A model generated the notes under the pieces. The model ran no database searches and was not told the origin of the DNA. It saw only the letters and a program-made list of their open reading frames with translations. The position numbers were made by a program, and so were the translations under genes. Shown here one piece after another: positions 1 to 46,501 of a stretch of DNA of 46,501 bases. Position 1 is the first letter of the stretch. Every line of letters starts with the position of its first letter. The DNA comes from an uncultured Elusimicrobium sp. (GTDB taxonomy: Bacteria > Elusimicrobiota > Elusimicrobia > Elusimicrobiales > Elusimicrobiaceae). Where the stretch lies: positions 1 through 46,501 of the forward strand of contig CAMZDW010000005.1 of assembly GCA_947305555.1 (NCBI GenBank), read 5' to 3'.

Positions 1-1436
1 TCTGCTTGGTTGGCGCAATCCTTTTCTTCTTTCTTCTTCTCAACTTCGTCGACATACCATTCAGCACAATACTTGCTCATACTTTGTGCTTGGTTGGCGT
101 AGGAAGGAAGGTCGCAATTCACAGTTTCAGGAATCTGAATTGTACCGCACTTACCTTGGTAGCTATTCAGTGTAGTCTGCAATTTCCCATACTGGTTTTT
201 CATCTCCTTGCACGTCATCTGAATAGACTCAAAAGCCTCACGATATTTATCTTTGGAGCTATCATATTCCCAAACATCCTTGCACGTCGTAGGGAGTTTC
301 TCCCCAACACTGCGAATCTTGCTTCTCATATTTTTAATTTCTTTGGAGTAATCCTCATTAAAAGCATCGTTCCATGCTGTCTTACACTTTTCATCCAGCT
401 TCAAGTAATCGTCCACGTGTTTTAAATCTCTAATAACGTCTTCCGGGTTGATCCCAATACCGGAAAACCCATTCACCGTAAAAACCGTGCGTGGCAAATT
501 AGCACCGTTAAAACCGGCGGCCGCCAACGTTTTCTTTAATCCCGGTTCACGCGCACGCCGAGCGGCACGACCTGTCAACCAAGCCCAATACAAATCGCGA
601 AAAGCTTTATCCCCGCCTACTTGCCTTAACTTCCCTAAACCGGCCGCCAAACCTCGCCCTTCCAAAAAATTTCTCAAACCATCCATTTGGGCATCTTGCG
701 AAATGGCTTTATTCACCGTGCGCATAAACCAATCACTGCCGGAAGAAGAGCTACCCGCGCTCCCCAACGGGGCATTGGCCACTTTTTTAAGTATTTTGGT
801 GGAATTATATCCATCGCGTTTATCGCGAGGAATGACATTGGAGTCCGCCCCGAAATACACATCCCCTATTTGTGAACCATTAGCATCTGTATTGACAGAA
901 ATTTTATCCGTATTTAATGAGATTCCCTCACTTTTCTCTCGTTCATCCCGGATATCCCGGCCGGAGGAACCTACCACTTGCACCGCACCACGCCCTTGTT
1001 GACGACGCGCGGAATTAGTAGCCTTAATGTTCAACAATCCGCTCTTTCGGCGATTTGCGTTGTTTTGTCCGGCTGCCCTGGCGGCCTCCTCCGCCAATGA
1101 AAAAACGGAGAGTTCGTTCGGGTCCGGGATTTCGCCCTGTAACATTTTATTATGCTCTTTCCAGGAAAACAACGCTTGAAACAGCGAAAAACGCATGGTT
1201 TCCTCAGGGGAGTAACCCATAGCGTATACTAAATTGCGTAATAAAGGGATTCTTCCTACCGGGACGAGTGTTCCACCAGCCAACAAAAAAAGCAAGATCG
1301 CTAACATTAACCACTTTCGTTTGGAACGTAGCGTATCCGGCAAATTCCGCTTGGCCCGCTGTTTTTCCTCCGGTTGTGGAGGGAGCTGGGGCAACGAGGT
1401 TTCTTTTTCTTCCGGTAATGGTTTCAAGTCGGGCAT
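1..1436 (-). CDS. Unknown membrane-anchored protein, C-terminus beyond window edge
   Basis: I do not recognise this gene. It is open from the ATG at 1436 to the left edge without a stop, giving at least 478 residues. The start is supported by AGGGA six bases upstream. The N-terminus is Pro/Glu-rich and charged, followed by one membrane segment at about residues 39-57 (LMLAILLFLLAGGTLVPVG), so the bulk probably lies outside the cytoplasm. The middle is Ser/Gly/Arg-rich and low in complexity. The last ~120 visible residues become Lys/Glu-rich, probably helical, with about eight cysteines at spaced positions (TTCKD, MTCKE, GKCGT, VNCDL, KYCAE, KDCAN), which would suit disulfides. It is the last visible gene of a five-gene run starting at 6102, separated from its neighbour by a GC-rich hairpin. 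The visible part carries no enzyme motif. That the gene is real is fairly sure; its function is unknown. Confidence 0.72.
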   Translation of the reverse strand, partial: MPDLKPLPEEKETSLPQLPPQPEEKQRAKRNLPDTLRSKRKWLMLAILLFLLAGGTLVPVGRIPLLRNLVYAMGYSPEETMRFSLFQALFSWKEHNKMLQGEIPDPNELSVFSLAEEAARAAGQNNANRRKSGLLNIKATNSARRQQGRGAVQVVGSSGRDIRDEREKSEGISLNTDKISVNTDANGSQIGDVYFGADSNVIPRDKRDGYNSTKILKKVANAPLGSAGSSSSGSDWFMRTVNKAISQDAQMDGLRNFLEGRGLAAGLGKLRQVGGDKAFRDLYWAWLTGRAARRAREPGLKKTLAAAGFNGANLPRTVFTVNGFSGIGINPEDVIRDLKHVDDYLKLDEKCKTAWNDAFNEDYSKEIKNMRSKIRSVGEKLPTTCKDVWEYDSSKDKYREAFESIQMTCKEMKNQYGKLQTTLNSYQGKCGTIQIPETVNCDLPSYANQAQSMSKYCAEWYVDEVEKKKEEKDCANQA

Positions 1437-1463
1437 ATATCATCCCTAATTTTTTACAACAGA

Positions 1464-1488
1464 CCCCGGGAAAAGATTTTCCCCGGGG
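1464..1488 (-). terminator. GC-rich hairpin between two module genes
   Basis: A strong inverted repeat (CCCCGGG-AAAA against TTTT-CCCCGGGG) lies 15 bases past the stop of the gene ending at 1503 and 28 bases before the next ATG. There is no uridine run right after the stem in the transcribed direction, so it may be a partial terminator, an mRNA stabiliser or a processing site rather than a full stop. Confidence 0.45.
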
Positions 1489-1502
1489 CCGGAAAATAAA
1501 TC

Positions 1503-3050
1503 TTACTTCTTCTTTGTTGTGGTACTGCTTGTACTGCTTCCGCCACCGCTCACAGCACTCTTGACGGCACTCGTTGCCGCTCCTGCAGCAGCAGCCTTGG
1601 CACCTTTCAGTGCCAGCTTGTTAACTTTGGGCATAATCTTGGCCATCCACTTTCCTAAACCGGATGCCTTATTGAGCATAGCCGAGATTCCTACAAAAGC
1701 CAAAGCGGCAATCGCCAAACCACCCACAATACAAGATATGGTGGACATCGCAGTTCCGGAGAATTCATTTGCAAATTTCGCCGCTTTAACAATAAGCGTA
1801 GTGGCTACGGCCGCCGCAGCGGCAAGAACAGCAAACCCGGCCACAATCATGACAATGCCCCAAGGACCTGGCTTTGCTTTACCGGCAGTAATTAAAGCAT
1901 ATCCAGCAATTGCCCCCGCAACCATAGACGCTAAAGTGATTAGCAACCATTTGCCCAAATCATCGCTTTTCTCTTGGCGCTTATCAGCATCCTCATCTAT
2001 GTTTTCTTTAAAGGCCTGTAATTTTTTGAGGTTATTCGTGGTGGGAGTTTTAAAATCAGCCGAACTGGTTGTTCCCACTTCCACGCCATTCTCAATCGTC
2101 ATACCACCGGAATTGCGGCTAGACCCTAAGAATGCGTACATCCCTTCCATAGCTGATTTGTGAGAATTAGCCGCGGCATCCGCAGAACGTTTGGCAATAT
2201 CCGGCAAATCTCCCTTCCCGGGAGTACGTCTGCCGGCAGAAGATGTACCCTGTCGGCCTCTAGCCATAAAAGTAGAGGGTCCGTTCGCGGAACGGCCTCT
2301 GCCGCCATCCCCTCTCAAAGCAGGCACGGCACTGCTACTGCCGGCCATAAGACCTGTGAAATTATAATTACTACCATTGGAGGACCCACCGTTTCTACCT
2401 CCGGCAGAACGGCTATTTCCCCCCATTGAACCGGCTGCGGCGCCAAAGGCATTTCCGGAAGCACGAGCCATAGATGCCGAAGGCAATTGCCCCCCCGCAC
2501 CTTTTGTTTTCGCCGGTCCACCTGAACCAGATGCTTGCCCAGCAACCGCATCCGTTGTGAGTCTAGCCGCTGAAGAGGCCCGTTCCGAAGCTGCAACCTG
2601 TGGGCTGTAGTCCACACCCGAATCAACGAGTGTCGCTTTATTGCTTCCTAAGCCTAACCCATCGCTCTCACCCGTTGCGGCAGCGGCGCCTAAACGTCCG
2701 CCGGTGAGGCGACCTTCTAACCTGTCTATGTTATCCAACCCAAAATTGTTAGAGGAAGCACTCCTATTTCCCATCCGTTCAAGATCGTCCTGATTAGCAA
2801 TTTGGTGCCGGCTGTCCTGCACGTTAATAGAGGTCAACCCTCTGTGGGAACGTTGCATCCCTTCATAGGTAAACGGGTCAGAAATGGAAGTGACCGAGCG
2901 GACAGCTAACTCTTTCTTGCTCTGATTAATCCCTACGTTATAGAACAAAGTAGTCGCCCCAACCCCAATCGCGGCGGACGTTATTAATACGTTTTGGGCA
3001 TTCATGACTAACTTGCCCGACTTGCTTTTTAAGAAAGATAGCCACTTCAT
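1503..3050 (-). CDS. Unknown Gly/Ser/Ala-rich membrane protein, paralog of the gene at 3350-4963
   Basis: An unrecognised 515-residue protein. A basic N-terminus (KSKSGKLVMNAQN) leads into a membrane segment near residues 20-42, then ~300 residues of Gly/Ser/Ala/Arg-rich low-complexity sequence with RG-type stretches (GDGGRGRSANG, ARGRQGTS). The C-terminal third has three or four hydrophobic, Ala/Gly-rich segments beginning at GKWLLITLASMVAG, then a Lys/Ala-rich tail ending in Ser/Thr and Lys. It matches the protein at 3350-4963 in plan and in short blocks: an SGK motif before the first membrane helix, GLGLGSN against GLGLMSN, NSGGMTIENG against ISGGLRIESE, and KFANEFSG against SFANKYGG. AGGAGAA precedes the ATG. 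Its ATG overlaps the stop of the 97-residue gene upstream. Low complexity would hamper homology searches; no function is assigned. Confidence 0.8.
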   Translation of the reverse strand: MKWLSFLKSKSGKLVMNAQNVLITSAAIGVGATTLFYNVGINQSKKELAVRSVTSISDPFTYEGMQRSHRGLTSINVQDSRHQIANQDDLERMGNRSASSNNFGLDNIDRLEGRLTGGRLGAAAATGESDGLGLGSNKATLVDSGVDYSPQVAASERASSAARLTTDAVAGQASGSGGPAKTKGAGGQLPSASMARASGNAFGAAAGSMGGNSRSAGGRNGGSSNGSNYNFTGLMAGSSSAVPALRGDGGRGRSANGPSTFMARGRQGTSSAGRRTPGKGDLPDIAKRSADAAANSHKSAMEGMYAFLGSSRNSGGMTIENGVEVGTTSSADFKTPTTNNLKKLQAFKENIDEDADKRQEKSDDLGKWLLITLASMVAGAIAGYALITAGKAKPGPWGIVMIVAGFAVLAAAAAVATTLIVKAAKFANEFSGTAMSTISCIVGGLAIAALAFVGISAMLNKASGLGKWMAKIMPKVNKLALKGAKAAAAGAATSAVKSAVSGGGSSTSSTTTKKK

Positions 3051-3340
3051 AAGTTATTCTCCTTTTTTCTAAGACTATCTACAGCGTTTGTAGTACTGCG
3101 ATTTAATTTTTCTTCTATCCTTCGTTGGTCAAAAGAAGCAACTCGGCGTGAACGCTCTTCTTGCTGTTTTCGCATTTGTTGTATACGCGCGATCTCTGCT
3201 TCGTCGGCTTTGACTATCGAATGTAAATAAAACGCTCCTGCTACCCAAACTAAAAATAATACAATCAATATTCCCCGAAGAATGAACTCCATCCTTGGAG
3301 TTAAATAGGAAGGCCTTTCTATTTTAAACGGATTTTCCAT
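3047..3340 (-). CDS. Small single-span membrane protein with charged coiled-coil tail
   Basis: A 97-residue protein of unknown family. One membrane helix (about residues 19-42, FILRGILIVLFLVWVAGAFY) follows a short basic cytoplasmic start. The rest is strongly charged (Glu/Arg/Lys/Gln) and likely a helical coiled coil, as in many small scaffold proteins of envelope machines. AGGGGA lies upstream of the ATG. It overlaps the next gene by four bases (ATGA), so the two are almost surely translated together. It sits between the two paralogous Gly-rich membrane proteins, which suggests it is a partner of one or both. Function is inferred only from position. Confidence 0.75.
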   Translation of the reverse strand: MENPFKIERPSYLTPRMEFILRGILIVLFLVWVAGAFYLHSIVKADEAEIARIQQMRKQQEERSRRVASFDQRRIEEKLNRSTTNAVDSLRKKENNL

Positions 3341-3349
3341 AAGTTTCCC

Positions 3350-4963
3350 CTATTGATTTTCTCCGGATTTCACGTTCACATTTTCCAATTCCGGGTTCTC
3401 AATTACAGCATCTTTCGTCATCTCGTTAGCAAACCATGCGCCTCCTAAACCCAGGATCGGTCCGGCCGTTAGGTACAACCACGATTTCATGTTAGCAAGC
3501 ATAGCACTAACCCCGGGAATGAAAGCCGCCCCTACACCGGCACTTAATGTGGCACTAATCGCCATCCCCCACGTAGACACCGGGGCTCCGCCATACTTAT
3601 TTGCGAAGCTTGCACTCTTAGCCAACAACACAATATTTGGAATGAGCGCAATCACAGCAGCTGCAGCCGCTAATCCCCAAGCCACAGCACTGACAAACGG
3701 AATTCCCATACGGCCGATTGTAGCAAAAGCCCCAATCAGCGGAATCATCATAACAGCCAAGGGCACGGCAATCCAGGTCCATTTACGGATGGTATCGTAA
3801 TCTTTTTTGCGTTCTTCCATCTGTTGTGTAGTATCACTATCCGTCGCCCATTTCTGGACACCACGCAACTGAGCGGACGTCTCATTACTAAAATCTTTTG
3901 AACTGTGGTTTTGTCCGGTTACTAAATTTTCTGATTCAATGCGCAAACCACCGGAAATACGGGTATTGGAAATGAACGGAGCCATCCCACTATTGGCGGC
4001 GCGAGTCTTCGTTGCCGCTACTTTGTTTGACATCTTTGCTATGTATGCCAGCTCACCCATTTGTTTAGATTTACTAAGGCTCGGGCCTGCCTGTACACTG
4101 GCGTTGCGGCTCTTGCCCAAACTATCCTCTCCAAACGAGGATTTCGCTCGCAACCGAGCTCCTTCCAACGCGGCACCCATCTGCTCTTGGGCAGAGTTTA
4201 ACACGTTGTTTGCCTGTGCCATCTCCGCGGCAGAGGTAGCGCCTCCTCCTTTGTTGCCACCGTGTGAACCCACCGAAGTAGAATTAAATCCTTTGCTTCC
4301 AGAACCGGCTGTGGCCATTTTAGCTTTCTGTAATTTCCCAAGAGTTGGTTGCTCTTCTTTCCCTTTTTCGCCCCCCTCTCTTTGCCCGGCGCCTGCGCCT
4401 GCCTCGGCATTCGCCGCCTGCTGTTGTACTTGGGACATCAAACCTTGCATATTTCCCATGGTTTTTGCCATGGCAGCCATCGGATCGTCCGCACCGGGTA
4501 ATGCATTCCTTTCATTGGCGACGTTCGACATCAAACCAAGCCCTTCTGTTTCCCCACCCTGGTAGGCTGTTGGCGTATTTCCTGTGGAGCGCGCCACAGA
4601 GTTACGAGTCGATTCTTCGTACTCCTCCATTTCATCACGCACTTGCGCTTGACGGGCAGACTCTCCCAAAAGTCTTATGTTTTTGGGGTCCACTCGCACC
4701 GCCGACTCGCTGACAACTTGGTCTCCCTGCCCGGAAGTATACGAGATCCGTTCGTATTTTCCACTATTGGGATTACCCGCTACATAAACGATTTCGCCCG
4801 GATTATAGGACGAAGGATTATAAGAGGATTCTTCCGCCGGAGAGCTAAGGAAATTCCAAGCTCCTACCCCGGCTACTCCCACTACAGTGGCAATACCCGC
4901 TGCCTGCAAAGCAGACAGGGCCATTTTGCCACTTCGGTTTCTAAGCCAATTTAAAATATTCAT
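3350..4963 (-). CDS. Unknown Gly/Ala-rich multi-spanning membrane protein (tandem paralog)
   Basis: A 537-residue protein. I chose the ATG at 4963 because GGGAGG lies seven bases upstream; an in-frame TTG six codons earlier is less likely. The N-terminus (NRSGKMALSALQ) leads into a membrane helix near residues 17-36, then a Tyr/Asn/Ser stretch, a long Ala/Gly/Gln/Met-rich middle with probable helical parts, and four hydrophobic segments near the C-terminus starting at RKWTWIAVPLAVMM. The tail after the last span is short and acidic. It shares several motifs and the overall plan with the gene at 1503-3050, so the two arose by duplication. No catalytic motif is visible. The multi-spanning end suggests a channel, anchor or membrane platform, but that is speculation. 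Confidence 0.8.
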   Translation of the reverse strand: MNILNWLRNRSGKMALSALQAAGIATVVGVAGVGAWNFLSSPAEESSYNPSSYNPGEIVYVAGNPNSGKYERISYTSGQGDQVVSESAVRVDPKNIRLLGESARQAQVRDEMEEYEESTRNSVARSTGNTPTAYQGGETEGLGLMSNVANERNALPGADDPMAAMAKTMGNMQGLMSQVQQQAANAEAGAGAGQREGGEKGKEEQPTLGKLQKAKMATAGSGSKGFNSTSVGSHGGNKGGGATSAAEMAQANNVLNSAQEQMGAALEGARLRAKSSFGEDSLGKSRNASVQAGPSLSKSKQMGELAYIAKMSNKVAATKTRAANSGMAPFISNTRISGGLRIESENLVTGQNHSSKDFSNETSAQLRGVQKWATDSDTTQQMEERKKDYDTIRKWTWIAVPLAVMMIPLIGAFATIGRMGIPFVSAVAWGLAAAAAVIALIPNIVLLAKSASFANKYGGAPVSTWGMAISATLSAGVGAAFIPGVSAMLANMKSWLYLTAGPILGLGGAWFANEMTKDAVIENPELENVNVKSGENQ

Positions 4964-5016
4964 ATTTGAACCTCCCACCAAATTTGTTCACCTTCTGAAA
5001 AATCTTAATAAGCGAA

Positions 5017-6102
5017 TTAATCTCCCACATCTTTAGCTTTGTCGTCAGACCCACCGCTAGAGGATTTTGCTTTTCCAATATGCCAATCGCCGTTGTTAAG
5101 CCCTCTATCCAAATAGGAAGTAGCAAAATTTACCACTCCATTTATTAACCCCTGCAAAGCACCTTGCCACAATTTATCCCAAAAACTAAGTTGTTCCTCT
5201 TGCTTTTTCTTGTCTTCTTCTGCTTTTTTCGCTTTGTCATTAATGCTACTTTCGGCATCCGTCAAATCCGGCGTTGCCATACTTGGAGAAGAGATTGGAG
5301 CATTCGTATCCAAGGTTAAACCTTTGGTAATGTCCAGTTCGACTCCCTGACCGCCAAAAGCTTCACTCCCCTTTACTTCGCCTCCCATCATTGCCCTTTT
5401 AGCGTTACCGGATTTTCCTTCCTTAAACGCTGCGGCAGCCTTACTGGCTTGTGCAAACTGAGAAAGTGATTTCTTCGCATCATTCGTTTTTAGTTGGGGA
5501 GGAGCAGTAATTTCCTTCCCTTTATCTTGGCTTTTCCATGGGGAGAAGTCTCCTTTTGGTGCTCCCCAAGTACTATTTACACCGCCCCCACTGGCACGCC
5601 CGGCATTGGCGGAACCCAGTTGCTTAATCTCGGTTTTAGTACCACCGCCCTGACGGCCCCTATAATTACGACCACCATAGTTTCGGCCGCCATATCCTTC
5701 AGAAGAATCTCTGGCAGTAACGCGAGATCCGCCCCCAAAAGAAGTCGTCGATTCTTCTTCCTCTTCTTCCTCTTCCTCTTCGGCGTCCTGAGCATCCTGT
5801 GCCTGGCGAGCCGCCTTTTCTTCCGGAGAGTATAAGGCGGAGGCTTGATTGTCTTTCATATCCGGGTATTGGGAAGCTAACAAATAAGCCTCGGATTCAT
5901 CATTCAAAAAAGGCATTTGGGCCAAATCATATTGTTGGGTAGATAAGCCATCAAAAGAAGTATCATCTGCATCCCCCATCATAGAGGAAATTGTTAAAAG
6001 TGCCACAAATAAAACGATTACAATCGCGCCCAAGGTATATGCTTGTTTGCGATCCATCTTTTTGATTTTCTCAACCACATTCCCGGATTTTAATTTAAAC
6101 AT
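5017..6102 (-). CDS. Unknown single-span membrane protein with acidic and RGG-like tracts; first gene of the module
   Basis: A 361-residue protein of unknown family. A basic N-terminus precedes one membrane helix (about residues 23-43, TLGAIVIVLFVALLTISSMM), so the long remainder should be periplasmic by the positive-inside rule. After the helix come a YPDMKD segment, an uninterrupted run of about ten glutamates near residue 112, and a Gly/Arg/Tyr repeat (YGGRNYGGRNYRGR). A Lys/Ala-rich linker follows, then a more ordered C-terminus with an amphipathic stretch (SFWDKLWQGALQGLINGVVNFATSYLDRG). AAGGGG precedes the ATG. It is first behind the consensus promoter at 6192-6220, so it heads the transcription unit of the five unknown genes. 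The sequence suggests an extended, flexible envelope protein rather than an enzyme. Confidence 0.8.
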   Translation of the reverse strand: MFKLKSGNVVEKIKKMDRKQAYTLGAIVIVLFVALLTISSMMGDADDTSFDGLSTQQYDLAQMPFLNDESEAYLLASQYPDMKDNQASALYSPEEKAARQAQDAQDAEEEEEEEEEESTTSFGGGSRVTARDSSEGYGGRNYGGRNYRGRQGGGTKTEIKQLGSANAGRASGGGVNSTWGAPKGDFSPWKSQDKGKEITAPPQLKTNDAKKSLSQFAQASKAAAAFKEGKSGNAKRAMMGGEVKGSEAFGGQGVELDITKGLTLDTNAPISSPSMATPDLTDAESSINDKAKKAEEDKKKQEEQLSFWDKLWQGALQGLINGVVNFATSYLDRGLNNGDWHIGKAKSSSGGSDDKAKDVGD

Positions 6103-6191
6103 AAAAACCCCTTATACGATAAATAAAAACTACTCTTGTTGACCTGGCTTTTCAGCCACTCAAACACAGAGTTCCCAATACTTCTACTTAA

Positions 6192-6220
6192 AGTATAGGT
6201 AGAAAAAAACCTTTTGTCAA
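6192..6220 (-). promoter_or_regulatory. Sigma-70-type promoter for the five-gene unknown module
   Basis: Read on the minus strand, TTGACA (6215-6220) and TATACT (6192-6197) are separated by exactly 17 bases, a near-perfect housekeeping promoter. Transcription would start near 6185, leaving an ~80-base leader before the ATG at 6102. The leader contains a small hairpin, TGGCT-GAAA-AGCCA. This makes the module independent of the Tad genes upstream. Confidence 0.75.
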
Positions 6221-6321
6221 GGGGAATACAGGCAAGAAACACCGGTCCACAGGACCCCGCGTACTCACCGTAAAGAATAAAGAGAGAAAGAAAATGAAAT
6301 AGACGAAAAACGCCCCGAATG

Positions 6322-6873
6322 TTACGACCGTCCTTCCGGACGTTCGTAGGGAGCCGGGCGATCGTTATGACCTACATATTTAATAACTGATATTTCGCCC
6401 CCGGTTTCACATAAGAAATTGTACCCTTTTAAACAAATATTATCGTGTTCACACACCTGGTCTTTGTCGTAATTACACAAAAAACGGATACGGGGAGCCT
6501 TCGTACGCGCGGTGATGGTAATTTGAGTCCAAGTACCGCTTCTATTGACGTCCATTTTTACGCTATCCAAACTTAAAAATTTTTTCATATTCGGGTTATC
6601 AAAACCCAAGTAATTTTCCATTTTCTGTTGGATATCTTTGATCAAAAAACGGCGATCCCAAGTGCGCTGATAGTAATCCGTCTCGTGCGACTGAAGCTGG
6701 AAACGCTGCCCTACATAATAGCCGGCAATTTCCATTTTCTGGCTCAGTACCAGCAAGCCAAAAATTTTAATAATAAATAAAATGAAAATGACAAAAAACG
6801 GGAACAACAACACAAGTTCGGTTGTAGTCTGCCCTCGGCGCGAATGAAAAAGGTGTTTGCTCCAATTAATCAT
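6322..6873 (-). CDS. TadE-like minor pseudopilin
   Basis: A 183-residue protein with the TadE N-terminal signature: a basic leader ending RRGQ, then QTTTELVLLFPFFVIFILFIIKI, with Glu at position +5 after the predicted G|Q cleavage site. In Tad systems TadE-type pseudopilins are matured by the prepilin peptidase and are needed for pilus formation. The rest is a soluble domain with four cysteines near the C-terminus (FLCNYD, QVCEHDNICLK, FLCET). I chose the ATG at 6873 because its first bases overlap the stop of the TadG-like gene (ATGA), implying coupled translation; a GTG 14 codons earlier is less likely. It is the last gene before the intergenic promoter region. Confidence 0.8.
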   Translation of the reverse strand: MINWSKHLFHSRRGQTTTELVLLFPFFVIFILFIIKIFGLLVLSQKMEIAGYYVGQRFQLQSHETDYYQRTWDRRFLIKDIQQKMENYLGFDNPNMKKFLSLDSVKMDVNRSGTWTQITITARTKAPRIRFLCNYDKDQVCEHDNICLKGYNFLCETGGEISVIKYVGHNDRPAPYERPEGRS

Positions 6874-8072
6874 GGTCGTAATACAATATTGTACTTCGGC
6901 AACGGGTTTGGCCACACGCAGTTATTGCCATTGCGTAGGCACGAAACTATGATTTTGTTGCGAACGTACGGTTTATATTTTTGTTCTAAATTAAGATTAA
7001 AACGGTTGCGCGGCAATTTAAATCGTTGCTTTAATAGAACGCCACGTTGTAAAGTACGTAACCGCCCGATGCTGGAGGGATCCAAGTAGGCAAATTGAAA
7101 TAATTTTTCGCCACTTAGAACGTCCCCAGGTACATTTAACGTAACATCAATTTCTCCACCGTGTGAAGATCCCCCACGCCCTTCCTTTCCCCCACTGGAA
7201 AAGAAAACTTGAATTTTCTCTATTTCAAACGGATGAGTAGCGATGGAAAAGAAGGGACGCAGTTTAGCTGCACTTTCCCGGGCACAATCGTTCATTTTAC
7301 AATTGTCCACATTCAAAAAATAGGTTTCCCGGAACATAATGGCATTCTTGGTAAGGTCCTTATACACCATGTCCTGGGATTTATAAATCGAACTGGTATA
7401 AATGTAAGTCTTTAAATAATCCACTAAGACGGTAGTTCCAAAACCTTGATAAGGGAAATGGTAATTTCTCACTAAATGTTTACTAATTAAACGGACAGGG
7501 GTGTTCCCCGGCAATGTTGGATTCTCTTTTTCCCAATCGTCACGAGAAACTATTACCTGCTGCCTGCCATTATCAGCAGTAGCCTCTTCTTGTTCCCGTA
7601 TATCCGTAATCTCTTCACCCATTGCATAAAATGCCTTCCAGTTGACAGACTCCGGCTTGGGGCGATAATTGGCAGTTCGTGCATCTTTATCTCCCTCCAA
7701 CGTAACAAATGCCCCACTCTGGTAAAAAAATTCAAATAAGTTTAAGTTCTCTTTTTCATTTTCATATTTGCCCCCAGCCCGGGGTTCCAGCGTCATACTA
7801 CCGTCTTGCGAGTTTCCATAGTACCGCATGACACGATAGGGCGTTGGGCCATTAATCATAGCCATAACGTTTAAATACGTGGTGAGTGAAGACATCTGAG
7901 TATAGGCTGCATTGTCCAGCGCGAATTGGTGACGCACTTTCGCCATGGAGACTTTGGCCGTTTCCAACAATAAGTAAATAACCAGTATGAAAATAGGCGC
8001 CAGCAAGATCGCCGGTAACAAAATCTGTGCCCGACGTTCCTGTAGTTTACGGGAGCAATAACCTATTCGCAT
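6870..8072 (-). CDS. TadG-like pilus-assembly protein
   Basis: A 400-residue protein with a TadG/TadE-like N-terminus: a basic start followed by RRAQILLPAILLAPIFILVIYLLLETAKVS, one membrane helix at about residues 18-37, then a helical amphipathic region (ALDNAAYTQMSSLTTYLNVMAMI). The remainder is an extracytoplasmic domain without recognisable catalytic residues. Unlike the Flp and TadE proteins here it lacks Glu at +5, so it may not be processed. AAGGGAAAA precedes the ATG. It follows a Flp-like pilin and overlaps the TadE-like gene, giving a Flp-TadG-TadE cassette separated from the main Tad operon by the regulatory genes. Naming it TadG rests on its N-terminus and position; the long C-terminal domain is not one I recognise. 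Confidence 0.68.
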   Translation of the reverse strand: MRIGYCSRKLQERRAQILLPAILLAPIFILVIYLLLETAKVSMAKVRHQFALDNAAYTQMSSLTTYLNVMAMINGPTPYRVMRYYGNSQDGSMTLEPRAGGKYENEKENLNLFEFFYQSGAFVTLEGDKDARTANYRPKPESVNWKAFYAMGEEITDIREQEEATADNGRQQVIVSRDDWEKENPTLPGNTPVRLISKHLVRNYHFPYQGFGTTVLVDYLKTYIYTSSIYKSQDMVYKDLTKNAIMFRETYFLNVDNCKMNDCARESAAKLRPFFSIATHPFEIEKIQVFFSSGGKEGRGGSSHGGEIDVTLNVPGDVLSGEKLFQFAYLDPSSIGRLRTLQRGVLLKQRFKLPRNRFNLNLEQKYKPYVRNKIIVSCLRNGNNCVWPNPLPKYNIVLRP

Positions 8073-8087
8073 ACGAGTTTTCCCTTT

Positions 8088-8270
8088 TTAGGACGTAATT
8101 ACACGACCAATAAATTGAAAAAAGAAACGCACGATATGGGTGTGAAACGCTGTCAAAAAGGCAGAAATCACCAACACGATAGAGGCGAGTAATAAAATAT
8201 ACTCTACCGTAGCTTGACCTTTCTTCTTGGACATAACTCGCCCAAGTGCGTTACAACCCTTTTTCCACAT
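8088..8270 (-). CDS. Flp-like pilin (third copy, downstream cassette)
   Basis: A 60-residue protein with the Flp signature KKKGQATVEYILLLASIVLV. Cleavage at G|Q would leave Glu-Tyr at +5/+6, as in Flp pilins matured by TadV/CpaA-type peptidases. The mature chain is one hydrophobic helix with a short aromatic/basic tail (FHTHIVRFFFQFIGRVITS). The ATG follows directly on the stop of the response-regulator gene; an internal ATG at 8234 would give a more usual short leader and is a reasonable alternative. It lies immediately after the regulatory genes and before the TadG/TadE pair, so it may be a minor pilin or a pilin used under other conditions. Confidence 0.8.
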   Translation of the reverse strand: MWKKGCNALGRVMSKKKGQATVEYILLLASIVLVISAFLTAFHTHIVRFFFQFIGRVITS

Positions 8271-8960
8271 TTAATTTTCGTATTCATCATCCGGCACAAT
8301 GCTGCCTTCAGAAGAAATAAGTCCTTTTTCAATGGCTTTAACCACGGCTTCGGTACGGCTACTTACACCCAATTTGTGGAAAGCACTATTCAAATGATTT
8401 TTAATCGTTTTAACGCTGCAACCCAACTCTTTGGCTAACTCTTTATTGCTTAATCCTTTGCCCAAAAAGTCCATCACTTTAATTTCCGTTTTAGTGAGCA
8501 TCGCTTGCGAAGGCATACCGCCATCGCCCATTTTGCGAAGGCCATGGAGGAGCTTGCCCATCAGTTGTTGCGGAATCATCAGTCCCTCACTGGTAAACGT
8601 TTTGATGGAGTTTACTAATTCTGCCGCCGGTAACATTTTAGATAAATATCCGTTGGCACCGGCCTGAATAGCATCCAACACGTGGGCTTCATCTTCAAAA
8701 CTAGAAAGCATTAATACATTTACTGTGGGGCATGCTTCGCGGATTTGGCGTGTGGCATTGATACCGTCCATCTTGGGCAGCTTAATGTCCATCAGCACCA
8801 CATCCGGTTTTAATTTTTTGGCTTTAGCAACCGCTTCAATTCCATCGGCCGCTTCTCCAACGACTTCCAACCACTTTTCCCCGGTAAGGACGTCTTTAAT
8901 TCCTTCTCGGAACAGCGTTTGGTCATCTGCAATTAGAACTGTAATTTTTTTCTTATTCAT
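8271..8960 (-). CDS. NarL/FixJ-type response regulator
   Basis: A 229-residue two-component regulator. Residues 5-125 form a receiver domain with acidic pair Asp12/Asp13, phosphoacceptor Asp58 (VVLMDIKLP), Ser86/Ser87 and Lys108 (YLSK). Residues ~155-215 form a LuxR-type helix-turn-helix (LTKTEIKVMDFLGKGLSNKELA, CSVKTIKNHLNSAFHKLGVSSRTEAV). Phosphorylation would promote dimerisation and DNA binding. GGGAG lies shortly before the ATG. It is the third gene of a regulatory set after a Cache histidine kinase and a REC-kinase, and directly precedes pilin genes, so the likely targets are the Tad promoters. No binding site could be identified. Confidence 0.93.
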   Translation of the reverse strand: MNKKKITVLIADDQTLFREGIKDVLTGEKWLEVVGEAADGIEAVAKAKKLKPDVVLMDIKLPKMDGINATRQIREACPTVNVLMLSSFEDEAHVLDAIQAGANGYLSKMLPAAELVNSIKTFTSEGLMIPQQLMGKLLHGLRKMGDGGMPSQAMLTKTEIKVMDFLGKGLSNKELAKELGCSVKTIKNHLNSAFHKLGVSSRTEAVVKAIEKGLISSEGSIVPDDEYEN

Positions 8961-8989
8961 CCTTTGCTCCCGTAAATCTTAAATATCTT

Positions 8990-10105
8990 TTAAACCACTG
9001 GTAACGTAAAGTTAAACGAGGCGCCTTTGCCTAACCCATCACTCTGCGCCCAAATACGTCCCCCGTGGTTTACCACAATTTCCTTCGCAATAGACAACCC
9101 AAGCCCCAACCGACCGACCCGGTCTTTGGTGCCGACCTGCGTAAAGCTGGTAAACAAACTCGGTGCCACGGCCGGATCAATTCCGTCCCCAGAGTCTGTT
9201 ACCGACACTTTAGCATTTTTTTCATCTATTTTGCTAACAACAATTTCAATAGTACCATTATCCGGGGTGTGCCGGACCGCGTTTTCTAACAAATTAGAAA
9301 TCACTTGGCGGATTCGTTTCTCGTCTGCCAGTACCGCTATAGCGCCCACGCTTTCAAACGTCAATCGGATGTTGCGCTTCAATGCCTTGGCTTGAAAAAT
9401 TTCAGCCGTTTTCTTTAGACTGGCGGTCAATTCAAACTGAGTTTTTTCAATGCGGAGTTTCCCTTTCTCAATGGCAGCCCAGTCCACCAAGTCCTTAATT
9501 AAATGTTCAATCTGGCTGATGGATTCCTCCATAAACATCATTTTTTTTCGCTGTTCTTCATCCGGTGTGAAGCGTTTTTTGAACATGTCAAAACTCATTT
9601 TTAACGTCATTAACGAATTGGACAAATCGTGCGAAACCATGGAAAAGAACTTAGATTTCATGTTATTTAACCGGCCTAAATCTTCGTTACGCGTTTTCAG
9701 CTCGGCCAATAACTCCTTGTTGCTTTCTTCCAAGAAATATTTATCCAATGCGCGGTTAATTGTACGTTTCAAATAATCAAAATCTACCGGCTTCATCAAG
9801 AAATCGTATACCGACTCTTGCATTGCTTCCATAATAGCACCCAGAGAAGCATAAGCCGTAATCATAATGATCTGCGAATCTTGGTTAAATGAACGGATTT
9901 CGCGGATTAAATCCATCCCATTTTTATCGGGCAGATTATAATCCATCAAAATTACCTGGAAAAATTCGCTTGCACAAATTTCCAAACATTCGGCTGCGTT
10001 ACCGGCTTGATAGACCTTGTAGCCTTCAATTTCCAATAAATCTACCAAGGTCTCACGCAGGTTATTATCGTCATCAACCACTAAAATTTTAACTTGCTTC
10101 TCCAT
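8990..10105 (-). CDS. Hybrid response regulator-histidine kinase (REC-HisKA-HATPase)
   Basis: A 371-residue cytoplasmic protein. Residues 5-122 are a receiver domain (Asp11-13, phosphoacceptor Asp55 in ILMDYNLP, Thr83, Lys105). A helical linker leads to a HisKA region with His159 in SMVSHDLSNSLMTLK, then a HATPase domain with the N box (NLLENAVRHTP), G1 (VTDSGDGIDP) and G2 (GRLGLGLSIAKEIV). There is no membrane segment or sensor domain, so its input is probably phosphotransfer to Asp55 from the membrane kinase encoded just upstream. Its ATG overlaps that kinase's stop by 17 bases. The arrangement suggests a chain from Cache kinase to this protein to the NarL-type regulator. The order of phosphotransfer is inference. 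Confidence 0.92.
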   Translation of the reverse strand: MEKQVKILVVDDDNNLRETLVDLLEIEGYKVYQAGNAAECLEICASEFFQVILMDYNLPDKNGMDLIREIRSFNQDSQIIMITAYASLGAIMEAMQESVYDFLMKPVDFDYLKRTINRALDKYFLEESNKELLAELKTRNEDLGRLNNMKSKFFSMVSHDLSNSLMTLKMSFDMFKKRFTPDEEQRKKMMFMEESISQIEHLIKDLVDWAAIEKGKLRIEKTQFELTASLKKTAEIFQAKALKRNIRLTFESVGAIAVLADEKRIRQVISNLLENAVRHTPDNGTIEIVVSKIDEKNAKVSVTDSGDGIDPAVAPSLFTSFTQVGTKDRVGRLGLGLSIAKEIVVNHGGRIWAQSDGLGKGASFNFTLPVV

Positions 10106-11975
10106 AATTTGTATCTCCGGGTTTCTTATAAATTTTTAGATAAATCTGAAAACAGGTCCCTTTTCCTACTTCACTGTTAATAAACAATTTTCCATTATGC
10201 CGGGCAATTGCTTTGCCAACTACGGCAAGCCCTAACCCCGTACCACGTGCCTTGGTTGTGAAAAAAGGCGCAAACATCTTTTTACGTACTTCAGGAGCAA
10301 TACCTGGTCCTGTATCTGCAATATACATACACACCAACCGATGGCCCACTTTCGTTCCCACCGTCAACTGGCCTCCCTGCGGTTGCATAGCATCTACGGC
10401 ATTAGAAATCACGTTACGAATCGCCTGCTTAATTTCTTCAGCATCTATTTTGATACGGACGCTTTCCGTATCCAATTCTTCCTTCACTTTCACGTTCGAC
10501 GGCCAGGAATAAACAGCCAATATGTCATGCAAATAGCTGTTAACGTCAATTGTACTAAACATTAACTCTCGTGTTCGAGCATATCCTAATACTTCACTAA
10601 TGATACTGTTGGCCTGCTTAATTTCAGTTTCGATAATGGTAATTTGTTTTTCCAGTTTAGGCTCTTTAGAAGGAAGCAATAATTTAATCAGGCGCGTAGC
10701 ATTACTGATTACCGCTAACGGGTTGCGTATTTCATGGCTGATGATGGAGGCCATTTGCCCAATAGAAGCCAACCGTTCCACACGCACTAATTCTTTGGTT
10801 GTTTCTTTTAGTTCCCGAGTGCGCTCCTCCACCCGTTTTTCCAAATCCTGGTTAGCTTGAGCCAATTCATGTTGAGCTTTTAGCAGCGCTTCTCGCCTGG
10901 AATGCAATACTTGGGACATTTCCACCATGGTTTCCGTCAAATCCCCCAACTCGTTGTGTGGAGTCTCTACTTCATCCAATTTGATAACATAATCTTCACG
11001 TTCGCGTAATTTCAGTGCAGCCGCACGTAATCGCTCTACCGGCCGCGTGATAGGAATAATAACGATATAACTTACCCCAAGTAAAAACAATAAAACGCAA
11101 ATCAACATCAAACACATATCCCATCCAGACTGATAGGTACTTTCCTTAAACACTTGAGAAGCTACGTTAGCTGGCTGCGCCACGTATACCTTCCAATCCG
11201 GTACAAGTAGGGTAGACGAAGTAACTAAGACTTTTTGCCCCCCCTTAAGAGTCACAATTCCATCGGTTTCTTCTCCTAATTGCGACCGGATTTGTTGTAT
11301 TTGCTCAATGAACAAATCCTCTTGTGAATTTATATCTGCCACAAATCCTCCGTTGTAGGAGATTACTAACCCGGAAGAAGATACAACTGCTGCCTCCATT
11401 TCTAAAGGATAGGCTTGCGCCAATGTTTGTTCTAACCCAGATAAATCAATTGCAGCTAATAAAATTCCTGTTACTTGCTGCCCTCCCACCTGCGGACGAA
11501 TGGGAAAAGCCAACCACTGAAGTACCTGACGATTTCCCTGGTATGCCGGGCCAACGTAATTTGTTCTACGCTCTACACAACTTTCTAAAATAGCAGGTAA
11601 CTGCTCTGTGTAAGGAGGCTCTGCTGCCCCATTGAAAAATAATAATTTCCCGGAGGGATTTAAAACAGCCAGATAGACAATAGAAGTATCCCGAGCACGC
11701 AAGTATGATAGGTCCTCTTCATTTAAAAAATCATGGCCTCCGAAATCAGTATGTAAATCAATAAATACGGAAAATAATTGAATTTTATGAGTTAAGTAGG
11801 AACGAGCAATAGAAGCTAATCTGTTCGCTACCGTTTGCTGACGTTGTAAAATTTCACGCTGCAACATACGGCTGTTACTGCGTACCAAATGAAACCCAAT
11901 CAGGATTACAGGCACTAGCGAAATAAGCGTTAGTACAAATACAGCCTTAAAAAACAATCCACGAAAGTTTTTCAT
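10089..11975 (-). CDS. Membrane sensor histidine kinase (Cache-HAMP-HisKA-HATPase)
   Basis: A 628-residue kinase. Membrane helix 1 is at residues 9-30 and helix 2 at about 286-309; between them lies a ~250-residue extracytoplasmic domain of double-Cache type (phrases such as YLAVLNPSGKLLFFNG and GILLAAIDLSGLEQTL). A HAMP linker starts at PITRPVERLRAAA, then a coiled coil, HisKA with His414 (ISHEIRNPLAVISNATRL), N box (ISNAVDAMQPQGG), G1 (IADTGPGIAP) and G2 (GTGLGLAVVG). Cache domains usually bind small molecules outside the cell. It is first in the regulatory set but starts only 25 bases past a strong terminator hairpin and has no clear ribosome-binding site, so its expression may depend on read-through. 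Confidence 0.93.
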   Translation of the reverse strand: MKNFRGLFFKAVFVLTLISLVPVILIGFHLVRSNSRMLQREILQRQQTVANRLASIARSYLTHKIQLFSVFIDLHTDFGGHDFLNEEDLSYLRARDTSIVYLAVLNPSGKLLFFNGAAEPPYTEQLPAILESCVERRTNYVGPAYQGNRQVLQWLAFPIRPQVGGQQVTGILLAAIDLSGLEQTLAQAYPLEMEAAVVSSSGLVISYNGGFVADINSQEDLFIEQIQQIRSQLGEETDGIVTLKGGQKVLVTSSTLLVPDWKVYVAQPANVASQVFKESTYQSGWDMCLMLICVLLFLLGVSYIVIIPITRPVERLRAAALKLREREDYVIKLDEVETPHNELGDLTETMVEMSQVLHSRREALLKAQHELAQANQDLEKRVEERTRELKETTKELVRVERLASIGQMASIISHEIRNPLAVISNATRLIKLLLPSKEPKLEKQITIIETEIKQANSIISEVLGYARTRELMFSTIDVNSYLHDILAVYSWPSNVKVKEELDTESVRIKIDAEEIKQAIRNVISNAVDAMQPQGGQLTVGTKVGHRLVCMYIADTGPGIAPEVRKKMFAPFFTTKARGTGLGLAVVGKAIARHNGKLFINSEVGKGTCFQIYLKIYKKPGDTNYGEAS

Positions 11976-11999
11976 ACAGATTTAGCAAACCCTATTTCT

Positions 12000-12035
12000 A
12001 AAAATGGGGGCCGGCTAACGCCCACCCCCGTTTTT
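12000..12035 (-). terminator. Strong intrinsic terminator after the main Tad operon
   Basis: On the minus strand AAAAAC-GGGGG pairs with CCCCC-A-TTTTT, topped by GGC-GTTA-GCC, and the uridine run TTTTTAGAAAT follows. It lies 20 bases past the stop of the CPYG protein and only 25 bases before the sensor-kinase ATG, leaving no room for a promoter after it. The regulatory genes must be transcribed by read-through or from a start inside or before the hairpin. Confidence 0.8.
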
Positions 12036-12054
12036 CTGCCACAAAAAGCACTAA

Positions 12055-13011
12055 TTAGCAACTACCGGCAGGAGCTTGCGCCGCCGCACCGGATCTAGCA
12101 GCATTTGGATTTAAAAATCCAAAACCCTCTATTTTGGAAGCGGAGCCAAAATCCAACTGAACTTTTCCTTCAAACAAGAAAGTCGGAGAAGCATTCACTC
12201 CATATTCTTTACCGTAAGCGGCTTCTTGCTTTAAGAGTTCAAGACCTTCGGTATCGAATTTTTTCATAATTTTTTTTGCATTGATACCGGCATCTTCCAT
12301 CGCCTTATCCCAACGGCTGGAACGGTAATCTTTGTTGCGAATTTCTAAATACTTCCATAATTTTTCCGGGTAATATTTCGCAATTAATAATTGACGAACA
12401 TCTTCTTCCCATTCCCCGGAACCATGCAAGCTGCTAAAGCCTTTATCCTCGTTGTAATCTACAATGTAACGAATATGTACGTTATTAGCTTTGGGGGATT
12501 TTCCCTCTTTTTTTGCTTGAATTACCGCATTTTCAGCCATGACCCCATAAGGGCACTGGGACATTACAAAAATTTCCATAATCCCCGGTTTAGCGGTTTT
12601 CTCGGAGTAAACGCCTTGACGTGTTTGATGCGGCAAAATCACATATTCGTCATTTTCTTGTACGTAACCATATTGAATATGCTTCTCGAATTTGGAGCGA
12701 ATATCCGGGGTTTTTTTAACCAGATACAACGGTAAGAAACTATAATCTAAATTAGCCAATTTTTCATCAGCCTTTGCCACAGAGTAAGGCATATGCGTAA
12801 CTTCCGGCTCCACATTCAAGAACTCAGCCAAACCCATTGTCAGCTGTTTATCTTCCTTACCGGCTTCATAAGCCTCATCTTCTACTATAATAAAACTAGC
12901 TTTTACTTTAGCAGGAGCTTTTTTAGTAGAAGTCGCTTTGGTGGTAGAACCCCCCGCAAAAGCGAAACCAGCTAAAGCAATCGCTAAACATAAACTAATA
13001 ATCTTTTTCAT
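12055..13011 (-). CDS. Exported thioredoxin-fold (DsbA-like) protein with CPYG motif
   Basis: A 318-residue protein with a signal peptide (MKKIISLCLAIALAGFAFAG) and a Lys/Ala/Thr-rich linker. A first half of unclear fold is followed by a thioredoxin-like domain at about residues 143-300. This holds MSQCPYGVMAE with Cys153, and the cis-Pro loop as NASPTFLFEG. The second active-site cysteine of CxxC is Gly here, so it is a monothiol variant that may bind or reduce partners rather than oxidise them. The protein ends in a cysteine. It is the last gene of the main Tad operon, four bases after a small membrane protein, in a locus with unusually cysteine-rich exported proteins, so a role in folding those is plausible. 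The exact family is uncertain. Confidence 0.75.
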   Translation of the reverse strand: MKKIISLCLAIALAGFAFAGGSTTKATSTKKAPAKVKASFIIVEDEAYEAGKEDKQLTMGLAEFLNVEPEVTHMPYSVAKADEKLANLDYSFLPLYLVKKTPDIRSKFEKHIQYGYVQENDEYVILPHQTRQGVYSEKTAKPGIMEIFVMSQCPYGVMAENAVIQAKKEGKSPKANNVHIRYIVDYNEDKGFSSLHGSGEWEEDVRQLLIAKYYPEKLWKYLEIRNKDYRSSRWDKAMEDAGINAKKIMKKFDTEGLELLKQEAAYGKEYGVNASPTFLFEGKVQLDFGSASKIEGFGFLNPNAARSGAAAQAPAGSC

Positions 13012-13013
13012 AT

Positions 13014-13286
13014 TTACTCTTTATCCTCCAGCGTAACACGTACGCCCCGAATCCCCAAAGCGCACAAAATATTATAGGCCAGCAAAAAGAACACCGTCGA
13101 TACTAAAAAGAGTAAGGTGCCCTGGATTGCACGCATTACCAGCCCTACAAAATAGTTAAAGCTCAACGTAGCTTCCGGGCTAAAAAGCTCCAAGAATGCC
13201 GCGACAAGCATTACCACGAACACAGCCAGTGGAAACACGGAAAACAAAACCGTTGTGATTCCAATTTTTTTAATTTCTACTTTCAT
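13014..13286 (-). CDS. Small two-span membrane protein
   Basis: A 90-residue protein with two long hydrophobic segments (about residues 10-33 and 50-75) and a short charged C-terminus (GIRGVRVTLEDKE). The pattern of a YNIL(x)ALGIRGVRV tail after the last helix recalls DUF3566-type membrane proteins, but I could not test this. GGGAG precedes the ATG. It lies between the HAMP sensor and the CPYG thioredoxin-fold gene in the Tad operon. Function unknown. Confidence 0.7.
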   Translation of the reverse strand: MKVEIKKIGITTVLFSVFPLAVFVVMLVAAFLELFSPEATLSFNYFVGLVMRAIQGTLLFLVSTVFFLLAYNILCALGIRGVRVTLEDKE

Positions 13287-13313
13287 TTTTTCTCCCTATT
13301 TAACAAATATTTA

Positions 13314-14423
13314 CTATTTTTTAGGTTCTAATACCAAGACGATACGGTTCTTTCCAGCATCATCTGGCAATTGCACAGCCTTTACCGAGTATTGTACATC
13401 TTTATTATTCACGGTACTACGCAAAACTTTCGTTGGATTCTCTAGTGCTTCTCCAACCACTTGAATAATCTCCTGCTGACGTCCGTCGAAGATATCCAAC
13501 AAGTGTACGGTTTCTTTGCCAGGAACATTGAGCTCAAAGTTGGTGTAGAGAATATTATTGTTTTCATCCACCACCAACGCACGAGAACCTTTCGGCACCG
13601 TAACGGCCAAGATAGTTTTCCACCAATTTTGTTCTTTGGCAACAGACATAATCTCTACGTTTTCGCGTCCTTTCAAATCCTCCCGAATCTTGTCTAACAG
13701 AAAAGCCACTGAAGTTCCTACTTCTCCGATTTCGTCCTTACGCTCCGGGAACGATAACGTCAAATTATTTAGAGAAACGGCTTCGATACTATCTTTTAGA
13801 CTTCCTAAAGGACGAATAATTTTAAGCAATAGGAATAAATATAACACGCCTCCTATCAGCAAAATCATAATCAACGCCCCAAAGGCATAGCGCACCATGG
13901 AAGAATGAATAAGCTTTCGTGCATTTTCACGCGAAACCGTGACATTGACCACCCCGGCCACCATATTGTCCTTGGCTAGTAAAGGAATGGCCATGTCATA
14001 ATCGCTTCCGTTATTAAACATAATCGCACGCGGAAGCCGGTCATTAATAGCCTGCACCACCGCATTCGTATCAAACCCAACGGAAGTATTATAGTCGGAA
14101 TACGACATCCCCAAAAATTTGGTATTTTCATGCCAGCGAATAGAACCGTCATAATTTAGATAAATCAGACTTTTGATTCGGTCATCGTTGCGCACAAGCC
14201 CTTTCATAATCTCTGCTTCGCGGAACGTAGCTTCTCCTTTTGGACGTGAAGCTAGCCACTGCACTAATGACGGGGCACGATAACGTACCATTTCTACCAT
14301 TTCGTTCTGAAGTTTTTTATCAAAAACAAACTTAAACAAATTGTAATAGAATAATCCGCCAATAACAGACGCATACACCGTTACCAACACGAACCATAAA
14401 ATCCATTTAGAAGTCAATTTCAT
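13314..14423 (-). CDS. HAMP-domain membrane sensor without a kinase
   Basis: A 369-residue protein. Helix 1 (about residues 8-30) and helix 2 (about 182-205) enclose a ~150-residue extracytoplasmic sensor domain. A HAMP domain follows (KIIRPLGSLKDSIEAVS through DEIGEVGTSVAFLLDKI), then a C-terminal PAS-like domain with RALVVDENNNILYTN near residues 285-300. There is no histidine kinase, cyclase, phosphodiesterase or methyl-accepting output. Such proteins can sense for a partner kinase or act on the secretion machine itself. It lies between the TPR gene and the small membrane protein in the Tad operon, and GGGGAAAG precedes the ATG. Its co-transcription with pilus genes is its main functional clue. 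Confidence 0.8.
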   Translation of the reverse strand: MKLTSKWILWFVLVTVYASVIGGLFYYNLFKFVFDKKLQNEMVEMVRYRAPSLVQWLASRPKGEATFREAEIMKGLVRNDDRIKSLIYLNYDGSIRWHENTKFLGMSYSDYNTSVGFDTNAVVQAINDRLPRAIMFNNGSDYDMAIPLLAKDNMVAGVVNVTVSRENARKLIHSSMVRYAFGALIMILLIGGVLYLFLLLKIIRPLGSLKDSIEAVSLNNLTLSFPERKDEIGEVGTSVAFLLDKIREDLKGRENVEIMSVAKEQNWWKTILAVTVPKGSRALVVDENNNILYTNFELNVPGKETVHLLDIFDGRQQEIIQVVGEALENPTKVLRSTVNNKDVQYSVKAVQLPDDAGKNRIVLVLEPKK

Positions 14424-14435
14424 ATACTTTCCCCA

Positions 14436-15920
14436 TTATTTCATGAGTTCTTCCAATCTACGTAGACCGATGTCCACATCACTGTTTCCCGGATCTAATT
14501 TCTTAGCAGTCATCCACGCAGAACGCGCCCGTTCATAATCATCTTGGTTAAACGCATCCAAACCTTCAATATATTTGGCACGTGAAGCCTCTCTCGCTTC
14601 AGCAGACACCCGTTTCATGGCGTCCCCTCCTACGGAAGGTAAAGTTTCATTAGGATCTAACGGATTGATAAGCGTTGTAGTACTTGTTCCCCCTGCTGAA
14701 GATCCCGGGATATTTACCATTCCAGGGATGTTATCCGTTACCTCTACTGTTTCAATCTGCTCAGGCTGCTCTTCTGGACCAGCTCCCGGTGTATTTCCTG
14801 AGACTTGAGCGGCTGCTTGGGCTTGGGCTTGTGCTTCAGCAGCTTGTTGCTGTTGTAAGTACGCCTCTTTCGCACGTTGAATTTGTTCTTGGCGCTGTTT
14901 TTGTGCGGTACGAACATAATTTTCTTTGGCAGTACGTGCCCGTTTGATTAGGCCGTCCATCGTGGTTGTGTCAGCGCCCCATTTCTTTGCATTATTCCAA
15001 TACGAAATGGCTTGATCAAACCGAGCAGCATTATAAGAATTCGCCCCTGCATTATAGTACCCCGCCGCAATTTCATTTTTAAGTTGCGACATATACTTTT
15101 CAACCCGAGCATCACCCGGTTGAATTTTGGTAATACGTTCAAATACCGCATAGGATTCTACGTATTGTCCCTTGTTATAAAAATCCAAAGCCTGTTTCAT
15201 GGATTCTTCCACTTGTTTTCTGCGCAGCAAACTCTCGGCTTCTGCAATTTTAGAAACCAGCTTAGGATCCTCTTTGCGCATCAAAAGCGAATTATACCAG
15301 GCATCTAATGCTCCTTGATAATCCCCTTTTTCATAGGCCACTTCTCCACGCCGGGCATATTCTTTTGCAATATCAGAATCAATTTTTGCTTTCCAAGCCT
15401 GTGCTTTGGAGTTACCCGGTTGAATAGTTAAAATTTCATTTAATTTATCGTTGGCTTCCACTAAACGGCCGCTGTCATACAAGTTAAGAGTTTCCTGGAA
15501 TTTGGCCTCAATAACTTGAGCTTCCGAAGTAGTCCCATAAGTTCCCATATGTTGGGCCTGTTTCGCCAACGTTTGCGCTTGGGTAAAATTCGGATCAATA
15601 CTCAGAATGGTTTGAGCCATCTCCTGCGCCCGTTGGTAATCCCCCATCTTATAAAGCTGATAGGCGTTCTCATACACCATTCGTAATGTATAATTTTGAA
15701 TGCGCTGTTTTTCTAATTGAACGGTGGATAAGTATTGTTTCTTTTCTTCCACATCATTCAAAGTTCCTAACGAAATTTTCCCTAGATCCAACAACATCCC
15801 TTCCTCTTTGCCATGTTGACGGACGGGAATTTCTTTACGAAAGGTAGCCGCCTGTTGTGCTGCAACAGCCGGTAAAACAGTTGCCCAAAGGACGACTCCC
15901 AAAACTAGTTGTTTTTTCAT
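14436..15920 (-). CDS. Exported TPR protein of the Tad locus
   Basis: A 494-residue protein with a signal peptide (MKKQLVLGVVLWATVLPAVAAQQ). About five or six tetratricopeptide repeats cover residues ~60-330, seen as NAYQLYKMGDYQRAQEMAQTIL, ETLNLYDSGRLVEANDKLNEIL, EVAYEKGDYQGALDAWYNSLL, QALDFYNKGQYVESYAVFERI and AGANSYNAARFDQAISYWNNA. A Gln/Ala-rich helix, a Pro/Gly/Thr linker and a final TPR (EGLDAFNQDDYERARSAWMTA) follow. Periplasmic TPR proteins (TadD-like) support secretin or pilus assembly in Tad systems; this one is much longer than typical TadD. GAGGG precedes the ATG. It follows TadC, as accessory TPR genes often do. Confidence 0.85.
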   Translation of the reverse strand: MKKQLVLGVVLWATVLPAVAAQQAATFRKEIPVRQHGKEEGMLLDLGKISLGTLNDVEEKKQYLSTVQLEKQRIQNYTLRMVYENAYQLYKMGDYQRAQEMAQTILSIDPNFTQAQTLAKQAQHMGTYGTTSEAQVIEAKFQETLNLYDSGRLVEANDKLNEILTIQPGNSKAQAWKAKIDSDIAKEYARRGEVAYEKGDYQGALDAWYNSLLMRKEDPKLVSKIAEAESLLRRKQVEESMKQALDFYNKGQYVESYAVFERITKIQPGDARVEKYMSQLKNEIAAGYYNAGANSYNAARFDQAISYWNNAKKWGADTTTMDGLIKRARTAKENYVRTAQKQRQEQIQRAKEAYLQQQQAAEAQAQAQAAAQVSGNTPGAGPEEQPEQIETVEVTDNIPGMVNIPGSSAGGTSTTTLINPLDPNETLPSVGGDAMKRVSAEAREASRAKYIEGLDAFNQDDYERARSAWMTAKKLDPGNSDVDIGLRRLEELMK

Positions 15921-15932
15921 ACAATATACCCT

Positions 15933-16820
15933 CTAAAAGCCCAGGCCGCCTTGAAGAAGGCCCATAATCATAGGGGCTAAAATTAAAATAAAAACGGTTG
16001 GCAAAATAAATATAAACATTGGGAACAGCATCTTTGTAGATGCTTGCGCAGCCAATTTTTCTGCCCGGCTCAAACGTCTAGAACGCAAATCCGTAGAGAA
16101 ATTGCGCAATAAATCCACTAAGCTGGTTCCTAACTCATCGGACTGAATAATAAGACCAACCAGAGAACGCACTTCCTGCACGCCCGTACGCGCGGCGAAA
16201 TGTTCCAAAGCATCGCGACGAGAATAACCCAGTTTAATCTCATTAATCGTCTTTTCCAATTCTTCTTCCAAAATTGTTTTTTCTTTTGCAATTTTAATAA
16301 TACGCTCAAATGCCGTTAAATAATCCAAACCGGATTCAATAATTAACGCAGCCAAATCTACCGTGGTTGAGAAGTTACCCAAAATTTCCGCCTGACGTTT
16401 TTGAATTTTGCTTTTGAAAAATACATCCGGCACGTAAAAACACAGCGGTACTAAAACGACGGGCCACAAAGCTTGAAACAGTAACATCATACCGGCCGGA
16501 ATTGCCAAAGCAGCAATAATTTTCGTGTACAGTATATCCACCGGCTGAGGATTATCTGGGCTTCCCAACTGCATGTGCATTTCTTCCAAGCTTGATTCTA
16601 ATTTAAATGTACGCAGGCAGAACACAGCCACTCGGTCCATAAACTTCTCTTCCGGCTTTAAACGCGAAAAGCTGGACGTGGATTTAAACTGCTGCACTGA
16701 AATATCCATCAGGCTTTCTTTCTTTTCCTTAGGTGCCAATAAATTCAGCACTACGGCAAAAGTAGCAAATGCCCCAATGGCTAACAATACATTCAAGCCC
16801 ATTTCTAAAAAGGAACTCAT
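15933..16820 (-). CDS. tadC: TadC-type inner-membrane platform protein
   Basis: A 295-residue GspF-family (T2SSF) protein. Hydrophobic segments lie at about residues 7-27, two near 105-135, and one near the C-terminus (LFPMFIFILPTVFILILAPM). Between them is the cytoplasmic helical T2SSF domain (LAALIIESGLDYLTAFERIIKIAKE, ELEKTINEIKLGYSRRDALEHFAARTGV, QSDELGTSLVDLLRNFS). TadC pairs with TadB to form the platform that couples ATPase turnover to pilin extrusion. It lies two bases after the TadB gene and 12 before the TPR gene. Length and layout are normal for TadC. Confidence 0.9.
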   Translation of the reverse strand: MSSFLEMGLNVLLAIGAFATFAVVLNLLAPKEKKESLMDISVQQFKSTSSFSRLKPEEKFMDRVAVFCLRTFKLESSLEEMHMQLGSPDNPQPVDILYTKIIAALAIPAGMMLLFQALWPVVLVPLCFYVPDVFFKSKIQKRQAEILGNFSTTVDLAALIIESGLDYLTAFERIIKIAKEKTILEEELEKTINEIKLGYSRRDALEHFAARTGVQEVRSLVGLIIQSDELGTSLVDLLRNFSTDLRSRRLSRAEKLAAQASTKMLFPMFIFILPTVFILILAPMIMGLLQGGLGF

Positions 16821-16822
16821 AA

Positions 16823-18451
16823 TTACACTCGCACCTCACCCATTTTCCGTAATACAGCCAACCCGATGCCAATCCATATTACGCAGAACAAAAATACAAC
16901 GATCCCTACGAAACTGGTATAGAAGGAAATCATTTGTTCTGGATTGAATACGAACAAAACCATCATAATTAAAAACGGCATGACACTGACAACGATAGAC
17001 TGAATTTTTTGCTGGGCCGTCATTGCCTGCAATTTTTCTTCCAGCTTACTCTCTTCACGAATATTTTCCACCAAACGTGAGAAAATAACCGTCAAATTAC
17101 CACCGACCTGCCGTTGAATAATAATCGCTTTAATAATGTACGAAAGCATACGGCTTTCGACACGGTCTGTCATGCCATCCAGTGCTTTTTCAAAAGGAGT
17201 ACCCAATTGGTAGTTCTTAACTACCAAGCCAAATTCATCTGAAATAGGCGGCAACAAGTCCCGGGAAACCATTTCAAACCCCTGTACAATATCCATCCCA
17301 GAACGTAGCGAGTTAGAAAGTAAAATCAAAGCATCCATGAGCTGCGCATTTACCTTTTCCCCGCGGCTCCTTTTCAAGGTTTCCAATACTTTCATGGGCA
17401 TACGAACACTCACTACGCCCCCTAAGAACAGCACAAGTAAAAATACAAAAACTCCGCTAAAGCCACCCATCATCAAGCCAAATACAAGCCCCAAAGCAGC
17501 AAATACCGCGATCGTCCCCATCACAATATACTTAACATCAATCGTTACAAATTGCCGGTTAAAATCTTCTGCCCAAGCAGTACTTTTAACTCGGTATTCT
17601 TCCATAAATTGTAAAATACTGTCCCGTTTATTTTCTAGCAGTAAATAAACAGCGAACCCAGCCAAAGAGGAACCAATCAAAATAAGTAAGAGGGTCAGTG
17701 ATCGGTCTGCCCGAGTCGTGGTATAAATTTTTGGATCTGGAGGATACACGGGGATAGGCTCTTTCATCAAAAATTCACGGAACAAATAGTTAGAAAGCAC
17801 CACTACTGCCGTGACCGATTGGCGATATTTATTTTCGCGCTGTGAAATCGGGCTGGAAAAAGACTCTATCGTACTGAAAATTTCGCTGTTAATCATTTCC
17901 ATCGTGGACAACATTGCCCGACCGCGGCCACCCAGAGAATCCTTCATAATGATCATTTCTTTCCCACGCAACAAATCTTTATTCAAACGGTCAATGGCTA
18001 ACGTAAGAGAAATACGTCTACGCATAAACTCACGTGATAATTGGCTTAACACAATTGGTTGGTTGGGGTCTAACGACTTTTCTGCCGTATCCAGGTAATA
18101 ATAAATATTAGCAAAAGCTTGACGCCACAAATCCGCCTCGCTGTAGGTTCCTTCATCCTTTACGTATATGATTTTATTTTTATCTAATCGAGGCAATTCC
18201 TCTTTAAACCATTCCGGAACCTTAATGGTAACCTCTTTTCCGCCCCCGCATTGTTCCGGCAACTTGGCCGCTTTTTCTTCTGATATTTTTTTCACATCAA
18301 AAAACTCAGCTAAAATACGCATCTTTTCTTTGGCACATTGAATACGAATGCGGTCATCCGCGGTTAACGAACGCGCCCCTGCCGGGACAGAAACCCCTAA
18401 CAAGGTAAAGATGAACAAAACAACAAACAAAGTGCGTATCTTAAGTATCAT
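16823..18451 (-). CDS. tadB: TadB-type platform protein with a large extra N-terminal domain
   Basis: A 542-residue protein. The C-terminal ~300 residues are a TadB/GspF domain with paired membrane helices (IVMGTIAVFAALGLVFGLMMGGFSGVFVFLLVLFLGGVV) and the T2SSF helices (LILLSNSLRSGMDIVQGFEMVSRD, LGTPFEKALDGMTDRVES, QRQVGGNLTVIFSRLVENI), ending in two further helices. Ordinary TadB is about 300 residues; here ~240 residues precede it, with a signal-like hydrophobic start (LFVVLFIFTLLGVSVPAGARS), a likely periplasmic domain and a helix near 250-270. This extra domain could contact CpaB or the secretin. Orthology to TadB is inferred from the domain and from the order ATPase-TadB-TadC. Confidence 0.88.
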   Translation of the reverse strand: MILKIRTLFVVLFIFTLLGVSVPAGARSLTADDRIRIQCAKEKMRILAEFFDVKKISEEKAAKLPEQCGGGKEVTIKVPEWFKEELPRLDKNKIIYVKDEGTYSEADLWRQAFANIYYYLDTAEKSLDPNQPIVLSQLSREFMRRRISLTLAIDRLNKDLLRGKEMIIMKDSLGGRGRAMLSTMEMINSEIFSTIESFSSPISQRENKYRQSVTAVVVLSNYLFREFLMKEPIPVYPPDPKIYTTTRADRSLTLLLILIGSSLAGFAVYLLLENKRDSILQFMEEYRVKSTAWAEDFNRQFVTIDVKYIVMGTIAVFAALGLVFGLMMGGFSGVFVFLLVLFLGGVVSVRMPMKVLETLKRSRGEKVNAQLMDALILLSNSLRSGMDIVQGFEMVSRDLLPPISDEFGLVVKNYQLGTPFEKALDGMTDRVESRMLSYIIKAIIIQRQVGGNLTVIFSRLVENIREESKLEEKLQAMTAQQKIQSIVVSVMPFLIMMVLFVFNPEQMISFYTSFVGIVVFLFCVIWIGIGLAVLRKMGEVRV

Positions 18452-18465
18452 AAAATCTCTTTTGC

Positions 18466-20808
18466 CTAAGCAGCAGGTGCTGCCGGTGGGGCCGGAGGCA
18501 CATCTGATGCTGTTGAGGCTGCTGAACCCGATTTTTGATGTTGCAATTCTTTTACTGCAGCTAAATCCGGCTCTCCATTCTCATCTAAGGGAACAGCCCC
18601 TTTCGTAAATACATTTTCATCCACCGGCTGCCCTTTGGCTGCAAATTCATCATAGAAAGTCGGCAAATTGCCCGTAGGCGCAAAGACGCCTTGTACTTTC
18701 CCGTTTTCATCTACTCCGGTCTGCACGTAGCGGAACAAATCCGTAGATTGAATTTGCCCATCCTTTTGCCCGTGCATCTCCGTAATATAAGTTACTTTAC
18801 GGGAACCATCCGAAAAACGCGAAAGCTGTACGATCATGTTTACAGCCGAAGAAATCATTTCCCGGATAGCAAAAATTGGTAAATCAGCCCCAGTCTGCAT
18901 GCACATTGCTTCCAAACGAGACAGTCCATCACGTGGGGTATTGGCGTGAATCGTTGTCAAAGACCCTTCGTGACCAGTGTTCATAGCCTGTAACATGTCG
19001 AGTGCTTCTCCACCACGACACTCCCCGACTACAATTCGGTCCGGACGCATACGCAAACAGTTCTTTACTAAATCTTGAATGGTAATGGCCCCCTTTCCTT
19101 CTACGTTTGGCGGACGGCTTTCCAGCGACACCCAGTGCGGTTGTTGCAAACGAAGTTCCGCGGTATCTTCCACCGTAATGATACGTTCATCATCCGCAAT
19201 ATAACCGGAAATAGCATTTAAGAAGGTTGTTTTACCGGTACCGGTACCACCGCAAACGATAATGTTTTTGCGGATTTTAACACATTTCTTAATAAATTCC
19301 ATACATTCCGGGCTAATTGTACCAAACCGGTAATAATCTTCCGGCCCGAACGGTTTTGAAGAGAAACGACGAATCGTCAACGTTGGCCCCGAAACCGCCA
19401 ACGGTGCAATAATAGCGTTTACACGGGAACCATCTTTCAAACGAGCGTCCACCAGCGGTACTGATTCGTCAATACGACGACCCAAGGGCGCCACAATACG
19501 TTTAATTACTTGTACCACTTGTTCGTTATTTCTAAATTTGTATTTAGTGAGAGTCAACTTACCTTTTTGTTCGATAAAAATCTTATCAAAGGCGTTGACC
19601 ATAATTTCGGTAACGGCCGGGTCGCGCATTAATACTTCCAGTGGCCCCAAGCCCAAAATTTCATCTAACAATTCGGAGGTAAACCGAGTTCTCTGATCAC
19701 GTGAAAATTGCAAGTTGGGCTGCTTTTGTAGAATATCATCTACAATCGCCGCTACCCGCTTACGTGTTTGCGCACTGGCAGTGCTTTCATCACTGATAAC
19801 AATGTGTTCAATTTCCAGGGCGTGTACCACTTCTTTATGAATTTTTTGTTTCAAATCGTCCCAGAAAGACATTTTTGTCTTTCCACGTTCGTCTTCCCCT
19901 TCCACAGCTACGTGATCCGTGCCGCCTCCGCTTCCTTTTCCATCATCAAATAAAATAGGCGACCAAATATCTTTTGCGGCTTGCGTAAACTCTTCATCCG
20001 ATACAGAAGCTTGCCAATCTTTGGGAGCCGGTTTTAAATCGCGGATTTTAGCAAGTACCAACCGCAATCCTTTGACCCACTCCGATTGAGGATTGGTAAT
20101 AATTTCCACTTCTCGACGGTTAGATGTGGCCATGACATCTTCATCCCAAGGGAGGAAAACATCTACTTCACGCTCCAACTCAGAATAAAAGCGCTCCATT
20201 TCTTCGTAGGGAATAGACCCAGGCATATCATAACCGTTACAAATGACGCTCACGCGGTCCATTGGATAACGTTGTGCTTTATAATCGTTAAAAAGTTGTA
20301 CGGTGGAATTAATATGCGTACGGGTTGCATTGGATACCCAGAAAATTTTGTCCGCAATATCAAAAGCAAACGCCTGCATTGGGAAACTAGAATCCACATC
20401 TAAGAAAATATCAAATGTCTGAGATAAACGAGATAAAATCGGAATTAAAATCTTAGGACTAATCGCCGCCACTTGAGCCCGGTTATTTCCTAAAGGCAGC
20501 AAACCTACGCCCCATTGCGACATGGAAATTTTTCCACGTAGCAATCCCCCCACCACGGCAATAGAAGTGTTACCCAATACTTGCAACAAATCCGCCACAC
20601 TAACGGGTTTTTGAATATCTAAATAAAAACTATGTTCTTGACGAGCCAAAGGATCTAACGGAACAATGAGCACCGGCCTTTTTTGAATACCGGCCCAGCC
20701 CAACGCCAAATTTAATACAAGCGTAGTTTTACCGGCTCCTTCCTTAGGACCAGTAAAAGCAATAATCTTTGCATTACTCTTTTGTTCTTCGTTATTTTCT
20801 TCAGCCAT
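18466..20808 (-). CDS. CpaE-CpaF (TadZ-TadA) fusion: MinD-like ATPase joined to secretion ATPase
   Basis: A 780-residue fusion. Residues 13-260 form a MinD/ParA-like domain with deviant Walker A GPKEGAGKTT (signature Lys22, Lys27), equivalent to CpaE/TadZ, which places Tad machines in the cell. A Gly/Asp-rich linker at about 283-312 follows. Residues 313-735 form a complete CpaF/TadA ATPase: N-terminal helical domain (DEILGLGPLEVLMRD), Walker A GGTGTGKTTFL at 520-530, the Asp box (TVEDTAELRL), Walker B region (RPDRIVVGECRGGEALDML) and the His box (GHEGSLTTIHAN). The tail is Ala/Pro-rich. In characterised Tad loci these are separate genes. Met313 (ATG at 19870-19872) has GGAAAG six bases upstream, so a free CpaF might also be made. 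It sits directly between secretin and TadB. Confidence 0.93.
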   Translation of the reverse strand: MAEENNEEQKSNAKIIAFTGPKEGAGKTTLVLNLALGWAGIQKRPVLIVPLDPLARQEHSFYLDIQKPVSVADLLQVLGNTSIAVVGGLLRGKISMSQWGVGLLPLGNNRAQVAAISPKILIPILSRLSQTFDIFLDVDSSFPMQAFAFDIADKIFWVSNATRTHINSTVQLFNDYKAQRYPMDRVSVICNGYDMPGSIPYEEMERFYSELEREVDVFLPWDEDVMATSNRREVEIITNPQSEWVKGLRLVLAKIRDLKPAPKDWQASVSDEEFTQAAKDIWSPILFDDGKGSGGGTDHVAVEGEDERGKTKMSFWDDLKQKIHKEVVHALEIEHIVISDESTASAQTRKRVAAIVDDILQKQPNLQFSRDQRTRFTSELLDEILGLGPLEVLMRDPAVTEIMVNAFDKIFIEQKGKLTLTKYKFRNNEQVVQVIKRIVAPLGRRIDESVPLVDARLKDGSRVNAIIAPLAVSGPTLTIRRFSSKPFGPEDYYRFGTISPECMEFIKKCVKIRKNIIVCGGTGTGKTTFLNAISGYIADDERIITVEDTAELRLQQPHWVSLESRPPNVEGKGAITIQDLVKNCLRMRPDRIVVGECRGGEALDMLQAMNTGHEGSLTTIHANTPRDGLSRLEAMCMQTGADLPIFAIREMISSAVNMIVQLSRFSDGSRKVTYITEMHGQKDGQIQSTDLFRYVQTGVDENGKVQGVFAPTGNLPTFYDEFAAKGQPVDENVFTKGAVPLDENGEPDLAAVKELQHQKSGSAASTASDVPPAPPAAPAA

Positions 20809-20812
20809 ATAG

Positions 20813-21556
20813 TTACTCTACTACTTCAACCGTGATGAATAAGAACAGCGAACGTTGTTCCTCAGTGACATCCTTTGTTTTAAAGAATAAGCCAATGAGA
20901 GGCAAACGTCCTAAGAAAGGCACCCGGTCTTCCGCTACGTTACGTGAGCTGCTTTTGAGTCCACCAATGACTAAGGTTTCCCCACTGTTGAGTTCCACGT
21001 GTGTTTCTACTTCGCGGTTTGTGAACGAGGGAGCTGCTGCTGTACCAATAACAACCGTTCTGGAATAGTCTACAGATGAAACAGAAAGTTGTATTTGTAA
21101 ATCAATAATATTGTTACGTTCCGGAACAATCGTCGGAAGCACGCTTAATAAAATACCGTAATCTTCCAACTGAGAACCAATCCCTTGGTTGTTTACTACC
21201 GGGATCGGCACTTTTCCACCCACCGTAATCTTGGCTGCATTGCCCGACGAAGTGACAATCTTCGGGTTAGACAAAACTTGTGCCCGACCTTCTGTTTCCA
21301 TCAAACGCAAACGAGTTGCAACCGCGGTTTTACGTTCAAATTCACCTAAGGATAAAATCCCTGGAATGGAGGCTTCTTCAAAATCGAACATCGGGTTCCA
21401 CGAAAAACCCTTTACACTTTGCGATGTTCCACTAATTTCAACAACATCCGCACTCACGGCCACCAGACGCGTTTTCTTCGCCTGTGCCACGCTGGGGAAC
21501 AATATAATGCCCAGCAAAATTGTCAAAGATAGGTTAGTGATAAATTTTATCTTCAT
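20813..21556 (-). CDS. Minimal secretin (CpaC/RcpA-type barrel domain only)
   Basis: A 247-residue protein with a signal peptide (LSLTILLGIILFPSVAQA) followed almost at once by the secretin homology domain: ATRLRLMETEGRAQVLSNPKIVTSSGNAAKI, VGGKVPIPVV, LSVLPTIVPERNNIIDLQIQLSVSS, GETLVIGGLKSS and the signature VPFLGRLPLIGLFFKTK. CpaC/RcpA proteins are usually 400-500 residues with N-terminal ring (N0/BON-like) domains; these are missing. The outer-membrane pore part is complete, so it could still form a gate, with the ring function supplied by CpaB or the TPR protein. Four bases separate it from the ATPase gene. It could also be one half of a split secretin, but no other half is seen here. Confidence 0.88.
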   Translation of the reverse strand: MKIKFITNLSLTILLGIILFPSVAQAKKTRLVAVSADVVEISGTSQSVKGFSWNPMFDFEEASIPGILSLGEFERKTAVATRLRLMETEGRAQVLSNPKIVTSSGNAAKITVGGKVPIPVVNNQGIGSQLEDYGILLSVLPTIVPERNNIIDLQIQLSVSSVDYSRTVVIGTAAAPSFTNREVETHVELNSGETLVIGGLKSSSRNVAEDRVPFLGRLPLIGLFFKTKDVTEEQRSLFLFITVEVVE

Positions 21557-21567
21557 AGTTATCCTGT

Positions 21568-22116
21568 TTACTCACGAAATAATTTCTCCAAAGAAGCAAT
21601 TTCCATTACATCAGTTTCTTCATCCCCTGGCTGACGTAACACAAGATCTAGTTTTCCTTGTGTCAGGGCCACAGACAGGTATTGAGAATCTTTGGGTGAA
21701 AGGGCTAAAACGACGTAAGCATTTCCACCAACAGGACCCGTCAAACCTGCTCGTTGGGGCTGTTCTAAACCAACATCTAATACTTTAATATTCTGTAACA
21801 GTGTAACCGTTACATTTTCCTTCCTGCCATTTTTTAATTGAGCTTCAAAAGTCATTAAAACATCTACCTGATCATCCGCATCTATTGTTTGTGCAAATGC
21901 ATTAGGCAGACCCGGTATAATAAAGCCTCGCGATTGCAAAGGAACTTTTTCCGCCACCTTTTTCTTTTGCTTCGGAGCGTTCTCCTGCGAAAAAGAACTA
22001 GGCCGAGCCGTCTTCGGGCGATGAGACTTGGCAGACAAGAACGAAAATCCTGCCCAAATCATCACTCCCGCAATAACTAATAAAATCAATAAACTCAATA
22101 AACTCTTGTTCTTCAT
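21568..22116 (-). CDS. CpaB-like protein lacking the SAF domain
   Basis: A 182-residue protein with one N-terminal membrane helix (about residues 7-29), a Lys/Pro/Ser-rich linker and a RcpC/CpaB C-terminal domain: DADDQVDVLMTFEAQLKNGRKENVTVTLLQNIKVLDVG, then LALSPKDSQYLSVALTQGKLDLVLRQPGDE. It aligns with residues ~125-250 of the complete CpaB encoded just upstream (DDNVDVLLTFEANMRNGTREKVSITLLQNIKVLGVG), so it is a duplicate that has lost or replaced the SAF domain. It is not a broken fragment: it keeps its own membrane anchor, and the frame is intact. It probably forms a mixed CpaB assembly linking the platform to the secretin. Confidence 0.85.
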   Translation of the reverse strand: MKNKSLLSLLILLVIAGVMIWAGFSFLSAKSHRPKTARPSSFSQENAPKQKKKVAEKVPLQSRGFIIPGLPNAFAQTIDADDQVDVLMTFEAQLKNGRKENVTVTLLQNIKVLDVGLEQPQRAGLTGPVGGNAYVVLALSPKDSQYLSVALTQGKLDLVLRQPGDEETDVMEIASLEKLFRE

Positions 22117-22136
22117 ATCTCTAAATTAGCTCTATC

Positions 22137-22892
22137 TTACGACTGGAATAATCTACCAAACGTAGTTACGTCCGTAATGTGGGTCGTAACGTCCCCATGA
22201 GAGCGTAAAATAACGGAAATTACCCCTTCTTCCTGAGCAAGTGCCAAGTATTGTGCATCCTGTGGAGAAAGAGCCAAAGACAACGCCGAACTATCCGAGA
22301 AAGCAGCTTCTTCCTCTTCCTTGTTCTTCATAGCATTGGCAGTTTTCAAATCAATGCCTTGTCCTAAATTGGAACCAACCCCCAACACTTTAATATTCTG
22401 CAATAAAGTAATTGACACCTTTTCACGAGTTCCGTTCCGCATGTTCGCTTCAAAGGTTAACAGCACGTCCACATTGTCATCCGGCTTAATCATGTTGGCC
22501 GTCGACAAAGGAACACTGATGATGTAACCACGCATCTGCACCGGAATTTTACTCGAAAGCCCTGCTTCTGGAGATAACGAAGTAATCGCATACTTGGAAA
22601 TTTGGTTTCCTTTCGGGATTTGAATACGGGCCACTGCATTTTCAATAGCTTTAAAATCCGCATCAGTCGTATACGTGAATGCATCTTTTTGCAAGTACGC
22701 AGCGGGTACGGGCACCGGGCGAATAAGATCACGCTTAATTACTTCACGTTCTTTAATATCGCGAATAGGTACGAATACCTGCTTGATGCTCTTAGACGCA
22801 GTTAACTTTTTTTCCGCGCTACTAACAATCAATGCATAAACAATGGCTGCTAAAATAGCTACCACCAGTGGTAAGAAAATCCCTTTTTTCAT
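22137..22892 (-). CDS. cpaB: CpaB/RcpC pilus-assembly protein
   Basis: A 251-residue protein with an N-terminal membrane helix (about residues 5-24), a SAF domain (about 38-105, VFVPIRDIKEREVIKRDLIRPVPVPAAYL, RIQIPKGNQISKYAI) and the RcpC domain (about 110-245, DNVDVLLTFEANMRNG, LSLALSPQDAQYLALAQEEGVISVILRS). CpaB spans from the inner membrane to the secretin in Tad systems; the SAF domain is thought to touch peptidoglycan or pilin. GAGGAG precedes the ATG. Gene order Flp-TadE-CpaB-CpaB2-secretin-CpaEF fits a Tad locus. Confidence 0.92.
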   Translation of the reverse strand: MKKGIFLPLVVAILAAIVYALIVSSAEKKLTASKSIKQVFVPIRDIKEREVIKRDLIRPVPVPAAYLQKDAFTYTTDADFKAIENAVARIQIPKGNQISKYAITSLSPEAGLSSKIPVQMRGYIISVPLSTANMIKPDDNVDVLLTFEANMRNGTREKVSITLLQNIKVLGVGSNLGQGIDLKTANAMKNKEEEEAAFSDSSALSLALSPQDAQYLALAQEEGVISVILRSHGDVTTHITDVTTFGRLFQS

Positions 22893-22932
22893 TTTATCTC
22901 CTCACAACAATTTCCAAATTAATGATGCAAAT

Positions 22933-23418
22933 CTATTTTATATCACTACTCAAATATGCTTTTTGAATCGGCATACGAGTAACCGCTTGTACACGCCGAA
23001 TTCCTTCTTTACGTGGTTCGCTGGCAAGTAGCCAACTGGTTCCCGGAAATGACAAATGTACCGGGTACGTAACTGTAACAACAACATCTTCATGACGGTG
23101 TCTTTGATACATGGGATCCGTTCCAGTAGTTTCCACTTTCACCGTAACACCTATTCTTCCTGCATTGGTCCCAAACACCTTCTGCTTGGCCTGATTAATT
23201 TTTTGTATCATACGGGTCCGGTCAGGCCGGCCGCTGGGTTTTGTAACGGCCACTAATGCGCCGATACGGGCAAATTCATAAGAAGCGTGGTTTGCAATAA
23301 TCGTGTGGTAAGCGATATTTCCATATTCAAGTACAAAGAAAATAAGTAACATGAATATGGGCAATATCAACATCAACTCCGCTACTACCTGCCCCCCACG
23401 CTTCTTACAAAATTGCAT
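22933..23418 (-). CDS. TadE-like minor pseudopilin
   Basis: A 161-residue protein beginning MQFCKKRGGQVVAELMLILPIFMLLIFFVLEYGNIAYH: the TadE signature, with predicted cleavage at G|Q and Glu at +5. The remaining ~120 residues are a soluble domain with a basic middle. I chose the ATG at 23418, four bases after the stop of the Flp pilin; a GTG 13 codons earlier overlaps the pilin gene and is less likely. It follows the main pilin and precedes CpaB, the usual Tad neighbourhood. It is a paralog in type, though not closely in sequence, of the TadE at 6322-6873. Confidence 0.85.
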   Translation of the reverse strand: MQFCKKRGGQVVAELMLILPIFMLLIFFVLEYGNIAYHTIIANHASYEFARIGALVAVTKPSGRPDRTRMIQKINQAKQKVFGTNAGRIGVTVKVETTGTDPMYQRHRHEDVVVTVTYPVHLSFPGTSWLLASEPRKEGIRRVQAVTRMPIQKAYLSSDIK

Positions 23419-23422
23419 AGAA

Positions 23423-23659
23423 TTAATAATCACCGCCACCGGTTTGGCCGATACCACCTAAGATTTTGCCTTTCATGCTATCAAACAAGTCCGGCATCAT
23501 CTTCTTAAGAGCGAAGCCAGCCGCCAAGGCAACACCCACTACTACACCTAACATAAGCAGGTATTCCACGGTGTTCTGACCTTCTTTTTTCTTAAGGCAG
23601 TTCACAGCTTGTGCCTGTAAGAGGTCCATTTTGTTTTGCAACGCAACGATATATTTCAT
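23423..23659 (-). CDS. Flp-type pilin (probable main subunit)
   Basis: A 78-residue prepilin: a 27-residue basic leader ending KKKEG, then QNTVEYLLMLGVVVGVALAAGFAL with Glu-Tyr at +5/+6 after cleavage, and a short Gly-rich tail ending in GGGDY. These are the marks of Flp pilins, small helical subunits of Tad pili. GGAGGAAGG lies just before the ATG, the strongest ribosome-binding site in the operon, which fits a highly made structural subunit. It is followed by TadE and CpaB. No prepilin peptidase is in the window, so maturation relies on an enzyme encoded elsewhere. Confidence 0.9.
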   Translation of the reverse strand: MKYIVALQNKMDLLQAQAVNCLKKKEGQNTVEYLLMLGVVVGVALAAGFALKKMMPDLFDSMKGKILGGIGQTGGGDY

Positions 23660-23684
23660 ATCCTTCCTCCTAATCTAACAAAGA

Positions 23685-23864
23685 CTAACTAACATCATAT
23701 TCCATCAAAATAATTTTAGCCCCTTGATCAAACTGTTTGGGTACTAAATGTGAATATAACACATAAAAGGAAATAATCGCCGCAAAAAGCCCGGCCGCAA
23801 TCACAATATATTCTACGGTCGTTTGGCCTTTTCTACTTTTGAGCGAAACTCCCTTTTTTTCCAT
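23685..23864 (-). CDS. Second Flp-like pilin (59 aa)
   Basis: A 59-codon gene found by translating the gap between the PorV and Flp genes. It starts at ATG 23864, three bases past the PorV stop, and ends TAG at 23685. The product starts MEKKGVSLKSRKG and continues QTTVEYIVIAAGLFAAIISF, which has the same cleavage site and Glu-Tyr pattern as the two other Flp-like pilins in the window. A short tail ends in MEYDVS. It may be a minor pilin that starts or caps the fibre, as tandem Flp paralogs do in other Tad loci. The signature and the tight packing make a chance reading frame unlikely. Confidence 0.85.
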   Translation of the reverse strand: MEKKGVSLKSRKGQTTVEYIVIAAGLFAAIISFYVLYSHLVPKQFDQGAKIILMEYDVS

Positions 23865-23867
23865 ATG

Positions 23868-24854
23868 CTAGAATTGGACCGACAACGCTATCTGTTGTGA
23901 CGTGCCCAATGCTCCAAACGGGGTTACCGCGTAATCCAGCGATGCGCCGTACCCGAATAATTCCGAACTATACAAACCAAATCCAAAAGAGACCCGGGAA
24001 GTTTCTTCCAACCCGATTTTCTCTACCCAAGAATCTTCCGTATTTTCCCCTGTATTGGTGCGGGTATAATACCCAACACGCAGGTCAAACCGGGCCACTT
24101 GCAACAAATCTTCCGGAATATGAATAGCCAACCCAACGCCATAACGGGCATTGTCATCACGATACTTCATGTATTCGCCGGAAACGGTGAAGTAACGCGT
24201 ATTTAAATCGGCCCCTAAACGAAGCCCTTGCGGCATATCTTCTTTATCCCCGATATTGACAAGTGCACCGCCCAAACCAAGCCAATTAACTAAACGTAAT
24301 TTAGCGCCTACATCAAAACCTACGTTATTATAGTGGTTATAACCGGAACCCGTGTAAAGGCGTTCGCTAATGTACTTAGCCGTACCGCCAATTTGGAGTT
24401 TTTGGTCAATAAACCCTCTGGCGATGGACAAGCCCCCCACAAAGTTGCGAACCGGAGTGCCGACTTCCGGCATTTTTTGAGCCCATTCGTCACGGAAGTC
24501 GAAGTTGTCCATGTCCATATAATTTAAAGACACCCCGATAATGGTTTTCCCAATCGGTTGCAAGTACGCCAACGTGCGGGACTTATAGCCCTGTAAATAG
24601 TCCTGGTACGTAAACGCAATCTCGCGCGTGGTGGCGGAACCGGCCCCGGCCGGGTTCCAGAACAAAGCTTCCGGCCCGTCGGCAATAGACACATACGCAT
24701 TACCGAGCGCTTGCGCAGTTGGAGCGCCGGCATCAATTTTTAGGAACGCACCGGCACTGGTACCGGCGTTTTCGTTAATTCCTTTTGCATCGGCAGCCAC
24801 CGCTCCCAACGCAACACTCAAACAAACCATTAAAACTTTCATTTTTATGTTCAT
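23868..24854 (-). CDS. PorV/PorQ-type outer-membrane beta-barrel protein
   Basis: A 328-residue protein with a signal peptide (MKVLMVCLSVALGAVAADA) and the PorV/UPF0164-like N-terminal motif FLKIDAGAPTAQALGNAYVSIADGPEALFWNPAGAG, followed by alternating hydrophobic strands and a terminal aromatic strand ending in QIALSVQF, typical of FadL-like barrels. In type IX secretion PorV shuttles C-terminally signalled cargo. No other core type IX genes (PorK, PorL, PorM, PorN, Sov) are in the window. It lies between the 1560-residue FlgD-Ig protein, a possible client, and the pilin genes. A start at Met5 is also possible; neither start has a clear ribosome-binding site. Confidence 0.85.
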   Translation of the reverse strand: MNIKMKVLMVCLSVALGAVAADAKGINENAGTSAGAFLKIDAGAPTAQALGNAYVSIADGPEALFWNPAGAGSATTREIAFTYQDYLQGYKSRTLAYLQPIGKTIIGVSLNYMDMDNFDFRDEWAQKMPEVGTPVRNFVGGLSIARGFIDQKLQIGGTAKYISERLYTGSGYNHYNNVGFDVGAKLRLVNWLGLGGALVNIGDKEDMPQGLRLGADLNTRYFTVSGEYMKYRDDNARYGVGLAIHIPEDLLQVARFDLRVGYYTRTNTGENTEDSWVEKIGLEETSRVSFGFGLYSSELFGYGASLDYAVTPFGALGTSQQIALSVQF

Positions 24855-24962
24855 AAATCGTTACAAGGCTTTCCTTCCTGTCAGGAAACTCTCCTTATTG
24901 TATAACTTCTTTCTGCCGGACAGCAAGCCCGGGACCTTCGATACTACAAGACGAACTTCTCT

Positions 24963-24985
24963 CCGGGGGAGGTTTTCTCCCCCGG
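24963..24985 (-). terminator. GC-rich hairpin after the FlgD-Ig gene
   Basis: CCGGGGGAG pairs with CTCCCCCGG around a five-base loop, ten bases past the stop of the 1560-residue gene. No uridine run follows in the transcribed direction, so it may block 3' decay or reduce read-through into the PorV gene rather than stop transcription fully. It resembles the hairpin at 1464-1488. Confidence 0.5.
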
Positions 24986-24994
24986 AAAAATCTA

Positions 24995-27900
24995 CTACGG
25001 CACCAACACCTTGACTACTTTTTGGCAATGTTCGCGGCCATTTTTCGCTTTGAAATCTACAAGGCCGAAGTACACGCCACGGGCTACTTTTTTACCGTGT
25101 TGGTTAGTACGATCCCAGCGGCAGCGCAAGGCTGCGTTACGTTGAGACGGGAACAGATTCAAGTCTGCCTGCGTCATCTTCGTAGATCCGACTGGGTCGT
25201 TATCCGGGTTAAAGCTTAAGCTGCTACCCATCGTGGTTTGATAGTTATTGGCATCCACACAGGTATACCCACTATCGCGCACCAGGTCGCCTGCCAAGTT
25301 GAAGAACTTGATAGATACTTCACCCGGCACCGGCATCTTGGTAATTTCCAACGTACCGCGGTCGGCATTCTTTAACGGGTTGGGGTAGAAGAACACGGTT
25401 TTCTCCCAATCCGCGCAGACAAACCGTCCGTCGCCGATAGCAATGGTGGCTTTGTGCAAGTTTTGATACTCGTACGTATCGGCCACATAATTAATCTTGT
25501 TATCGGTGTTTCCGCTATCATTACCCGGAATAATTTCCCCGGTTACAGAATCGATATCGGCCGAGTTCAAGGCCGTTACGAAGCGGAACGGATAAGTTCC
25601 ATCAGGTACTTCCTGACCGGCATAGTCGGTTCCGTCCCACAATTCTTCAATTAAGGTTGTAGCCGGGCGGATACCCACAATGGATTTCACGAGTACATCG
25701 CGAATATTGGTCACTTCTGCACCCGTGGTGGGGTTACGCAAAGTACCTTTGGAGTAATCGTAAATGGTCGTTCCGGGTTTGAAAATCTGGATAGCGACTT
25801 TCATCGGCACGGACACCTGGTATCCAATACGCATATCAGTTCCGCGCACAGCGATAGAATAGCCATCAGCTTCCAAGAGGTCAAACACTTTTAAGAGGTC
25901 GGCGTTGAGCGTAATGCTCTTAACGGTAGCCTCATACAAATCCGGATTCGGATAGTTACGCGCCGTCAAGCGTACTTCGTAAATACCCGGTTTAACGTAA
26001 AAGCCGTTGTTGTCGGTTCCATCCCAGTAGATTTTGCGAATGACATTCGCATCAAAATTACTGGTATTGGCAATCGTCATCGTGGAGAGATACTTACACA
26101 CATCTCCGGCTTTATTGTCTCTCAAATCCGCATGAACTTCAGGATCGGGTGTACAAACTCCGGCTTGCAGCGCCACGATGGCTACTTCTACGATTGCAGC
26201 ACGGCTGACAGCGAAGTTAACCTCATAGGGCGGCACAAAGATTGGGCCGGAGGACACGTTAAACAGCTGCGGTGCATTGGGATAAACCACCGTAGAACCA
26301 TCCAAGAAATACACAGCGCCGCGGGTTACGTTGATTTTGCTAACGGGTTTTTCCGTAGCGTACCAGTAACTTTGCTGTTTAACTTCGCTTGCTTTCTTAA
26401 ACGGTTGTCCGGTTAAGGAGTAGTCGGTGTCGGTGTCGCTATCCTGGTTTGCATCATAGTAGTAGCGGCTAAAGGGCTCGTTCGATTTAGCCACAACAAA
26501 GAATGGATACTGCCCATCCGGCACCATTTCATACGGACAATCCGTTTTTTTGTTGTTGGGGCTGGTGCAGTTGGTCGGGTTGTTAAAGTACAAGGCATCC
26601 CATTCTTCCATGATGGTCAGGCCGTCTCCCGGCTTAGCAGCGCTGGAATCGACGGTTTCAATCGGTTGCAAGCGCACATTAATATTCGTAGCATCGTAGG
26701 ACGTCTTCGAGCTTGGATAGCTTGTAAAGCTGGTATCGTTTACGTAGATACACGCATGTTCAGCCGTCACTTTGCTCGGATCTACATGACCGTCAGTGGT
26801 GAAAATGGCATGATCCGTTGACTTATCGCAGATACGCGGCGGCCATACATCTGCCTTCCCGGTATCGCCTAATGAAACGGTAGCGGTTATCGTATACGGA
26901 TTTGCACCTGCAACTTTCCATGTAATTGTATACTTGGTACCGCCAATGGTCTGCTCTTCCGTTTTTGTTGATCCTGCAGTGAGCGTATTTTTATTGGTAA
27001 TTTCCACGTTCGTATTGGTACCGGGCAACGTGACCATCATCTTCACATCACCGGCAGTTAAAGCATTTGCCTTCGTAGTAGCCGTGGTTGAAGCACTCAC
27101 GACTCCGGAAAGCGTGTTGTAATCCGGGATGACTACATCCTTATTATAGATGTTAATCTGCACGTTCATGGATTTAGACAACTTATAAGAAATGGTGGCA
27201 CGCGCATTACTGTCTCCATACACATCCGTGGTGCTCAAATCTACCACGCGGTACAGATCCACCGGGAACACCGCTGCAGCGCGGCTGGTTACAGCCGGGA
27301 ACATGGCATCTTTCGTTTCTACCACAAACATATAGGTAGCCGGAGCAACCATGCGCCCTGCGTCATCACGTCCATCCCAAGAGATAGTGTTCATCTGTTG
27401 GGATACTTGTGTGATCCCTTCCATCGGCGTTAAGTGTTTCACCACCACACCGGCCGTATTTTCCACTTTAGCTACTACGTTAGCGTCACGCGCAATAGAA
27501 TATTTGAAAATGAACGGATCCAACCCATACGCGGTGGGGCTGGAACCTACCGTGGCATAACTAACCGGCTGGATGGTGATATCCACCGTCCCGCGGTCCA
27601 CCGATATTTCCCCGGTTGAATATTTTAAAGTTTTTACACCGGTAAAAGCGCGGTTATTGTAGGAGGTACCATCTTGTTGAGGACACTCGTTATTAGGTTC
27701 AAATGAAGGCTTTCTGTCTTCTGTAGCTCGCGCGTTATAATAACAACCGTTATACGGAATTTCCGCCCATAATACATAGACGTAGTTTCCGTCCGGCATG
27801 GGAGCACCGTAGGCAAATGTTTCTTCACAGCCTGCATTGAGAGCACAAATTTGTCCATTGGGTTGTTTCTCTCCTTTGGCATAGGTGCGGGTACACCCGG

Positions 27901-29677
27901 AAGCAACGCCGCACAAACCGTCCCACTTGCTGGTCCAATTCATACGCCCGGTGCGGTTTTCTACCGCGCTGTATACCAAGGCACCGGTGCCGGACTTAAT
28001 AGTCGGTGCGGTACCCGTCGGTGTTTGGGATTCCGTCAAAATAGCGGCGGTACCTTCATATATCCCGGAGATCTGAGCATTTTCAAACACAGTTCCCGGA
28101 GTGTAAATATTCCAATATACTTTGGCACTTTCGGTAGGCGTGTATTTGATAGAGGCATACGCCGTGGCCTGTTTGTTCAATCCGACTACTTGAATGTCCG
28201 TCAAACGCAGCGGATCTAATGATAACTGGCGCGTTACAGCGCGTGAAAAATCGACACCCGGCCACTCGTCCATTGATTTAGCTTGCAACGATACCAAGTA
28301 GTTACCGGCCGGTAACAACATACCGTCATCATTGCGGCCATCCCAAGAATCAAATTCGCTGATGTTGACGTCTTTTTCTACCCCTTTCATACCTTCGCCA
28401 ACGCGCGGTTGCCAATCCACCAGCGTACGCACAAGCGGCGCAGGATTCAATACGGTAGTATTGGCAGTGGCGTAGGCAGTATTATCCAAAGTAGATGCAT
28501 CAAAAATGGCGATACGCACATCCGCATCTTTACTTAAGCGGTATGAATACGTATACGGCTGGGCCGCCACCGCAGTAATGCTACCTACCACGCTAGGCGT
28601 ACTGCGCACGGTGTGAATGTTCGTCACATCTACTTGTATCGGGATTTGGTTCATCCCGGGGTAAACAATGGTGGAATTAAAACTGATTTTATCTACAACG
28701 ATGCTATCCCCCGGCGCATCCGTGGCTACGGTAGCACGGAAGGCGTAGTTCCCGTTCGTTTTGCCAAACTCCCCGGCGATATCATAGGAACCGTCCCATG
28801 CCGCACAGAAAGGAATGGACTGGTTTGACTTAATTCCATCACCGTTGTACACGACATAGTTACAAACATACCCATTGCCGTCCTTACCATTTTGACACAG
28901 ACATTTTCCCGTTTTGTTCTTTCCCTCAGTGTCAGACAGATCAAAGCAATTGAAAGTATTGTCGCTAGCTGTTTTTACTACATCGTCATCCGTCCAATAC
29001 AGGGCTTGCCCACACGTATTCCCGGAATTCGTACCCCCCGGGCACTTGTATGAAGCACAGCGTGCCTCCTCTTGGTTGGGATACAAATTGATGGTGCGGA
29101 TGGCTACAGCATCATCCGCATTGGCAATATTTTTACCGTTGTAGTATTTGACAACATCAAATTTGATTTCTTGCAACGGGAACGTAATGGAATACGTACT
29201 GCCCCCGTTCGGGCGGTTGTTGCAATACACATTCATACAAAGCGCCAAACAGTGGTTGGGGTAGTTGTTCTTTGCGGGCTTGTCACTGGGATAGGGCTGG
29301 TCGTATTCAATCAAGGCAGAAGCGACCCACGGGTCCTGCACGGAGTCACCCAAGTCCGTATCGCCATCCATCGCGGTCGGCGGGTTTTGCGTTCCTCCCT
29401 GCCCTCTGTACGTAAAACTACGGTTAATAGCACTTTCAGATTCTGGATGATCTTTAAGAAGGTCTATGAATTTTTTATCACCAATTTTTTCTTCGGAAAA
29501 ATCACAATACATGGCATCTACCGAAGTAGGCTGATTTTTATAAAACACACCGGCGTAACGCACTTCGGCTGTTTGGGCAAAGGCCGGCACACTCACAAAC
29601 CCTAATAAGGCCGCCACAACGGCACAGGCGGCTGCTTTAGTTACTATCAAACGAACTAAACTTTTAGTTGTATTCAT
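24995..29677 (-). CDS. Giant secreted protein with repeated FlgD-type Ig-like cassettes
   Basis: A 1560-residue protein with a signal peptide (cleavage after VPAFA, about residue 34). The N-terminal ~330 residues hold a cysteine-rich part (SYKCPGGTNSGNTCGQ, CLCQNGKDGNGYVCNY). From about residue 290 on, at least eight cassettes share the FlgD-Ig core W-D-G-x-(N/D)-D-x-G followed by P-(D/A)-G-x-Y, for example SWDGRNDDGMLLPAGNY (~445), SWDGRDDAGRMVAPATY (~765), YWDGTDNNGFYVKPGIY (~1215) and LWDGTDYAGQEVPDGTY (~1345). The last, near 1520, is WDRTNQHGKKVARGVYFGLVDF, followed by a short basic tail; that end resembles C-terminal Ig-like export or anchoring domains. It heads the locus, before PorV and the pilins, and likely is a surface adhesin or fibre tip. 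No enzyme motif was seen. Confidence 0.88.
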   Translation of the reverse strand: MNTTKSLVRLIVTKAAACAVVAALLGFVSVPAFAQTAEVRYAGVFYKNQPTSVDAMYCDFSEEKIGDKKFIDLLKDHPESESAINRSFTYRGQGGTQNPPTAMDGDTDLGDSVQDPWVASALIEYDQPYPSDKPAKNNYPNHCLALCMNVYCNNRPNGGSTYSITFPLQEIKFDVVKYYNGKNIANADDAVAIRTINLYPNQEEARCASYKCPGGTNSGNTCGQALYWTDDDVVKTASDNTFNCFDLSDTEGKNKTGKCLCQNGKDGNGYVCNYVVYNGDGIKSNQSIPFCAAWDGSYDIAGEFGKTNGNYAFRATVATDAPGDSIVVDKISFNSTIVYPGMNQIPIQVDVTNIHTVRSTPSVVGSITAVAAQPYTYSYRLSKDADVRIAIFDASTLDNTAYATANTTVLNPAPLVRTLVDWQPRVGEGMKGVEKDVNISEFDSWDGRNDDGMLLPAGNYLVSLQAKSMDEWPGVDFSRAVTRQLSLDPLRLTDIQVVGLNKQATAYASIKYTPTESAKVYWNIYTPGTVFENAQISGIYEGTAAILTESQTPTGTAPTIKSGTGALVYSAVENRTGRMNWTSKWDGLCGVASGCTRTYAKGEKQPNGQICALNAGCEETFAYGAPMPDGNYVYVLWAEIPYNGCYYNARATEDRKPSFEPNNECPQQDGTSYNNRAFTGVKTLKYSTGEISVDRGTVDITIQPVSYATVGSSPTAYGLDPFIFKYSIARDANVVAKVENTAGVVVKHLTPMEGITQVSQQMNTISWDGRDDAGRMVAPATYMFVVETKDAMFPAVTSRAAAVFPVDLYRVVDLSTTDVYGDSNARATISYKLSKSMNVQINIYNKDVVIPDYNTLSGVVSASTTATTKANALTAGDVKMMVTLPGTNTNVEITNKNTLTAGSTKTEEQTIGGTKYTITWKVAGANPYTITATVSLGDTGKADVWPPRICDKSTDHAIFTTDGHVDPSKVTAEHACIYVNDTSFTSYPSSKTSYDATNINVRLQPIETVDSSAAKPGDGLTIMEEWDALYFNNPTNCTSPNNKKTDCPYEMVPDGQYPFFVVAKSNEPFSRYYYDANQDSDTDTDYSLTGQPFKKASEVKQQSYWYATEKPVSKINVTRGAVYFLDGSTVVYPNAPQLFNVSSGPIFVPPYEVNFAVSRAAIVEVAIVALQAGVCTPDPEVHADLRDNKAGDVCKYLSTMTIANTSNFDANVIRKIYWDGTDNNGFYVKPGIYEVRLTARNYPNPDLYEATVKSITLNADLLKVFDLLEADGYSIAVRGTDMRIGYQVSVPMKVAIQIFKPGTTIYDYSKGTLRNPTTGAEVTNIRDVLVKSIVGIRPATTLIEELWDGTDYAGQEVPDGTYPFRFVTALNSADIDSVTGEIIPGNDSGNTDNKINYVADTYEYQNLHKATIAIGDGRFVCADWEKTVFFYPNPLKNADRGTLEITKMPVPGEVSIKFFNLAGDLVRDSGYTCVDANNYQTTMGSSLSFNPDNDPVGSTKMTQADLNLFPSQRNAALRCRWDRTNQHGKKVARGVYFGLVDFKAKNGREHCQKVVKVLVP

Positions 29678-29807
29678 AACATTCGTTCCGTGTAAAAAAT
29701 TCCTTTTTATAATTTAAAATTTTCGTCCGCACGCGTCCCCTTTTTAGATGCGCACAGAACGGCGCGTTTATCCTTTTCGTAAAACACGCCGACACAATAC
29801 TCTTACA
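29678..29807 (-). promoter_or_regulatory. Structured 5' leader of the FlgD-Ig gene
   Basis: About 125 transcribed bases precede the ATG at 29677. They contain a nine-pair stem (GGCGTGTTT with AAACGCGCC, one G-U pair, at about 29761-29790) and a second GC-rich stretch (GTGCGCATC...GGGGACGCGTGCG), then an A/T-rich run with AAAAAGGAA. The gene is otherwise empty of features here. I could not match the leader to a known riboswitch. Confidence 0.35.
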
Positions 29808-29835
29808 TTTTTACAACTTTTGGGCAAACTGTCAA
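29808..29835 (-). promoter_or_regulatory. Probable promoter at the head of the Tad locus
   Basis: On the minus strand a perfect -35 box TTGACA (29830-29835) is followed after 16 bases by TAAAAA (29808-29813), a four-of-six match to -10. It is the only good promoter between the repeat cassette and the ATG at 29677, so it likely drives the FlgD-Ig gene and perhaps the genes beyond it. Confidence 0.55.
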
Positions 29836-29887
29836 CTGTTTTTTTTAAATCGCGTACGAGCGGACACACTAAAACACCCACTGCTCC

Positions 29888-29977
29888 CGTGGAAGATGCT
29901 GAATCATGTTCAGCATGACATCTTTATTCTACTAAGTCATTCCAAACTTGATTTGGAATCTTCCACGCATTGCTGTT
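29888..29977. repeat. 90-bp palindromic repeat, copy 1
   Basis: This copy differs from copy 2 (30323-30412) at a single base, in a hairpin loop. The first 80 bases have nested symmetry: outer arms CGTGGAAGAT and ATCTTCCACG; two inner hairpins GCTGAA-TTCAGC and TCCAAA-TTTGGA; and a central pair ATGAC/GTCAT, which together can fold as a four-armed cross. The last ten bases (CATTGCTGTT) are shared by both copies but lie outside the palindrome. Confidence 0.92.
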
Positions 29978-29990
29978 GTCGTTTACTGCC

Positions 29991-30024
29991 CACGTTGAAG
30001 ACCCTGAATCAAGTTCAGGGTGAC
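29991..30024. repeat. Diverged half copy of the palindromic repeat
   Basis: CACGTTGAAGA followed by the hairpin CCCTGAA-TCAAG-TTCAGGG and TGAC corresponds to the left half of the 90-bp repeats with base changes that keep the stem paired. It ends at the stop codon of the GIY-YIG gene. Compensated stem changes suggest that the structure matters. Confidence 0.7.
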
Positions 30025-30299
30025 TATGATGAAGACAAATCTTTCCAATGAGGGTTTTGTGCTGTAATAAGCGCCCGCTTCCAATCCCGCCGCCAAGCTT
30101 TTAACTGCTTTTCCCGACGAATTGCATCCGTAATACTTATACACTCCTCACAATATACAAGTTTGAATAAATTATACCTAGCTGTAAAACCTTGCATTTT
30201 ATGATTTTGATGTTCGTAGATACGACGTTCTAAATTATTGGTAACACCAATGTACAGCACATCATTGTTTTTGTTGGTAAGAATATACACGAAAGCCAT
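30024..30299 (-). CDS. GIY-YIG endonuclease-family protein (UPF0213-like)
   Basis: A 91-residue single-domain protein. The motif pair appears as VYILTNKNNDVLYIGVTN (VYI in place of GIY, then YIG), followed by the conserved Arg region NLERRIYEH, a KLVYCEE strand, and the Glu/Arg helix AIRREKQLKAWRRDWK. It is the minimal nuclease fold found in UPF0213/YhbQ-type proteins. Stand-alone members are poorly understood; some act on DNA. It is enclosed by the two 90-bp palindromic repeats and touches a half copy at its stop codon, which suggests that gene and repeats move or spread together. It could also be an ordinary resident gene into which repeats inserted on both sides. Confidence 0.88.
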   Translation of the reverse strand: MAFVYILTNKNNDVLYIGVTNNLERRIYEHQNHKMQGFTARYNLFKLVYCEECISITDAIRREKQLKAWRRDWKRALITAQNPHWKDLSSS

Positions 30300-30322
30300 A
30301 ATTTATTATAACAACTTTTATA

Positions 30323-30412
30323 CGTGGAAGATGCTGAATCAAGTTCAGCATGACATCTTTATTCTACTAAGTCATTCCAAACTTGATTTGGAATCTTCCA
30401 CGCATTGCTGTT
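30323..30412. repeat. 90-bp palindromic repeat, copy 2
   Basis: Same direction and sequence as copy 1 except one base. It ends two bases before the stop codon of the GGDEF gene at 30414, so it fills the whole space between the GIY-YIG start and that gene. Placed here it could also fold in the mRNA end and act as a terminator-like or stabilising structure. Confidence 0.92.
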
Positions 30413-30413
30413 A

Positions 30414-31931
30414 TTACTTTTTTTCCACGGTTTCGTTGTGCTCAATTTGTTCGGCTACTTCGCGGTATACCGCGTACGCCCCGCGTCCGTTTTGCTTGAC
30501 CACATACAACGCTTGGTCCGCACGCTCTAACAATTCTTTTGCACTGGATGCATCTTGCGGGTACCCGGCAATCCCTTGGCTGACACTTAAATGTACGTCT
30601 TCTTCTGTGTCCCGCACCGGAAGCACAATCGCACGGATGCGCTCTTGCAAACGCCGCGCAATAATTTTGGCTTCTTCCGCCGTTGTGCGTGGAAGGAGAA
30701 TCATCATTTCGTCACCCCCAAAACGACAAGGGACATCCGTCTGGCGTAAACTGCCGCGAATAACATCACTCACCGCTTTTAACGCCCAGTCCCCAATTTG
30801 GTGGCCGAAAGTATCATTGATTTGTTTGAAGAAATCAATATCCATAATGATTAGCGACATGGATAAATCAAACCGCTTGGCCCGGTAAATTTCTTCCGAC
30901 ATCTTTTCGTTGAAATACCGCCGGACCGGCAGCTTAGTTAGTTCGTCATAATTAGACAATTCTTGCACGCGTTCAAACAACCGCGCATTGTCAATCGACA
31001 GCGCCATCTGCGACGCAAATTGCTGCAAAGAAATAAAATCCAAATACCCAATTTTCCGCCGGGATAAAATATTATCAAACGTTAAAAATCCTACCTTGTT
31101 GCGCTGCACTTTTAGCGGAATATAAATTACACTGCGAGTAGCACGATACATGGCGGAAGAATCAAACACATCTTTCAAAATTTGTTCTTCTTCCTTCTTG
31201 AGTGCACTACCTTCTTGATGGGTTACTTGGCCCGATACATCTACCCCCAATACCGATTTAATCTTCGTACCGTCCGCATTGGTCAAATACAAACGAACTC
31301 GGTCAAAACGAAAATATTTTTGCACCCCTTTCAAGATAAGCTCCAACCCGTCATTAAGACGTAAAGAAGAAGCAAAAATGGTAGATAAATCATTCAGTGC
31401 CGTCGACACGCTTAGCCGCTGGTTTTTGGCCTGGTCAATTTCCGTATTGCGTAAATTGTGCGAAATTTCTTGTCCTAAATCTTTAATTAAATCAAGCTCC
31501 TGGGCGGTAAATACACGGTTCTTGCGAAAACGCTCCAAACGCAACACTCCTACTCGGTCTTGCATGAATGAACGGACTTCCCCCCCTTTTAATTCCAACC
31601 CCGGCCGTTGCCAACGCACCAGTACGTAAATGGCCGGATAGCTTAAATCGGTCGTTTCGGCTACTCCTTTTTGCAAAAGCTGACGCAAAAATACAGGCTC
31701 GTTAAGTACCGAAATATCTTCCTGCATGTCCATGCAGTATTCTTTCTTGCACATCATCTTGAGCGACAAAATCGCGCGCTCTTGCTGCCAATCAAAAAAA
31801 TACACACGGTCTAATTTAAATAAGTCCCGCAACGCCGGAAGGGCACATTCCAACAGTTCGCGTTTGTTTTGAAACGATTGGTTGAGTTCTTTATGAAATG
31901 TGTATAACGTATATGCTTTCTTATCAAACAT
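30414..31931 (-). CDS. Diguanylate cyclase with two GAF domains
   Basis: A 505-residue cytoplasmic protein. Residues ~20-165 are a degenerate GAF-like domain, ~175-320 a clearer GAF domain (RVRLYLTNADGTKIKSVLG, IPLKVQRNKVGFLTFDN), joined by a short coil to a GGDEF domain (~325-490). The active loop is RFGGDEM at 403-409 with Met in place of the usual Phe, a change likely tolerated; the metal and GTP residues in IIMDIDFFKQINDTFGH are intact. An RQTD at 396-399 fits the inhibitory I-site. It should make cyclic di-GMP in response to a small ligand. AGGGG precedes the ATG. It lies two bases after the solute-binding-like gene, so the two are probably linked in function. Confidence 0.92.
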   Translation of the reverse strand: MFDKKAYTLYTFHKELNQSFQNKRELLECALPALRDLFKLDRVYFFDWQQERAILSLKMMCKKEYCMDMQEDISVLNEPVFLRQLLQKGVAETTDLSYPAIYVLVRWQRPGLELKGGEVRSFMQDRVGVLRLERFRKNRVFTAQELDLIKDLGQEISHNLRNTEIDQAKNQRLSVSTALNDLSTIFASSLRLNDGLELILKGVQKYFRFDRVRLYLTNADGTKIKSVLGVDVSGQVTHQEGSALKKEEEQILKDVFDSSAMYRATRSVIYIPLKVQRNKVGFLTFDNILSRRKIGYLDFISLQQFASQMALSIDNARLFERVQELSNYDELTKLPVRRYFNEKMSEEIYRAKRFDLSMSLIIMDIDFFKQINDTFGHQIGDWALKAVSDVIRGSLRQTDVPCRFGGDEMMILLPRTTAEEAKIIARRLQERIRAIVLPVRDTEEDVHLSVSQGIAGYPQDASSAKELLERADQALYVVKQNGRGAYAVYREVAEQIEHNETVEKK

Positions 31932-31933
31932 AA

Positions 31934-33136
31934 TTACCCCTCATAAATAGACAATAGGTATTCTATTTCTTTGGCCGTTAAATCTATTTCCCGGTCCAGC
32001 GAGGCTTGCGTGAAACGGTTTTCCACAATCTGAGTAGCGCATACCGCGAGTACGCGTTTTAAAATTTCCATAATGGTGCCCATAATAACCACGTTGGGCA
32101 TGGTACGTGCAGAACGTAAAATTTCCGTATACGCTTGTAAACGTGGGGTAGAAGTTAAAAGGGCGGTTAACGGATCGGTAAACGCCGGAAAAACTTCAAT
32201 CATTTGTGCATAACGCAACTGCACATCCGGGCGGGCACAAAATTTAATAAACTTCAAGGCTTCCTTTTTATGCTGCGAAAGCGTATTAATAAATAAATTC
32301 ATCCCCGATAGATACGCTACCGATTTATCCCCCGTCGCCGGTACCGGTACCGTGCGCACCCGCATTCCACGCCGGGAACTAAATGTACTAATCCCTTGTT
32401 TGCGTGAAATCATCATGCTGGCTTTGCCAGAAACCATCGTCCCTAACGAGCCACGTTCACGTAAAATCGGCATATACTCTTTTAACGCTAACTCAACGTA
32501 ATCACGCAGACCTTCCTTAAACGCTTTAGTCCCCACTTGGGTAGTCATTTGGTCCGGCGATAGGAAGTCCACTCCCCGGCTCCATACGCAAGGCAACGCA
32601 CTACGCATGGAAAGTGAACCGCGCCAATCACTGTTCTGCATGGGATAATAGCCCGGCACATCCCGGAATTTTTCACGCAAAGCTGCGCAAATTTTTAGCA
32701 GGCCTTTCCAGGTTTTTAAATCTTCCTCCGGCTGGTTAGTTACTAATTTTAAATGATCTGCCCGATAGTGCAGCGCACTCAAATCAAACCACCAAGGATA
32801 AGAATAAATGTCTTTCGTCCCCGGTTGATAACAATGTTGCTTGAGCGCCGGTAAACACGCCGAAAGTGATAAGCCCGGATCTAACCGCGATAAATTCTCC
32901 GCCACGCCCTCTTTAACCAGTAGCGCAGTGTAGTAGTGCGGAATTTGAATGACATCCGGGACTTCTTCCTCGTGCGTCGGGTTTTTGATGGTAAACATCC
33001 GCCGCCAAAGCACGTTGCGCGTAAACACACGCACGGAAACAGCTATGTTTGGATTTTCCTGCTTGAAAAGAGCTAAAAATGTAGCATAGTCTTCTTTACT
33101 TCTTGCACCCGAATCGGGCAACGCCCACAAAATCAT
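31934..33136 (-). CDS. Solute-binding-protein-like gene without signal peptide
   Basis: A 400-residue protein with the fold pattern of family 1 extracellular solute-binding proteins: an early strand MILWALPDSG, then VPDVIQIPHYYTALLVKEGVAENLSRLD, SYPWWFDLSALHYRAD, GKASMMISRKQG, VPVPATGDKSVAYLSGMNLFIN and KKEALKFIKFCARPDVQLRYA. Such proteins normally start with an export signal or lipobox. Here the ATG at 33136 has a strong GAAGGAG site, which lies within the end of tsaD, and the reading frame starts at what would be the mature end, so it seems to be cytoplasmic. No ABC permease is nearby. With the cyclase gene just downstream, a ligand-sensing role is possible. An export signal missed through misreading is unlikely given the tight spacing. 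Confidence 0.8.
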   Translation of the reverse strand: MILWALPDSGARSKEDYATFLALFKQENPNIAVSVRVFTRNVLWRRMFTIKNPTHEEEVPDVIQIPHYYTALLVKEGVAENLSRLDPGLSLSACLPALKQHCYQPGTKDIYSYPWWFDLSALHYRADHLKLVTNQPEEDLKTWKGLLKICAALREKFRDVPGYYPMQNSDWRGSLSMRSALPCVWSRGVDFLSPDQMTTQVGTKAFKEGLRDYVELALKEYMPILRERGSLGTMVSGKASMMISRKQGISTFSSRRGMRVRTVPVPATGDKSVAYLSGMNLFINTLSQHKKEALKFIKFCARPDVQLRYAQMIEVFPAFTDPLTALLTSTPRLQAYTEILRSARTMPNVVIMGTIMEILKRVLAVCATQIVENRFTQASLDREIDLTAKEIEYLLSIYEG

Positions 33137-33138
33137 GT

Positions 33139-34167
33139 CTACTCCTTCAAACGCCAGTTGTGCACTTTCATATTGGGATTAATGTTAATATGCGTGGCTA
33201 ACTTTGCCCCGGTACGTTCGGCATAAGCTAATTTTTGATAGGCCACTAGCGCAATCATAGCCGCATTATCCGAAGATAACTTCCGGTCCACAAAGTGCGT
33301 CTCAATCCCTTGCTGGATAGCCGCCGCCTGCATCTGTTCTCTGAGTAACGTATTAGCGGCTACGCCTCCCCCAACGGCAATATGTTTTACCTTACATTTC
33401 TTAGCGGCTTGTAATGTTTTCGTGACTAACGTATCCACCATGGCTTGTTCAAAGCTGGCGCATACGTCCGGAATACTGAATTTTTGATGGTCACGTAAAT
33501 AATAACTTACCGCCGTTTTAATACCACTAAATGAAAATTCCCACGTCCCCGGTAAAAGCGGCCGCGGAAAGTGAATTGCATCTCGTCGTCCCGATAGTGC
33601 CTGTTTAGATACTTGCGGTCCGCCCGGATAAGCAAGCCCCAGTAATTTGGCTACTTTATCAAAAGCTTCTCCCGCAGCATCGTCGCGCGTACGGCCCAGC
33701 ACTTTATAATCTCCGTAATTACGCACGTACCACAGTTCCGTATGGCCCCCCGAAACAACCAAAGCCACTAGAGGAAAATGCAAACGCCCCTTCACCTGCG
33801 TTCCTTCCAAATCGCAGGCGAAGATATGGCCCTCTAAGTGGTTTACTCCTAGTATAGGTACTTTTTTAAAATTTGCAAGGGTTTCTGCCGCCACCCGTCC
33901 TACCATAAGTCCACCCGGCAACCCCGGGCCACTGGCAAAAGCCACGTAATCGATAGGATAATCTTGCACTGCCTGAGCGATAACAGAAGCAATTTTAGCT
34001 GCATGCGCCCGGCTGGCAAGCTCCGGCACCACCCCATGGTATTTTTTATGTTCTTCTATTTGGGAATAAATCACATTCGTCACAATTTCCCGTCCTCCCC
34101 TTAAAAGGGAGGCAGAAGTTTCGTCACAGGTGGATTCAATCCCTAAAATAGAAAAATCTGCTTTCAT
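33139..34167 (-). CDS. tsaD: tRNA N6-adenosine threonylcarbamoyltransferase TsaD
   Basis: A 342-residue enzyme of normal length that joins threonylcarbamoyl to A37 of tRNAs reading ANN codons, together with TsaB, TsaE and TsaC. Clear motifs: ILGIESTCDETSASLL at the start, ELASRAHAAKI, GPGLPGGLMVG, the metal-binding NHLEGH, VSGGHTELW, the DDAAGEAFDKVAKLLGLAYPGGP signature, FSFSGIKTA, VGGGVAANTLLR and the SSDNAAMIA end. Its ATG shares one base with the stop of the upstream protease gene (TAATG), implying coupled translation. No TsaB or TsaE gene is seen here. Confidence 0.97.
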   Translation of the reverse strand: MKADFSILGIESTCDETSASLLRGGREIVTNVIYSQIEEHKKYHGVVPELASRAHAAKIASVIAQAVQDYPIDYVAFASGPGLPGGLMVGRVAAETLANFKKVPILGVNHLEGHIFACDLEGTQVKGRLHFPLVALVVSGGHTELWYVRNYGDYKVLGRTRDDAAGEAFDKVAKLLGLAYPGGPQVSKQALSGRRDAIHFPRPLLPGTWEFSFSGIKTAVSYYLRDHQKFSIPDVCASFEQAMVDTLVTKTLQAAKKCKVKHIAVGGGVAANTLLREQMQAAAIQQGIETHFVDRKLSSDNAAMIALVAYQKLAYAERTGAKLATHININPNMKVHNWRLKE

Positions 34168-35534
34168 TATTTTTTCGCCTGTTCTTGAGAGGAAGTCCCT
34201 TTGCTCGCCTGTTTGGCATTTTTACGAGCTTTCGCTTCTTGTTGAGCTACTTCTTTGGCTTTTTCCAATGAAATTTTACCCGTTAAAATTTCAACCGCTC
34301 TATCTAAAACAGGATCCTTTTCCGTAAATTTAATTTCCGGTTTTTTCTCTCCCGGCTTATACACAATATCATTGTATTGCGTAAAAATTTTGATTTCTTC
34401 GTTGGGGTCCCGATATACCTCTACATCCGGGAAAATGCCCCCTTCTTCCGCTTTTGTTTTATCACGATAATCGCGTTGAATAAGTTTCCCCGAAGGAGTA
34501 TAGTAGCGTGCGATCGTCAACCGTAATCCGGCTCCTCCGGAAAGAGGAAGAACCTGTTGAACACTTGCTTTACCAAAGCTGCGTTGTCCTAAAATAATAG
34601 CCCGGTCATTATCTTGCAAAGCCCCCGACACGATCTCGCTGGCACTGGCAGAGCCTTGGTTAATAAGCACCGCCATCGGTATTTGGGCATAGGCCCCGGT
34701 AGAACTGGTTTTAAATTCTTGATAATATTCCTGTTTGCGGCCTTTGGTGTACACAATCATTTGGTCTTCTTTTAAAAATAGTTTTGCTACGTCCACAGCT
34801 CCAGTCAACAAACCTCCGGGATTAAAACGCAAATCTAACACCAATTTTTGCATTCCTTGCTTGTTTAGGGCATCCAATGCTTTTTTAACTTCCTCGGTAG
34901 AATGGCCAGAAAAATCCACCATATAAATATATCCCACATGGTCTGGCAACATTCGGTAGAATACTACTTCCGGGACAATTCGTTCACGTTTAAAATGAAA
35001 ATCCGGAAGCGTCTTGTATTCTCCCGTTTTTTCATCTTTACGACTGACGGTCAATTTTACTTTTTCCCCTACAGAACCACGCATCAGCTCTACTGCCTCG
35101 TCCAGTTTCATATCTGAAACATCTTTGTCATCTACAAAAAGAATGCGGTCCCCGGGCATCATACCTGCTTTAAAAGCAGGGGTTCCAGGTAAGGGAGACA
35201 TAACCGTGATAAATCCATCTACTTTCTGCAAACGAAGTCCCAGTCCCCCAAATTCCCCTCGAGTTTCATTCTTCAATGTTTTATAGTCTTTTGCATCCAA
35301 ATATTGGGAAAAATCATCCAATTCATTGACCACGCCCTTGATGGCTCCGGTAACTAACTGATCCGTATCGGTTTGTTCCACGTAATTTTCCTTTACAAAC
35401 TCTAGCACATCCACTAGCGTCCGCAATTGCTTTAACGTTTTGTCAACAGCTCCATACGCATATGGGAAAAGCGTTCCGATAAAAAAGATAACTGTTGCTA
35501 AAATAGCATAACGATTTAATTTTTTTCCTTTCAT
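34167..35534 (-). CDS. S41 carboxy-terminal processing protease (CtpA/Prc family)
   Basis: A 455-residue periplasmic serine protease. An N-terminal signal/anchor helix (about residues 8-28) is followed by a cap region, a PDZ domain (~85-180, GGLGLRLQKVDGFITVMSPLPGTPAFKAGMMPGDRILFVDD) and the S41 core: LVLDLRFNPGGLLTGAVDVA, nucleophile Ser in NQGSASASEIVSGAL, and the catalytic Lys in GQRSFGKASVQQVLPL. The C-terminus is a Lys/Ala/Gln-rich tail. Such proteases trim envelope proteins and cell-wall hydrolases. It lies ten bases after the EnvC-like gene, so a link to peptidoglycan hydrolase control is plausible. Confidence 0.95.
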   Translation of the reverse strand: MKGKKLNRYAILATVIFFIGTLFPYAYGAVDKTLKQLRTLVDVLEFVKENYVEQTDTDQLVTGAIKGVVNELDDFSQYLDAKDYKTLKNETRGEFGGLGLRLQKVDGFITVMSPLPGTPAFKAGMMPGDRILFVDDKDVSDMKLDEAVELMRGSVGEKVKLTVSRKDEKTGEYKTLPDFHFKRERIVPEVVFYRMLPDHVGYIYMVDFSGHSTEEVKKALDALNKQGMQKLVLDLRFNPGGLLTGAVDVAKLFLKEDQMIVYTKGRKQEYYQEFKTSSTGAYAQIPMAVLINQGSASASEIVSGALQDNDRAIILGQRSFGKASVQQVLPLSGGAGLRLTIARYYTPSGKLIQRDYRDKTKAEEGGIFPDVEVYRDPNEEIKIFTQYNDIVYKPGEKKPEIKFTEKDPVLDRAVEILTGKISLEKAKEVAQQEAKARKNAKQASKGTSSQEQAKK

Positions 35535-35544
35535 AGAAACCTCT

Positions 35545-36708
35545 CTATTTTAACCAATCTTCCGGATCCAGCGCCGTCGTTCCCTGACGGATTTCAAAGT
35601 ACACGGCATACTGGCCCGTACCGGAGGATGCTTGCGTATCCTGCCCGGCGATGCCCAGCACACCTTGCAAGGGGAGTTTATCCCCTACTTTTACCTGAAT
35701 TTCACGTAAAAATCCGTAAATTGTAAAAAATCCTTTGTTGTGATCCACAATCACTACATTCCCATAAGAACGGAAAGCACCGGCATAAATAACACTCCCA
35801 GCCGCGACCGCATGGACGGGCTGCCCGTTTTTAGCCGCTATTTTAATACCGTCGCGGAAAATCCATGTATTTAAATCAGCCCGATATTCTTTTCCGAACT
35901 TACTAATCACTTTGCCTTCGACCGGCCACGGCAAGCTGTGTGCCGGGATATCCAGTTTAGGTCCTGTTGTTTTTTGAGTGCCCGTTTTTGTGCCACTTTT
36001 TTTAGCATCTGCCTCTTTTCTCTTTCGCTCAAAGGAGGCTAATAAATTGTTAAGTTCTGCCGCTGACTTATTTAGCTCATTAATTTCTTTACGCACCGCA
36101 CTTACTTTGCGTTGGGTATTGTCTAAATCTTTCTTTTTCTTATTAAACGACTGCGAAATAACGGCTTGTTCTTCTTTTATTTTGCTACTTTGTTCCAATA
36201 ATTTTTTATTTCTTTCTTCAAATGAATGAATGCGTTCTTTAGCTTCTTGATTTTGTTTATCTAATTCCGCAGCGAAAACCGCTTTATGGGTAACCATCCG
36301 GTCTATAAAAATAGCTTCTTCCAAGCTATATCCCTTTGGGCAAAAAGCACAAGCCGGCGTGAAATAATAGTTCATCAATTCTTCTTCTACTACTCCGTTC
36401 CATAAAGGCATACTGCGCTCCAAAGCCGTACGTTTTTCTTCCGTTGAAAGCAAGTTTTGTTCCACCGCAGAAATATCTTGTTCCACTTTGTTTTTAAGTT
36501 GTTGGGCCCGCATCTTCTTGTTTTCCAAATCAGAAATCTCTTTTGAGATTTTCTTTTCCTGCTCTCGGTATTTTTTAAGTTCACTTTCTTTGCGTGCTGT
36601 TTCTTTTTTAAGGCGTTCAATTTCGCGCTTATGATCCGCCGTTTCATCTGCAAATAGCGGCGAAACAAACACTCCCAAAAGTAAAAATACCGTTAAAATT
36701 TTTGCCAT
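35545..36708 (-). CDS. EnvC-like LytM factor (murein hydrolase activator)
   Basis: A 387-residue protein with a signal peptide (ILTVFLLLGVFVSPLFADE), a long coiled coil (about residues 22-245) and a C-terminal M23/LytM domain (~265-387). The zinc ligands of active M23 peptidases are missing: where HxxxD is expected there is FRDGIKI, and the HxH strand is YAVYFEIR. It is therefore catalytically dead, as EnvC is in other bacteria, where it activates amidases when FtsEX changes shape. Residues ~118-123 hold ACAFC in an insert. Its ATG overlaps the FtsX-like gene by 16 bases, strongly supporting an FtsX-EnvC pair. Confidence 0.92.
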   Translation of the reverse strand: MAKILTVFLLLGVFVSPLFADETADHKREIERLKKETARKESELKKYREQEKKISKEISDLENKKMRAQQLKNKVEQDISAVEQNLLSTEEKRTALERSMPLWNGVVEEELMNYYFTPACAFCPKGYSLEEAIFIDRMVTHKAVFAAELDKQNQEAKERIHSFEERNKKLLEQSSKIKEEQAVISQSFNKKKKDLDNTQRKVSAVRKEINELNKSAAELNNLLASFERKRKEADAKKSGTKTGTQKTTGPKLDIPAHSLPWPVEGKVISKFGKEYRADLNTWIFRDGIKIAAKNGQPVHAVAAGSVIYAGAFRSYGNVVIVDHNKGFFTIYGFLREIQVKVGDKLPLQGVLGIAGQDTQASSGTGQYAVYFEIRQGTTALDPEDWLK

Positions 36709-37490
36709 TTAGATAACGTCCATCCAAACAAAGTACAGAAAACAAATACCAACAATTGCTTTTCCGGGGTCGTGAATGTGTGCATCACTTCCTGCAACAG
36801 ACCGGTTGGATAAACAAGCACCCCGATAAATAAACAAGAAGCTATCCCGGCTAATAACCCCGAAACAGCGCCTCCCCACACGTGGCTTTTTCCACCTCGT
36901 ACTGGATAAGCTTCTACTAAAAACATAAATCCCAAAAACAATAGCAAGGCAAAAGCCATGACCAACCGTAACAATTTACTACATACACCTGTATAGAAAA
37001 CTAAATCGGCATGTTGCGCGTTGTAATGTATGGAAAGTTCATCATATTCAGCAGCCAAATTATCCATAAAGGGCCGCATGTTGCCAAAAGTTTGTGGGGT
37101 CAGTTTTAACTCAAAATAAGCAGGCATTTTATTTTTGCCCATCAGCAATAAGGATTCCGCTAATTGTGGATTTTGACGGCGAACAACTTCCAGCCCATCC
37201 TGTGGAGAAAACAATTTAACCGAAACAATATCTTGTTTTTGGTTAAGCGATTCCCCCCACTGCTCTAGGGAGGCATTATCTGTCTTTCCTGGGGCGGTCA
37301 AAATTACCTTAAAGGTATTTTCTAGATCTCGGTAGTATTGCGCTAAACGCGTATCCACTAGCAGCAATCCTTGCCACAAGACCGCCACCGCAAACACTAA
37401 AAGGAATAATCTGCGGTAAAGCCGAAATAAATGCTTAGGTTCTTTTGCGGTGGTAGTCGCCGTCTCTGCTTTCAAAAAATCTTCTTCCAT
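36693..37490 (-). CDS. ftsX: FtsX-like division permease
   Basis: A 265-residue protein with helix 1 (about residues 27-47), an extracytoplasmic domain (~48-165) and three further helices (~170-192, 204-225, 240-260). The outer domain shows FtsX-like features: EQWGESLNQKQDIVSVKLFSPQDGLEVVRRQNPQL, then MPAYFELKLTPQTFGNMRPFM. FtsX with the ATPase FtsE transmits a division signal to EnvC-type activators. FtsE is not next to it, which is uncommon. It overlaps the EnvC-like gene and shares one base with the phosphatase gene upstream. Confidence 0.85.
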   Translation of the reverse strand: MEEDFLKAETATTTAKEPKHLFRLYRRLFLLVFAVAVLWQGLLLVDTRLAQYYRDLENTFKVILTAPGKTDNASLEQWGESLNQKQDIVSVKLFSPQDGLEVVRRQNPQLAESLLLMGKNKMPAYFELKLTPQTFGNMRPFMDNLAAEYDELSIHYNAQHADLVFYTGVCSKLLRLVMAFALLLFLGFMFLVEAYPVRGGKSHVWGGAVSGLLAGIASCLFIGVLVYPTGLLQEVMHTFTTPEKQLLVFVFCTLFGWTLSKWQKF

Positions 37491-38866
37491 TATTCTTTCT
37501 CACTCCATCCCAAGGCCTGTTTCATCCGCGGGAAAATATCGGTATTGTGATAAACTCCGGAAAACAACTCAGCCTGCGGGCCATACGCCACCCCAATCAA
37601 TGGAGCAGCCGAATGGTTGCCGGTAGCCCAAGAAATACCACGCTGAGCGTTGAGTTGTTTTAATACTCCACGTACGTTACTTAAATCTGTAAAAGTACTG
37701 AAATCAACCTCTTCTCCTAAAGCTTCCCCAAAACGGCGCTCTAAATAATCACGCGTAAGCATGGAGCTAGGTTGGGCATACAATTCTTGCTCTAGGTAGT
37801 ACAAACTACGTTTTTGCTTCTCCAACTGTTTATAAATCTTAAAGGAATGGTACGCAGTGTTCCCGTTGTAAAGTACCTCTCCTTGTTTAGTTTTTTGCGC
37901 CACTTTCTGGCGGTCTAAGTATTGATAAACAAATGTGCCTAGTCCGGTATCATGATCGGCATTCAAATAAACTAGCGTATCGGGATGTTTATCGGCATAA
38001 GCCAGTACATACCCTAGGGTCTCATCTAAAGTTTTCATTTCCGCCAGCAGACTTCCTGGATCATTAGCGTGAGCTGCCCAATCCACTTTACCGGCTTCCA
38101 CCATCAACACAAACCCTTCTTTATTTTGTTCCAGTAACTCAATAGCCTTACGTGTCTGTTCAGCTAACGAAGGAGTATTGGGGTAGCGATACATTTCAAT
38201 AGCCATGGGCATTCCGGTATCTGAAAATAATCCCAATAATTTCCCCTTCTTTACTTTCAAAAGCTCTTGGCGCGTTGTAGCTAACGTATATCCTTTTTCC
38301 TTGGCTTGTTTTTGTAAATCCCGGTTAAAATATTTTAAACCACCCCCGGAAATTACATCTACACCCAGTTCAATCTGTTGGCGCGCAATTTGCTCTTTAA
38401 GCCGACGGGAATTAGCATGGGCTGTAAATCCTGCCGGAGTTGCATCGGTTACATACGCATCGGAAACCACCCCAATGGATTTTCCCTTCTCCTGGGCTAG
38501 TTCCATCAGCGTTTTTACTTTCTGCCCTTCGAAATTTACCCCAATATAATCCGGCCGTGAATATTGACCCGTGGCCATTTGCGTGGCAGAAGCGGCAGAG
38601 TCGGTTACGATTGTATCGTACGTTTTGTTGAAATATAACCCTTGGGTTCCCTTTTGTATCATGGTTTCCATGTGGGAGACTTTGTCCGGGAATCCATCTA
38701 AATCACCGTAACGAACCCCTTCCATAAAAAACCCCATAATTTCAGGTCCCATACCATCGGCAATGACCCAAATCACGTTCTTGACCGAAGGAGCCGATTC
38801 CTGTGCCCAACCATTCCATCCACAAGAAAAACATACAAAAATAAAAAGTAAACAATATTTTTTCAT
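37490..38866 (-). CDS. Alkaline phosphatase (PhoA family)
   Basis: A 458-residue exported metalloenzyme with a signal peptide (likely cleavage after GWA, residue 21). VIWVIADGMG holds metal ligand Asp37; DTIVTDSAASATQMATG holds nucleophile Ser90; TPAGFTAHANSR, the metal-site phrases VEAGKVDWAAHANDP and LNADHDTGLG, and the late TGNHSAAPLIGVAYGP are in the family order. It releases phosphate from monoesters in the periplasm. Lengths and motifs are complete. It lies 11 bases after glgA, an unusual but tight arrangement with no clear metabolic link. Confidence 0.94.
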   Translation of the reverse strand: MKKYCLLFIFVCFSCGWNGWAQESAPSVKNVIWVIADGMGPEIMGFFMEGVRYGDLDGFPDKVSHMETMIQKGTQGLYFNKTYDTIVTDSAASATQMATGQYSRPDYIGVNFEGQKVKTLMELAQEKGKSIGVVSDAYVTDATPAGFTAHANSRRLKEQIARQQIELGVDVISGGGLKYFNRDLQKQAKEKGYTLATTRQELLKVKKGKLLGLFSDTGMPMAIEMYRYPNTPSLAEQTRKAIELLEQNKEGFVLMVEAGKVDWAAHANDPGSLLAEMKTLDETLGYVLAYADKHPDTLVYLNADHDTGLGTFVYQYLDRQKVAQKTKQGEVLYNGNTAYHSFKIYKQLEKQKRSLYYLEQELYAQPSSMLTRDYLERRFGEALGEEVDFSTFTDLSNVRGVLKQLNAQRGISWATGNHSAAPLIGVAYGPQAELFSGVYHNTDIFPRMKQALGWSEKE

Positions 38867-38877
38867 GCCTATTTTCC

Positions 38878-40326
38878 TTAGATGATCGTTTTTCGGTATA
38901 ATTCCAAATACGCTTGTGCAGATTTATCCCACGATACATCCTGCCTCATAGCGTTACGCACCAGGCGCAAAAGTAACTTCTTGTTCTGATAGATTTGCAA
39001 CGCTTGTTCTAGTGCGCGGCAAAGACCTCTTTCAGTGAACGGATCAATAAAAATCCCCGTGGCGGCTTCTTCGTTGGTACCATCATATCCCTTGACCGTA
39101 TCTACCAAGCCACCTACTCGGGATACAACCGGCAAAGTCCCATATTTCATGGCAATTAACTGTGAAAGCCCACACGGCTCAAACCGTGAAGGCATGAGGA
39201 AAAAGTCAGCTCCGGCGTAAATCCTGTGTGCTAAATCTTCATCCAACCGATTTACAAAAGCCACTTGGCCGGCGTTGTTGCGCGCCAAACTTTGATAGGC
39301 TTTTTCCAGCATAGGATCTCCTTTTCCCAATACTACAAATTGGAAACGATCCTTAAATTTTTCAATTAAGTTAACAGCAATATCTAGCCCTTTTTGGTAG
39401 TCCAAACGTGATACAATCCCGATAACAGGCTTGCGAGGATTCTGTTCTAATTTACACTGTTGACGCAAGGCTTGCTTGGCGGCCAACTTACCGTTTTCCA
39501 CCTCGCTGATATCATACCCGACGGGAAGGATCGGGTCCAACTCAGGATCCCACACTTCCGTATCAATCCCGTTAACAATGCCGCAGAAATTCCGGCTACG
39601 ATACCGCAACAAACCTTCCAATCCAAACCCCATCGCCGGGTCACTTTGAACTTCCCGTGCATAATTCGGGCTTACTGTATTGATATTATCCGCAAAAACA
39701 ATCCCACTCTTTAGAAAGCTGATGCCCCCATAATACTCAAATTTTTCCGGCGTATAATCTACCGGATGGAAACCGGCCTTACGGAACGAGGAATAAGGGT
39801 AATGTCCCTGGTAGGCGATATTATGAATGGTATACAAACTGCGTGTTCGTGTGTAAAAAGCATCCAATTTATAAACGGTTTTCAAATAAGCTGGGATAAG
39901 CCCCGTTTGCCAATCGTGGCAGTGAATCAAATCCGGCCGGAAACCGATAAATTTACAACCTTCCAATACAGCTCGCGAAAATAGAATAAACCGTTCATCA
40001 TTATCGGCATATTCACCCTCTTTTGTACGATAAAGTTCCGGACGGTCAAAATATTTACGGTTTCCTACAAAAAATACTAACACGTTGCCCCAATTTACAT
40101 AGGAGAGGGACACCTGCTCAATCCGGTCCCCGATAGGAATTAAATACACACCCGGTACTACTTTGAGGGAAGACACCCGAACAATATTGCGATAATGCGG
40201 CAGGAAAAGCAAAACTTTATTTCCCTTTTGAGAACCAAACTGCTGGCAAAGTGCCCCAACTACATCAGCCAGCCCTCCTGTTTTACAAAATGGAAATGCC
40301 TCACTGGCAGCTAAAACGATGTTCAT
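38878..40326 (-). CDS. glgA: Glycogen synthase (ADP-glucose type)
   Basis: A 482-residue GT5 enzyme that extends alpha-1,4-glucan from ADP-glucose. The N-terminal KTGGLADVVG (Lys15) binds the nucleotide sugar; HCHDWQTGLIPAYLKT, YTIHNIAYQGHYP and NTVSPNYAREVQ are typical; the C-terminal half has VNGIDTEVWDPE, GIVSRLDYQKGLD, and FLMPSRFEPCGLSQLIAMKYGTLPVVSRVGGLVDTV with the catalytic EPCG. Length is normal. No other glycogen genes are in the window. It lies two bases after the ScpB stop. Confidence 0.96.
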   Translation of the reverse strand: MNIVLAASEAFPFCKTGGLADVVGALCQQFGSQKGNKVLLFLPHYRNIVRVSSLKVVPGVYLIPIGDRIEQVSLSYVNWGNVLVFFVGNRKYFDRPELYRTKEGEYADNDERFILFSRAVLEGCKFIGFRPDLIHCHDWQTGLIPAYLKTVYKLDAFYTRTRSLYTIHNIAYQGHYPYSSFRKAGFHPVDYTPEKFEYYGGISFLKSGIVFADNINTVSPNYAREVQSDPAMGFGLEGLLRYRSRNFCGIVNGIDTEVWDPELDPILPVGYDISEVENGKLAAKQALRQQCKLEQNPRKPVIGIVSRLDYQKGLDIAVNLIEKFKDRFQFVVLGKGDPMLEKAYQSLARNNAGQVAFVNRLDEDLAHRIYAGADFFLMPSRFEPCGLSQLIAMKYGTLPVVSRVGGLVDTVKGYDGTNEEAATGIFIDPFTERGLCRALEQALQIYQNKKLLLRLVRNAMRQDVSWDKSAQAYLELYRKTII

Positions 40327-40328
40327 GT

Positions 40329-41192
40329 TTATTTTTCCTCCTCTGTTGGATTAGACTTAAGTATTGGTTGCAAAATTTCACTCGCGGCCGAAACTTTATC
40401 CGCAGCCGGAGTGGGCGTTGGATCCGTTGTTTCATTTCCAAAAAAATCACCCCGGTTATAGCTGTTGCGGGTGAAAAAGGGATCCACTGAAGAATCCAAT
40501 GCTTCCAGCCGTTCCTCCGGGCTAAGCTCTTCTAAAGGAATAATGGCAGGTTCCCCCAGTGGAGGAAGCGGATCGCCAAAGGGCAAATCTTCCTGCTTTT
40601 CTTGTAACGTTTTGGTAGCAAAAGTTTGCAAATCCGGCAGTTCTGCGATTTTGTTCAGTCCAAACAAACGTAAAAATTCATCTGTAGTTCCGTACACCAT
40701 AGGGCGACCAATCGTATCTTTTTTACCCACAACGCGCACCAGTGCTCTTTCCAATAACCGCTCTAGCGGGCCGGCCACATCTACCCCGCGGATAGCTTCC
40801 ATTTCCGCCCGGGTAATGGGTTGTTTATAAGCAATAATTGCCAATGTTTCCAAGGCCGCATTGGAAAGTTTTGTCGTCATTTTTTCGTTATATAACCGAC
40901 GAACCCAACGGCCATACTCCGCCTTTGTTGCCATTTGAAAACCACCCGCAATTTCCACAATTTGTACTGCGCGGTTTTGGGCGGCGTATTCATCTTGCAA
41001 TTCGTGGATAATTTCACGCACGCGGCGCGCATCAGTATTCTCCGCCACTTCCGCCAAACGGCTGGGTTTGACGGGCCGGTCAGTAATAAACAAAAGCGTT
41101 TCGATAATTTTTTTCAAATCTTCTGTTTCTACAAGTTCCGTTTTTGCTTCAGTCTGTGTTGTTTGTGTTTGGTTTGCTTCGTCTTGGGTCAT
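40329..41192 (-). CDS. scpB: Segregation and condensation protein B
   Basis: A 287-residue kleisin partner with two winged-helix domains: KKIIETLLFITDRPVKPSRLAEV at the start and ALETLAIIAYKQPITRAEMEAIRGVDV with the RPMVYGTTDEFLRLFGL end motif. ScpB dimers bind ScpA and SMC to compact and separate chromosomes. Ordinary ScpB is ~180-200 residues; here a Pro/Glu/Ser-rich C-terminal tail of ~85 residues follows, probably disordered. ATG overlaps the scpA stop (ATGA). Confidence 0.94.
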   Translation of the reverse strand: MTQDEANQTQTTQTEAKTELVETEDLKKIIETLLFITDRPVKPSRLAEVAENTDARRVREIIHELQDEYAAQNRAVQIVEIAGGFQMATKAEYGRWVRRLYNEKMTTKLSNAALETLAIIAYKQPITRAEMEAIRGVDVAGPLERLLERALVRVVGKKDTIGRPMVYGTTDEFLRLFGLNKIAELPDLQTFATKTLQEKQEDLPFGDPLPPLGEPAIIPLEELSPEERLEALDSSVDPFFTRNSYNRGDFFGNETTDPTPTPAADKVSAASEILQPILKSNPTEEEK

Positions 41193-41968
41193 AGTGCCTC
41201 TTGGGGTTCCTGTGCTTCTGCGTGCATCAGGGTTTTAAAATCTTTGTCTTTATTTTCCGGATTCAAATAAATCCGAATTTGGCCTTCTTTTTCATCTTGT
41301 CGCGCCAATAGTTTTTTAATTTTCATCAGTTCTAAAATTGCCATAAAGCATGTAATAATACCGCGTTTTTTAGTTTCGCCCACAAAAATATCATCCAGCA
41401 GCACCCAGGTGCGTTTTTTAAGCAGGTCCACTACCTTTTGCATTTTCACTTCTATTGGGAATTCTTCTACTTTTAACAGCTCAATCCGTTTACGTTCTTC
41501 CAACCGGTCAAAGGCACGCTTAACTGCAGCAAGTAAATCAAACATCTGCAAATTGAGCACCTTTTCACCATTATCAAAAATAGGCGCCGCCCGATAGAAT
41601 TTATCTTTATTTTCCTCTAATTTTTGATCTAAAAATTTACTGGCTTCCTTGTATTTTTGGTATTCCATCAATTTGGCAATTAATTCCTTCGCCGGGTTGG
41701 GACCTTCATCTTCCGTCGTTGGAGCTTGACTGGGCAACAACGTCTTGGCTTTAATTTGCATCAGTGTACTGGCCATCACCAAGAATTCCCCAGCCACTTC
41801 CAAATTGAGTTCCTTCATCACGTTTAAATAATCTAGATACTGCTGCGTGATTTCCGCAATGTTAATGTCACATACGTCCAAATTATCTTTTTTTATCAAA
41901 TGCAACAAAAGGTCCATCGGGCCTTCAAAGACGTTAATGTGTACATTCATTGGGGTAGGATTTATCAT
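41189..41968 (-). CDS. scpA: Segregation and condensation protein A (kleisin)
   Basis: A 259-residue kleisin. The N-terminal SMC-binding part shows VFEGPMDLLLHLIKKDNLDVCDINIAEITQQYLDYL, then AGEFLVMASTLMQIKAKTLLP. The C-terminal winged helix has KKRGIITCFMAILELMKIKKLLARQDEKEGQIRI. It bridges the SMC heads with ScpB. Length is normal. Start at ATG 41968 follows the trpS stop by one base; an internal ATG six codons on is possible. Confidence 0.95.
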   Translation of the reverse strand: MINPTPMNVHINVFEGPMDLLLHLIKKDNLDVCDINIAEITQQYLDYLNVMKELNLEVAGEFLVMASTLMQIKAKTLLPSQAPTTEDEGPNPAKELIAKLMEYQKYKEASKFLDQKLEENKDKFYRAAPIFDNGEKVLNLQMFDLLAAVKRAFDRLEERKRIELLKVEEFPIEVKMQKVVDLLKKRTWVLLDDIFVGETKKRGIITCFMAILELMKIKKLLARQDEKEGQIRIYLNPENKDKDFKTLMHAEAQEPQEAL

Positions 41969-41969
41969 A

Positions 41970-43034
41970 CTATTTCATCACTTTCATTGCACGTTTTACC
42001 TGCGTAAGCGTTTGCGCAGCCGAAGCACGTGCCGCTTCTGCTCCCGCTTTCACAATATGCGCCAACTGGGCTTTATCGCTTTCAAAAATTTTACGCCGGT
42101 TGGCAAACTCGGTCAGTTGCGGCTCCATAAGTTCTAAAAGCTGTTTCTTACAGGCCACACAACCCAACGCCCCGGCTTTACATTCTTCACAACGCTTTTG
42201 ATAGTCCGGGTTATATACTTTGTGGAAGGCATATACCACACAACCTTCCGGATTGGCCGGATCCGTGGCTTTTTTCTTGTTGGGGTCCGTAAACATGGAC
42301 ATTACTTTTTTGCGTACGCTATCCATGGGTTCGCCTAAATCAATGGTGTTTTGATAAGACTTAGACATTTTGTGTCCATCCAATCCCGGGAGTACGGTCG
42401 TTTCTGTAAAAAGCGGCTTTGGCTCTATTAAAATATCCTGCGTATGATAAATTTCATTAAAACGGCGCACTAGGTCACGCGCAATTTCAATATGAGCAGT
42501 TTGGTCTTTACCCACCGGCACAAGCCCGGCTTTGTGGATAAGAATATCCACGGACATCAGCACCGGATAACCTAAAAATCCGTATACAGAAATATCTTCA
42601 TCCGCAAGTCCTTTTACGCGCTCAGCCAACGGTGTATTTTCATCCCCTTTTAACTGCCCGGCATACTTACGGGCTAAAAGTTCATTAAGTTGGTCTTTGT
42701 AAATCGGGTTACGAAGCAACCAGCCCAAAGGCGTAATCATGCCCAAAAGCGTATTGAGTTCGCTAACTTCAGGCACGTCGGATTGGATGAATAAATGCGC
42801 TTTTTGTGGGTCCACCCCGGCTGAAAGCCAGTCAATCAGCATCTGCTCGCTATTAGCGGCCAAATTTTCGGTATGTTTATAGGCCGTAGTCAACGCATGT
42901 AAATCGGCCACGAAGAAGAAACATTTATATTTATCCTGCAAGGTTACAAAATTTTTAAGAGCTCCATGATAATTACCCAAATGGAGTTTTCCTGTAGGGC
43001 GCATACCGGAAACAACAATTTCTTGACTTGTCAT
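41970..43034 (-). CDS. trpS: Tryptophanyl-tRNA synthetase with extra Cys cluster
   Basis: A 354-residue class I synthetase. SGMRPTGKLHLGNYHGAL carries the HIGH-type motif, DLHALTT, GKDQTAHIEIARD and the KMSKS loop (GHKMSKSYQNTIDL) follow in order. Between the catalytic core and anticodon domain lie cysteines spaced C-x19-C-x6-C-x2-C (GCVVY ... EECKAGALGCVACKK), similar to the [4Fe-4S]-binding set of Thermotoga maritima TrpRS, so an iron-sulfur cluster is likely. GAGGTG precedes the ATG. The gene is followed immediately by scpA. Confidence 0.96.
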   Translation of the reverse strand: MTSQEIVVSGMRPTGKLHLGNYHGALKNFVTLQDKYKCFFFVADLHALTTAYKHTENLAANSEQMLIDWLSAGVDPQKAHLFIQSDVPEVSELNTLLGMITPLGWLLRNPIYKDQLNELLARKYAGQLKGDENTPLAERVKGLADEDISVYGFLGYPVLMSVDILIHKAGLVPVGKDQTAHIEIARDLVRRFNEIYHTQDILIEPKPLFTETTVLPGLDGHKMSKSYQNTIDLGEPMDSVRKKVMSMFTDPNKKKATDPANPEGCVVYAFHKVYNPDYQKRCEECKAGALGCVACKKQLLELMEPQLTEFANRRKIFESDKAQLAHIVKAGAEAARASAAQTLTQVKRAMKVMK

Positions 43035-43053
43035 ACTTTGAGCACCTCAAAAT

Positions 43054-43689
43054 TTACATTAAAAATTTGCTAAATAAATTCAATACAAAATAGGCAGGCG
43101 GTAAAATAATATATTTCACTGCGCCTGTCAAAATAAACACAATCACAATCCACATTCCAAACCGGGCAAATAGCCGATTATAAGCCACCGCCGCTTTTAC
43201 GGGAAGCAGCGCCGTTGCAATCCGTCCCCCGTCAAGAGGAGGAATGGGAATTAAGTTAAAAACAGCTAACATAACATTAACCAAAATTCCATACCGCAAA
43301 AACACAAACAAATTTTTAACTACTTCCACCGGTAATTTTTCGCCGAAAATAAGTGTGATTTTTAGTAAACAAACGCAAAATATTGCCAACAAGAAATTAA
43401 CCACGGGCCCGGCAAGCGCTACTTTACCCATATCTTTGCGAGGAGAGGCAAAACGCATGGGGTCTACCGGTACCGGCTTTGCCCACCCGAACATGGGCCA
43501 TCCTAAAAAAGCACACAAAGCGGGAATAACGAGAGTTCCCATCACATCCACATGACTGATGGGATTCAAAGTTAAACGACCGCTATAATAGGCGGTATCA
43601 TCACCCAGACGATAAGCAACCCATCCATGCGCAAATTCATGCAGGACGATTGAAAAAAACAAAATAGGGATAAAAATAAGAATTTCCAT
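43054..43689 (-). CDS. Site-2-protease-type M50 membrane metalloprotease
   Basis: A 211-residue membrane protease of the short rhomboid-like S2P subgroup. HEFAHGWVAYRLGDDTA near residues 17-33 gives the HExxH zinc site in the first helix, and NLIPIPPLDGGRIATALL near 141-158 gives the third ligand Asp. Further helices surround these. The family cleaves inside membranes, but substrates of this small subgroup are unknown. It is commonly encoded beside trpS and scpA/scpB in diverse bacteria, the arrangement seen here. Confidence 0.93.
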   Translation of the reverse strand: MEILIFIPILFFSIVLHEFAHGWVAYRLGDDTAYYSGRLTLNPISHVDVMGTLVIPALCAFLGWPMFGWAKPVPVDPMRFASPRKDMGKVALAGPVVNFLLAIFCVCLLKITLIFGEKLPVEVVKNLFVFLRYGILVNVMLAVFNLIPIPPLDGGRIATALLPVKAAVAYNRLFARFGMWIVIVFILTGAVKYIILPPAYFVLNLFSKFLM

Positions 43690-43747
43690 ATAGAAATATT
43701 TTACTAATTTATCCAGCTTCGTGCACGCCTGTGCGTACGGAATATAA

Positions 43748-43777
43748 AAAACCCGGAGCCTAAAGGCCCCGGGTTTT
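43748..43777 (-). terminator. Intrinsic terminator of the type IV pilin gene
   Basis: AAAACCCGG pairs with CCGGGTTTT, with inner GCC-TAAA-GGC, 15 bases past the pilin stop; on the minus strand the stem runs into TTTTTTATATT. It separates the pilin from the M50 operon. Confidence 0.85.
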
Positions 43778-43792
43778 CATGACTATGCAAAA

Positions 43793-44326
43793 CTACTCAG
43801 TAAAACAATCACCATCTGTAATACAGGCAGAGATAGAAGAGGTCTGGTCTAACGCGATTTCACACAGTGCGGTATCCTCTCCTTTTGAGTTGCTGGCATA
43901 CCCCACACAATGCCGCTTTCCATTAGCGAAGTATAATAAAACATCCCCTTGATACACATCCGAAACGCTGGGGCACCAATATGCCTGGGCCGGGCTGGAA
44001 AGATCCGCGTTTGGAGTATTGGAATCCATGACACTAATTTGAATTCCTTTCGCACGTAATTCATTTAAAGCAGTGGAATCTATGGTAATATCCAGCTCAT
44101 CCATTGGATAAACTTGATTAAAAGTTCCCTGTTCCATATTTTTAGCCTGTTCCGCTTCATTAATAATCTTCAGCAAAGGCCATATTTGCGAAACTCGAGT
44201 TCGTTTTACCGCTTTTTCATAAGCAGGAAGCGCTACACTGGCTAAAATACCAATGATGAGTACAACTACCAACATCTCAATCAAAGTAAATCCTTTTAAA
44301 CCACTTTTCTTTTTTGAAAACTTCAT
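43793..44326 (-). CDS. Type IV pilin-like protein
   Basis: A 177-residue prepilin. A basic leader (MKFSKKKSGLKG) is cut before FTLIEMLVVVLIIGILASVALPAYEKAV, with N-terminal Phe and Glu5 after cleavage as in class IVa pilins. The soluble domain has six cysteines (WCPSV, RHCVG, ALCEI, SACIT, DGDCF, near the end), probably in disulfides. I chose ATG 44326 because GGAGG lies eight bases upstream; the earlier in-frame start has none. It is a single-gene unit with a terminator on each side, unlike the Tad pilins above, and belongs to the PilA/PilE class. It may serve twitching, uptake or adhesion; the assembly genes are not in the window. Confidence 0.9.
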   Translation of the reverse strand: MKFSKKKSGLKGFTLIEMLVVVLIIGILASVALPAYEKAVKRTRVSQIWPLLKIINEAEQAKNMEQGTFNQVYPMDELDITIDSTALNELRAKGIQISVMDSNTPNADLSSPAQAYWCPSVSDVYQGDVLLYFANGKRHCVGYASNSKGEDTALCEIALDQTSSISACITDGDCFTE

Positions 44327-44345
44327 AGAACATTCCTCCGTTTCC

Positions 44346-44366
44346 ACAATGGAATTATTCCAGTGT
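44346..44366. promoter_or_regulatory. 21-bp inverted repeat before the pilin gene
   Basis: ACAATGGAAT-T-ATTCCAGTGT, with nine of ten positions symmetric, lies 20 bases upstream of the pilin ATG. It could be an operator for a dimeric regulator, or a hairpin in the leader. No clear -35/-10 pair was found around it. Confidence 0.4.
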
Positions 44367-44436
44367 ACAAAAAAAAAGAGGAAAAAATCCAGTATTTTTT
44401 TGTATAACCCATCCTAATGAGGATTTTACCACAAAA

Positions 44437-44469
44437 AACAAAGTCCTCTTTTTACCAGAGAACTTTGTT
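44437..44469 (-). terminator. Intrinsic terminator after the CCA/poly(A) polymerase gene
   Basis: AACAAAGT pairs with ACTTTGTT, with an inner CTC/GAG pairing; on the minus strand TTTTTTGTGG follows. It ends the CpXC-polymerase operon before the pilin gene. Confidence 0.8.
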
Positions 44470-44497
44470 CAAAATGATATATCCAACTTCGTAAACT

Positions 44498-45604
44498 TTA
44501 CACTTTCTGTGCTAAAGCGAAGGCTTCCTTTTCACTTTGAATGGCACCTTCCCATTGTGCTTTTCGGACTTTTTCTAAAGCCGCTGAAATTTTCCGGCCG
44601 GAAAAGCCCTTTTCCTTCAAATCACGCCCCTGAATTAAGCACGGATCCAATGCCTGCGCTGGCAGTTTTGGATAAACAGCCTGTAAAATCTGCTTCTTAA
44701 ACGTTGTCAATGTAGAAAGGGGACTCATGCAATCCTCCCCTATTTTCCACGCTTCTAAAATTTCACGGTTTTGAGTAGAAGGCAAGCGCAAACTGCGCAC
44801 AAAATCGTCCCCACTTCCCCCTAACAAACAAGCCAAAATTCCCACCCGAACAGCCGCGTCATTTGTACGTAGTAGTGCTTCGTTCCAGGTTAATCCCGGC
44901 CACGCAAATTTTAGCAGATCATACTTTTCCATCAGCGTAAAAATTTCTTTTACATTGGGTTCTTCCAGTATTTTGATAAATTCGGTACTGAAACGATCTC
45001 GCGTAATCAGTAGCGGATACTCTTCTTCAACCGCCTGGCGTAAAAGCCGTTCCGTTTTAGGGGCCAGCTTCCAACCGAAGCGTCCGGCAAAACGAACCGC
45101 TCTAAACAATCGAGTCGGGTCATCCAAAAAACTTTTTTCATGCAAAATACGCACAAGCCCGTTTTGAATGTCCTTTTGAGCGCCAAAGGGGTCATATAAC
45201 TGGCCAAAAGTTTCCGGATTGATGGAAAAACACCAAGCATTGGTGGTAAAATCCCGCCGGAACAAATCATCTTTAATGTTTGAGCTGGGTTCCACTTCCG
45301 GCAAGGAGCCGGGAAATGGATATTTTTCGCGGCGCGTACGCACCATATCCAATTTAAGCCCATTGGCCAGATCTACGCGATATGTGTAGAAACGTGAAAA
45401 TTTATGTTTATTTCCCCCCCAATGCTTCACGCAAAATCCAGCAACAGACTCCTGGTTACCACTAAAAGCCAAGTCAATATCGAGTGTATCACGTTTGAGA
45501 TAAAAATCACGCACGGCACCCCCAACCACCCATGCTTTTAATCCTAATTTAGTCGCATAAGCCCCTACAGTATATAGTTGGTCTTTGTATTTTTCCGGTA
45601 TCAT
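44498..45604 (-). CDS. CCA-adding / poly(A) polymerase-family nucleotidyltransferase
   Basis: A 368-residue class II enzyme. LKAWVVGGAVRDFYLKRDTLDIDLAFSG gives the GG(x)VRD and DxD catalytic motifs; RRDFTTNAWCFS, DPFGAQKDIQNGLVRIL, and FLDDPTRLFRAVRFAGRFGWKL follow. The tRNA-encoding gene nearby lacks CCA, so CCA addition is needed in this organism. The C-terminal half is shorter and less conserved, and no HD domain is seen. The family covers CCA-adding, A-adding and poly(A) enzymes, which cannot be told apart from motifs. The ATG overlaps the CpXC gene stop by four bases. Confidence 0.92.
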   Translation of the reverse strand: MIPEKYKDQLYTVGAYATKLGLKAWVVGGAVRDFYLKRDTLDIDLAFSGNQESVAGFCVKHWGGNKHKFSRFYTYRVDLANGLKLDMVRTRREKYPFPGSLPEVEPSSNIKDDLFRRDFTTNAWCFSINPETFGQLYDPFGAQKDIQNGLVRILHEKSFLDDPTRLFRAVRFAGRFGWKLAPKTERLLRQAVEEEYPLLITRDRFSTEFIKILEEPNVKEIFTLMEKYDLLKFAWPGLTWNEALLRTNDAAVRVGILACLLGGSGDDFVRSLRLPSTQNREILEAWKIGEDCMSPLSTLTTFKKQILQAVYPKLPAQALDPCLIQGRDLKEKGFSGRKISAALEKVRKAQWEGAIQSEKEAFALAQKV

Positions 45605-46242
45605 AATGTGGGCGGAATAGTCGCCCCCTCCTGGCTCATTTGGTCTTCAAAATGGCGCAAGCGTTTACTTTGTAGCCCGGATTTTAACACCTTACTTGCT
45701 GCCACTGCGTAATCAAGTGCAGTAGCTTTTCCAGCCGGTGCCGGTACATAGTACGGAAAATGATGTTTCCGTGCATAGGATGGTTTTAAACGCACCACCC
45801 CAAAACCCTGCGCAGCGGACGAAGCCGCCACTGCTTCAGACTCAAACGAGCTAATTTCTTCTTCCTGTAAGACTGTTTTTAAAGAGTCCAGTCCAAACAC
45901 AGAAACAGGGGGATAGTCCATATGCAACTGTTTGAGAAGCGTATTTTTGATGATTTCATAATCTTGTTGCATACGTTTTAAAAGCTCCGGTTCTTTTTCG
46001 CGGTCTTTCTGGGAAAATACGAACACCAACAATTCCGCCGGAGCATCAAAATAGATTAGATTTCCATCGTGGTGAAAAAAACAACCACACGTGGGACACT
46101 GTACCAGATTAAGCTCGCCACCCAACGCAGCTGCTTTTAAATCGGGATCTTGATTGGCACTAACGAGCGACCAATACTCAACGTCAAAAGGTTCACAGTG
46201 ATGTGGGCAGCACGCCGCCCCTTGGTTTTTGATTGATTTCAT
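45601..46242 (-). CDS. CpXC zinc-binding domain protein
   Basis: A 213-residue protein with the features of a CpXC domain: CPHHCEPFDVEYWSLVSANQDPDLKAAALGGELNLVQCPTCGCFFHHDGNLIYFD. Two Cys pairs (CCPHHC at 11-16; CPTC near 53-56) likely bind zinc. The C-terminal half is mostly helical, with no motif I recognise. It is co-transcribed with the nucleotidyltransferase gene. The function of CpXC proteins is not known. Confidence 0.85.
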   Translation of the reverse strand: MKSIKNQGAACCPHHCEPFDVEYWSLVSANQDPDLKAAALGGELNLVQCPTCGCFFHHDGNLIYFDAPAELLVFVFSQKDREKEPELLKRMQQDYEIIKNTLLKQLHMDYPPVSVFGLDSLKTVLQEEEISSFESEAVAASSAAQGFGVVRLKPSYARKHHFPYYVPAPAGKATALDYAVAASKVLKSGLQSKRLRHFEDQMSQEGATIPPTL

Positions 46243-46353
46243 ATTATATAGTTATACCAAAAAACTAATCCAAAATTCTACTATTTGTACCCTGCTATTT
46301 TATACTAGATTAAGAATTGGCTTCAGAAAAATTCTGCGCAAAATCTTCTATTT

Positions 46354-46362
46354 TGCTAGAAT
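46354..46362 (+). promoter_or_regulatory. Extended -10 promoter for tRNA-Arg
   Basis: TGCTAGAAT is an extended -10 (TGnTAGAAT) eight to ten bases before the tRNA start, with no good -35. The position fits a short leader. Confidence 0.45.
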
Positions 46363-46371
46363 AATGTAGTT

Positions 46372-46444
46372 GCCCCGTTAGCTCAATTGGATAGAGTACT
46401 GGTCTTCGGAACCAGTGATACGGGTTCGAGTCCCATGCGGGGCA
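46372..46444 (+). tRNA. tRNA-Arg (anticodon UCG)
   Basis: A 73-base tRNA that folds fully: acceptor GCCCCGT with GCGGGGC (one G-U pair), D-arm with AGCTCAATTGGATAGAGT, anticodon stem CTGGT/ACCAG with loop CTTCGGA, giving anticodon TCG for CGN arginine codons, and T-loop TTCGAGT. The T-stem has one C-A mismatch. Discriminator is A and CCA is not encoded. A run of seven T follows one G after the end and may serve as the terminator. Confidence 0.95.
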
Positions 46445-46461
46445 GTTTTTTTGATCTGCAA

Positions 46462-46483
46462 GCAGGCAAACTGCTTTGCCTGC
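46462..46483. repeat. Perfect 9-bp hairpin downstream of the tRNA
   Basis: GCAGGCAAA-CTGC-TTTGCCTGC forms a perfect stem with a four-base loop. No T run follows, so it is not a classical terminator. It may be the edge of a repeat that continues past the window. Confidence 0.55.
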
Positions 46484-46501
46484 GTTGGGACGAGAAGGCC
46501 G

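What the first reader, a model, noticed from the sequence alone, without database searches (positions are those of the whole stretch)
1..6102. Undescribed five-gene module of Gly/Ser-rich, membrane-anchored proteins
Five co-directional genes with no recognisable family: each has an N-terminal membrane helix and long low-complexity exported sequence; two also have a multi-spanning C-terminus, one is a 97-residue helix with a coiled-coil tail, and one ends in a spaced-cysteine helical region. They have one shared promoter and strong ribosome-binding sites. A set like this would suit a novel surface structure, scaffold or secretion accessory beside a Tad machine. This is the best candidate for an unknown system here.
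Basis: partly seen in the sequence, partly recalled or inferred. Interest (0 to 1): 0.8.

Follow-up and report, generated by a model that had tools for sequence, protein, structure and literature searches.

The report
Gut-Elusimicrobia membrane-anchored paralog module
Gut bacteria of one little-studied family (Elusimicrobiaceae) carry a conserved set of at least six membrane-anchored proteins unlike any described family, four of them remote copies of one another, which probably build a cell-envelope structure of unknown role.

Summary
The five genes are real: ribosome-binding sites, one near-consensus promoter, and relatives in the same order in dozens of genomes. Gene E runs off the contig. 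Another contig of the same genome overlaps the window start by 55 bp and carries the rest of E and a sixth gene, F (1,353 aa); in relatives a TPR protein follows.

No part except the TPR protein matches Pfam, NCBIfam, PHROGs or PDB sequences. All 71 loci of a genome-collection scan for F come from Elusimicrobia or unnamed MAGs, and the A profile stays within one family of the phylum. Two larger-genome members of that family have Tad but no detectable module.

A, B, D and F are remote paralogs: a membrane anchor plus an exported Gly/Ser-rich linker. A, D and F share a ~25-residue motif found nowhere else at significant scores in eight genus genomes. Membrane-near parts are conserved; distal parts are very variable.

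Tad adjacency is usual, not obligatory: the genome inferred to be Elusimicrobium minutum keeps all families at three loci far from Tad.

Best reading (inferred): a lineage-specific, inner-membrane-anchored heteromeric envelope scaffold carrying the large, variable protein F. Function is untested.

The parts
5017..6102 (-). Gene A (361 aa): short cytosolic N-terminus, one TM (about aa 24-42), exported conserved acidic segment, Gly-rich linker, shared motif, second conserved segment, amphipathic helix, variable tail
   Evidence: ORF and RBS; 21-row alignment; A-profile match in 57 of 58 genus genomes plus sister genera g12, g13, g14 in the phylum search
3350..4963 (-). Gene B (537 aa): N-terminal TM, long exported Gly/Ser/Ala-rich linker, multi-spanning C-terminus; paralog of D
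   Evidence: B-D profile comparison 100% probability
3047..3340 (-). Gene C (97 aa): one TM plus charged helical tail, poorly conserved in sequence
1503..3050 (-). Gene D (515 aa): weak N-terminal TM, exported linker with the shared motif, multi-spanning C-terminus
3..1436 (-). Gene E (478 aa in the window, 3' end cut by the contig end): cytosolic N-terminus, TM (aa 43-61), exported region ending in a helical region with six invariant Cys
   Evidence: continuation on contig C23 of the same genome, 55-bp overlap
6192..6220 (-). Promoter TTGACA-17-TATACT upstream of A
5563..5631 (-). Shared exported motif in A
2430..2501 (-). Shared exported motif in D

Best explanation
The genes encode a lineage-specific, inner-membrane-anchored, heteromeric envelope complex of gut-associated Elusimicrobiaceae. 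Four subunits (A, B, D, F) descend from one ancestral anchor: short cytosolic N-terminus, TM helix, exported disordered Gly/Ser/Ala linker with short conserved segments, then a membrane-active or distal module. That module is a variable tail in A, a membrane-spanning bundle in B and D, and a ~950-residue, Cys-containing, partly Ig-like ectodomain in F. E (TM plus helical cysteine region), C (TM plus helical tail) and a downstream TPR protein complete it. Shown here: the genes, conservation, paralogy, shared motif, conserved own promoter sequence, divergence that tracks neighbouring genes (vertical inheritance) and rapid distal divergence. Inferred: the subunits co-assemble through the shared exported segments; the module is a structural scaffold that holds F across or out of the envelope; F's variable distal part meets a variable partner (host, neighbour cell, phage or the species' own pili).
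For: Gene order A-B-(C)-D-(C)-E-F recurs across the genus. In the inferred E. minutum genome all families persist although scattered to three loci, with E-TPR-RsmA there matching F-TPR-RsmA in the genus: retention in spite of dispersal suggests a joint function. Profile-profile comparison: B-D 100%, A-D 93.5% over 282 columns, A-F 94.9% over 263 columns, against at most 0.4% for 15 column-shuffled controls per pair. An HMM of the A motif hits B/D and F proteins at the top of its list among 705 ORFs. A 28-position motif profile on 12 whole genomes gives, below E 0.01, only A, D and F genes of the module. Promoter conserved exactly in 32 of 34 genus loci, also where tad is not adjacent. F mean identity falls from 80% (N-terminus plus TM) through 61% (linker) to 24-38% (ectodomain), and A from 69% to 15%, while the neighbouring RR is 91% and HKrr 87%. 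Module divergence tracks the neighbouring genes (r 0.74-0.94). F's C-terminal ~380 residues are mostly predicted at pLDDT about 80-98.
Against: No physical interaction, localisation or phenotype is known. The shared linker could be inherited without a shared function. Low-complexity composition can inflate profile similarity (column shuffles keep composition but not local order). The motif was not found at threshold in the sister genera g12 and g13 by the A8 profile, though similar sequences can be read by eye in A and F there. Fast divergence could reflect weak constraint rather than an exposed surface. B/D and C relatives are weak or undetected by profile in several sister-genus genomes.
Confidence: 0.5

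Rival explanations
1. The module is an accessory of the adjacent Tad (Flp) pilus: it anchors, caps or tips the pilus or retools the Tad machine for secretion in gut Elusimicrobiaceae.
For: In 31 of 34 genus loci examined the module directly follows the TadE/F-like genes, also in several g12 genomes and in g14. 86 of 90 family genomes carry the Tad marker RcpC. The downstream TPR gene resembles PilW/Tgl-type TPR proteins, as all TPRs do.
Against: Own conserved promoter sequence. Not directly behind tad in L042, L046 and L096, or in several g12 genomes. Far from Tad in the inferred E. minutum genome. Two g15/g16 genomes have RcpC but no detectable A, E or F. No TadE/F/G, pilin or secretin domain in A-F.
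Confidence: 0.27
2. The module is an internal periplasmic system (cell shape, peptidoglycan or envelope maintenance), never exposed at the surface; its divergence reflects disordered linkers.
For: All anchors are inner-membrane type with cytosolic N-termini; near-consensus promoter; almost universal in the genus.
Against: F's distal domain is predicted to be folded yet diverges most, which fits an exposed partner better; no peptidoglycan-binding or hydrolase domain found.
Confidence: 0.17
3. A mere run of fast-evolving, low-complexity membrane proteins without a joint function.
For: Low sequence identity, Gly/Ser/Ala-rich linkers.
Against: Conserved order, conserved promoter, invariant cysteines in E, a shared specific motif, retention in sister genera.
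Confidence: 0.03

Closest known systems
Tad / Flp pilus (type IVc filament) locus
   Same: Usually encoded directly upstream on the same strand; inner-membrane proteins with exported parts; a TPR gene nearby
   Different: No TadE/F/G, Flp, RcpC, secretin or ATPase domain in A-F; own promoter sequence; not tied to Tad in the inferred E. minutum genome; undetected in two RcpC-bearing genomes of the same family
Envelope-spanning secretion or adhesion complexes with VirB10- or TonB-like single-TM subunits (resemblance from general knowledge only)
   Same: Short cytosolic N-terminus, one TM, long extended exported linker, distal folded domain
   Different: No sequence family match and no energising ATPase or secretin within the module
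TPR pilotin-like proteins PilW/Tgl/TadD (for the downstream gene only)
   Same: TPR repeats; likely exported; PilW and Tgl models hit at low E-values
   Different: Scores are well below the curated cut-offs (112 against 154; 63 against 225 bits), as expected for generic TPRs

Membership tests
Tad pseudopilins / minor pilins (TadE, TadF, TadG, Flp) | TadE (PF07811) or class III signal (PF04021) domain at the N-terminus | tested here: not met
   Neither family listed for A-E at E up to 1 or for F; both found in the neighbouring genes 6322-6915 (TadE, below cut-off) and 8088-8270 (PF04021)
Tad pilus system | Obligate genetic linkage or co-occurrence with Tad core genes | tested here: inconclusive
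   Adjacent in 31 of 34 genus loci, but separate in the inferred E. minutum genome and in several others; RcpC present in g15/g16 without A, E or F; no near-complete module-positive genome without RcpC was found
Tad pilus system | Biochemical association of A-F with the pilus machine | not testable with these tools
   Needs an experiment
Any Pfam-A / NCBIfam / PHROGs family (A-F) | Profile match above the curated cut-off, or a credible E-value | tested here: not met
   Pfam (A-E and two F copies), NCBIfam, PHROGs; best PHROGs hits are weak (C to Rz-like spanins E 0.002, F to an unnamed family E 8e-4)
Known solved structures | Sequence-profile match to a PDB chain | tested here: not met
   No match better than E 0.16 for A, B/D, E or F profiles
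Known folds (E, F ectodomain) | Structural match of the predicted model to a solved fold | tested here: inconclusive
   E: best Z 6.2, rmsd 3.8, 116 aligned, among unrelated helical bundles. F: best Z 6.6, rmsd 3.9, 105 aligned (beta-galactosidase), with many Ig-like domains tied at Z 5.5-6.1 over about 380-580; its C-terminal domain was barely tested
PilW/Tgl/TadD-type TPR pilotins (downstream TPR gene) | Score above the equivalog cut-off | tested here: not met
   PilW 112 against 154 bits, Tgl 63 against 225

The most novel reading that the evidence does not exclude
A new kind of trans-envelope machine, specific to host-associated Elusimicrobiaceae, that assembles by means of a genome-unique docking peptide shared by three paralogous membrane anchors and presents a hypervariable, Cys-containing ectodomain (F) at the surface as a receptor or adhesin for host, neighbour cell or phage.
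Probability: 0.22. Interest if true: 0.75.

Novelty: categorically new. Interest (0 to 1): 0.52.

Why it matters
The module is nearly universal in a genus of animal-gut bacteria with few cultured relatives, has a strong conserved promoter sequence, and is made of protein families with no known relative. It was not detected in two larger-genome members of the same family or in other families of the phylum, so it is a candidate for what distinguishes the gut lineage. The paralogous-anchor design with a shared exported motif gives direct handles (motif mutation, co-purification, topology mapping) in a cultured species. 'Categorically new' here means that no known kind fits the parts; whether the assembled function is new is not shown.

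Tried and rejected
Known-family assignment: Pfam, NCBIfam, PHROGs and PDB sequence profiles gave nothing for A-F. Non-canonical pilins: considered and rejected, because by eye A-F lack a prepilin motif in front of the hydrophobic stretch and they lack TadE or class III signal hits. A second conserved exported segment in A (motif 2) used alone as an HMM found no significant cross-family hit, so only the full-length profile comparison and motif 1 are used for paralogy. E and C showed only TM-level similarity to the paralogous set and are not claimed as members. Structure models: E mean pLDDT 69, F ectodomain mean 76; fold searches gave only middling, non-specific matches, and the absence of a clear match is not evidence of a new fold. 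B/D profile search in sister genera found little, although HMM hits to adjacent ORFs exist. Literature searches found no description of these genes; [quoted passage not shown] Many subscription papers, including the E. minutum genome paper as far as I recall it, did not come up in the library.

Full report
1. What was checked. The window is the whole of contig 5 of a 1.36-Mb, 60-contig, about 80%-complete genome. Relatives named by an organism-labelled scan are uncultured Elusimicrobiaceae, Elusimicrobiales or Elusimicrobium MAGs, many with animal-gut sources in their titles, and Candidatus Avelusimicrobium. Each has a purine-rich Shine-Dalgarno-like sequence; A, B, C and E have a clear N-terminal hydrophobic segment and D a weaker one; B and D have several C-terminal spans. 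Upstream, on the same strand, are two TadE/F/G-like genes, a pilin with a class III signal, a response regulator, kinases and the Tad machine.

2. The module extends beyond the window. E is cut by the contig end. Contig 23 of the same genome ends in a 55-bp exact overlap with the window start and carries the C-terminus of E and F, a 1,353-aa protein. In relatives F follows E in the genus loci that extend far enough, then a ~580-aa TPR protein and RsmA/KsgA in loci read that far. The genus order is A-B-C-D-E-F, or A-B-D-C-E-F in a divergent clade; extra copies of D (L049) and C (L095) occur.

3. Distribution. The A profile matched 57 of 58 genus genomes in the phylum search and genomes of sister genera g12, g13 and g14, but none outside this family among 295 genomes of the phylum. 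F matched 80 of 90 family genomes. Two same-family genomes with 2.2-2.3 Mb (g15, g16) have the Tad protein RcpC but no A, E or F match. A scan of 84,980 species genomes for F returned 71 loci, all titled as Elusimicrobia-type organisms or 'uncultured bacterium'; that scan starts from two short peptides, so very remote relatives could be missed.

4. Dispersal in another genus. Genome G090 is one contig of 1,643,562 bp; I infer from this size (recalled, not tested) that it is Elusimicrobium minutum. There A, a B/D relative and a C relative are together at 711 kb, F is at 646 kb, E is at 772 kb followed by a TPR gene and RsmA, and the Tad locus is at about 1.30 Mb. So the parts persist without being tied to each other or to Tad. 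The E-TPR-RsmA order there matches the F-TPR-RsmA order in the genus, which makes the TPR protein a likely member.

5. Paralogy. With 32-46 sequences per family, profile-profile comparison gave B-D 100%, A-D 93.5% (282 aligned columns) and A-F 94.9% (263 columns), against at most 0.4% in 15 column-shuffled controls per pair. A-B directly is weak (12%), so B joins through D. In A, D and F the alignment includes a motif of the form (P/A)T-x-(I/V)-x-x-L-x-S-A-(S/G)-(M/L)-x-x-A-S-G-x-G, at about residue 150-200 in each. An HMM built from A alone put B/D and F proteins at the top of its hit list among 705 ORFs. A 28-position profile searched on 12 whole genomes gave, at E below 0.01, only A, D and F loci of the module in the eight genus genomes; the next hits (E 0.04-0.5) were a short frame with a stop, a degenerate B copy and one unrelated frame. 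The profile does not reach threshold in g12, g13 or g16 genomes, though related strings can be read in A and F of g12 and g13. E and C are not shown to belong to the paralogous set.

6. Expression unit. TTGACA-17-TATACT occurs at 6220-6192, 89 nt upstream of A, and the same sequence with the same spacer lies upstream of A in 32 of 34 genus loci, including three (L042, L046, L096) where the module does not directly follow the tad genes. The generic scan finds no excess of promoter-like sites in the region (8 found, 11.2 expected), so it is the conservation that makes this one credible.

7. Evolution. Over 11 genus loci mean identity is 91% (RR), 87% (HKrr), 75% and 57% (TadE/F-like genes) but 30-44% for A-F. 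F falls from 80% at the N-terminus and TM, through 61% in the linker, to 24-38% in the ectodomain; A falls from 69% to 15%. Module divergence correlates with that of the neighbouring genes (r 0.74-0.94), consistent with vertical inheritance. One F (L042) carries a long Gly-rich, collagen-like insertion.

8. Structure. The E model (40 sequences) has mean pLDDT 69 and a confident helical region at about 335-525 holding the conserved cysteines. The F ectodomain model (39 sequences) has mean pLDDT 76; the last ~380 residues are mostly predicted at about 80-98, and residues 380-580 resemble Ig-like sandwiches at middling Z. No match stands out, so fold membership is inconclusive.

9. Interpretation. 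Shown: real genes, a conserved set, a paralogous core, a shared specific motif, a conserved promoter sequence, divergence in step with neighbouring genes, a conserved inner part and a variable outer part. Inferred: an inner-membrane-anchored heteromeric scaffold whose subunits associate through shared exported segments and which carries F outward. Whether F reaches the cell surface and whether Tad pili are involved are open. The Tad-accessory reading is the main rival; adjacency favours it, while dispersal, the own promoter and Tad-positive genomes without the module count against an obligatory link.

Noticed in passing
window 18466-20808 (-): The Tad ATPase gene encodes 780 aa with an N-terminal ParA/MinD-like (CbiA) domain followed by T2SSE: it looks like a TadZ-TadA fusion; the relative in the inferred E. 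minutum genome is 742 aa.
   Followed up: no
window 20813-21556 (-): The Tad secretin gene is only 247 aa, about two thirds of it the secretin core domain, so it lacks most N-domains; the relative in G090 is 248 aa.
   Followed up: no
window 21568-22116 and 22137-22892 (-): Two adjacent RcpC/CpaB-like genes; nearly all other family genomes show one.
   Followed up: no
window 24995-29677 (-): A 1,560-aa protein with a FlgD-type Ig domain and a weak CHU_C (type IX secretion signal) match at its C-terminus.
   Followed up: no
window 12055-13011 (-): A 318-aa gene without Pfam match, conserved beside the Tad/kinase genes across the genus (mean identity 64%).
   Followed up: no
L075-L077 (g12 genomes): Gene A is present as two tandem, diverged copies while only one B/D-like gene is detected.
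   Followed up: partly
L042:985-5205 (-): This F copy carries a long Gly-rich collagen-like insertion in its ectodomain.
   Followed up: no

Follow-up and report, generated by a model that had tools for sequence, protein, structure and literature searches.

The fused gene and the locus around it

The window, by which we mean the whole stretch of 46,501 nucleotides that was analysed (contig CAMZDW010000005.1 of an uncultured Elusimicrobium sp.), carries on its minus strand a group of genes in which Flp pilin candidates, TadE, CpaB, a secretin, CpaE/F, TadB and TadC all occur together, as recognized by Pfam matches and, for the pilins, by eye (Table 1). The gene of interest here starts four bases from the end of the secretin gene and lies directly upstream of two T2SSF platform genes, as do cpaE-cpaF in named loci of Actinomycetota and Pseudomonadota; judged by the predicted functions of its neighbors, it is part of a Tad pilus operon. 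The two small open reading frames share a Flp-type cleavage-site pattern, which we take to mark both as pilin candidates, and the longer of them extends across the GTG at which the TadE gene starts. Some of the neighbors have features of their own. The secretin consists of a signal-like start and the secretin domain, with no further Pfam domains detected, the TadB-position protein also has a signal-like start, with no significant Pfam match across its long N-terminal region, and two CpaB/RcpC-like genes, one of them short, stand side by side (21568-22892). Beside the operon, at 23868-29677, a PorV-like protein adjoins a protein of 1560 aa that matches FlgD Ig-like and, weakly, CHU_C (type IX signal).

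Table 1. Features of the Tad locus in the window, in order of position
Feature	Coordinates	Strand	Basis
TPR protein, TadD position	14436..15920	-	Pfam
TadC-position platform protein (T2SSF)	15933..16820	-	Pfam
TadB-position platform protein, 542 aa, T2SSF at 375-499	16823..18451	-	Pfam
cpaE-cpaF fusion gene, 780 aa	18466..20808	-	ORF call, Pfam, solved-structure matches
CpaF motor, residues ~318-735	18604..19857	-	T2SSE 386-666, structure matches
Met313 codon (19872-19870) and GGAAAG (19884-19879)	19870..19884	-	Proposed internal start, not conserved
Variable linker, residues 263-312	19873..20022	-	Relatives aligned
CpaE-type MinD-like domain, residues ~1-262	20023..20808	-	CbiA 16-232, profile comparison
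Short secretin, 247 aa, CpaC position	20813..21556	-	Pfam
RcpC/CpaB-like protein, 182 aa	21568..22116	-	Pfam, NCBIfam
CpaB/RcpC, 251 aa	22137..22892	-	Pfam, NCBIfam
TadE-like protein, GTG start	22933..23457	-	Pfam
Flp-type pilin candidate, 78 aa, GQNTVEY	23423..23659	-	By eye
Second Flp-type pilin candidate, 59 aa, GQTTVEY	23685..23864	-	By eye

The gene is a genuine CpaE-CpaF fusion, an uninterrupted open reading frame of 780 codons plus stop in which a CbiA (CobQ/MinD/ParA) match (31.4 bits against a cut-off of 25.4) precedes a T2SSE match. The deviant Walker A motif that had been claimed for the first half is present as GPKEGAGKTT at residues 20-29. By Pfam, NCBIfam and solved structures, the second half is a T2SSE/VirB11-type ATPase closest to CpaF: its residues 318-721, Walker motifs included, match Caulobacter crescentus CpaF (9e24, 8rkd) in phmmer with an E-value of 6e-114, and TIGR03819 is the top NCBIfam match at 329 bits, yet under its cut-off of 373. 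AlphaFold2 gave the whole protein a mean pLDDT of 36 and no usable model of the domain joint.

Relationships of the MinD-like half

Profiles of the N-terminal domain were compared by hhalign with five or six CpaE proteins of named plasmids, with ParA and with other P-loop ATPases of the same phylum. The domains from the window's class matched CpaE with a score of 158 (E 3.3e-22), other P-loop ATPases with 105 (E 7.8e-15) and ParA with 75 (E 2.7e-10), and those from other classes gave 239 against CpaE, 125 against other P-loop ATPases and 110 against ParA. When the CpaE proteins were scored singly, two of six (L162 and L163) fell inside the ParA-like range with the profile of the window's class, and none of six with that of the other classes. 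On these scores CpaE, and not the ParA-type proteins, is the closer relative of the fused domain. A search of the plasmid collection with the N-terminal domain alone found no match at E<=1e-5, and the kinship with CpaE therefore rests on the profile comparison. In family f21 the domain is more remote, with a weak direct match to the profile of the window's class (probability 3%) and a weak one to CpaE (61%); against the profile of the other classes the probability is 98.6% (E 1.4e-15), and with this intermediate profile hmmsearch recovers ten f21 sequences at E-values from 6.8e-14 to 3.5e-4, the best shuffled control reaching 0.26. It is through this other-class profile that the f21 domains are linked.

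CpaE is described, in the accessible text of a recent tomography study, as having a receiver domain and a C-terminal amphipathic helix (PMC13170226). The profile alignment to CpaE begins only at about CpaE residue 144, and the fused domain begins near residue 12 of its own chain, so the receiver-like N-terminal half is missing. The atypical receiver domain of CpaE/TadZ was found neither in the profile comparison nor in the longer upstream frames of four relatives, which read as non-coding. The preliminary description, which had spoken of a complete MinD-like domain joined in frame to a complete CpaF, is borne out as to the single frame and the two intact ATPase domains; the MinD part is not a whole CpaE.

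Distribution among the Elusimicrobiota

A survey of domain architecture had been proposed in the preliminary description, and it finds the fusion to be common across the phylum. Matches at E<=1e-20 were obtained in 276 of 340 phylum genomes, and among the matches listed 144 of 150 rows span from residue 14 or before to residue 699 or beyond (four with one in-frame stop, by hand count), the remaining six being partial. Because full-span matches recur to this extent among those listed, an assembly or sequencing artefact was rejected. In a further set of 65 genomes, picked mainly from other families and counting five whose loci were left out (G246, G289, G290, G308 and G321), 47 have both domains in one frame. 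Elsewhere in this set the domains lie in shifted frames (G203, G212), the N-terminal match is weak (G160 and G163 of family f6), CpaF lacks the N domain (G002), or there are fragments (G161, G177), the MinD part only (G186) or a short unfused protein only (G236); no CpaF-type match was found in G005, G007, G008 and G166. By these counts the same architecture occurs in most sampled Elusimicrobiota and is no oddity of one genome.

Searches of the 1.36 Mb draft genome of the organism itself, about 80% complete, with the N-terminal domain, PF13614 and PF00437 found no free CpaE or CpaF. The N-terminal domain occurs in one place, PF13614 in three (a ParA, a 594-aa frame and the fusion) and PF00437 in four, namely the fusion itself plus three ATPases with alignments to the query of only 30-34%. 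Since the draft is incomplete to this degree, the case against free copies draws on relatives as well. The N-terminal domain matches in 59 of 61 genomes, the organism's own included; within the genus each matching genome has one such place, except for G041, where it is in two pieces on two contigs, and in G061 the open frame has only 337 aa. The extra matches in other genera of the order, with E-values of about 5e-4, are weak. Short CpaF-like paralogues of about 350-440 aa occur in other families, at 12 loci examined (L128:1010-2065, L138, L140-L144, L148-L150, L152 and L156); no CpaE-like frame was detected in their flanks, and L128 also holds a fused copy. In G186 a frame of 1051 residues (L146:2948-6100, minus strand) has tandem CpaE-like MinD domains at 65-309 and 346-596 and no CpaF, followed by a stretch that, read by eye, looks like a Ser/Thr protein kinase (Pfam Pkinase E 0.44, truncated piece).

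The ATP sites of the two halves

Motif residues were compared in 38 sequences, 11 from the window's class, 17 from other classes and 10 from family f21; we take K27 to be the P-loop lysine and D52 the Walker A' aspartate of the MinD domain, and K526, E547 and H621 to be the motif residues of the CpaF motor. The three motor residues are invariant (38/38). K27 is kept in 11/11 sequences of the window's class, 2/17 of other classes and 0/10 of f21, and D52 in 11/11, 3/17 and 0/10, respectively. As both other-class sequences with K27 are without the glycines of the loop, the P-loop of the fused domain is broken in all 27 sampled sequences outside the window's class. Among 52 same-genus proteins the CpaF Walker A is kept throughout and both Walker A lysines in 49, the other three having Arg at the P-loop lysine. 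Mean identity is 30-47% for the N-terminal domains as against 72-75% for the motors. Free plasmid CpaE proteins also lack the P-loop lysine in three of six cases, so fusion as such is not what causes the loss. Within the window's class, ATP binding by the MinD domain probably persists. In the other classes it survives with a broken P-loop, and its nucleotide cycling is therefore probably not essential to the motor there.

Tad loci outside the phylum and the origin of the fusion

The preliminary description had stated that CpaE and CpaF are separate in characterised Tad loci, and this agrees with eight named plasmid loci from outside the Elusimicrobiota: none has an annotated cpaE-cpaF fusion, and six have a separate CpaE-type gene directly before cpaF. 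At least four records of the plasmid collection had a single place that takes in at least 80% of the query, and all four listed proved to be two adjacent annotated genes rather than a fusion. On two actinobacterial plasmids cpaE and cpaF overlap by a few bases. Given that the two genes adjoin or overlap on plasmids, fusion of neighbors would be the simple route to the present gene. In a CpaF tree built without 7 of the 60 rows, which were long or distant, 38 fused rows lie on one side of a branch and six unfused plasmid rows on the other, with support of 86/52; when the short paralogues are counted, the starred branches force at least three label changes. The tree is compatible with a single origin of the fusion, and the branch support is not decisive.

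Known CpaF proteins have been divided, in the accessible part of a 2025 survey of 292 sequences from all major phyla, into classes I-III with a bare N-terminus, a disordered region or an FHA domain (PMC12019362); the fusion differs from each as described there in carrying a CpaE-type MinD domain in that position. The FHA-CpaF of class III likewise has a regulatory domain ahead of CpaF, an FHA domain and not a MinD ATPase. A 576-aa plasmid CpaF of Moraxella bovis (L170) is probably an FHA-CpaF as well, its extension having been read by eye. With CpaE/TadZ the fusion shares the MinD-like domain with deviant Walker A, to which it is closest by profile and which is likewise encoded directly upstream of the CpaF part; it differs in having no receiver-like half and in being covalently one to one with CpaF instead of a separate protein. 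Tad systems have been reported in Elusimicrobia in a 2019 survey (PMC6668835) and a Tad region in Endomicrobium and Elusimicrobium in 2022 (PMC8809381), as far as the accessible parts of both papers go. No description of a CpaE-CpaF fusion was found in the titles and abstracts of the open-licence papers searched, and the gene represents an architecture of this known motor that is conserved and apparently undescribed.

Alternative readings of the gene

It had been suggested that Met313, at the domain joint, is an internal start from which free CpaF is made alongside the fusion, giving mixed hexamers with few MinD-type localisation domains. The ATG and, ending six bases upstream, the GGAAAG are both present as described, and true starts in the window often have such a signal (14 of 34 ORFs by a strict SD-like motif). 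As a ribosome site, however, the motif does not exceed background: in 34 hand-picked minus-strand ORFs of the window, one of the motifs GGAG, GAGG, AGGA and GGAA stands 4-11 bases before 33 of 298 internal in-frame ATGs. Nor is the codon conserved. In 52 distinct full-length ORFs of the genus, assigned by search or near identity (from 85 matching loci, of which 78 were full length, after duplicates were dropped), codon 313 is CTT in 20, CTG in 14, ATG in 10, TTG in 4, CTA in 2 and CTC in 2, thus CTN in 38; an ATG with GGAA 8 bases upstream occurs in two of the 52, and no other ATG between codons 240 and 359 is common to five or more of them. The SFWDDLKQ that follows the joint is conserved while residue 313 switches between Met and Leu, an alternation that fits protein constraint rather than a start signal, and the joint residue varies among ten relatives belonging to other families of the class. 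Met313 was rejected as a conserved start device; that no product arises from it is strongly favoured, and by its codons this is not a two-product gene. We give mixed hexamers formed in this way hardly any credence, and the idea of few localisation domains is weakened also because the fused part is without the receiver-like half of CpaE.

Post-translational cutting of the fusion in its flexible linker, which varies from 49 to 70 residues within the window's class, might also yield separate CpaE-like and CpaF parts; the linker shrinks to 18-23 residues in ten f21 sequences and the alignments, read by eye, showed no conserved cleavage motif, and we regard such cutting as very improbable. Somewhat less so, and still unlikely, is that an ordinary CpaF motor carries the MinD domain as a passenger, either vestigial or purely structural. 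The broken P-loops outside the window's class, the much faster divergence of the N-terminal domains than of the motors and the loss of the receiver-like half would all suit a passenger; against it stand the intact lysine and aspartate throughout the window's class, the retention of both Walker A lysines in nearly all of the genus, and the fact that the domain is kept and not deleted in the 47 further genomes noted above.

A probable single-chain Tad motor

We consider it likely that the product of the gene is a single-chain Tad motor, the MinD-like half of CpaE being tethered to the N-terminus of CpaF on every subunit of the hexamer. The MinD-like ATPase half would be covalently joined to the motor in one chain, and the chains would form a CpaF hexamer with exactly six MinD domains, as three dimers or six monomers, at the motor's N-terminal end. 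There, and without the receiver-like half, they may provide the coupling to platform or membrane for which free CpaE serves elsewhere.

In Caulobacter, as presented in the accessible text of the 2026 tomography study, CpaE was fitted around CpaF, with an AlphaFold3-predicted CpaE-CpaF contact cited, and the model has six CpaE dimers per CpaF hexamer (12:6), the REC domains being proposed as dimer joiners (PMC13170226). The fusion is a direct test of that model, as set out in this text, because its ratio is fixed at one to one and the REC half is missing. More tentatively, as something just short of probable, we propose a fourth CpaF architecture, a hexamer obligately bearing six CpaE-derived MinD domains in which the receiver half is lost and, in most other classes, the ATP site as well. 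If this is true, direct CpaE-CpaF contact would be basic to Tad machines, the working ratio could be 6:6 as opposed to the 12:6 of the Caulobacter model, and nucleotide cycling of CpaE would be dispensable for some Tad motors. The fusion may also serve structural work as a natural one-to-one CpaE-CpaF complex, ready-made and stable, and the loss of the P-loop in other classes would amount to a natural experiment on the need of CpaE for ATP.
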